From a virus: a stretch of DNA of 37,136 nucleotides. The number at the start of each line of letters is the position of its first letter. Positions within the stretch are counted from its first letter, which is position 1. Positions 1 to 37,136 of the stretch are shown in pieces. The notes beneath the pieces are model-generated. The model had not been told where the DNA came from. It saw only the letters and a program-made list of their open reading frames with translations, and did not search any database. The stretch covers positions 1-37,136 of IMG/VR virus record IMGVR_UViG_3300017746_002756; one strand, written 5' to 3'. The position numbers and the translations under genes are program-made.

Positions 1-252
1 AACTACCATAAATATGTAGTACGGTTTAACGACAAAGAGACTAGAAAACGTGTAAAAACTGCTTTAAACGCCAGTATACACTACGAAACACCTTTGAGCG
101 CAAATACTATGTACGACAGCTTAACCAGCAGGAGAGACGCTTGCACAGCGTCTAAGACGGCATCTAACACGGTTTTATCGTTACCTGTACATGCTTACCT
201 TACAGATAACGAAGTAAATGATATTATTAATGTAGTGAAGGAAAACCTATGA
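1..252 (+). CDS. DegT/DnrJ/EryC1-type sugar aminotransferase, C-terminal end (partial, 5' end outside window)
   Basis: Reading frame 1 is open from the first base to a TGA at 250-252 and gives 83 residues. The family makes amino sugars by PLP-dependent transamination of keto-nucleotide sugars. Seen: a segment beginning KYVVRFNDKETR, then an IHYETPLS stretch that matches the family's usual C-terminal IHYP-PLH region. It ends in SLPVHAYLTDNEVNDIINVV, matching the typical LSLPMHPYLT-E...I..V terminus of these enzymes. The catalytic lysine and PLP pocket would lie upstream of the window. The stop overlaps the next start as ATGA (249-252), so translational coupling with the following nitroreductase-like gene is likely. 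The family call is firm; the sugar substrate cannot be named. Confidence 0.85.
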   Translation, partial: NYHKYVVRFNDKETRKRVKTALNASIHYETPLSANTMYDSLTSRRDACTASKTASNTVLSLPVHAYLTDNEVNDIINVVKENL

Positions 253-1040
253 TAGAAGAATTATTTGGCAAGAGAAGACAGATACGAGCAAGATGGGATC
301 AAAAAAGGTTACCTTCTAAAGAAACAATAAAAGATTTATTAAAACGGACAATGAAAATTGCTCCTTCAAAACAAAATTTATTTCCATTTAAGATTCATGC
401 GTATGGTCCAGACGATTTAGAAGAAAGAAAAATCATAGGACAAATATGTGCTTTATTTAAAACAGGCTCTGTTAATCACATGGATAGTGAAAATAAAAAA
501 GGAATGATTAAAACAGCAATGGGCAACATAAATGTTAACGAACATGTTTTAGATGACCAAGGCAACGATATGAGATTGTCTCCTTGGGTATTAGTATTTG
601 AACAAAGATTGTGTGAGCCTAATAATTTTATAAAAGAATATGCTAAGTTACATAACATAACAGACGAAGCTAGGTTTACACAAGTTTGTCCAAAAAGATA
701 TAGAGGAGCATCTAATACTAAACTTTCTTCTGTTGAAATTGGTATGTTTATAAAATGTTTAGCCGGACTTTGTTTAGAAAATGACTTAGCAATTTCGTAT
801 ATTAAATCTTTTCCTGAATGGGTATGGAAAGATGGGAATGGTGGATATAGTAAAGATATTAATAAGGTTGGGCTAAGTTGGGATAGTCTTCCTGACATTA
901 CAGAAGCACCTATTATGGTTGTACAAATTGGGCATGTGGCTCCTGGTGAAGATTACTTTGCTAGTAACAGTGTAGACCCAAATGACATACACTGGGAAAA
1001 CAAACCTAGTTTAGATACTATAGTGAGGTTTAACAAATAA
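249..1040 (+). CDS. Nitroreductase-like flavoprotein, paralog 1 (263 aa)
   Basis: Probable FMN-dependent oxidoreductase of the nitroreductase superfamily. Seen: an N-terminal Arg-rich element (RRQIRAR, about residues 9-15) followed by APSKQN (about 38-43), the pattern of the family's FMN-phosphate-binding Arg cluster and P-S-x-x-N motif. A helix around EIGMFIKCLAGLCLEN and a terminal IGHVAPGED stretch correspond to the usual dimer-core helix and C-terminal G-rich segment. It shares the unusual FxQRLCEPNxFI block (about residues 117-128) with the next gene, so the two are close paralogs. The start at 249 has a good AAGGA site (GAAGGAAAACCT before ATG) and overlaps the aminotransferase stop. 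The family spans quinone and nitro reduction, deiodination, BluB-type flavin fragmentation and azoline oxidation, so the substrate is open. Confidence 0.75.
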   Translation: MIEELFGKRRQIRARWDQKRLPSKETIKDLLKRTMKIAPSKQNLFPFKIHAYGPDDLEERKIIGQICALFKTGSVNHMDSENKKGMIKTAMGNINVNEHVLDDQGNDMRLSPWVLVFEQRLCEPNNFIKEYAKLHNITDEARFTQVCPKRYRGASNTKLSSVEIGMFIKCLAGLCLENDLAISYIKSFPEWVWKDGNGGYSKDINKVGLSWDSLPDITEAPIMVVQIGHVAPGEDYFASNSVDPNDIHWENKPSLDTIVRFNK

Positions 1041-1705
1041 TGGATTTATTACAACTGTTAGATTCAAGAAAACATGTATACCGATTTAAAGAAGAAGTTC
1101 CGCCTCAAAGTGACATAGAAGAGATATTATTTAAAGCCTGGAAAGTAACGCCGTCAAAGCAGAACTTTATGCCTTATGAAATTACTATTCTAGGACCTAA
1201 TGCTAAACAAGAAAAACTTGCTTGTTACAACTTGGCTAGAATGAACAAAAAAAATGTAAACGAAAATGCTACTAAAGGACATACAGAAGACGGTCATAAT
1301 CCAAACTTCCTTTATTTAAAAAACGCTCCCTACACAATTATTTTTAGTCAACGATTGTGTGAACCTAATCCGTTTATACAAAGAACTATTAATGACGAAA
1401 ATAGTTACTATGAACAAATGCACGAATCAGAACTAGATTCTATATTAAGATCTGCCTCAACTGAAGTAGGTTTATTTGCGGCTAACTTATCTGCGTTTGC
1501 TTTAGAAAAAGGAATAGACGTTAATTACAACGGTTGCTTTCCTAGTAAAGTTAAACATTGGTCTACACTTCCAACAATTAAACACAATCCGATATTAATT
1601 GGTGCTATGGGCTACTGTGATGTACCGAGAAGAAATAAAGTAACTGAATTATTATTTGCTGAAGACCTTAAACCAAATTTGGAAAAGATATTAAAATGGA
1701 TATAA
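1040..1705 (+). CDS. Nitroreductase-like flavoprotein, paralog 2 (221 aa)
   Basis: Second nitroreductase-superfamily protein. The N-terminus has SRKHVYRF (about residues 9-16) and TPSKQN (about 37-42), the expected FMN-binding Arg and P-S-x-x-N positions. IFSQRLCEPNPFI is nearly the same as the matching block in the preceding protein, which supports local duplication. A central EVGLFAANLSAFALEKG helix and an IGAMGYCD end complete the fold pattern. At 221 residues it is about the usual single-domain size and shorter than its upstream neighbour. Its ATG shares one base with the preceding stop (TAATG at 1038-1042), so re-initiation is likely. A GAGG sits about 11 bases upstream. Substrate unknown; it could heterodimerise with paralog 1 (inference). 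Confidence 0.75.
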   Translation: MDLLQLLDSRKHVYRFKEEVPPQSDIEEILFKAWKVTPSKQNFMPYEITILGPNAKQEKLACYNLARMNKKNVNENATKGHTEDGHNPNFLYLKNAPYTIIFSQRLCEPNPFIQRTINDENSYYEQMHESELDSILRSASTEVGLFAANLSAFALEKGIDVNYNGCFPSKVKHWSTLPTIKHNPILIGAMGYCDVPRRNKVTELLFAEDLKPNLEKILKWI

Positions 1706-2433
1706 GAGATCAAATAAAAAATGCTTCTAAAATTACTAACAGGGCACAACGTAATTATGACCTAACTAAATCTATACCTCAAGAAGATTTAGATACACTT
1801 ATACAAGCCGCTGTTAACTCTCCAACAAAACAAAACGAAACACACTATAGTTTACATGTATATACTGATCAAAATATAATTAAACAAATATATAATCATA
1901 CAAAAAAGTTTACAATGATCCGAGATAAACAAGATCAAGATGAAAGTTTTAAAGTAGAAAATGATGTTTTTATACAAAACGATACTAAGTCAATAACTAA
2001 CTCTCAAATTTATGCTAACGCACTATTTGTATATGTTGTAGAACAAGGCAATACTCGTGGAAGTCAGCATCGGGCGGCAAAAGAAAATCCAAATAGTAAT
2101 GCGGCAAAAGTATACGGCGAACAGGTAGCATATTCTATGGGCATATCAGTTGGTGAACTTATACTTTCAGCAGGACTACTTGGATATAAAACAGGAATTT
2201 GTTCGGCACTAGATACAAGACCAATACGTGACATACTCGGAATAAAACAAAATCCTAAATTGCTTGTAGGTGTAGGTTTTCCTAATGAACAACTAAATCG
2301 TATTCAACATTCAGAAGTATTAAACAAAGATGTGCCAGAGAAATTTAGAACAGGCGAATTAGATGAACACTGGAATTTTCCTACGTTTGATAAAAATATA
2401 AAAGTAGTACTAAACGGTAATCCTACCAACTAG
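1696..2433 (+). CDS. Nitroreductase-like flavoprotein, paralog 3 (245 aa)
   Basis: Third tandem nitroreductase-like protein and the most canonical of the set. Seen: NRAQRNYDLTKSIP (about residues 15-28), SPTKQNETHY (about 41-50), a typical SMGISVGELILSAGLLGYKTGI helix and loop in the second half, and VGVGFPNE near the end. It lacks the QRLCEPN block of the other two, so it diverged earlier or was recruited separately. It overlaps the previous gene by 10 bases, with a GGAAAAG site just upstream of ATG 1696. Its last 24 bases overlap the 3' end of the convergent methyltransferase gene on the opposite strand. The substrate cannot be inferred. Confidence 0.78.
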   Translation: MDIRDQIKNASKITNRAQRNYDLTKSIPQEDLDTLIQAAVNSPTKQNETHYSLHVYTDQNIIKQIYNHTKKFTMIRDKQDQDESFKVENDVFIQNDTKSITNSQIYANALFVYVVEQGNTRGSQHRAAKENPNSNAAKVYGEQVAYSMGISVGELILSAGLLGYKTGICSALDTRPIRDILGIKQNPKLLVGVGFPNEQLNRIQHSEVLNKDVPEKFRTGELDEHWNFPTFDKNIKVVLNGNPTN

Positions 2434-3006
2434 CATATAACGTGTACCTCTAGTATCTTTTATCTCGTCTTCAACTAATATTGTAGAGTTATTAGGTAAT
2501 TGATCTTTAAATTCTTGAATACTGCTTACACAATTAATATGTCCTTCAATATCGTACATGTTGTTACTAGTTAACGCAAATGTCATATCTTTTTTCCAAT
2601 ACTGCCATTCTTTCATCGGCCTCATATGTTCACAACTAGGATTAATAACTAAACTAGCAGTATGATATCTTTTTAAATCTAGTTCAAAAATATCACCTGG
2701 TATATATTCTATATTTTTAAGGTGATTAAATAATCTATTTTTTGATGTTTTTAAGACACGGCTATCTAAATCAATACAGGATATCTCTTTTACATGTTTA
2801 GATAATTTTGGAATTAAAATACTTCCGTACCAGCTTCCGAATATAATAACTTCTGATTGTTTATTAACATGTTCTAATACTGCCGAAACAATTTTATCTT
2901 TTGCTAAAAATTGATTATCACTAAACGAATCAATTAAGTCATGTGAATATTCTGAATTTTCTTTTATTTCTTTAACAACGTTTCTAAAAATTTGTTCGTC
3001 TATCAT
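2410..3006 (-). CDS. Rossmann-fold SAM-dependent methyltransferase-like protein (198 aa)
   Basis: Likely class I methyltransferase. Seen: VIIFGSWYGSILIPKL (about residues 53-68) is the strand-loop-helix of motif I, with a G-S-W-Y-G in place of the common GxGxG. CIDLDSRVLKTSKNRL (about 77-92) gives the acidic residue that binds the ribose. IEYIPGDIFEL (about 99-109) matches the motif II D-I region, and INPSCEHMRP lies where the catalytic loop is expected. It is the last gene of the minus-strand cassette, and its start overlaps the carbamoyltransferase stop as ATGA (3003-3006). The 3' end runs 24 bases into the opposing flavoprotein gene. By context it may methylate a sugar or a modified residue; the substrate is unknown and the glycine-loop variant leaves some doubt. 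Confidence 0.65.
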   Translation of the reverse strand: MIDEQIFRNVVKEIKENSEYSHDLIDSFSDNQFLAKDKIVSAVLEHVNKQSEVIIFGSWYGSILIPKLSKHVKEISCIDLDSRVLKTSKNRLFNHLKNIEYIPGDIFELDLKRYHTASLVINPSCEHMRPMKEWQYWKKDMTFALTSNNMYDIEGHINCVSSIQEFKDQLPNNSTILVEDEIKDTRGTRYMLVGRITV

Positions 3007-4466
3007 TTGCTAACCATCTTATCATCTATTACGAGTATATCAATAGCAGTTTCTTCGTAAGTTTCGTATGCTTCATATGGATTCTCTACAATAGGTTCTT
3101 GGCAGTTGAAGCTTGTATTAAGTAACATTGGTATGCCTGTAATTTTATAAAACTCATTTATAAGATCATAAAACTTTTCGTTTTGCTCTCTGTTTACAGT
3201 TTGTATTCTTGCTGTACCGTCAACATGTGTTACACCCGGAATCTTGTCTGACTTAACTGGCATAATCCTACTCATGTATGGACTTGGCTGATTAGTATCA
3301 AAATATTCTTGATAGTGTTCTTCTAACACACTTGGCGCAAACGGTCTAAAGTCTTCACGCTTCTTAATAGTTGTGTTAATGATATTTTTGATATTAGGAT
3401 TACGAGGATCAGCAAGTATACTACGATTTCCTAATGCTCTATTACCGCTTTCAGATAACCCTTGAAACCATCCAACAATTTCCCCATCAGCAATACTTTG
3501 TGCTACTTGTTTAATATCTAAGTCGGAAAAATTATCTGATAAAGAATATTCAAAATGTTTTCCTGATGCTGTATTAGGTATATGTACATTTTTATTTAAC
3601 ACATAGTCAGCGTGCATATACGTACCTAGTGCTTGTCCTTCATCGCCTACTGCTGGTGGAACATGTACATTTGTATAATGCTTAGTAAACATTTCATTCA
3701 TATAGCCATTGTACGCAACACCGCCTGCTACACACAAGTTGTCGCATGTTTTTAAAGGATATACATATTTTTTAATCAAGTCTTCAGTTACCCATTGTAG
3801 CGTATAAGCAACATCTTCTTTTAAATGCTTATCTAAAACTTTCTTTGACCAATCGGGTAATTCAAAGTCATTGTTCATATAGTAATCAATTAAAGCATGT
3901 ATTTGATAATCGTACTGACCGTAACCTGCTAGACCCATAACTTTACCGGCACCTAAGTAACCAAATCCTAAGTCTTGTGATAGTCTGTTCCACAATCCGC
4001 CAATTGATAGTTTATCTGATAAATTATGTATATGTCCGTGCTTGTCAATAAACACACAATTAAATTTCCAACCTTTACCGTCAATAGCAAGTATGTCCGA
4101 CTGCTCATATCCAGAACTTAAAAAAGCGTATGCGGCATGACTTTGATGATGGTCAATATAATAAAAGTTATTCCAATGTCTGGCATCCCATAAGTTTGTA
4201 GGTTTAAAATTTAAAAAATCTTTTGTACCAAATTTTTGTTCGATAAGATCAATTACAAATTCTTGTCCTAAATTAGAAACTGTAAAACATAAAGTTTCAT
4301 CTTCTGTCTTTACATACTGCTCAAAAAATTCTCTACTAGGCTTTCCATCATGTGGATCAGTATTTAAATTATGTTTTCTACGTGTCTGTCTTTCGACTTG
4401 TAAATGTGTTTCTCCGTTATAAGTATTATGGTCATGCATATTTAATGCTACAGAAAATAGTTTCAT
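3003..4466 (-). CDS. NodU/CmcH-family O-carbamoyltransferase (487 aa)
   Basis: Transfers a carbamoyl group from carbamoyl phosphate, through a carbamoyl-adenylate, to a hydroxyl of a sugar or other small molecule. Seen: HHQSHAAYAF (about residues 106-115), the metal-binding histidine motif of the Kae1-like N-terminal domain; ILAIDGKGW (about 125-133), an actin-fold phosphate loop; KVMGLAGYG; CVAGGVAYNGYMNEMF; VPPAVGDEGQALG. In the C-terminal carbamoyltransferase domain is GLSESGNRALGNRSILADPR (about 335-354), where the usual E-x-G-P-R-A-L-G has Asn for Pro. LLNTSFN near the end is typical. The protein is shorter than the roughly 550-600 residues common in the family. ATGA overlaps join it to both neighbours (4463-4466 and 3003-3006), and AGAGGAAATAA precedes the ATG. 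By context it probably carbamoylates a glycan. Confidence 0.92.
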   Translation of the reverse strand: MKLFSVALNMHDHNTYNGETHLQVERQTRRKHNLNTDPHDGKPSREFFEQYVKTEDETLCFTVSNLGQEFVIDLIEQKFGTKDFLNFKPTNLWDARHWNNFYYIDHHQSHAAYAFLSSGYEQSDILAIDGKGWKFNCVFIDKHGHIHNLSDKLSIGGLWNRLSQDLGFGYLGAGKVMGLAGYGQYDYQIHALIDYYMNNDFELPDWSKKVLDKHLKEDVAYTLQWVTEDLIKKYVYPLKTCDNLCVAGGVAYNGYMNEMFTKHYTNVHVPPAVGDEGQALGTYMHADYVLNKNVHIPNTASGKHFEYSLSDNFSDLDIKQVAQSIADGEIVGWFQGLSESGNRALGNRSILADPRNPNIKNIINTTIKKREDFRPFAPSVLEEHYQEYFDTNQPSPYMSRIMPVKSDKIPGVTHVDGTARIQTVNREQNEKFYDLINEFYKITGIPMLLNTSFNCQEPIVENPYEAYETYEETAIDILVIDDKMVSK

Positions 4467-5305
4467 TTTATTTCCTCTAATGCTATTTTTTCTAATATTG
4501 CTTGTCTACGTCCTTTTGGTCGAGGTGGAATAATATCCATACATGCTGTACAATATTTTTCAAATTTAAATAAATCGTGTTCCATCATTTTAGTAATATT
4601 TTCTATTGTAATATCAAACTCACGCGATCCATTAATTGCTTTTCTACTACAATGTCTAATCTTTTGTATTTCAAAATCAAACACAGGTACTTGCGGAAAC
4701 TTAGCACAAATACGTCTTTCTAATTCAGGTGCTTGCTCTAGTTCATGATCACTAAAAAAGTCAGGTGATCTTGAATTGTACTCTTTAAATTCTGTATTCT
4801 TATGATCAATATGACTTATGTCATGTTTATCTCTATATTCAAAGTAACCAGGCGTTTCAATAATAAGATTGTAGTTGTTTAAATCGTTAGGTTCAAACCA
4901 ATCATAGTTTCCTAATTTTTCAATTCGGTCATCATAAAAATCTAATATTAAGTGTTCTATATAGATAACTTCGGGGTCTTCAAGTATGTGTGGATAAAAC
5001 TTACGCACTAAACTATTAGACAACACTTGCGGAATTAAATTAGGATATTTTTTGATCTCTGCTATAATTTCATCTAAATTTTTAATAAGTCCTGGCTCTC
5101 CACCTAATAAGCAGATACGTGTCTTATACGGAGCAAGTCCTTTTAGAATAGTTCTTACTAGATCCATATCAGTATCTAAGTAACGCATTTCTAATGTCCA
5201 AGCGGTACAATAGTGACAACTCTTATTACATGACTTAGATAGATAAAAATCTACTGTCCTGTATTCTTCACTTTTTAGTTGTTCTAATGTTTTAATTGTT
5301 CTCAT
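4463..5305 (-). CDS. Radical SAM enzyme (280 aa)
   Basis: Radical-SAM protein that cleaves S-adenosylmethionine with a 4Fe-4S cluster to start radical chemistry. Seen: C26-x3-C30-x2-C33 (CNKSCHYC), followed by LLGGEPGL (about residues 67-74), the SAM-binding GGEP motif. A C-terminal group of cysteines (RRICAKF, IRHCSRK, and a KYCTACMD near residue 255) may hold an auxiliary cluster, but the spacing is not a clear SPASM motif. A basic PPRPKGRRQ segment follows. AAGGAG stands five bases before the ATG. The gene overlaps the DGD protein upstream by 14 bases and the carbamoyltransferase by 4. Its substrate is unknown; by context a sugar, lipid-linked glycan or peptide modification is possible. 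Confidence 0.85.
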   Translation of the reverse strand: MRTIKTLEQLKSEEYRTVDFYLSKSCNKSCHYCTAWTLEMRYLDTDMDLVRTILKGLAPYKTRICLLGGEPGLIKNLDEIIAEIKKYPNLIPQVLSNSLVRKFYPHILEDPEVIYIEHLILDFYDDRIEKLGNYDWFEPNDLNNYNLIIETPGYFEYRDKHDISHIDHKNTEFKEYNSRSPDFFSDHELEQAPELERRICAKFPQVPVFDFEIQKIRHCSRKAINGSREFDITIENITKMMEHDLFKFEKYCTACMDIIPPRPKGRRQAILEKIALEEIK

Positions 5306-5972
5306 ACCGGCTCCTTAACCAACTAAAATTATTTATTAGCTCAAGATCAGAGCTGTTAGAAATGCCAAAGCGCATGCCGTCGCGAGCACCTCGTAACGCA
5401 TCTCGCTTATAACTTCCAGTAGCATAAGTAGTCCAAGTTTCAAGTCGTTCATTTGTTTCTCCTTCTTCTTGTCTGTTTATTGTTTTACTTGCTAATTTAG
5501 CACATTCTCTAAAAGCACTTTTCCAAGTACTAAAAGAATCTGTATCAAATGCTGTAATGTTACTGACTTCGTCTATTACTTTAAACTTATCACTAATACT
5601 TGTAGTCATGTCAGTAGTTGTTGTATCCATATTACGTGTAAGTGTAGTAGGTAATAGCTTAATACCGCCGTAACCATACGTTAAACTGTTGACTGGATTA
5701 CTACTATGATAAACGTGTACTACATCACTTTCCTCCGCTGTATGAGCAAATTTGAAGCCCTGTACGACCTGTGCGTCACCATCAACTACATAGAAGTAAC
5801 TAGTATTTGCTATTTTAGCCGCTTCGACATGAGCATTGTGTATACCTTCAACGTCTTTAATACGTTTAACCCTATCACCAAAAACTCCAACTGTATTAAA
5901 TCTGTCATACAAATCTTTAAAATTTTCTTCAGCATTTGGCTCGTGATAGCTTATAAAAATAATATCATACAT
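5292..5972 (-). CDS. DGD-motif glycosyltransferase-like protein, paralog B (226 aa)
   Basis: GT-A-like protein seen in marine-phage cassettes, to my recollection, without an assigned reaction. The N-terminus has IIFISYHEPNAEENF, then a segment ending FYVVDGDAQV (about residues 62-71), where DGD could be the metal and nucleotide-sugar-binding D-x-D. LTYGYGGIKLLP follows in the middle. All three blocks recur in the gene at 7332-8225, so the two are paralogs. I chose the ATG at 5970-5972. The frame can be extended five codons to a TTG at 5987, but the paralog begins at the equivalent position. The ATG overlaps the upstream radical-SAM gene by 8 bases. Its position between two radical-SAM genes suggests a shared substrate. 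Donor and acceptor are unknown. Confidence 0.65.
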   Translation of the reverse strand: MYDIIFISYHEPNAEENFKDLYDRFNTVGVFGDRVKRIKDVEGIHNAHVEAAKIANTSYFYVVDGDAQVVQGFKFAHTAEESDVVHVYHSSNPVNSLTYGYGGIKLLPTTLTRNMDTTTTDMTTSISDKFKVIDEVSNITAFDTDSFSTWKSAFRECAKLASKTINRQEEGETNERLETWTTYATGSYKRDALRGARDGMRFGISNSSDLELINNFSWLRSRYENN

Positions 5973-7335
5973 TTTTAATAATCTCAAAAAATCCCTCGTA
6001 CTCAGGAAATGTATTTAAAAAATTTCGTTGACGCCTACGATCATACTGAAGAATAAATTTAAAAAACATATTTTGTGCTTCTTGTTGTTCCTTCCAAAAC
6101 TTATCTTTGTTGTTAAATCTGTGATCAACATCCTCAACAATACGTTTTAGCTTTGCTGTTTCAACTGTTTTAAATCCACGTGGATCAGTATTTTGCTCCA
6201 TAAACGTTAGTGCTGGTCTTAAATAATCATCTACTATCTGTGGATTAGCAATCTTGATATCAAGGAATGCCGGATTACGTACATAAGGAATATCTATTAG
6301 AATACGTTGGTTCCATCTGTTTTCTCCACTGTAAGTTGCTTTTAAATGTAATACCCATATTAAAAAATCTTTGAATGTAGGTAAACTAAAGATATTAAAC
6401 GCACTCATGAAACTAACTTTACTTCTAGTATTTCTAGCAAAGTATTCAACGTTATCTGTAAATTGATGCCAATCCATTCCGTCTCTACTATATTCTGCTT
6501 GTATACCTGTACTTTCTGCGCTAGTATACAATGTAAATTCTTTAATACTTTTAGTATCTTCTAGTTGTTTAATTAACTGTGTAAATTCTTCCCAAAGTCC
6601 TTTAGGCGGACATCCATTAGTATTAATAGCAAATTTAAGTTTAGGCTGTGGATTATCTATTAAGTATTGAATCACTTTCTTAGTATGTTTACTAAGGAGA
6701 GGTTCACCGCCTGTAATTCTAAAAGTAGTCATATGTTTTACTGCTTCTGGAAACCATTTCCAAAATGCTTCAATATAAGGATTTTCTTCACGCTCAGGAA
6801 TAGGTTGTTCATCAGGGTTAATTACATTATATTGCCAGGTCTTTATATCATACGGCCCTTTGGCTTTTACTTCTTCTGTCCACTTACTACTAAATGGCGG
6901 ACCGCAATACGCACATTTAAAATTACATACATTTCCAAAACTAACTTCTACAAAACGAGGATAAAAATCTTCATCTCCGGTTGATGTTGATATTGTATCA
7001 AAGTCTGGCCAACTAAACAAATCTCCGCTTTTATAGACTCTATCACTAAAGTTATCTGTGTTATCTTCAATGCGCCAACAGTAATCACATTCTCCTGGAC
7101 GTTCACCATTAAGCATCTGCTTTCTAGTTTGTTTTTTAAAGCCTGTATTATGTAGTGCGTTAGGATTATTTTTTAATTCTTCTAAATCAATCTTATGTGC
7201 TTTAACATGATGACAACTATGATTGATACCACTACCTAAATGAATAGTAACTTGTGTCCATTTAGCAAGGCAAAAGCCGCAACCAACACTATCTAGTTTG
7301 TCTTTTACAATAATAGGATTTTCCGGAGTTTTCAT
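5965..7335 (-). CDS. Twitch-domain radical SAM protein (456 aa)
   Basis: Radical-SAM enzyme with an unusual order: a cysteine-rich auxiliary-cluster (twitch-like) region lies N-terminal to the core. Seen: C19, C22, C41, C83 and C86 in the first 90 residues (including SCHHVKAH and GECDYCWRIED), then the core C137-x3-C141-x2-C144 (CNFKCAYC) and ITGGEPLL (about residues 207-214). LYTSAESTGIQAEYSRDGMDWHQF lies downstream. The layout matches what I know of a family annotated as twitch domain-containing radical SAM proteins, common in marine phages and bacteria, with no reaction assigned to my knowledge. The start overlaps the preceding gene as ATGA (7332-7335), with AAGGA about 11 bases upstream. 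It sits between the two DGD paralogs. High confidence in family, none in substrate. Confidence 0.88.
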   Translation of the reverse strand: MKTPENPIIVKDKLDSVGCGFCLAKWTQVTIHLGSGINHSCHHVKAHKIDLEELKNNPNALHNTGFKKQTRKQMLNGERPGECDYCWRIEDNTDNFSDRVYKSGDLFSWPDFDTISTSTGDEDFYPRFVEVSFGNVCNFKCAYCGPPFSSKWTEEVKAKGPYDIKTWQYNVINPDEQPIPEREENPYIEAFWKWFPEAVKHMTTFRITGGEPLLSKHTKKVIQYLIDNPQPKLKFAINTNGCPPKGLWEEFTQLIKQLEDTKSIKEFTLYTSAESTGIQAEYSRDGMDWHQFTDNVEYFARNTRSKVSFMSAFNIFSLPTFKDFLIWVLHLKATYSGENRWNQRILIDIPYVRNPAFLDIKIANPQIVDDYLRPALTFMEQNTDPRGFKTVETAKLKRIVEDVDHRFNNKDKFWKEQQEAQNMFFKFILQYDRRRQRNFLNTFPEYEGFFEIIKNV

Positions 7336-8225
7336 CTTATTTGTGGTCCTTGGTAAACAGTTTTAAAAAATTCGCTCTGCTCTTGAGTAAAAGGTTGTAT
7401 AGCGATAGGACATTCTAATTCATTAATAATCCTAGAACCGCTAATAAAAATTTCATCAGTTAATACCTCTGGCGGCATTTCATCTCTATTTGCCCATACT
7501 TCATTTAGTTCATTAAAATCTCTTACTTTAATATAGTCCCAATCGTCTAACATTGTTGCTATTAGTCCTTCACGTGCGCCAAGTATAGCCCAGTCACCGT
7601 TAGTTACATCACTACCTACCATCATCCATACATATAGCATGTGTAAATTTTTATAATGATTCCTTGTAAAAAAATCTTCTTTAGAAATACGTTCACCTCT
7701 ATCTAATGATAACTTTACACCTTCACGGAAGCCTGCTCTCCATGCTTGATAAGGAGTTGCGTTATTATGTGTAGTACTAAATACATCTCTTACTTGTATA
7801 TACTCAGCATCCCAACAAAAATCTACTTGTGCGTGTGGATTATCCGGACTTGCGTTTTCATGTGTACGCATATTTAAGACATATTCTTTTGGCCAGCATT
7901 TAAGTCCGCCGTTGCCGTATGTAAGTCCATTGATAATATTTTTGCCACACCAACTAATTACACACTTTGACATATCTGATTGTCCAAGATCAATAGTTTG
8001 ATTTAAAAATTTTTGATCAATAGTGTTATCGCCGTCAACAGTGATAAATCTATCAGTTTCACTTTGTTCAGCACATATTTTATGGGCGGCATCACTACCA
8101 TGTACTCCGTGTACACGTTTTGCCCACGGCACTTTACTTAATAGGTCGGCATAATTTTCTTCAGCGTTTGGTTCATCATAACTTAAATAAATTATATCTA
8201 ATTCTGCTATTTTTAATTTCATCAT
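7332..8225 (-). CDS. DGD-motif glycosyltransferase-like protein, paralog A (297 aa)
   Basis: Longer paralog of the gene at 5292-5972. Seen: DIIYLSYDEPNAEENY near the N-terminus, RVHGVHGSDAAHK, then RFITVDGDNTID (about residues 60-71) with a DGD that may bind metal and nucleotide sugar, and LTYGNGGLKCWP mid-protein. The extra C-terminal 70 or so residues are not shared. I take the ATG at 8223-8225: it forms an ATGA overlap with the preceding stop (8222-8225) and has AAGGA four bases upstream. The adjacent ATG at 8220-8222 is equally possible, while the longer frame to 8243 begins inside the upstream gene without support. Probably a sugar transfer role in the cassette; the fold assignment is by motif only. 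Confidence 0.65.
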   Translation of the reverse strand: MMKLKIAELDIIYLSYDEPNAEENYADLLSKVPWAKRVHGVHGSDAAHKICAEQSETDRFITVDGDNTIDQKFLNQTIDLGQSDMSKCVISWCGKNIINGLTYGNGGLKCWPKEYVLNMRTHENASPDNPHAQVDFCWDAEYIQVRDVFSTTHNNATPYQAWRAGFREGVKLSLDRGERISKEDFFTRNHYKNLHMLYVWMMVGSDVTNGDWAILGAREGLIATMLDDWDYIKVRDFNELNEVWANRDEMPPEVLTDEIFISGSRIINELECPIAIQPFTQEQSEFFKTVYQGPQIR

Positions 8226-8761
8226 AATTCCTTGTACATACACGTTGCCATGTCACTACTGGCATATACACTATACACGCCGTCTACATTAACTGTTGCT
8301 TCTTTTGGATTAGCAATATTAAATGTAACCATATCATATAGTACATGTGGATCACCTTTTTTTGTAAAACTAAAAGTAATCTCTTTTTGTAAATCTACAT
8401 TTGTAGTCTTCATAGTATCTATTAACTCGATACCTGTACTAATATAACATCTTTTAGCCTTTTTGTCAACCGTTAAAAGCAAATCATACATAACTAATTC
8501 ATCTACAGGCTGTAATTCTGTAAATTGAGATTCATTTTCAATATAGATGTTCTTTTTTAGTACAAATTTCTTTTCAGTTCGATTATATGCTACAATATAA
8601 TCAGTCATTTTCTCTTTAAAGGATTTAATAGGCTCAATTTCTTCCTCAGTAACTTGTATATACTGATGTCCTTCTTCAATACTAGGACCTATACTAAAAA
8701 TTTCTCCGGTTTTTTGATCAAAACAAATATACTGTGGAGTATCTACTTTTACATGTAACAT
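8222..8761 (-). CDS. Conserved protein of unknown function (179 aa)
   Basis: No family function recognised. The N-terminal half has ICFDQKTGEIFSIGPS, YIQVTEEEIEPI and DYIVAYNRTEKKFVL, a run of short strands that I associate with small uncharacterised marine-phage proteins next to tail genes. The C-terminal half (FNIANPKEATVNVDGVYSVYA) looks beta-rich, like a small fibre or carbohydrate-binding domain (inference). No signal peptide or membrane segment is seen. The ATG at 8759-8761 has a near-perfect GAGGAGG four bases upstream; the longer frame starts at a TTG (8776) lying beyond that site, so I reject it. It overlaps the preceding glycosyltransferase by 13 bases and the next gene by 4, so it belongs to the same translational chain. 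Confidence 0.7.
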   Translation of the reverse strand: MLHVKVDTPQYICFDQKTGEIFSIGPSIEEGHQYIQVTEEEIEPIKSFKEKMTDYIVAYNRTEKKFVLKKNIYIENESQFTELQPVDELVMYDLLLTVDKKAKRCYISTGIELIDTMKTTNVDLQKEITFSFTKKGDPHVLYDMVTFNIANPKEATVNVDGVYSVYASSDMATCMYKEL

Positions 8762-9540
8762 AAAGCCTCCTCGCAAAAACTATTTTCGGTATAATGAAAA
8801 AGACCGTGTTGTTTATAGTTTCCAATTTTTAATTCATCATTGATATAATATGGAACAGTGTCAGTCCAACTATCTGTTGAATCTTCCCACCCTTGTACTT
8901 TACTTTTCATATGTACAAATGAGGCAGATGTGTATGTGTAGTTCTGTATTCCGTTATGTAATAAAGCAATTGAATGGTTTACATCCATACTACTTAAACC
9001 AGGTAGTTGCTTAGGAGCATATATTTTGTAAAAGTCTTTATAATTTTCGCATATATTATTAAGTGTTTTATAATATTTTAATGCTGTATTATCTTTTTTA
9101 AAGTAATGAAACGCACAGTAAATATTAGGTAAATTATTTGCTGTAAAAACTTTTCTATAATAATTATTTGTTATAATGTTATTTCTATAGTCTCTTACAT
9201 TGCTAACAAACCCTATACTATTTTGTGCGAAGTATTTCCACCAATGTGAAACATCTGTTAAAAATATCATATCAGTATCTAATACAACTGTTTCATCATA
9301 GGGTGTTAAATGAAACACTTTCCAGCGATGTTCTGTTTTATAAAAACTCCTTGCTTCTTTATCATGCCAAGGTACTTCTATAATTTTATCAAAAACAGAT
9401 TTATATTCTTCTGGAACTACATCACTTGTTACTAAAGATACATTTTTAATAGATTGTGTAGCAATAATACTTTTAGCACACAAGTATGCTTGCTTTACAT
9501 AGTCATCACCCATTGCTACCATAATATATCCCTTAGTCAT
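8749..9540 (-). CDS. GT-A/GT8-like glycosyltransferase (263 aa)
   Basis: Probable nucleotide-sugar-dependent glycosyltransferase. Seen: an N-terminal YVKQAYLCAKSI helix after GYIMVAMGDD, NVSLVTSD, VFDKIIEVPW, and HLTPYDETVVLDTDMIFL (about residues 76-93), in which DTD is the metal-binding D-x-D of a GT-A fold. Late Asp and His residues (LSSMDVNHSIALLHNG, HGLFHYTEN) fit the second metal and acceptor region of GT8-like enzymes. It is a paralog of the adjacent 9533-10357 gene, sharing the order of blocks. AGGAGA lies eight bases before the ATG, and it overlaps the upstream gene by 8 bases. Likely targets are a host surface glycan or phage fibres; the linkage is unknown. Confidence 0.78.
   Translation of the reverse strand: MTKGYIMVAMGDDYVKQAYLCAKSIIATQSIKNVSLVTSDVVPEEYKSVFDKIIEVPWHDKEARSFYKTEHRWKVFHLTPYDETVVLDTDMIFLTDVSHWWKYFAQNSIGFVSNVRDYRNNIITNNYYRKVFTANNLPNIYCAFHYFKKDNTALKYYKTLNNICENYKDFYKIYAPKQLPGLSSMDVNHSIALLHNGIQNYTYTSASFVHMKSKVQGWEDSTDSWTDTVPYYINDELKIGNYKQHGLFHYTENSFCEEALCYM
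8766..8772 (-). promoter_or_regulatory. Strong ribosome-binding site GAGGAGG deciding the start of the 179-aa gene
   Basis: Minus strand GAGGAGG, followed by CTTT and ATG (8759-8761). It lies inside the upstream glycosyltransferase gene. Its strength and spacing favour this ATG over the TTG at 8776 that precedes the site. Confidence 0.7.
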
Positions 9541-10357
9541 TTATAAGTTCTCCTAAACTAAACTTATTCATAACATGTACATTACAATTATTAGTTGATG
9601 CTAGTATATACTCACCTGTATATTTTTCCTTTTCTACTAAAAATGTAAGTGAAGTATCATTAATTGTTTTAATAATATCTTTATCTAGTGTATAAAACAT
9701 TTTGCCTGGTAAAATTTTTGCCCAGTCACCGTCTATAAATCCATTCATCATATGTATAGCAATACTAAACACATGATCATTCCTAAAATTCCTACTACCT
9801 AAATTATATACTTGTTCGTAATGCTTCCAATTATCTACTAAATGTTGTAGTAAATTAAAAAATGTCTTTGTTTCGTGTGTCTTTGTAAAACAAAAACAAG
9901 TTGCCCAATAAAATGGAATACCAGTATCGTTAATATAATCGAACTCTTTATAGTTTCGCCATTCGCATAAATCAACACCGTCTTTATAAATTTGAAAGTC
10001 ATGTACACTATCAAACGCATGTTTAAAAGAATCATTACAGATAATATAATCTGTATCAAGAACAAGAGTAGTATCATACGGAGACAGATCGTAACTGTTT
10101 ACTCTATCATTATTTTTGAATGATAACTGTTGATGATGTAAAGAACCGTTATAGTAACGCTTCACGTTATTATTGTCATCAGCTATTTCAATTACTTTAT
10201 CAAATACATTAGTATCTTGTAATTCACTAATTGTAGATGTTACTAGAGTTGTTGGTAAGTTTAAATACTTGCGTACACGTTTAGCTAATTCTATTGCTTG
10301 CTTGATATAATCAACTTTTCCGTTATTATGAGCAAAGCATAAAACACCATTAGACAT
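9533..10357 (-). CDS. GT-A/GT8-like glycosyltransferase (274 aa)
   Basis: Paralog of the next gene in the operon. Seen: GVLCFAHNNGKVDYIKQAIELAKRV at the start of the fold (shown here as adjoining short blocks), TTLVTSTI, VFDKVIEIADD, and YDLSPYDTTLVLDTDYII (about residues 88-105) with DTD as the putative D-x-D. SLHHQQLSF just before it replaces the Lys/Trp-rich stretch of its paralog. A later RNDHVFSIAIHMMNG block contains Asp and His in the position expected for metal and acceptor binding. Its start overlaps the 112-residue gene by 8 bases and lacks a strong Shine-Dalgarno site, so translational coupling is likely. It is the first clear enzyme after the structural genes. The family is fairly sure; donor sugar and acceptor are not. 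Confidence 0.75.
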   Translation of the reverse strand: MSNGVLCFAHNNGKVDYIKQAIELAKRVRKYLNLPTTLVTSTISELQDTNVFDKVIEIADDNNNVKRYYNGSLHHQQLSFKNNDRVNSYDLSPYDTTLVLDTDYIICNDSFKHAFDSVHDFQIYKDGVDLCEWRNYKEFDYINDTGIPFYWATCFCFTKTHETKTFFNLLQHLVDNWKHYEQVYNLGSRNFRNDHVFSIAIHMMNGFIDGDWAKILPGKMFYTLDKDIIKTINDTSLTFLVEKEKYTGEYILASTNNCNVHVMNKFSLGELIND

Positions 10358-10688
10358 GTACCAAACCTTCTACACTACGATTTTTGCTAATCTCTTTATA
10401 ACTTGTAAGATACTTGTTTGTAGCATCAGCATACTTTTGATGAGCTAAAGTTGTAAAGTCTTCTAAGTCGTCAATTTGAATAGGAGTATTATTGTCATCG
10501 ATTAACACAGTGTTTGGTGTCTTTAACATATGACAGAAAGTTAATACTTCTTTTGTAATACTAAACTTCCCACCTTTGTAATATAAAATAAGATCACCGT
10601 GATAAGTTTCAAGAAGTATACGCTTCTGAGAGTTAAGGGTAGCAGTAAAATTTGAGAAGTCTAGTGCTTTCTCTAATTTTTCGTCCAT
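10350..10688 (-). CDS. Small conserved phage protein (112 aa)
   Basis: Function unknown. A charged N-terminus (MDEKLEKALDFSNF) leads to TLNSQKRILLETYHGDLILYY, GGKFSITKEVL and TVLIDDNNTPIQIDDLEDF, followed by a helical tail. Proteins with this pattern occur, to my recollection, near fibre genes of marine T4-like phages. The size and position before the glycosyltransferases could suit a small chaperone or adaptor (inference only). The ATG at 10688 has AGGAG eight bases upstream and sits in a 36-base gap that carries a possible late-promoter box. It overlaps the next gene by 8 bases, so it probably heads the enzyme cassette's transcript or is read through from the structural genes. Confidence 0.7.
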   Translation of the reverse strand: MDEKLEKALDFSNFTATLNSQKRILLETYHGDLILYYKGGKFSITKEVLTFCHMLKTPNTVLIDDNNTPIQIDDLEDFTTLAHQKYADATNKYLTSYKEISKNRSVEGLVHV

Positions 10689-10715
10689 AGTTATACTCCT
10701 AGTTTATAGTATAAC

Positions 10716-10723
10716 TATTTACT
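10716..10723 (-). promoter_or_regulatory. Weak late-promoter-like box AGTAAATA before the 112-aa gene
   Basis: Minus strand AGTAAATA in the 36-base gap before the small conserved gene, followed by AGGAG eight bases before its ATG. Two mismatches to the T4 late consensus in AT-rich DNA, so only a candidate. If real, it would start the transcript of the glycosyltransferase/radical-SAM cassette. Confidence 0.25.
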
Positions 10724-10724
10724 C

Positions 10725-11639
10725 TTAGAGGTTGTTTGTAGTACTGAAAGTTGGCGCTGTAATATTAACGCTATTTGAGTTATTAGGTCTATTTTGCTGT
10801 GCTGTACTAGTTGTAGTTGCTGTAACTGCTTCGTCAAAGTTTGGATTAGGACCTTTATCTTCATTAAATGTAATTCTAAATGTTAACACATTACCGTTCT
10901 TTTTTGCTTCAATTAAATAGTCATTAGCCGAATATGCTGATGCTGTTTTATTAAAGATTGTTGTATAACCTGTTGGTAAATTTGAATACCCGTAACTAGT
11001 TCCTACTGAACCGTTTGATGTAGTTGATCTTTTAAATTGTACTGTACCAACACTATTCATTAAATTACGCCAGTCATTGTTAATGGTTGAATTACCACTA
11101 CCAATAGTTCCGCTTAAATTAATAGTTCCACCTGCGTTAAAATATACACGCATATGATTTTCGCCACTTACTGTTGTAGTACTACCGTCGCCGTTAGTTA
11201 CAGAATATCCACCGAAAGTAACAGTAAAAATATGATTAATATCTGTTGACCAGCTTGCTGTTCTTTGACTGCTTGTGCCTGACTGTAAACCTAATTGGTT
11301 TGCGGCCGCAGTTAATCTAGATGCTTGAGCTGTAATGCTTAATGCTTCGTATTGAGCATAGCCTTCTTTGTTAGTTGAATTTGAATCTAAAATAGTATCG
11401 CCAACACTAGGAACTGCTACCTCTGTTGGGACTGAACCTGTTTGGTGTAACCTACACTTTGTCATATCAGAAGATAGGTTTGACATATCTGAGGCGGTTA
11501 CTGTTGCTCCAACTGCTACTGTACTACTAGTTACTGCTTGCCCGTAACCTTCGTCACCGGATCCTAGTCCTAGTACTCCTGCTATTCTTGCTCTAATATT
11601 ATTGTACCGCGCCGCGGTGATTGTATCGCCTACTGCCAT
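10725..11639 (-). CDS. Putative virion or tail-appendage protein (304 aa)
   Basis: Likely structural. The N-terminus MAVGDTITAARYNNIRARIAGVLG and the related DMSNLSSDMTKCRLHQTGSVP (about residues 51-71) are blocks I associate with structural proteins of marine myoviruses. The remainder is Thr/Ser/Asn/Gly-rich and beta-like (VTFGGYSVTNGDGSTT, GTINLSGTIGSGNSTI), as in fibre or decoration proteins. It ends in a low-complexity Asn/Thr tail. No transmembrane or catalytic motif is seen. It follows three fibre genes and has AAGGAAG five bases before the ATG, with a TATAAGTA box just upstream. The virion role is inferred from composition and neighbours; whether it is an adhesin, fibre tip or baseplate appendage cannot be said. 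Confidence 0.72.
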   Translation of the reverse strand: MAVGDTITAARYNNIRARIAGVLGLGSGDEGYGQAVTSSTVAVGATVTASDMSNLSSDMTKCRLHQTGSVPTEVAVPSVGDTILDSNSTNKEGYAQYEALSITAQASRLTAAANQLGLQSGTSSQRTASWSTDINHIFTVTFGGYSVTNGDGSTTTVSGENHMRVYFNAGGTINLSGTIGSGNSTINNDWRNLMNSVGTVQFKRSTTSNGSVGTSYGYSNLPTGYTTIFNKTASAYSANDYLIEAKKNGNVLTFRITFNEDKGPNPNFDEAVTATTTSTAQQNRPNNSNSVNITAPTFSTTNNL

Positions 11640-11655
11640 AATGCTTCCTTTTTAA

Positions 11656-11663
11656 TACTTATA
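11656..11663 (-). promoter_or_regulatory. Late-promoter-like box TATAAGTA before the 304-aa gene
   Basis: Minus strand TATAAGTA, one base from TATAAATA. It ends 16 bases before the ATG and is followed by AAGGAAG. It overlaps the TAA stop of the 494-residue fibre gene (11659-11661), the same arrangement as at 13172. Confidence 0.4.
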
Positions 11664-13143
11664 CTTTAAGTACACACTCAATTAACTTTTCTGACTCGTC
11701 GTCACTAGCCTCTAGTGCAATACCAACTAAACCTGTTGACGCAATCGTTGAACATACGCCATCTTCCCAAGCGTAAACTGGATCACCTTTTGCTACAACA
11801 CCTTTTACTCTTACTGGAACACGACCTTTAAGTCCAATTGCCTGTCCATCACAGTCGCTATTCATTAAGTATGCTGGTTCTGCAGATATAACACCAATAC
11901 AATGACTACTTGTTTTTGCCGCTGTTGTTTCAGCTTCTCCACCTACACACATTGCTGTACCTGTTGGATAGTCTTGATCAGTTGTATAAACTTCTGCCAA
12001 GTCAGCATATCTAGCACTTGTTGAAATACCATTGAATACATTTGCTGACAAATTACCACTTGAGTCACGTACTGCTACTGTATTATTAGTAGGGTTAACA
12101 TCACCTGTTCTATAATTTGATCCGACTTGTAAGTTAGTAGCATTAGTTGCCAAACCATTAAACGATGTAGCATATATATTTCTAAACTTAATTGAACTAC
12201 TACCAATATCATATGTTGTAGTTGCTGTTGGCATTAATCCATCTGATGAAATATGGAATGGTTCTGTTGTTACAAACCCACTAGACTTAACTTTAAATCT
12301 AATTTTTTGTCCTACAGTGTTTTCAATAATACCTTCATTGCCTGCGCCAGCTGTATCAATGTAAACCTTTAAATCGTTTGCCGCACCAACTGTAAATCCA
12401 GCGTCGGAAAATCTAACAATATCACCAAATGAACTTTCTTGTCCTGGTGTATTTTGTACAAAGTTTGCCGCAAGTACGCCGCCTAATGCTTCAGCATTAG
12501 TTGCTGTACCGTGGAATCTATGCGCTGATGCTGTAACACCATTTGTACCTGATGTTGTATTTCTTAGTGTAACACCTTGTCTAATTACATCATAGCCAGT
12601 AATTACGTTAGCAGGGTCTGTTTGGTCAATAGTAAATTCTGCGTTACTTACAATAAACACAACTCCGTCATCAACAGTACCTTTAATAATTGTTCTGTTA
12701 TTTTGTGAAGTATCTCTTACTTGTGCTGTAACCATAGCACTAACTGTTTCACCTATAGACTGTGGACCAATTAGGACAAATCCGCCGTCTTCGTTTTGTG
12801 CGTATAGTTGGTTATTGCCACTATCCCACCAAAAATCACCAGTAGTTAATCCTACCGGTTGTGTAGTAGCTACTTCAGCACCACCTGTTGTTCTAAATTT
12901 TGTTCCGTCATAAAACTTTAGTTTTTTCACCGAGCTATCAAACCAAATCTGTCCTGATAAAGGATTAGCTGGTGAATTGCCACTGGAAAAACTTTCCATC
13001 AAATGTACAAAGTTTTCGTTTTGGATTTCACCATAACCAGCATAATTCTTACCTACTAGCTTAATAGTAGTGCTTTGGTCAATGGTGCCATCTTCAACTG
13101 TGGTTAACTGTTGTCCATTTGTTAAATTGATTACATATGCCAT
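11659..13143 (-). CDS. Tail-fibre protein, paralog 3, with a distinct C-terminal domain (494 aa)
   Basis: Fibre-like protein. Residues 1-130 hold the domain shared with the two upstream genes: MAYVINLTNG, a D-G-T-I-D/S-T element, GYGEIQNENFVHLMESF, then two Trp/Tyr repeats (GQIWFDSSVKKLKFYDGT, about 64-81, and GDFWWDSGNNQLY, about 102-114) ending in IGP. The middle is repetitive and beta-rich, as in trimeric fibres. Residues 377-494 form a separate C-terminal domain: YADLAEVYTTDQDYPTGT, HCIGVISAEPAYLMN, KGRVPVRVKGVVAKGDPVY. This resembles the terminal domains of other phage fibres, possibly related to intramolecular-chaperone or Peptidase_G2-like ends, though that link is uncertain. It is preceded by the best late-promoter box in the window (13172-13179). 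Confidence 0.85.
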   Translation of the reverse strand: MAYVINLTNGQQLTTVEDGTIDQSTTIKLVGKNYAGYGEIQNENFVHLMESFSSGNSPANPLSGQIWFDSSVKKLKFYDGTKFRTTGGAEVATTQPVGLTTGDFWWDSGNNQLYAQNEDGGFVLIGPQSIGETVSAMVTAQVRDTSQNNRTIIKGTVDDGVVFIVSNAEFTIDQTDPANVITGYDVIRQGVTLRNTTSGTNGVTASAHRFHGTATNAEALGGVLAANFVQNTPGQESSFGDIVRFSDAGFTVGAANDLKVYIDTAGAGNEGIIENTVGQKIRFKVKSSGFVTTEPFHISSDGLMPTATTTYDIGSSSIKFRNIYATSFNGLATNATNLQVGSNYRTGDVNPTNNTVAVRDSSGNLSANVFNGISTSARYADLAEVYTTDQDYPTGTAMCVGGEAETTAAKTSSHCIGVISAEPAYLMNSDCDGQAIGLKGRVPVRVKGVVAKGDPVYAWEDGVCSTIASTGLVGIALEASDDESEKLIECVLKV

Positions 13144-13171
13144 TTAAATAAACCCCTAATTGTGTTATATG

Positions 13172-13179
13172 TATTTATA
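13172..13179 (-). promoter_or_regulatory. T4-like late promoter box TATAAATA before the 494-aa fibre gene
   Basis: On the minus strand this reads TATAAATA, an exact match to the T4 late-promoter consensus. It lies 28 bases before the ATG of the downstream fibre gene, with AGGGG in between as a ribosome site. The TAA stop of the 612-residue fibre gene (13175-13177) is inside the box. Confidence 0.6.
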
Positions 13180-15013
13180 CCAAAGCGCCCGGAGTCAAGT
13201 CTTCAACATATGTCCAAGCTCCGCCAATGATTCTAAATAGTTTAAGTGTTCGTGTTACTGTCGAAGAAATCGAACCTGTTGTGTCATTAAATACAGCACT
13301 TTGTATAACGCTTATCGACCCATCGTCGTTACCATCGTTATCTAATTGCTGTACTAAAGTGTTTGATGCGTTAAACGCTGTATTCAAAGAAGCACCTGTT
13401 AGTGTAGCTGTAGCACCTGTTGTGGTTGTACAGTGTATTCTAGCTTCAGTACCGTTCTCTTTTATTGATACAGGAGCAATATCATTTACAATAGTAGCAA
13501 TATTTGTATGCTGTTGAGTACTTCCTGCTGTACCTAGTCCTGTAACGTCTAATGCTAGTGATAGTACTTCTAAATTAATTTGGCTATCAACATAATTCTT
13601 TGTAGCAACATCTTGGGCACCAACAGGATCTGTTACATTTGTTATACGTTGTGTTGTAGTAAGTTCTACTGGACCTGCTACATCAAATGTTAATCCGTTT
13701 CCGCTTAAATCTGTCGATGTTGACTGTAATCTAACGCCAGTAAACGCAATATTACCAATATTTGCCGATGTTAACGCACCAATACTTGTAATACCTGGAG
13801 CGCCTGTACCGTCAATAATATCAACTCCGTTAGCTTTAATCTTTGTTCCTGGTAATAAGTTAATACTTTGATTAGTTGTCCAGGATGATGTTGATGATCT
13901 CCAAAGGAATTCTTTATTTCCTCCGGAACTTTGTACAATTAATCCTGCTTCATCAACTTGTGTGTCATTTAAAACTGTACTATCACTTGATTTAGCGAGT
14001 GTAATATTTTTATCTTCAATATTTAATTCTGTAACGTCAACACTAACTGTTTCGCCGCTTACTATTAAGTTGCCAGCTACACGTACATCTCCACCTACAT
14101 CTAATGTATAAGAAGGATTATCATTATATATTCCTACTCTACTATCTTCTGCCTTAATACTAACGGCACTTTGAATACCGCTTGATGTACGTACTTGTAT
14201 TGTATAGTTTTGATTTGAAACTTCGTTAAGTGCTATTACGCCTTGGCTTGTAACCTTAACAACGTGGTTATCACCTAGTCCAATAGTAAGTCCACTGTTG
14301 TTTCTTACAGCAAGTGAGCCACTAGTAGCATCATCTGAGTCACTAGCAAGGAACTGTGCCGCTGTTCTTGAAACGTTATTACTATCAACTAGTGCTGATG
14401 TTTTTGAAGCTGTACCAGCAAAAATAAAGTCATCGTCAACAACGTTAAATCCTTTAACAACATCACCTGTAAAACTTGGAATAGTATCTACGTTTTGTGG
14501 TGTAAAAGCAATTTTGCTCCATAAGCCTACAAATGTTCCACCTACCCAATATTTTACAATCGTTCTACTTGTTCCTGTGTTATCAAGAACTGTTATAACT
14601 TCAGGTCCTGACTTTCCTTGGAAAGCATTATAAATTGGTCCTGCTAATTCTAAATCTGTGCCATCAAAAAAGTAAAGTTGGTTAGCATCATTGTTAATCC
14701 ACATGTCGCCCGCAACCATTACAGGTTGTTGTGGACTAACTATAGGTCCACCACCTGTAGTCCAATTAGTTCCTGTATAAACTTTCAAACGTGAAACACT
14801 AGTATCCCACCAAATTTGTCCAGCTAATGGATTTGCCGGAGCAGATGCGTTAGCAAAATTTTCAAGTATTTTAACAAAATTTTCGTTAACTGCTTCACCA
14901 AACCCTGTATATCCTCTACCTATGAGTGATAAATCTGATGATGTTGAATCTATTTGTCCATCTGCTAGGTTAACAAGTAATGCTCCACTAGTTTTATTAA
15001 TTTGATATGCCAT
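13175..15013 (-). CDS. Tail-fibre protein, paralog 2 (612 aa)
   Basis: Second fibre paralog. The shared N-terminal domain is clear: MAYQINKTSG, DGQIDSTSSDLSLIGRGY, GFGEAVNENFVKILENF, GQIWWDTSVSRLKVYTGTNW, GDMWINNDANQLYFFDGTDL and a terminal AGP. The shaft has fibre-like repeats (TLDVGGDVRVAGNLIVSG, TELNIEDKNITLAKSSD, QDVATKNYVDSQ). VATKNYVDSQ resembles a common trimerisation or shaft motif of phage fibres. The C-terminus (about 490-612) is Thr/Asn-rich and ends KLFRIIGGAWTYVEDLTPGALV; I recognise no receptor-binding fold there. It begins two bases after the upstream stop, and its own TAA lies inside the promoter box of the next gene. Likely part of the long or side fibre network attached to the baseplate. 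Confidence 0.83.
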   Translation of the reverse strand: MAYQINKTSGALLVNLADGQIDSTSSDLSLIGRGYTGFGEAVNENFVKILENFANASAPANPLAGQIWWDTSVSRLKVYTGTNWTTGGGPIVSPQQPVMVAGDMWINNDANQLYFFDGTDLELAGPIYNAFQGKSGPEVITVLDNTGTSRTIVKYWVGGTFVGLWSKIAFTPQNVDTIPSFTGDVVKGFNVVDDDFIFAGTASKTSALVDSNNVSRTAAQFLASDSDDATSGSLAVRNNSGLTIGLGDNHVVKVTSQGVIALNEVSNQNYTIQVRTSSGIQSAVSIKAEDSRVGIYNDNPSYTLDVGGDVRVAGNLIVSGETVSVDVTELNIEDKNITLAKSSDSTVLNDTQVDEAGLIVQSSGGNKEFLWRSSTSSWTTNQSINLLPGTKIKANGVDIIDGTGAPGITSIGALTSANIGNIAFTGVRLQSTSTDLSGNGLTFDVAGPVELTTTQRITNVTDPVGAQDVATKNYVDSQINLEVLSLALDVTGLGTAGSTQQHTNIATIVNDIAPVSIKENGTEARIHCTTTTGATATLTGASLNTAFNASNTLVQQLDNDGNDDGSISVIQSAVFNDTTGSISSTVTRTLKLFRIIGGAWTYVEDLTPGALV

Positions 15014-15014
15014 C

Positions 15015-17096
15015 TTAGCCCCCGACTCCCGTGTAGATAATATATTTGACTGTTAAGAACGGGTTCATAACATTAAATGGTGTTCCTAGTTCAGTAATAT
15101 CAAATGTTTCAAATTCTTCTAGTCCTGTGTTACTGTTATACTGAATATTTCTTCTATTTAGAACGCCGCCGGATGAAGTACGTGCCTGACCTGCTTGCGA
15201 TCCTGTTGGAGCATCATACGGAATAGTGTCAGCATCTTGCTGTACTCCACTATCATCTAGTATAACATAGAACTGAGCACCTTTTGGTGATCTTAAATCA
15301 TGTTCGTGTTCTGGTAAGTTTTTAACGTCAATTGCTCTACTTTCAACACCTGATGCTAGTCCAATTGTATCAGCGTTAACATCTGATACTCTGTTAGCAC
15401 TTGTGCCACCTAAGTTGTCAGCACCTAAAGCAAATCTACCTCTAAAGTCAGGTAAACCAAAATTACCTGATGTAACCTGGCTTTGATCTTTAAACTGGAA
15501 TAATATAGCATTGTATAATCCCAAGTAATCTGAAATTTTTACTTCTGCTCCGTCGCATAGTAACCAACCCGCCGGCGTATTAACACCACCAAATGGTACA
15601 ATAGTTCCAACTGGTATAACTGGTACACTACTAACTAGTGCCTGTTGTGAAATCTTAAACACACCTGTGTCATCACCTGAAATTCTGTTAATGATAATTT
15701 CGTCATCATTATTAGGAACTGTTACAGCTTGCTTACCAGCAATGAACGTATTACTAATTGCTGTGTTAAATGTTTTTGTAGTTCCGCCAACTTGCCCATC
15801 AAATGTAATCTGATTTGAACTTACATCACCTGATATCTCAAAAGTAGTTGCTGATGTTAATTTATTAGCATTAGTAGCACCACCTGTAACTGTACCTGTA
15901 ATATTACCAATTAAGTTACCTCTAAATTCAACAGCGTGTACTGCTGACCAACGGAGTGTTGAAGATCCTAAACTATGACTCTGTGTTGCCAATGGAAGGA
16001 TACTTGCTGTTGAACTTTCGCCTGCTACATTTAATTCTGTACCAACAAATAGTTTTTTAGCAATACCTACACCGCCACTAATTTTAACTGCGCCAGTACC
16101 AATACTAGCACTATCTGTTGTACCTTGTATAGTTAAGTTATCACTTGCTTGAATTGATCCTGATACATCAAGCGCCTCTGCTGGACTTAGTGTATTAATA
16201 CCAACTTTTTCAGTTGAGTCAATTCTAATAACATTTTTCTGTACACCTAAATTATTAACTTTAAAGTCAATTGGTGCGCCTGATGTTAAGTTAGTAATAG
16301 CACCTGATGTACCTTGTACGTCAAATGTTACACTAGCAGTTTGTCCTACTTGTATACCTGCGTTATTACTAATAATAAGTTGTTCGTTTGATGTACTTGT
16401 AACATCATTTCTTAAAAATTTACTTGCGTCAACCTTTACTCCGTTAACAATAAGGTTTTCTGCTTTTTCACTTGTTCCTAAAAATTTACTAACACCTGAT
16501 CCGCCAATGTTTAAACTTGATAAGTTTAGTCCTGGTTGTATAATTGTAAATCCTGCGATAGTTGTTTTTGGTTGGAATGTTCTTGTACTATAAATTGATA
16601 CTGGTGATCCTGCGACTTCAACTTGTAGGATAGTATAAAGTACATCATCTTTACCTGTTACTACAACAGGCTTTGCTCCAGTTAATAGTCCGTCACTGTA
16701 TTCTGGTCCAACTAGTGTCCATCCACTACCTGTAAAAATATACAACTGGTTGTTATCTGTATCAGACCAAAGATCACCTTGTAGTGCGTTAGAAACATCT
16801 GGTGCTGTACTTCCTTTTTTAAGTCCACTAGCATTAACCCAACCTGTACCATCGTATAGTTTTAAAGTATCAATGCCTGTTGAACTGTCATACCATAACT
16901 GTCCTTGGACTGGATTTCTTGGCGCCGCTGTATTAGCGAAATTTTCTAGTAAATTTAAAAAACTGTTTGCAATAACTGACCCATAACTAGTAGTGTTACG
17001 TCCAGGAATATCTAGACTTGTTTGCTGATTAATTGTACTATCTTCAATAGAGATAGTGCCTTTATTAGTGTCCGAGTAGTTAATTGTATATGCCAT
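15015..17096 (-). CDS. Short-tail-fibre-like protein with phage tail-collar domain (693 aa)
   Basis: Receptor-binding fibre. It shares the N-terminal domain of the next two genes (GQLWYDSSTGIDTLKLYDGT, GDLWSDTDNNQLYIFTGSGW, LVGP). Its C-terminus is like T4 short tail fibre gp12: a collar domain from about residue 496 (VGTIVPFGG, PAGWLLCDG, NFGLPDFRGRFALGAD), then LPEHEHDL with H597 and H599 where gp12 has zinc-binding histidines. It ends in PFNVMNPFLTVKYIIYTG, the usual gp12-type end. The region between carries head-like inserted sequence that should determine specificity. The ATG shares one base with the preceding stop (TAATG). The role in irreversible host binding is inferred from gp12; the 693-residue size against 527 in T4 gp12 comes from the added N-terminal attachment domain. 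Confidence 0.9.
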   Translation of the reverse strand: MAYTINYSDTNKGTISIEDSTINQQTSLDIPGRNTTSYGSVIANSFLNLLENFANTAAPRNPVQGQLWYDSSTGIDTLKLYDGTGWVNASGLKKGSTAPDVSNALQGDLWSDTDNNQLYIFTGSGWTLVGPEYSDGLLTGAKPVVVTGKDDVLYTILQVEVAGSPVSIYSTRTFQPKTTIAGFTIIQPGLNLSSLNIGGSGVSKFLGTSEKAENLIVNGVKVDASKFLRNDVTSTSNEQLIISNNAGIQVGQTASVTFDVQGTSGAITNLTSGAPIDFKVNNLGVQKNVIRIDSTEKVGINTLSPAEALDVSGSIQASDNLTIQGTTDSASIGTGAVKISGGVGIAKKLFVGTELNVAGESSTASILPLATQSHSLGSSTLRWSAVHAVEFRGNLIGNITGTVTGGATNANKLTSATTFEISGDVSSNQITFDGQVGGTTKTFNTAISNTFIAGKQAVTVPNNDDEIIINRISGDDTGVFKISQQALVSSVPVIPVGTIVPFGGVNTPAGWLLCDGAEVKISDYLGLYNAILFQFKDQSQVTSGNFGLPDFRGRFALGADNLGGTSANRVSDVNADTIGLASGVESRAIDVKNLPEHEHDLRSPKGAQFYVILDDSGVQQDADTIPYDAPTGSQAGQARTSSGGVLNRRNIQYNSNTGLEEFETFDITELGTPFNVMNPFLTVKYIIYTGVGG

Positions 17097-17707
17097 TATT
17101 CACTCAATCCTGATAAACTTTGTACACGCACAGTATAATCAATTTGAATAAGTCTATTCAAACTCTTTTGTACTGGGTGGAAAATTACATGTGTTAACAG
17201 TCTACCTTGTCCTGATGGGCTATAACTTACTAAGCCTAGTTCATCAAATACATATAAACTATCAGCGTTGGTTGCGTTATCAACAGCATCTTGCCCTGTT
17301 GGCTCACCATAGTCAAGTAAGCAACTAACAACAATATCTGTATAATTAGTGCCGCTTACGTGCCTTGATTCAATTTTATTTCTTGCTGGATCTGTGTTAT
17401 TAACACTTCTATCATCAACAACTTTGATAAAAGTTTGGTTATACAAACTAGCATTAGTTCCTGTTGAGTTTGGTGTTAAGTATGTAATAATGCCTGTAGG
17501 ATCAATACTAGTTCCACCATTACCAAATGCCATTTGATACACAAATCCTTCACCTGCGTTAGCTAAACTTTCAGCTAATGAAATACTCATATTCTCATAA
17601 TGAATAGCATTCCGTTTATCAATAAGCACTTCGCCTGATTTAGGGTCAGTTATCTTAATATGTCCTTGGAGCATTACTCCGTTTTGTTCTTTAATAGTGT
17701 CTATCAT
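17096..17707 (-). CDS. Conserved virion or baseplate-associated protein (203 aa)
   Basis: Probably structural. The N-terminus has GHIKITDPKSGEVLIDKRNA, HYENMSISLAESLAN and YQMAFGNGGTSIDPTGII, a pattern I recall in marine T4-like phages between the large tail protein and fibre genes. The rest is beta-rich, with FDELGLVSYSPSGQGRLLTHVIFHP near the end. In T4 this genome position is held by gp9-gp12 baseplate pins and fibre sockets, so it may connect fibres to the baseplate (inference). I see no sequence match to gp9, gp10 or gp11. The ATG at 17707 has AGGA about nine bases upstream, and the 21-base gap before it holds an AATAAATA box (17726-17733). Confidence 0.72.
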   Translation of the reverse strand: MIDTIKEQNGVMLQGHIKITDPKSGEVLIDKRNAIHYENMSISLAESLANAGEGFVYQMAFGNGGTSIDPTGIITYLTPNSTGTNASLYNQTFIKVVDDRSVNNTDPARNKIESRHVSGTNYTDIVVSCLLDYGEPTGQDAVDNATNADSLYVFDELGLVSYSPSGQGRLLTHVIFHPVQKSLNRLIQIDYTVRVQSLSGLSE

Positions 17708-17725
17708 AATTTTTTTCCTACACTG

Positions 17726-17733
17726 TATTTATT
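17726..17733 (-). promoter_or_regulatory. Late-promoter-like box AATAAATA before the 203-aa gene
   Basis: Minus strand AATAAATA, one base off the T4 late consensus. It ends 18 bases before the ATG at 17707, leaving room for a short leader with AGGA. The giant protein's TAA stop (17729-17731) falls within the box. Moderate support because the region is AT-rich. Confidence 0.4.
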
Positions 17734-20700
17734 TGGGTAGCTCCACCTTTTCTGCCTTAAAGAAACGTGCAACCAAAGTTTCTGCGTCATTCAATGATTC
17801 TCCAGTATTTGACCATAGTGTTCCTGTTCTACGCACTATTTGTATCTTAACTCCGTCTCCGGGTTTATTTAACAAAGTTACAAATGGTGTTCTTCCATCT
17901 ACGGAGAACTCTGCTGGTGAAGTAACATCAGCTTCTGGGGAATCTTGGTCTATTGTTGCGTCAAATACTTGTATAGCATTTTTACGCAATCTCTTGCCAC
18001 CTACAAATATTTCAAATTCATTAACACTATTTGGAGTAAATCCTAACTCAAATACTTGTGTTGAGTTATCTCCCTCTAATTCATCTATAGTAGTGTTATC
18101 TCTGTATGGTGCTGTTTGTGTACTATCAGCATTATATATGTCACTTCCTGCTAGATGTAGTGCTTTTGCTCCTGTTCCTAGCGTGCCTCTTTGAATTTGA
18201 CGTAATACGTTGCCTTGCTTAATTAGATATTCAATACGTTCGCCGTTTACAAATATAATACCTGGTATAGCACTATCTTTGTCTGGTGCGCTTAGTGTAC
18301 TAGCATCTTCTAATACAATTTGTTTGTCTGTTACACTTAAATCGATTGCTAATTTAAGAGGTGCTTTGTCGCCTAAACGTTTGTAAATATTTCTATTCAA
18401 TATATCTTTGAACTGACTAAATCCGAACTTTGGACTAATTGGTCCTAAAGCACTAAATTGTATAAGTTCAATTACACTATTATCTGCGAAATTAGTCTTA
18501 TATCTTAGATAATTTCTGTCATCAGTTAAAGTGTAGTCTATACTAGGTGTTTGTAATACACCATCAATTGTTAACCACACATACTGAGCATCAATTGCTG
18601 TATTTCTTAGTTTTACTAATCCGCCTTGTAAACGTTTAAATTCTTTAAAGTCTTCACTGTTTGTATTAAGTACAGTTCTTGAAACAACATCATAATTGAT
18701 TCTTTCAAAATCCATGCTATCATGTTTATTAAATGTATACACAGTAAATTTTTCGCCTTCTGCTGGCGCTGTTGCTAATTGTATTGTGCTACCACTATCT
18801 ACCCAAACATCTTGACTATTAATACTTTGTACACTACCAAATGCGTAATCTCCGTCAGTACGTAAATAAACTTCTAATATATCGCCTTCATTACCAATAC
18901 CTGGCTCAAGTTTGATACTACTATTAGATGGACGTATATTATACTGAACAGCAATATCTAATTCTTTTCCGTTTAGTAATACTAATATATCACTTGCGTC
19001 GAAAGATCCAACTGGTGTTTGCCAAATTTTAACATAATATTCTCTTGCCGCAGTAACATTAAACTGTTGGTTATATCCTGGATTTAAAATCTTATTACCT
19101 TTTTTAACAATTACATTATGACTGTTTGGTTTTGAACTGTATGGAGTTTTTGCTAAATCAAATAATCTTGTACTTCCATCACCTGTAAACTCGGTAGTTT
19201 CAATTCTACTGAAACTATCAGTTTTACTATAGATAGCATAACTAATTACACTATTATCTCTTGGTGCTGAACCAAATTCTAATGTTGCTTTAGGATCAGC
19301 ATCGTCAGTACTATCATCATTTGGACTTGCTACTAGTACACTTTCAACTTCGACGCCGTCAACTGTTGCGATATAATCTAAGTCTTCAGTATATCTTGCT
19401 TTAGTAACATATTGTATAGTTGATCCATCAGCTATAATTTGTGCTTGCTCAAGAATGTTTTCGCCGTTGCCACTAATACTAACAATGTTTACTTCTGTAC
19501 CTAACGCTGGCACACTAGCAAGGGTTACTATTTTATTTCTATAATCTACTGTATATTGTGACTGTGCTTGTATAATATTATTAACTGTAACAATAAGTCC
19601 ATCTTTGTTTTGTGGTTGTATACCAAACGCAAATTTTGCTTCTGTGCCATCAGATCTGTAAGAGTTACTAGATAATGTGCTACCGCCTTCTGTAGGTCTG
19701 TGGTAAACTTTAATATCTACTGAATCTAATACTTGTCCAGGAACTTGTTCTTCAGGTCCTTTACTTGTTGTAGGTGTAACAAAACCATCGCCATCAATAA
19801 TAATTTCTTCTGGGTTAATACCTTTTGCTGTTCCAAATGCTAAATCGCCACCTTGTAATAATGTATCATAAGATGTAGGATCCGGAATAACTGATCCGTC
19901 TGATGATTTCTTACGTACAACAACCACATCGCCACTAACAAATCTTTGTACATCCATTGTTATAGTAACTGTGCTTGTAGTTCCGTCACCTGTTAATGAC
20001 TGTAATACAGCATTATCATTAGTTTGGCTTTCTGTTCCAAAGTTTGGATCATCAAGTCTTACACCGTTTAGATAAATGTTATACTCTACACCATTTTCTA
20101 ATGGTGTAGTAAGTTGGAATACTTCCGTACTTCCATCTAACTGAAATATTTCATCTTCAAATGTAGTATCAAATGTATCGTATGTAGTTGTAAACCAAGC
20201 ATCTGAATCCCAACCTGTGCCAGATCCAAAATCAAAACTAGTAACTTCAACTCCGCCGTAGTCAATGCCGTCTAATAATTGTCCTAGATCGTTTCCGTAT
20301 TGACCTGTAGTTGGATCATAATATAGATTAATTCTATCCTGTGCTTGTAACAAGTCAGGTGACTTATTATATTTTACAGATATAGTTTGACCAAGTTTTA
20401 ATGACGTTGTAAAATTAACTCTTCCAAAGTTACGTGTAAATCCTTTTGTATCATCTTTAACATTTTCAAAAGAATATTCACTTTTTAACAATTCTAATCC
20501 ATCTAGTGTAACAGTAATATTAGTTGACTTTAACTGCATTGGCCATTTTAAATCTAATTGTAACTGATCTAAACTACTAGTAAATGTTTCTGTTTCAACA
20601 AGTGTTTGAAATAAGTAGGCTCCTGTAACTCTGTCAAACTTAACTCTAATATTTGAAGATTTTGCTTTACCGTTTCCAAAAATAGCACTTAGTCTAGCAG

Positions 20701-23700
20701 GAGAGCCACCTTCTTCAATTGAACCTATTATTGTTATTGTTGGATTAGATAAGTAACCTGATCCTGCGTTAATAATTTTAACTGAAGTTATTTTTCCGTT
20801 ACCAACAAATGCTTCAGCTTTAGCGCCAGAGCCGCCGCCACCTGTAATCTGTATAATAGGAGCAATGTTGTATCCTGAGCCTGGATCAGCAATAGCAATA
20901 CTTGTAATTTCAAATCCTACATTGTCAGCCCAGTGTTTTTGTGGATATTCTGTAATACGAGAATTGTCTGAAACAATTTCACCATCTACAATTTGTACAC
21001 TTTGCGGTACAATTTTACCTTGTAGCTCACTGTATACCGGTGGTAAATCAAAGTCAGTAATACTGTTGTTTGAAGTTTCTAAATTTTCGTATGAACTTAG
21101 GTACTCTCTAACCTTAGTTTTATACGGTTTCATTTCTTCTACGTATTTTTCATAACTAGGAAGACTGTCATTTTTAAATGTTATTCTTTGATCTAAACTA
21201 CCTACATTGTGTTTTGCTTTTACAAAACTTGTTTTAATTGCCCAGTCTACATTTAGTTGCTCTGTGAAAACATATTTTAGACTTGCGAAGAATAATTGAT
21301 TCCAGTGTACTTGTAACTGATCTATAAAAATATCATTCTTAACAATATTAATAATTTTACGCATTTCTTGTACAGGTTCAGTATCATAGAATATTCTATC
21401 ATAACTTGCGCCGTCAAATGCTATATTGTCACTATTAACATCATACAAGCTATCTAAGAATTCAATAGTTCCGTTCTGTCTACCAATAGTTGAATAGTTT
21501 ATACTATAGTCGCTAGTATCTTCATCGGCAACTTTTTTAAGTAATAACCAGCCGCCTGTACCAACGTTATCAATTTTTACAATATCGCCAATATTATTTT
21601 CTAATCCATATAGTTGATAACTGGCATCAATATTATTATTAATAAATGTAAACTGATTGTAATCTTTAGCGTACCAATCAATATATTTCCAATATAAGTT
21701 TACATCATAACTTTGTGTAAGTGTTCTTTGATACTCTATGCCGTTCCACTGGAATACACTCCACTTACCATTAATATTTTCATCGTTTTTAACAAGTACA
21801 GCAAATTTTCTTACAGTAATACGTGCATTACTACTGTATCCTTTACCAGGATTAATAATTTCTACTGAACTAATTCTGCCTCTAGTGTCTAAACTTACGT
21901 TAAGCTCGGCACCTGTTCCTTGAGTATCTGTAATTGCGTAGGTTGGTGGATTAATATATCCTTCACCTGGATCTGTAATTAGCACATTAATAATAACACC
22001 ATTTTCGATTTCTAATGTTAGTGTAGCAGGCTTAACACGAGCAATACTTACAAATCTCATTTCAGCAAATGTGTCTGCTGTTGTATCAAAAATACCTGTT
22101 GCTACTGTTGGTAGCGGATCAAACTCAGTCAACTTTGTTAAATCAAAATCGTCTACAATTAAATTATCTTTTAAAACACCATTAACTCTTTCAACAAACT
22201 GTTTACGTGCTTCTGTCTTATTTATAAACCAACTTTGTCTTGGCTGATTTAGAGAACCGTATTTTTGGTTAGTTGGAAGGTTAATATCCGGAACAGGACG
22301 TTCGTTTGTGTCAAAGCCAACTAAACTATCAAACCATTTTTGTTCAATTACTCTATTTGGAATACTTGTTTCCAATCCATCAGTTATAATTTGATATTGA
22401 TTGTGTGTATTCTGTTCTTGGTTATCAATAGTCCACCAATTGAAACTTATTGCTACGTCTTTGTCTTGTATAAGGCTTTCACAGTTGAATAACGCAAAAC
22501 GCTGATTGCTTAACATAGCAACAAATCTATATCCAATCGAAGCTGGATCTGAAATATATGTAGCAACATCGAATCCAGTAACACTTCTATTTTCTACTGA
22601 CGGAAGTGTACGCTTGTTCTTAACCCAATAGTAATAAAAATTAGCAAATGTACCCGAAGCACTATTGTATTTTCTACGTTTAGAATAAACACTATCTCCG
22701 TATTTTGTTGTACCACTTATCCCATCAACAAGTCCTGATTCAGATCCTTGTTGTGCGTCCCATTCGCTTGGTAGCAATGTTGACTCTACCCATTCGTAAA
22801 TATCAACTGTTGTACCTTGGAATAGTTTATTAAAATTATTAGTACCTTCTGTAATGTCGCCTTGATGATGATTAATAAATCTAGCACTATCAATATCCCA
22901 CCATAACTTACCAATCCAAGTATCACTTGTGTAGTCTAAATCATGTGTTTGTATATTAGCATCTGTACTTACATTGTATCTACAAGGGTCATAACTGGTT
23001 TTAAAACTAATCTCTTGTTCTGCTGGTCCAGCAATTTTTCCTTGTATAGGATCAATGTAATCAATATATGATACTAAAGTATTATCTACAGTATTATAAA
23101 GGAATACACCTTTGAATTTTTCTGTGTCAGCTGGAATTACAGGACTTCTAGCAATATCCCAGGCTTTAGAATTTAATGGTTTTCTGTATTCAGCAACAAC
23201 TCCTCTATCTTGTACTCCATTAGTGATAGTGGTTTGCTTAGGCAATCCAACATATACATGGTTATTTTTAACTTTTAAAATACTACCAAAATCTTCAGTG
23301 TCTACGTTATAGCTAAAGTCTTGTCCGTATAATAAACTATCATTAATAGATTCGTATATACTAACTAATCCGCTATTGTTATCCGTAGTTAAGAATTCAG
23401 TATTTCCTCTGTCAAAGGATGTAAAAGTATCAAAAGTTGTTTGAGTTTGTATATCTCCGCCTTTGGCTGTAATAGCAAGAGTAGCACCGTCAAAGTCTAA
23501 CTTACTACCAAATCTAGTATTTGGTGTTGCGTCTTTTGGTCTAATAGTTTGTTTATATACAAAAGTATCTCCGCTCTGTACATATACATACACTGCTCCA
23601 TTTGACCTACTTGTATCGCTATTAAATGAAGCACCAATAGCAATTTTCTTGCCGTCGGCACTAATTGCTATATCTTCTCCAAAATGTTCTGTAAGATCTG

Positions 23701-26700
23701 ATGGTTCAAGTATTTGACTATAAACGTATTGATCTTCAAATTTTCTATATATAACAACCTTAGTATTTGGCACAGCACTATCTTGTGTGTTTAGGTATCT
23801 AGCAGTGGTAATTAATACACTACCATCAGTGCTTACATCAAATGATTCGCCTACTTCTTCTAAGTATAACTGATCAACTGTACTTTCAGTAATACTAAAG
23901 TTAGTATCATTTGGTACATAACCTAGTAAGTCAATTCCACTATTAACCTGCTCCCATAATAAAGGATTAAACACTCCTGGAACAATATTACTTTTTGATT
24001 CATACACTGCTTCGCCGAATTTAACATATTCACCCTGTACATATGACGCTGATGATCTATGTAATCCTCTATATAACGGTTCGCTACCAATAGTCCAATT
24101 TTCTGTTGGTGTTTTATCAACGAAGAATATCTTACCATTGTTTACTTCAGTGCCATCACCTTTAGCATGAATATATAATCTGTAGTTTTCTCCTGTTTGA
24201 GAAAATTTAAGTTGATTACCTAGTCTGCGATTGTTTTCACTCTTTGGTAAAGTATAGTAACTTAATAATTGGTATGTTAATCCTTTTTTCTCGTATACAG
24301 CAAACGCTCCTTCGTTAGTAAATCCGCTTTCTGTACCTTCAGGTGATAATGGAAGATTATAAGTTCTTGTCCAATCTAAATTTAAAGCACTTGGAGGAGT
24401 AGCTAATTCAAAAATTCCGCTAACTGTAGCACTTTGATATAAGAAATATTCTAATGCTTGTAATGTATTAGTAGTTGGAATAGAAATATTTGTTTGCTTG
24501 TCAATAACTATTAACGGTCCTGAAATACTATTTTCATGATGTACTGCGTTAATTGGACCAATTGTTCTTAGTGTACTATCATTTTCAACAAATGTAGCAT
24601 TAGAGTTAACTCCATAATCACTACCTACTGACATTGTTCCAGTTTTATTCTTAAAGAATATTCTTACAACACCAAAATCTCTTTTAATATATACAATTTC
24701 TGCTGACTCACCTGAGGCGCTATCAGTAATTGTGTTACCTACTAATGGAATAAAAGGATCACCTTGTAGATTAAAGTTTGTTAATCTTACATCCATAAAT
24801 CCGTTCCATATATCAGCAACAGTGTGTTCAGTATCGTTAATATATGTAAAGTCTAAATTAATAGCACTTGGATTTTGTACAATCCCGTTTACTGTTATAT
24901 TATTAAGCCAGACTCTAAGTTTATCACCAACTGTAGTGTTTGCTCCAGCAACAGCTTCTGATCTTATAAACCATTTACTATCAATTCTGTCAATTAGTGT
25001 TGATCCTTCAGTGTGTGATAATGTACCAATCAAAGAAGGTTGTGTTGGTTTACTAATGTCTTGTTGTAATTGTACATCTAAGATATTTGTAAAGTCTGGA
25101 GTTGGTGTTACAAAGTCGTTCTCTACTTTGATAGTTTGAATAACAAGTTGAGGATCTGTTTCTTCTAACTCTGTTGTGTTAAATAAAGAACCTACATCAA
25201 TCTTCCACCAACCGTTATGATATGTATCATCAGTTTTTAATATAACTTGATAATCACCAACTGTAACATTATTTTGTGTAAGCACTCCGGACTCAGTAAA
25301 TGTACCATTAATATCGTTAATGTATACTGCCATTTGGTTGTCGTCGTTTACTTTTCTGTAAACAACTGTAGCTTTTCCTGTATCAGTTTGTACTATACTA
25401 CCAACATCTGGAACACTTAACGAACTTTCAATTTGTAATACTTTTTGTACTTTTGCTGTAATAGTATGTTCACCATTTATAAATGATTCAGTTAATACTG
25501 GATCGCTATTAAATGGATCTCTACCTGAAAGATTGCCTGTAGTATATCTATTCCATTTTAAGAATAATCTATCTCCGGCTTTAGTTCCTTCAAACTGTTC
25601 TTGTTCAGCTCTAATCAAAATATGATCAGTTGCTACATCAGTACCTAGGCCGTAATCACCTCTTGCCATAAACACTGTTTCTGGGTATTCATTAGCAAAG
25701 CTATCATAAGTTCCGTCTAAACTCTGTTGGTTACTTGATGATGCTGGGAATAACTGTATACTATCGCCTTCAATAGTACGTTTAGCTTTCCATAATTGTT
25801 CATCATATAATACAACATCACCGGCAACATAATTTACTAAACTATTATACTCGCCTTTTAGTTTACTTTTTAAATTTCCGGCATTTGGTGATCCAATAGC
25901 AAGATATTTGTTGTCACCGGATATTGCTACACTTGTGCCAAAGCCGCCATTTTGATCATATAAAAATGCTTGTTCGTCAATTTGCTGTAAGTATCCAAAA
26001 TCTGTATTGTCGCTTGGGCGAGCATATATGTATACCGAACCGTTAAGATCTTTAGGCGCACTAATTGCTATAGTATTGTTATTATCACTAATAGCAAAAT
26101 CTGCTCCGAAATCTTTTTGTGTACTGTCTAACAATCCTGCTAATGTATTTTTAATATCTGTCTTTAACTCAAACACTTGCTTATTTTTAAGCACTGTCCA
26201 TTTGCCGCTATCGTCATCATCAATCCAGATAGTATCGTTGTACTGTTTATTATCTGAATCTGTACTAAATTGCTTACTACTTTTAATAATGTCATTAGCT
26301 GTAGCTATATTAGGTAATCTATAATTGGTAAATTGTGTTAGGTATCCGTTAGCAGAATCAATAGCAGTAATACTGTCTGTTGTTTTAAGTGTTAATACAT
26401 TTAAATTAATAGATTCAATTTCATAAAAACCATCAACGTCTGTATCAATATCATGTACACCAATTATATCACCGACAGATGCCTCTGCTATAGTGTCTAA
26501 TGTAATAGTGAAGGAATCTGTATCACTATCTGATATACTTGTAATTTTATTACTACTTTCTACATGCTTATACACTGCCCATGTTGTTTGTGTTTTTGAA
26601 TTTGCTGTCCATACATAACTATTAGCTGGAATTTCTGTTAATGTTTTATCAACAATACTTGAATATGTTAGTAGTTGTACAGTTACATCATTTGGGTTTA

Positions 26701-29700
26701 CATAACCAGCAGTTTTAGTATAACTGTTGGCATCATTAAAATATTTTATAGGTAACGGTTTATGATCATAATTTTTTGACTTTGTTAAAATATCATTTTG
26801 TGTAAGTCTATAAATTAAACTTGTATCTTGAGGATCAATAGCGTCAACTAATTCAACCTTCTGTGGTTCTTGTCTATATTTTTCTTCGTCTAATTTAAAT
26901 TCAAATTGGTCATCACCTGTAGTAGCACCATAACGTCCTACACGTATTGCCCATTCTTCATAAAATTCTAAACTATCTTTACTTGCGCTTCCTAGTTTAT
27001 CAAATAATTTTGTAAGAACATTCTTTGTTCCTTTATCTTGAATTGCGCCTTGGAAGAATTTAAACTGACTTACGTCATCATTAATAATATTTTCTAAGTA
27101 AGTTCTATTCTGATATCCAATTAAGTGCTGTGCTAGTCTTTGTTGATCAGCATCAAAATTATCTGAATCAAGATCGTAAAAATCTAAGAATTGTTTTGCT
27201 TTATAATCCCAGTTAGGCAATAATCCTTGTTTTGGAGCACCGTCTAATCTTACAAAATTTGAATCTACAAAAAATTGTGTTCCGCTGACATCCTCTTTAG
27301 TAACATAATAAAACTGTTTGTGCTTAACTAATGTACCAATTGGGTAATCTTGGTACTCTTGCCATTCATAAATTTTAGCATCATCAAATATAAAGCCTGG
27401 TACATTAAATGATCCGTTCCAATTATCACTTCTATAGCCGCTTACTTTAATACGTTCTTGTCTATAACCTTGTGGTCTGTTATAGATAACATCGCCAAAT
27501 ACAGTTCTATTATCTAAAATAACTACGTGTTCATGCTGTACTGTAGGAATCTTTAAACTATAAATTCCTTCTTCAGTATTTTTAACATAAAGTCCAAATG
27601 AGTTTGAATTGTCTCTTTCTGTTGTAGCAAAGTCTGCTAATAAACGTTTACCGTCTGACGAAAGTAGACTATAATCATAAAAGTTATTGTAAATGTCATC
27701 TACTACTTTAAATTCTTCGTTAAATTCAATTTGTTGGGCACTCGGACTTACTGTAAGAATAGTTCCACTATCCCAGTTTTGTGTTGTCCAATACAAGTAT
27801 TCTTTTGCTGATAGATCCCAGTTTTCAATTTCTTCTAAATCTTGGTTAAATCTTTCAAATATAAAACCTTTAGTTTGTAGGTATCGACCATAACCTCTTA
27901 TAAAGTCAACAACTTCTTGTTTTTCTCTATAAAGTGTTCCGTATGGAACATCTACTACATTTCTTAGGTCCCAATTTTTACTAAACATTGCCGCCGCTCC
28001 ACCTTCTTGAGGTAATTCAGCTAATTTTTGGAACTTATCGTTATCAAATCCATCACTACTATTATGACCTACTTTAACTCTAAAGTAAGTTCCGCTATTT
28101 TCAACAATTTGACCAACTTCATAAAACTTACCACTGTCCCAAGTAAGGAAAGGTTCACTAGTTCCGCCAATATTAATTAGAGGATCATTATTTTTTCTAA
28201 TAGGAGCATATGTTTTAAATGTAGGTCTTTCTTTATCATAACCTTTAACAATATATCCTGCTGGAACAACTTCAATTATAATACCACTATAAGAATAAAC
28301 ATCAATAGGCGTACTTTTTACTAAGTGTATTTTATAATTTTCTTCTGGTACAAAAACATTTCCTTCATTAGTAGGTGTTCTTGAATCTAATATTAATCTA
28401 AATTTGTCTTGTTGTGTAAATCCGCCAATCTTAGCTGATATTTTATTTTGTAAGTTTTTAAGATTAGTCTGATACGTACCAAATTGGATAGTTTCGTTCT
28501 GTGCTAAGTATCCTTGAATATAATTTACAATACCCGAAGTAAAAATTCTTGTTGTATCAGTAGTATTATTAGGAAATACTAACTTTGATAGTTCAATATT
28601 TTTACTAGTATCAGTATACACTAGTTGATCTGCTTCATTTCTTTTAATTCTACTTCTATCAAATGCTAGACCAAAGAACTGTGCTGGTTGATGTAGTGCC
28701 CAGGTTTTCATTAAACTAAACGGATAATGTGAACTGTTACGCCAAGCCGCTTCAATAGGAGCTTCGTCACCAAATACAAAAGGTTCATTATAACTAGAAT
28801 CAACACCATACCTAGCAATACCACAATTAGCAGGATCTAATAAGTATCCTTGATCGTCAACCGGAATATAGTTAATGATATTATTGTTAATAAACTTATT
28901 TCTATATTTTATTTTTTCACCTGGTTCACGAACAATACCTTTTGATAGATCTTCCCAAAGTATTAAATTATTACGTGTGTAAGGTGCTTCACCATAAACT
29001 GTATCAAACCAATTAGGTTTAATTTTAAATCCTAAAACTTCCCAAGGATGACTGTGAGGTCTATCTGTGTTATAGAAATCTTTGTAAATTGCTCTCCAAA
29101 ATCCCGGCAAGGGTAAATTGTCGATATCAGCAAATTTAGAATAGTTAAAAGTAAACCCGTTTGTACGATCAAATACTGTGTTAGTACTATAGTCCGGATT
29201 ACCAACTGTTTCTAACCAAGAATTAAAATCACTAATAAGTGTATCTGTAATAGTGTATCTACTAAATCCTGTTTTGCGAGATTTTGTTTCAACAAAGTCT
29301 GCAATATCTAAAATTGACTCGTCATAAGGTTGTTTTAAGTTATTATAAATTCTTTTTTCAATATCTAATATTAGATGATCTCTAAAGTCTCCAAAGCATA
29401 CCCATTTAGATCCATCATGACCTTGTATGATTGGTTTAGCCATTGGCCATTCGTCATATGCTACTGAGTTAGATGTAGCATGGCTCATATTACTATTTGG
29501 CATATAGAATACTTTATTATATCCGGCAAACGTATGTATATGTGCTAATCCACTTCCGCCAGTGCCAACGTCGGCAGCCTGTGCGGCTGTTTCAGATGTG
29601 TATAACGGATCGAACCAACCTAGTTTACCTTTATAAGACATTGTTGTTTCTTCGTCAATGCCATAAATTTTATAAGGACCTTCTGATTCTGGAACAACAC

Positions 29701-32665
29701 TAATATAAGTATCGTCTAACATTACCTTTGGCTCAAACTTAGGATATAATCCTAACTTAGTAGGTGTTGGCGGAACCCAACAACCGTCTGTTGATTCAAA
29801 TTCATAAACTTCTAATATATCGTTAGCAACTACAGGAATGCTTAATGTTAAAAATCCAGTAGTAGTTATAGTATAGTCTTGGTCTTTTATTAATTGTGTT
29901 CCGTTAAGATATGGCAATACCGACTGATTACCTAATTTTGTAAAATCAATTCCTCTAGTTAAACTAAAAATTGTTTCTGAACTATCGTTAATAATATGTT
30001 TTGTCATATTAGATGCTTTATGTCCAAACATGTCACTAAAGAAAAACGGATCTGTTGATGTTTTTGTAAAGTTTAATTCGTCTAATACTTTATCAACATG
30101 CTGTTTTATTTCACCGTCATAACCTAATTCATTAGCTATACGTAAAAATTCTCTTTTAAATTTAATGTACTCAAGCCCGGCAAATTTTATTGCGTCAATT
30201 GAGTTATAATCTTTTTGTGTTAGATTGAATAGTGCTAAATTTATTGGACCACTATGTTTAACAAATTTTAAACCAAACTTACTTACGTTACCTAAATCTC
30301 TTAGATTGCTTACACCTGGAAAAATTCCATCAAAGTTTTCTGTATTATCAATAATACTATCTACATGATCTAAAACTTCGCCTAGTGTAAAGTCAATTAC
30401 ATTTTCGTTCATAGGATTTTTTTCCATATTAGCTGGAAATTCATAAAATCCTGTTTCTGTTTTATTTGCTTTAGAAAATACTTTAATTACTAGTTTATCA
30501 CCTGCTGTTAAGTCTTTAGCAAAAGTTACATACTTGTAATTGTTTGTTGTTGTTAAAGTGTAAATCGGATCTTTAACTCTGTCGTTGTTAAGATAAACTT
30601 TTACTTTTAAATCTGTAAGACTAGCACTATTTTCAAACATATCAATAATAAAGTTATTAAGTCTTGGTCCAACAGTAGGTTGATCAATTACCCATTGTTC
30701 AGATTTTCTATCACCTTTTGTCCATCCTCCCGGACTTGTATATGTGTCTATTGATACATATTTTCTAAGTAATGCTGTATCAGTACTTGCTGTAATTGTA
30801 TTTGCTATTTCATCGTATCGATAAGTGTCTGCTAATAAATTAAAATCAAAAACAATATCACCACTATTTTCGATAGTTCTGTAACTTAACGGAAATCCTA
30901 ATTCTGTGTCATTAGACCCTGTACCAACTTTATAACTAAACAATTTGTTTCCAACAAATGTACTTGAGTCTAGTGTAGATAGTGCGATACCCTGATCGTT
31001 ATATAAATCAAATAATGGTGCTTGGTTTAATCCTGTTTTGTCTTGTGACTGTTTCCAAGATGTTCCATCATAATAAAACATTTTACCTTTGTAAGTTGAA
31101 CCAGATTTAATAAACACTGTTTCATTTGTTAATGGTGTAGTGTCTGTAGTTTCTTTTAAAGTAATTTGATTATTTCCATTAATGGTTATAAAAGCAACTT
31201 GATATATTTTACCAAAAACAAAACTGTCTTTGTCTGCTGTAAACAACACACGCTGTCCTGCTACTAAATCTGTACCGTCTACAAAGTATCCTGATTGTCC
31301 TTCGATATTAGAAAATACATCAGTAGTTACTGTATCAATTAGATCAACACTTTGTTTAGCACTAGTACCATTGTTATACAATTTAAGTCCAGCTTCAAAT
31401 TCAATAATAGGTCTTGTTGCTCTATAATTTAAATCTAAACTTGTTGGGGTATTATTAATAATTGCTGTTGTTTCAATAATGCTTTTATGAGTCCATCTAT
31501 TATAACGTGCCCATTGATTCTTATCCGGTGATGCTTTATTAATACAAATATAATCTTTTTCACTAGCATATGACGTAGCATTATCAAAAGGCAATGTACT
31601 AAATCCTGCTTCGTCAAATTCAGTAGCATTATCTAATAGGTAATCTGCTGTAATAAGAACGTCTTGTTCTGAAACTAATTTAATATTATCGCCAACACCT
31701 TCAACATACCAATTACCTTCACTGTATTTTTCAGGTGTTATTTTTCCGTAAAACTTTATCTTCATGCCATTAGATAAATTGTATCCATTTTGCATAGTAT
31801 AAGATTTTTTATCAAGAATATTATTAACATCTAGTTCTGTATTATCTCTAATATCTTTAATAACAATTAATCCAGATGCTTCAATATCATTTTCATTTAC
31901 GTAGTATAGATAATCTGGTGATTCTAATCCAACAGTAAATACAATTTGTCCATTTTCAACTTTTTGTTGACTTACTCCTTCATTATATAATGTAGTGTCG
32001 TCATCAACTGTTTTACTTGTTCTAATTGTAAAAGGCATATTAGGAGTAACAATATCAAAGGTATATTCTTGTCCTCTATATAATGTTAAAGTTGTATTAC
32101 TATTTTGATTAACTGGATTAAAGTTGTAAGCAAAGTTATCAACATTGTCAATATAGTTTACCGGAATTGTACTTTTAATTTCTTTAGCATTACCGTATAC
32201 TGCTATAGGATTAGGTCCTTGCGGTAACCAATAGTATTCTCTAAAGTTACTAAATTTGTCCCAAGTAATATGGGGTGACCAAGCATAATACTCTTGGCTA
32301 TTCATAAGACTGTGATTTATATTTCCAGCATTACGTATCTGAGTACTGTTTACATAATCTCTATAGTCACGGTGTAATAATACGTTACCAAGATTATCTT
32401 CAACAATCGCCGCAGGTTCTAATTGATAGTTTACTCTGTCATCACTTATGTCAGAAACATAGTTGTCTGTTGACTTAAATGCTTTTGAATCTTTTCGACC
32501 CATAAAGCCTGTAATTTTTTCAATAGTACCTGGTTGTACCATTTGATCAATTGTACTTGATATAAACTTCTTATTGGCAACGGTTCTAAAATACCTTGGA
32601 AGTAAATCTGCACTACTTCGTTTTTTATTACCGTTAGTTGGAAGACCTGACTCGTCTTGCGCCAT
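17729..32665 (-). CDS. Giant tail or baseplate structural protein (4978 aa)
   Basis: A single open frame of 14,937 bases, about 550 kDa, occupying 40% of the window. N-terminus (about residues 18-60): DLLPRYFRTVANKKFISSTI and GTIEKITGFMGRKDS, a start I recall in large proteins of marine T4-like phages. Modules recognised in order: four chitin-binding-like Y-x-x-G-x-x-V...Y-x-x-K units (about 1512, 1770, 2275, 2875); FG-GAP/integrin-like propeller blades (about 2188-2265 and 2940-3160, e.g. FGEDIAISADGKKIAIGA); two pairs of G-x-G-Y repeats (about 3558-3622 and 3918-3980, e.g. ADPGSGYNIAPIIQITGGGG); and from about 4100 to the end repeated beta units of the type GDGST...V.VNG..L...Y. It lies where T4 has gp7-gp10, so it is likely a baseplate wedge or appendage component. 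GGAGG (32675-32679) lies ten bases before the ATG. No frameshift is evident. Confidence 0.85.
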   Translation of the reverse strand: MAQDESGLPTNGNKKRSSADLLPRYFRTVANKKFISSTIDQMVQPGTIEKITGFMGRKDSKAFKSTDNYVSDISDDRVNYQLEPAAIVEDNLGNVLLHRDYRDYVNSTQIRNAGNINHSLMNSQEYYAWSPHITWDKFSNFREYYWLPQGPNPIAVYGNAKEIKSTIPVNYIDNVDNFAYNFNPVNQNSNTTLTLYRGQEYTFDIVTPNMPFTIRTSKTVDDDTTLYNEGVSQQKVENGQIVFTVGLESPDYLYYVNENDIEASGLIVIKDIRDNTELDVNNILDKKSYTMQNGYNLSNGMKIKFYGKITPEKYSEGNWYVEGVGDNIKLVSEQDVLITADYLLDNATEFDEAGFSTLPFDNATSYASEKDYICINKASPDKNQWARYNRWTHKSIIETTAIINNTPTSLDLNYRATRPIIEFEAGLKLYNNGTSAKQSVDLIDTVTTDVFSNIEGQSGYFVDGTDLVAGQRVLFTADKDSFVFGKIYQVAFITINGNNQITLKETTDTTPLTNETVFIKSGSTYKGKMFYYDGTSWKQSQDKTGLNQAPLFDLYNDQGIALSTLDSSTFVGNKLFSYKVGTGSNDTELGFPLSYRTIENSGDIVFDFNLLADTYRYDEIANTITASTDTALLRKYVSIDTYTSPGGWTKGDRKSEQWVIDQPTVGPRLNNFIIDMFENSASLTDLKVKVYLNNDRVKDPIYTLTTTNNYKYVTFAKDLTAGDKLVIKVFSKANKTETGFYEFPANMEKNPMNENVIDFTLGEVLDHVDSIIDNTENFDGIFPGVSNLRDLGNVSKFGLKFVKHSGPINLALFNLTQKDYNSIDAIKFAGLEYIKFKREFLRIANELGYDGEIKQHVDKVLDELNFTKTSTDPFFFSDMFGHKASNMTKHIINDSSETIFSLTRGIDFTKLGNQSVLPYLNGTQLIKDQDYTITTTGFLTLSIPVVANDILEVYEFESTDGCWVPPTPTKLGLYPKFEPKVMLDDTYISVVPESEGPYKIYGIDEETTMSYKGKLGWFDPLYTSETAAQAADVGTGGSGLAHIHTFAGYNKVFYMPNSNMSHATSNSVAYDEWPMAKPIIQGHDGSKWVCFGDFRDHLILDIEKRIYNNLKQPYDESILDIADFVETKSRKTGFSRYTITDTLISDFNSWLETVGNPDYSTNTVFDRTNGFTFNYSKFADIDNLPLPGFWRAIYKDFYNTDRPHSHPWEVLGFKIKPNWFDTVYGEAPYTRNNLILWEDLSKGIVREPGEKIKYRNKFINNNIINYIPVDDQGYLLDPANCGIARYGVDSSYNEPFVFGDEAPIEAAWRNSSHYPFSLMKTWALHQPAQFFGLAFDRSRIKRNEADQLVYTDTSKNIELSKLVFPNNTTDTTRIFTSGIVNYIQGYLAQNETIQFGTYQTNLKNLQNKISAKIGGFTQQDKFRLILDSRTPTNEGNVFVPEENYKIHLVKSTPIDVYSYSGIIIEVVPAGYIVKGYDKERPTFKTYAPIRKNNDPLINIGGTSEPFLTWDSGKFYEVGQIVENSGTYFRVKVGHNSSDGFDNDKFQKLAELPQEGGAAAMFSKNWDLRNVVDVPYGTLYREKQEVVDFIRGYGRYLQTKGFIFERFNQDLEEIENWDLSAKEYLYWTTQNWDSGTILTVSPSAQQIEFNEEFKVVDDIYNNFYDYSLLSSDGKRLLADFATTERDNSNSFGLYVKNTEEGIYSLKIPTVQHEHVVILDNRTVFGDVIYNRPQGYRQERIKVSGYRSDNWNGSFNVPGFIFDDAKIYEWQEYQDYPIGTLVKHKQFYYVTKEDVSGTQFFVDSNFVRLDGAPKQGLLPNWDYKAKQFLDFYDLDSDNFDADQQRLAQHLIGYQNRTYLENIINDDVSQFKFFQGAIQDKGTKNVLTKLFDKLGSASKDSLEFYEEWAIRVGRYGATTGDDQFEFKLDEEKYRQEPQKVELVDAIDPQDTSLIYRLTQNDILTKSKNYDHKPLPIKYFNDANSYTKTAGYVNPNDVTVQLLTYSSIVDKTLTEIPANSYVWTANSKTQTTWAVYKHVESSNKITSISDSDTDSFTITLDTIAEASVGDIIGVHDIDTDVDGFYEIESINLNVLTLKTTDSITAIDSANGYLTQFTNYRLPNIATANDIIKSSKQFSTDSDNKQYNDTIWIDDDDSGKWTVLKNKQVFELKTDIKNTLAGLLDSTQKDFGADFAISDNNNTIAISAPKDLNGSVYIYARPSDNTDFGYLQQIDEQAFLYDQNGGFGTSVAISGDNKYLAIGSPNAGNLKSKLKGEYNSLVNYVAGDVVLYDEQLWKAKRTIEGDSIQLFPASSSNQQSLDGTYDSFANEYPETVFMARGDYGLGTDVATDHILIRAEQEQFEGTKAGDRLFLKWNRYTTGNLSGRDPFNSDPVLTESFINGEHTITAKVQKVLQIESSLSVPDVGSIVQTDTGKATVVYRKVNDDNQMAVYINDINGTFTESGVLTQNNVTVGDYQVILKTDDTYHNGWWKIDVGSLFNTTELEETDPQLVIQTIKVENDFVTPTPDFTNILDVQLQQDISKPTQPSLIGTLSHTEGSTLIDRIDSKWFIRSEAVAGANTTVGDKLRVWLNNITVNGIVQNPSAINLDFTYINDTEHTVADIWNGFMDVRLTNFNLQGDPFIPLVGNTITDSASGESAEIVYIKRDFGVVRIFFKNKTGTMSVGSDYGVNSNATFVENDSTLRTIGPINAVHHENSISGPLIVIDKQTNISIPTTNTLQALEYFLYQSATVSGIFELATPPSALNLDWTRTYNLPLSPEGTESGFTNEGAFAVYEKKGLTYQLLSYYTLPKSENNRRLGNQLKFSQTGENYRLYIHAKGDGTEVNNGKIFFVDKTPTENWTIGSEPLYRGLHRSSASYVQGEYVKFGEAVYESKSNIVPGVFNPLLWEQVNSGIDLLGYVPNDTNFSITESTVDQLYLEEVGESFDVSTDGSVLITTARYLNTQDSAVPNTKVVIYRKFEDQYVYSQILEPSDLTEHFGEDIAISADGKKIAIGASFNSDTSRSNGAVYVYVQSGDTFVYKQTIRPKDATPNTRFGSKLDFDGATLAITAKGGDIQTQTTFDTFTSFDRGNTEFLTTDNNSGLVSIYESINDSLLYGQDFSYNVDTEDFGSILKVKNNHVYVGLPKQTTITNGVQDRGVVAEYRKPLNSKAWDIARSPVIPADTEKFKGVFLYNTVDNTLVSYIDYIDPIQGKIAGPAEQEISFKTSYDPCRYNVSTDANIQTHDLDYTSDTWIGKLWWDIDSARFINHHQGDITEGTNNFNKLFQGTTVDIYEWVESTLLPSEWDAQQGSESGLVDGISGTTKYGDSVYSKRRKYNSASGTFANFYYYWVKNKRTLPSVENRSVTGFDVATYISDPASIGYRFVAMLSNQRFALFNCESLIQDKDVAISFNWWTIDNQEQNTHNQYQIITDGLETSIPNRVIEQKWFDSLVGFDTNERPVPDINLPTNQKYGSLNQPRQSWFINKTEARKQFVERVNGVLKDNLIVDDFDLTKLTEFDPLPTVATGIFDTTADTFAEMRFVSIARVKPATLTLEIENGVIINVLITDPGEGYINPPTYAITDTQGTGAELNVSLDTRGRISSVEIINPGKGYSSNARITVRKFAVLVKNDENINGKWSVFQWNGIEYQRTLTQSYDVNLYWKYIDWYAKDYNQFTFINNNIDASYQLYGLENNIGDIVKIDNVGTGGWLLLKKVADEDTSDYSINYSTIGRQNGTIEFLDSLYDVNSDNIAFDGASYDRIFYDTEPVQEMRKIINIVKNDIFIDQLQVHWNQLFFASLKYVFTEQLNVDWAIKTSFVKAKHNVGSLDQRITFKNDSLPSYEKYVEEMKPYKTKVREYLSSYENLETSNNSITDFDLPPVYSELQGKIVPQSVQIVDGEIVSDNSRITEYPQKHWADNVGFEITSIAIADPGSGYNIAPIIQITGGGGSGAKAEAFVGNGKITSVKIINAGSGYLSNPTITIIGSIEEGGSPARLSAIFGNGKAKSSNIRVKFDRVTGAYLFQTLVETETFTSSLDQLQLDLKWPMQLKSTNITVTLDGLELLKSEYSFENVKDDTKGFTRNFGRVNFTTSLKLGQTISVKYNKSPDLLQAQDRINLYYDPTTGQYGNDLGQLLDGIDYGGVEVTSFDFGSGTGWDSDAWFTTTYDTFDTTFEDEIFQLDGSTEVFQLTTPLENGVEYNIYLNGVRLDDPNFGTESQTNDNAVLQSLTGDGTTSTVTITMDVQRFVSGDVVVVRKKSSDGSVIPDPTSYDTLLQGGDLAFGTAKGINPEEIIIDGDGFVTPTTSKGPEEQVPGQVLDSVDIKVYHRPTEGGSTLSSNSYRSDGTEAKFAFGIQPQNKDGLIVTVNNIIQAQSQYTVDYRNKIVTLASVPALGTEVNIVSISGNGENILEQAQIIADGSTIQYVTKARYTEDLDYIATVDGVEVESVLVASPNDDSTDDADPKATLEFGSAPRDNSVISYAIYSKTDSFSRIETTEFTGDGSTRLFDLAKTPYSSKPNSHNVIVKKGNKILNPGYNQQFNVTAAREYYVKIWQTPVGSFDASDILVLLNGKELDIAVQYNIRPSNSSIKLEPGIGNEGDILEVYLRTDGDYAFGSVQSINSQDVWVDSGSTIQLATAPAEGEKFTVYTFNKHDSMDFERINYDVVSRTVLNTNSEDFKEFKRLQGGLVKLRNTAIDAQYVWLTIDGVLQTPSIDYTLTDDRNYLRYKTNFADNSVIELIQFSALGPISPKFGFSQFKDILNRNIYKRLGDKAPLKLAIDLSVTDKQIVLEDASTLSAPDKDSAIPGIIFVNGERIEYLIKQGNVLRQIQRGTLGTGAKALHLAGSDIYNADSTQTAPYRDNTTIDELEGDNSTQVFELGFTPNSVNEFEIFVGGKRLRKNAIQVFDATIDQDSPEADVTSPAEFSVDGRTPFVTLLNKPGDGVKIQIVRRTGTLWSNTGESLNDAETLVARFFKAEKVELPK

Positions 32666-32667
32666 TC

Positions 32668-35600
32668 TTAGTAACCTCCGCCGCTAGATCCACTTGATCC
32701 GCTTGATCCTGAACTGCTTGAACTGCTTGAACTGCTTGAACTGCTTGAACTACTACTTACTACTGTACTAGATGTCGAAGTAGTATTTGCTGTAGTTGTA
32801 AGTGCTTGACTTTGTATACCTGTTGATGCTGTATTTGTAGCTGTAACAACGTTGCCTGTTGCCTGTATTCTACTGGCTGTAATAGCATCAATTATTTCTA
32901 CATCATCTACTGTAGCATCATTAATAAAGATTTCATCGTTCTCTGACTTAATTTCAAACAAACTACCAAATCCTTGTGATGCTTGATTAGGAACAATAAT
33001 TAAGTTTGCTATATCAGGTGCTGTTTCATTTACCACAAACGCAACTAGTTCTGAAAAATGGAATGTATCTCCAAAGTCCCAATTCTGTAAACTAAAGAAT
33101 CTATTAATTGAATTAACAACTCTTACTTTTATTTCATTATTATTAATAACTTCGCCTGTATTTTTTACAATCTTAAATGTTGCTTGTAAATTCTCTTGAG
33201 CATTTTTACCGAACAATGCTTTATATTTTACAGGATGATAAATTATTTCATCACTAATTGATTTATAAGAATTTATACTAGATCCGTAATTTTGGAATAA
33301 TGCGTCTGAACTTAATGGTAAAGGCTTAGTAGCTATTGTACCTGCTATAAATTTTCTAAATTCTACATCATATGATCTTGTAAGCATATAAACATCAATA
33401 ATATTTGACGCACTAACATCAATTCTATTTGCTTCATCAGCACTATGTACATAATGGAATTTTAAATTATCACGTCCTACATATGCTTGATATTCAGTTG
33501 TTAGTACTAACAGGTTTCCTATCAAAGTTTTAAAATTTGTGTCTTTGGTAATATAGAAAATAGTGCCTTCTTCGTACTGACTATAAGCACCAATTTCCGC
33601 TTCGGTTGTAACTACTCTTATAGTATCGCCTTCAGCATAATAGTTATATTTTGTAAAGCCCTGATCACTATTTTCTTTCTTTAAGAAAATATACTTTGTG
33701 TTAGGTGATGTTAATGGATCAACTACAACATCAAATACATCAGGGTCATCAACACTACCGTCGTCATTTAAGTCGTAGAAACTAACTTCAACTTTTTTAC
33801 TGTTTACGTATCCATCTGCGTTTTGGAATGTATTAACAATTTCCCAATTAACATCATTATTAAAAGCAACTAAGCTATCTGGCTTAGTATTAAAATTAAG
33901 AATACTAATTTTATCTTTTACTAATTGACCTGTAACACTATCATAAATTTTATTTTGTCCGTCAAAGTAAAAACTTAATTCTTTATCACTTTCAAATACA
34001 TATCGTAAACCTCTATTAGTTACTGTATATTTCTCGCCATTAGTTTCAAACAATATTAGCCAACTTGCGTCTAATTGATTTTGAGTAACGTCACCTGTTT
34101 TACCATTACTAAACGTATCGTAAATATTCAAGTTTTCATTAATAATTACACGCCAAGTTCTTGTAGCTTGGTCATAACGTAATCCAAATGTTTTATAAGC
34201 AAAGACTTGATCAATAATTTGTGTTCTAACATCTGCTGAAATATCTTTTACAAGTTTTGGTTTAACTTCTTCAAGTATACTATTAGCAGGAACAATTTCG
34301 TTAAACACAATTGGACCTGCGCCTGTTACACTGTCAACTGCTGTACCAGCACCTGCTACGCTAATAACTTTTACCCATTTATAAGTTGATGCTCCTTTTT
34401 CAAGAGCATTACTTGTCAGGCCACCTTTGTCATTAAAATAAAATCCTGCTGGTGGTTTAAATTTAAGCAAAGCATTTGCTTCTAAATACTTTAAAGAACC
34501 TCCAGTAAATGTACCTGTTTCGTATGGTAAATCATTATTGTTCTTTAATAAGCCTGTTGATATATTTGTACTTTTTGAACTTTGTGTCCAAGTGGCATTT
34601 AAATCGCTTACAATAATCTTAGCATAGTTAGCAAAATAAAAATTATTAGTTGCTCTATTTTGTATAATTGGTAATATTGTATTTTCAATAGTACCTTCAA
34701 TATCTGTTTGAGTATCAAAAGTAAAAGCACGTTTATCTGTATACTGTTCGTTATACAATACTCCGTCGCTTCCGTATAAATTTGTACTAGAGTATTTTCC
34801 AGTAACATCTTTAAGATCAAAATATCTACTAATACCGCTAGTAGTTCTGTTAACAGATTTTACTTTAACAATTTCTTGGTTAGTTGTTAACGGAACAATA
34901 TTATAGTCCTCACCTGTAACCATTCTGTTTTGTGTATAATAAGTTTGCGGAGCATTTGTTCTAATACTTGCTGTAGATTCACTTGTTGTAGCATTAGTAA
35001 CTTGTTCTTTAAGTTCAACGCCAATAGTCATTGTTTCAGTTGTTCCTGCTTTACTTAGGTAATCTATTGAGATTGTAATATTTGTAAGCTCTTCAGGATT
35101 AATTTTCATTGATCTGTTAGCACTTGTTCTGTAATAAGCTCTAAATGCTCCTGAAGGAATATTACCAAAAGTTCCGTCAGCAAATACTAAACTAATTTCA
35201 TCGTTTTGTCTAGTTTGAACAACATAATAATTTCTAACACCTTTAACAATACTATTATAGATAGCATTATTTCCTTCAGCACTGTCAACCTGTGACCAAA
35301 GAGTGTCTTCTTGGCCTGAGTCGTTAGTTCCGTACAACCATACATCATTTTGGTTAATATTTTCTGTTTCAATAGTTAAGCGTTGATTAGCTGTTGGACT
35401 TGGAACGTTAAAGTCTGAAGAGTTTAGTTTACCCTGTCTAAAGTGTACAAAGTATCCTGTGTTATTACTTGCGTTTCCTCTACCGTCTTCTCTATATAAG
35501 AATGCTAAATTGTTTCCTGGAATAGGATTTTCTTCTCTAATAACTTTTGCCGTTACATCAATGTCAGTTGAAACAATTTCAAACTGTGTAGGTAAACCAT

Positions 35601-36216
35601 TTACTGGTTTATTAAATGTATAAACTGGAACATCTGAGTTAGTAGCATTAAGTCTATACTGTTCAGTAGTTAGTCCATTAATTTTACTATTCTTGGACGG
35701 TCTACCAATTGTATTATTTCTAGGAAGTGCAGCATTAAGAACACGTTTAAACTGTTCTGCCCAATTACTGTTGCTTGGGTCATTCCAAATGATTGTTTGG
35801 TCTGATAAATTAAATCCGTTACTATCATTAATGTTTTCAGTTGTGCTTACTGTTTCAAATTTAAGTAATCCGTTTGCGGGTTGATTACGCTTTGCGTTGT
35901 ATGATAACATACGAGCTAAACGAAGAACTGATTCTCTACGTTCAGCTAATTCTAAAAAGTTTTCTCTGGAGTTTAGATCAACTCTATAACTAATATTTTG
36001 ACCTAAGAACGCAATCATATCAATGAGAGCAAGGTATTCTGATGTATCTACATAGTCGTTAAAATCTTCAGGATAGTTAGTACGAAGATAATTAATCATC
36101 GCCCTTCGTAAGGTATCAAAATCATAACTACGGAACTCTGCATTCCTGTAGCTTTGATATACTTTTTTCCAGTCTTCTGCTAAAAGCAGTCTATTTTGTC
36201 TATCTGTTGACGACAT
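32668..36216 (-). CDS. 6: Baseplate wedge protein gp6-like (baseplate J family; 1182 aa)
   Basis: Homolog of T4 gp6, which dimerises to join baseplate wedges into the ring. Diagnostic N-terminal blocks: FDTLRRAMINYLRTNYPEDF (about residues 34-53), YLALIDMIAFLGQNISYRVD (about 64-83), SRENFLELAERRESVLRLAR and MLSYNAKRNQPANGLL. A baseplate-J-like beta domain follows (ITISIDYLSKAGTTE, RMVTGEDYNIVPLT). Its 1182 residues are much longer than the roughly 660 of T4 gp6, the excess being in the middle and C-terminal half. The last 40 or so residues are almost pure Ser/Gly, partly coded by a 9-base tandem repeat, an end I do not know from T4 gp6. AAGGAT lies upstream of the ATG, and a CATAAATA box is at 36242-36249. 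The next gene starts two bases after the stop. Confidence 0.92.
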   Translation of the reverse strand: MSSTDRQNRLLLAEDWKKVYQSYRNAEFRSYDFDTLRRAMINYLRTNYPEDFNDYVDTSEYLALIDMIAFLGQNISYRVDLNSRENFLELAERRESVLRLARMLSYNAKRNQPANGLLKFETVSTTENINDSNGFNLSDQTIIWNDPSNSNWAEQFKRVLNAALPRNNTIGRPSKNSKINGLTTEQYRLNATNSDVPVYTFNKPVNGLPTQFEIVSTDIDVTAKVIREENPIPGNNLAFLYREDGRGNASNNTGYFVHFRQGKLNSSDFNVPSPTANQRLTIETENINQNDVWLYGTNDSGQEDTLWSQVDSAEGNNAIYNSIVKGVRNYYVVQTRQNDEISLVFADGTFGNIPSGAFRAYYRTSANRSMKINPEELTNITISIDYLSKAGTTETMTIGVELKEQVTNATTSESTASIRTNAPQTYYTQNRMVTGEDYNIVPLTTNQEIVKVKSVNRTTSGISRYFDLKDVTGKYSSTNLYGSDGVLYNEQYTDKRAFTFDTQTDIEGTIENTILPIIQNRATNNFYFANYAKIIVSDLNATWTQSSKSTNISTGLLKNNNDLPYETGTFTGGSLKYLEANALLKFKPPAGFYFNDKGGLTSNALEKGASTYKWVKVISVAGAGTAVDSVTGAGPIVFNEIVPANSILEEVKPKLVKDISADVRTQIIDQVFAYKTFGLRYDQATRTWRVIINENLNIYDTFSNGKTGDVTQNQLDASWLILFETNGEKYTVTNRGLRYVFESDKELSFYFDGQNKIYDSVTGQLVKDKISILNFNTKPDSLVAFNNDVNWEIVNTFQNADGYVNSKKVEVSFYDLNDDGSVDDPDVFDVVVDPLTSPNTKYIFLKKENSDQGFTKYNYYAEGDTIRVVTTEAEIGAYSQYEEGTIFYITKDTNFKTLIGNLLVLTTEYQAYVGRDNLKFHYVHSADEANRIDVSASNIIDVYMLTRSYDVEFRKFIAGTIATKPLPLSSDALFQNYGSSINSYKSISDEIIYHPVKYKALFGKNAQENLQATFKIVKNTGEVINNNEIKVRVVNSINRFFSLQNWDFGDTFHFSELVAFVVNETAPDIANLIIVPNQASQGFGSLFEIKSENDEIFINDATVDDVEIIDAITASRIQATGNVVTATNTASTGIQSQALTTTANTTSTSSTVVSSSSSSSSSSSSSSSSGSSGSSGSSGGGY
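32711..32746. repeat. Four perfect copies of a 9-base tandem repeat coding a Ser-Ser-Ser tract
   Basis: On the plus strand GAACTGCTT is repeated four times without change, with degenerate copies on both sides (about 32690-32760). Read on the minus strand it codes serine only and forms the Ser-rich C-terminal tail of the gp6-like protein. The 9-base unit keeps frame whatever the copy number. Confidence 0.9.
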
Positions 36217-36241
36217 CGGCTATCCTTCTTAACTATGCTAG

Positions 36242-36249
36242 TATTTATG
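36242..36249 (-). promoter_or_regulatory. Late-promoter-like box CATAAATA before the gp6-like gene
   Basis: Minus strand CATAAATA in the 62-base gap between the gp25-like and gp6-like genes, the largest gap in the window. It lies 25 bases before the ATG, with AAGGAT as ribosome site. One mismatch to the T4 late consensus. Confidence 0.45.
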
Positions 36250-36278
36250 ATATTTAATAATAGCAGTACTTAATTGTG

Positions 36279-36710
36279 TCACGATAACCCATTGGCTTTA
36301 TCGAAGTTCAATTTAACGTTTTCGCTAATATTATATTGTAAATACTTTAGTGTACATTCAATTTGTATGCCAGATTCGTATTCACTAACTTGTACACCGG
36401 TTGCTGATGTCCTTGGATCGTAATTTACAATTCCAGTAACATTTTGTGCTATTGCTTCTTTAAGTTCAGTAGTTAAAGGTTCAAATAGTGCTTCCCATAT
36501 AATACACCCAAATTCAGGATTTGATAATTTTTCTCCTTGACGTATATTAAAATGATTAATTAAGTCTTGCTTAATTAATGCTAAGTCATATTGCTGAAAT
36601 GAAGTAGTGTCAGGATTGACTGTGCTAAACCCTCTGTAGGATTTTTGTGCCACAGGAGGTTTAGGAGCTTTTTCACCTTTAATTTTAATTTCTTTGTATA
36701 AATCTGCCAT
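36279..36710 (-). CDS. 25: Baseplate wedge protein gp25-like (143 aa)
   Basis: Homolog of T4 gp25, the small lysozyme-like-fold wedge component conserved in contractile tails and type VI secretion (TssE). Seen: DLALIKQDLINHFNIRQGEKLSNPEFG with IIWEALFEPLTTELKEAI following (about residues 42-88), the family's R-x-G-E...N-P-E-F-G-x-x-W-x-L-F-E-P signature. Later come YDPRTSATGVQV and ECTLKYLQYNI. A 30-residue Lys/Pro-rich N-terminus (GEKAPKPPVAQKS) precedes the core. Length is close to the 132 residues of T4 gp25. The gene order PAAR, gp25, gp6 is as expected for wedge assembly. No clear Shine-Dalgarno site stands before the ATG; only GGG about a dozen bases upstream is visible. Confidence 0.93.
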   Translation of the reverse strand: MADLYKEIKIKGEKAPKPPVAQKSYRGFSTVNPDTTSFQQYDLALIKQDLINHFNIRQGEKLSNPEFGCIIWEALFEPLTTELKEAIAQNVTGIVNYDPRTSATGVQVSEYESGIQIECTLKYLQYNISENVKLNFDKANGLS

Positions 36711-36727
36711 ACTGTATTTACCCTATT

Positions 36728-37024
36728 CTATCCACCAGCAAAAACTTTATTAAATCCTGTTGCTACGCTTGTACACCCTGTAATAGCATCTCCTATACGA
36801 CCGCATCCTTTGCCGTTTACAAATACTTTTGTACTTCCTGTAGTAATCGGTGCCGCGTGACTTGGGCAAGGTGCTGGTGGTAATTCATGTGAAGTGTTAT
36901 TATCGCCTTGACGAGATACTCCTGTACCATCAACAAATACATCACCACTACACTCATCTCTGAGAGGAGTAGAACAGTGTGCTACATCAGCGTCTACGCT
37001 ATCTCCTCTACAAACTGCGGGCAC
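36728..37024 (-). CDS. PAAR-domain tail-spike tip protein (98 aa)
   Basis: Small cone-shaped protein that caps the central spike of contractile tails and binds metal. Seen: MPAVCRGDSVDADVAHC at the N-terminus, VFVDGTGVSRQGD, CPSHAAPITTGSTKVFVNGKGCGRIGD and a final TGFNKVFAGG, the repeated G-S-x-x-V-F-V-N-G-K-x-x-x-R-x-G-D pattern of PAAR proteins (the long block is described by its key residues). His and Cys residues (AHC, TSH, CPSH, GC) are placed for metal binding, and six cysteines is many. I place the start at GTG 37022-37024, because GGAG (37032-37035) lies seven bases upstream and MPA is the family start. The longer frame begins at a TTG overlapping that site. It overlaps the upstream gene by 17 bases. 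Confidence 0.9.
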   Translation of the reverse strand: MPAVCRGDSVDADVAHCSTPLRDECSGDVFVDGTGVSRQGDNNTSHELPPAPCPSHAAPITTGSTKVFVNGKGCGRIGDAITGCTSVATGFNKVFAGG

Positions 37025-37136
37025 GTTCAATCTCCATTAGTTGTTGTAATTTTCCATTCCATTGTTCTATTTCTTCGTGTTGTTCTTCAGTGTGTGGCTC
37101 TGGTGGTATCTCAGGTAAAAATTCTATTACATGATC
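37008..37136 (-). CDS. C-terminal end of an unidentified phage protein (partial, 5' end outside window)
   Basis: An open frame enters from the right edge and ends with TAG at 37008-37010, giving 42 residues. The tail is acidic and proline-rich (IEFLPEIPPEPHTEEQH), then a likely helix (EEIEQWNGKLQQLMEIERARSL). Its end overlaps the PAAR start by 17 bases and holds that gene's Shine-Dalgarno site, which supports real translation. The neighbours suggest a baseplate or hub gene, but too little is present to name a family. Confidence 0.6.
   Translation of the reverse strand, partial: DHVIEFLPEIPPEPHTEEQHEEIEQWNGKLQQLMEIERARSL
37032..37035 (-). promoter_or_regulatory. Ribosome-binding site GGAG deciding the PAAR start
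   Basis: Minus strand GGAG with a seven-base spacer to GTG 37022-37024. It is too close to the alternative TTG at 37030 to serve it, so the GTG start is preferred. Confidence 0.6.

Follow-up and report, generated by a model that had tools for sequence, protein, structure and literature searches.

A probable two-part glycan assembly and tailoring cassette beside the tail-fibre genes of a large T4-like marine phage

A chain of overlapping genes next to the fibre genes

The window, by which we mean the whole analysed stretch of 37,136 nucleotides (IMG/VR record IMGVR_UViG_3300017746_002756), carries nine minus-strand open reading frames at 2410-10357, all present in the order GTa, GTb, U184, DGD1, SAM1, DGD2, SAM2, CT, MT. 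With the best ATG starts, successive junctions overlap by 8, 13, 4, 4, 8, 14, 4 and 4 bases, which bears out an earlier note that had described nine overlapping genes (4-14 bases) in this order. That note placed the start of the chain one gene too late, as a tenth gene, g0, heads it and overlaps GTa by 8 bases. At the other end, MT extends 24 bases at its 3' end into the convergent nitroreductase gene NR3. Structural genes upstream are separated by gaps or nearly abut, so the tight overlapping is specific to the cassette. Fibre and collar genes lie directly upstream, as the note had it, and are the constant neighbour of the cassette core, in the same order across related loci; here they come after gp25, gp6 and a 4978-aa structural protein. 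The carriers are large T4-like marine phages, with gp6 nearest to that of jumbo phages. Comparison of related loci divides the cassette into two separable units: a fixed unit A (g0-GTa-GTb-U184-DGD1-(SAM1)-DGD2) beside the fibre genes, and a variable unit B (DegT aminotransferase, nitroreductases, further radical-SAM genes, SAM2-CT and MT), in which gene order and strand differ between loci.

1-252, plus: C-terminal end of a DegT/PseC-like sugar aminotransferase (DegT profile E 1e-45); unit B
249-1040, plus: NR1, divergent NR2 paralog (25% identity, E 8e-19); unit B
1040-1705, plus: NR2, nitroreductase-family flavoprotein (PF00881 E 2e-7); unit B
1696-2433, plus: NR3, nitroreductase-family flavoprotein (PF00881 E 2e-14); unit B
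2410-3006, minus: MT, class I methyltransferase-like, with only sub-threshold methyltransferase matches; unit B
3003-4466, minus: CT, NodU/TobZ-type O-carbamoyltransferase (Carbam_trans_C, PF16861, E 3e-66; Carbam_trans_N, PF02543, E 1e-19); unit B
4463-5305, minus: SAM2, radical SAM (PF04055) with four extra invariant Cys (200, 219, 252, 255); unit B
5292-5972, minus: DGD2, shorter DGD1 paralog; unit A
5965-7335, minus: SAM1, N-twitch radical SAM enzyme; unit A, where present
7332-8225, minus: DGD1, GT-A-fold glycosyltransferase-like, DxD at 64-66; unit A
8222-8761, minus: U184, fast-evolving, fixed position, 179 aa from ATG; unit A
8749-9540, minus: GTb, GT8-like glycosyltransferase, GTa paralog (phrog_1903 E 2e-9); unit A
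9533-10357, minus: GTa, GT8-like (glycogenin-type) glycosyltransferase with DxD motif; unit A
10350-10688, minus: g0, 112 aa, heading the chain, with a coiled-coil/beta-hairpin model that weakly resembles prefoldin; unit A
10687-10718, minus: 11-bp RNA hairpin covering the g0 ribosome-binding site and the first bases of its start codon (arms 10718-10708 and 10697-10687)
10725-17707, minus: tail-fibre and collar genes (304, 494, 612, 693 and 203 aa), with a collar domain and fibre PHROGs
13172-13179, minus: TATAAATA, resembling a T4-type late promoter, ahead of the 494-aa fibre gene

No membrane-spanning segments were found in the cassette proteins, and an Rfam search of the window returned nothing.

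Unit A is a fixed set of predicted glycosyltransferases

GTa and GTb are paralogs (32% identity, E 1e-10) whose joint profile matches the solved GT8 enzymes glycogenin-1 and -2 over the N-terminal half only (E 2e-7 to 6e-6), with D101 and D103 of the DxD motif invariant in the family. None of the 28 GTa/GTb members matches a Pfam glycosyltransferase family above its gathering score, so we name them GT8-like rather than file them as GT8 members. DGD1 and DGD2 form a second paralogous pair (27% identity, E 1e-17). The AF2 model of DGD1 (pLDDT 92, pTM 0.90) finds its best Foldseek matches in the PBCV-1 capsid glycosyltransferase, RmlT, WrtF and SunS (E 3e-4 to 1e-3), with modest fold similarity to these PDB entries (TM 0.3-0.44), and D64 and D66 are invariant across the family. 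The modelled fold places both proteins in a GT-A-fold family absent from Pfam, and both are predicted to transfer sugars. PDB sequence searches with the DGD and SAM1 profiles gave nothing useful.

The composition of this set is constant. Each of 12 complete-core contigs searched whole contains two GT8-like genes and two full-length DGD genes, no more and no fewer, and g0 stands immediately before GTa in 108 of 108 neighbour counts. U184 homologs occupy the same position in related loci, with no family match above cutoff in family profile searches. For g0, a prefoldin fold was considered and dropped, as the AF2 model (pLDDT 88) gave only insignificant Foldseek matches to prefoldin beta (TM 0.53-0.57, E 0.3-0.8). 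Among named phages, DGD, GTb, g0 and U184 have no match in INPHARED. Outside phages, a DGD2 homolog in Photorhabdus isolates is flanked by GT4 and GT2 genes, with an ABC/HlyD exporter nearby, and in Bdellovibrionota MAG contigs the neighbours of DGD genes include GT2, radical-SAM and amidotransferase-like genes.

In the window the hairpin of the g0 leader has an MFE of -12.4 (z -2.87); across loci, g0 leaders average a z of -2.5, with 78% below -1.5, while seven other gene groups lie near 0 (+0.5 to -0.45). In 17 distinct g0 leaders 97.8% of hairpin cells are paired, with few two-sided changes. Within the window's clade one pair changed on both sides, a covariation equalled in 58 of 500 shuffles, so support for the hairpin comes from structure kept across diverged leaders and not from pair counts. 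A T4 late promoter within the hairpin arm, tried as a candidate, was not conserved; T4-type late-promoter-like sites do occur near the fibre gene start in many loci. A sigma70-like promoter precedes unit A in 28 of 69 related loci, against 3.9% in shuffles, and is absent from the window (8/12 match). From these promoters and the hairpin leader, unit A appears to be regulated separately from the late fibre genes.

Radical-SAM genes and the exchangeable unit B

SAM1 scores 307.7 bits against NF033640 (N-twitch radical SAM; cutoff 170) and keeps as invariants the triad C137/C141/C144, GGEP and the N-terminal C22, C41, C83 and C86, which places it in that family. Its likeness to SAM2 is marginal only. 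The conserved association of DGD and radical-SAM genes on which the earlier note had staked its proposal was found: in 46 loci SAM1 separates the two DGD genes, and DGD, N-twitch radical-SAM and MT genes are clustered in Bdellovibrionota MAG contigs too. The further idea, that strict alternation of the two gene types reflects two parallel modification steps, fails on gene order. In 76 core loci the two DGD genes stand next to each other, and no radical-SAM gene separates them. Among about 207 occurrences of DGD2, only 9 have SAM2 as the next gene, and several of these 9 are the contig of the window counted again; on this gene order we reject alternation as a sign of function. SAM2 is tied instead to CT, which directly follows it in 73 of 79 loci, and DegT is present in 74 of the same 79. 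SAM2 is thus part of unit B and not of the DGD-containing unit A, and the alternation in the window is apparent, because unit B landed just there.

CT carries both Pfam domains of the NodU/TobZ type together with the invariant metal-site residues H106, H107, H110, D129 and D275, and the homolog of the truncated aminotransferase in locus L004 matches PF01041 (2e-82) and PseC (2e-55). Unit-B-type genes accompany all 40 core loci in which SAM1 is present and the downstream sequence reaches 3 kb or more, as opposed to none of the 48 loci without SAM1; this association may go back to a small number of evolutionary events, chiefly a single loss. The units also occur singly, unit A without unit B in 48 loci and unit B without unit A in the cultured Pelagibacter phage Mosig.

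Discussion

Building on the families, gene order, conservation, modularity and leader signals observed, we read the locus as a cassette in two parts, by which a large T4-like marine phage assembles and tailors a glycan, with a probability of roughly 0.68 and with catalysis, step order and sugar as predicted from the encoded families. The four soluble glycosyltransferases of unit A, two GT8-like and two DGD, would build a short oligosaccharide, probably sequentially, on an acceptor in the cytoplasm of the infected cell, and SAM1, where present, would make a radical-chemistry change on the sugar or an intermediate. Unit B would supply or decorate a rare amino or carbamoyl sugar by means of its aminotransferase, nitroreductase-like flavoproteins, radical-SAM/SPASM enzymes, O-carbamoyltransferase and methyltransferase. 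The probable product of the cassette is thus an unusual coating of sugars on virus or host, and its comparison across loci in aquatic phages tells a fixed, fibre-linked glycosyltransferase core apart from a sugar-tailoring module that is exchangeable.

As acceptor, a phage fibre or other virion protein is slightly favoured, at somewhat less than even odds, over a host envelope glycan, which we hold to be a tentative second candidate. The lack of membrane-spanning segments, together with the absence of the flippase PF01943 of Wzx/Wzy-type O-antigen clusters from seven large contigs (control positive), disfavours a new exported polysaccharide, and an unchanging core next to the fibre genes speaks for an acceptor encoded by the phage. 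The main competing account is host-envelope remodelling for superinfection exclusion, in which LPS or a surface glycan is altered early from the cytoplasmic side so that rivals cannot adsorb. It is quite possible, if the less probable of the two. The early-type, sigma70-like promoters in related lineages and the hairpin leader, apart from the late fibre promoters, fit it, as does a variable unit B shared with the SAR11 phage Mosig, and it is the published reading for pelagimyophage fibre islands (PMC7029224) and jumbo-phage capsule clusters (PMC7824862). However, unit A has the same genes in all lineages, which is not typical of serotype conversion, and stays fixed next to the fibre genes, and the flippase is missing from the seven large contigs. 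A virion acceptor in its most specific form, a phage system that glycosylates its own tail fibres or virion proteins with a radical-SAM-tailored amino or carbamoyl sugar through four fixed glycosyltransferases (one family outside Pfam) and a lineage-exchanged tailoring module, is rather unlikely as a whole.

The set of DegT, radical-SAM, carbamoyltransferase and methyltransferase genes resembles aminoglycoside tailoring, and the unit B enzymes could accordingly make a diffusible, aminocyclitol- or nucleoside-like secondary metabolite that the transferases then glycosylate. The exporter near the Photorhabdus DGD homolog and the secondary metabolite proposed for a carbamoyltransferase cluster of jumbo cyanophages (PMC7824862) point the same way. 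Nevertheless, this is improbable, as the window holds no recognisable scaffold-forming enzyme or exporter, unit A invariably neighbours fibre genes, and in 48 loci it stands without unit B. Hypermodification of phage DNA bases by the glycosyltransferases and the carbamoyltransferase is very improbable. Its one argument is the precedent of T-even phages, whose glycosyltransferases modify phage DNA, whereas the cassette lies with fibre genes, PF00303 was found in only two of the seven large contigs, and none of these gave a Tet/JBP match, a weak point in that control genomes gave none either.

Comparison with known systems

In T4, hairpins mask the ribosome-binding sites of the late genes e and soc. 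The g0 leader likewise carries a hairpin over a phage gene's ribosome-binding site, with a putative regulatory role, but no late promoter was detected within its arm. The earlier note's view of a glycosyltransferase and radical-SAM modification cassette stands, while its suggestion of an undescribed system was too strong, since fibre-adjacent islands of glycosyltransferase and radical-SAM genes are known from pelagimyophages (PMC7029224), and clusters for carbamoyltransferases and capsules from jumbo phages (PMC7824862). Pelagimyophages carry a tail-fibre-adjacent host recognition cluster in which GT8 genes occur and radical-SAM cassettes are gained and lost, read as changing the host envelope (PMC7029224), and the window shares this kind of island. 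That cluster, however, lies between VrlC and gp14 and is hypervariable, whereas unit A has constant content, a fixed g0-GTa-GTb-U184-DGD1-DGD2 core that includes a GT-A family outside Pfam. The carbamoyltransferase and capsule or LPS clusters described in jumbo phages and cyanophages (PMC7824862) likewise hold paralogous glycosyltransferases, carbamoyltransferases and methyltransferases; the window differs in being rich in radical-SAM genes, in using other glycosyltransferase families and in having no recognised epimerase, kinase, halogenase or nucleotidyltransferase. In Agrobacterium phage Atu_ph07 and in Sinorhizobium phage Phosso several radical-SAM genes likewise form a tight, fibre-adjacent series after the giant structural protein, but these phages have no g0, GT8-like, U184 or DGD homolog, and their similarity to SAM1 is faint. 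The general idea is therefore known, while the fixed set of four glycosyltransferases and the two-part build are absent from the named-phage records and papers searched. The DGD family connects phages with Photorhabdus isolates and Bdellovibrionota MAGs.

The closest relative of unit B is in Pelagibacter phage Mosig EXVC030M (MT647606, Mosig_00082-00090), whose genome paper does not discuss the module. Beside its tail-fibre genes lies a whole unit B, with nitroreductase, x285, rSAM, SPASM, DegT, SAM2, CT (58% identical to that of the window) and, after CT, an MT homolog annotated as methyltransferase; unlike the window, it has no unit A, as neither DGD nor the GT8-like genes find a match. Being cultured, Mosig offers a place to ask if modules of this kind decorate the virion or the surface of the host.

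Gene chain and protein identities

All nine minus-strand genes that the earlier note had placed at 2410-10357 are present in the order it gave: two GT8-like genes (GTa, GTb), U184, DGD1, the radical SAM gene SAM1, DGD2, a second radical SAM gene (SAM2), a carbamoyltransferase (CT) and a methyltransferase-like gene (MT). With the most plausible ATG starts they also overlap as it claimed, by 8, 13, 4, 4, 8, 14, 4 and 4 bases. The fibre genes upstream are separated by gaps or abut one another, so tight chaining is a mark of the cassette. No membrane-spanning stretches were found in any chain protein.

Features in and around the cassette
1-252, convergent to the chain: end of a DegT/PseC-like aminotransferase gene
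Convergent to the chain: three nitroreductase-like genes
10350-10688, minus: g0, 112 aa, one gene further upstream, overlapping GTa by 8 bases
10687-10718, minus: g0 leader hairpin (z -2.87) whose 11-bp stem covers the ribosome-binding site and the start codon
13172-13179, minus: TATAAATA, resembling a late promoter, ahead of a fibre gene and at corresponding positions in many loci

GTa is a paralog of GTb, and a profile built from both matches glycogenin-type GT8 structures (E 2e-7). DGD1 and DGD2, likewise paralogs, match no family in Pfam, NCBIfam or PHROG; the AlphaFold2 model of DGD1 (pLDDT 92) matches GT-A glycosyltransferases with modest TM-scores, the best match being a PBCV-1 capsid glycosyltransferase (E 3e-4), and both aspartates of the DxD motif are invariant across 36 sequences. 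SAM1 scores well above the cutoff for NF033640, an N-terminal-twitch radical SAM protein, and the earlier note's "twitch" label is right; its extra invariant cysteines are N-terminal, and the four of SAM2 lie C-terminal of the SAM core. CT is a NodU/TobZ-like carbamoyltransferase with an intact His/Asp motif, and MT a weakly recognised class I methyltransferase. Prefoldin beta subunits are what the g0 model looks most like, at TM 0.53-0.57 but with no significant E, and g0 may be a fibre chaperone.

Genes next to the cassette encode gp25, PAAR, gp6, a structural protein of 4978 aa and fibre proteins. The nearest relatives of gp6 are from the jumbo T4-like phages Phosso, SCTP-2 and Atu_ph07 (32-38%), and a search of 50,697 named phage records gave no match to DGD1, GTb, g0 or U184. 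The giant gene lies at 17729-32665 (minus); Atu_ph07 and Phosso hold giants of about 4450-4555 aa in the same place. Phosso and Atu_ph07 (L169, L170), both rhizobial jumbo phages, also have radical-SAM clusters at the same place, behind this giant and the fibre genes.

A constant unit and a variable unit

IMG/VR searches, keeping the best 80 matches each, yielded about 260 loci, some sharing contigs and many being contig fragments. Unit A (g0-GTa-GTb-U184-DGD1-[SAM1]-DGD2) stands in this order, with the same fibre genes ahead of it, in nearly all core loci listed. Twelve contigs with a complete core, up to 262 kb, each carry exactly two GT8-like and two full-length DGD genes, one holding an additional DGD fragment. 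Among the matches listed, the DGD1-DGD2 interval is empty in 76 loci, holds SAM1 in 46 and a longer, SAM1-first insert in 4. The empty state is restricted to one weakly supported group of the DGD1 tree, whose long branches leave the deep order unsure, and fits SAM1 having been lost once. Where a core locus extends 3 kb or more downstream, unit-B-type genes occur in 40/40 with SAM1 versus 0/48 without it, a striking association, yet one that may stem from one event or a few.

Unit B (DegT, nitroreductases, x285, rSAM241, SPASM119, SAM2, CT, MT) differs between phages in order and strand. Of 79 loci among the matches listed, CT comes after SAM2 in 73, and 74 contain DegT. In the cultured Pelagibacter phage Mosig the entire unit B adjoins tail fibres and unit A is absent. 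Of about 207 DGD2 occurrences, only 9 have SAM2 as the next gene, and several of these are repeats of the window's own contig. The strict alternation of DGD and radical-SAM genes proposed earlier thus reflects the point at which unit B chances to start in this lineage; it is SAM1 to which DGD is truly linked.

In two unit B loci (L004:14410-15475, L163:12275-13241) the SPASM and radical-SAM domains are on separate adjacent genes. Arrays of four to eight serial radical-SAM genes occur in related or other phage contigs (L086, L112, L139, L142, L154, L157), and the 261,806-base contig of L095 has six scattered 2OG-Fe(II) oxygenase (PF13759) matches.

DGD relatives outside phages

Across 84,980 prokaryote genomes scanned, 28 loci contain DGD relatives. 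Unit A is complete on several MAG contigs, which are probably phage contigs that were binned. In three Photorhabdus isolates (L195, L196, L197) a DGD2-like gene is flanked by GT4 and GT2 genes, with a nucleotidyltransferase and an ABC/HlyD pair close by. Bdellovibrionota MAG contigs (L180, L181, L183, L184, L187, L188, L193) combine DGDs with N-twitch SAM1-like genes, further radical-SAM genes and MT-like genes; GT2 and amidotransferase-like genes are nearby. These gene contexts support the predicted glycosyltransferase role of DGD, and also a functional DGD-SAM1 link independent of fibres. The Photorhabdus cluster, in which the ABC member is an exporter, also holds a PcrB-like prenyltransferase and an FAD oxidase.

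Leader signals

By consensus matching (at least 10 of 12 bases), a sigma70-type promoter precedes g0 in 28 of 69 distinct loci versus 3.9% in shuffles, at a nearly fixed distance (about -46 to -58); the window's own leader matches 8 of 12 bases only, and other cassette and fibre genes are mostly at background. Folding gives g0 leaders a mean z of -2.5, versus about zero for seven other gene groups, and the hairpin over the ribosome-binding site is kept across diverged leaders (L003-L162). Many loci, the window among them, have an exact match to the late-promoter motif TATAAATA about 20-45 bases ahead of a fibre gene; in the window the motif is depleted (2 found, 9.5 expected). Because many g0 leaders have a predicted promoter and a hairpin whereas fibre genes have late-promoter-like sites, cassette control seems separate from that of the fibres.

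Discussion

Unit A would most likely assemble a short glycan, whose sugars SAM1 and unit B would, again most likely, tailor by amination, redox and radical steps, carbamoylation and methylation. We favour a cytoplasmic, perhaps phage-encoded acceptor, given the fixed core adjoining the fibres, the soluble enzymes and the lack of any flippase in seven large contigs, and tentatively take it to be a fibre or virion protein (probability roughly 0.45). Modification of the host envelope is a less probable but real contender, favoured by the separate early-type promoters and by the published interpretation of similar islands (PMC7029224, PMC7824862).

Published work already describes glycosyltransferase/radical-SAM islands beside fibre genes, as well as carbamoyltransferase clusters of phages; the literature searched made no mention of a constant unit A, the DGD family, a build from two units or the leader signals.
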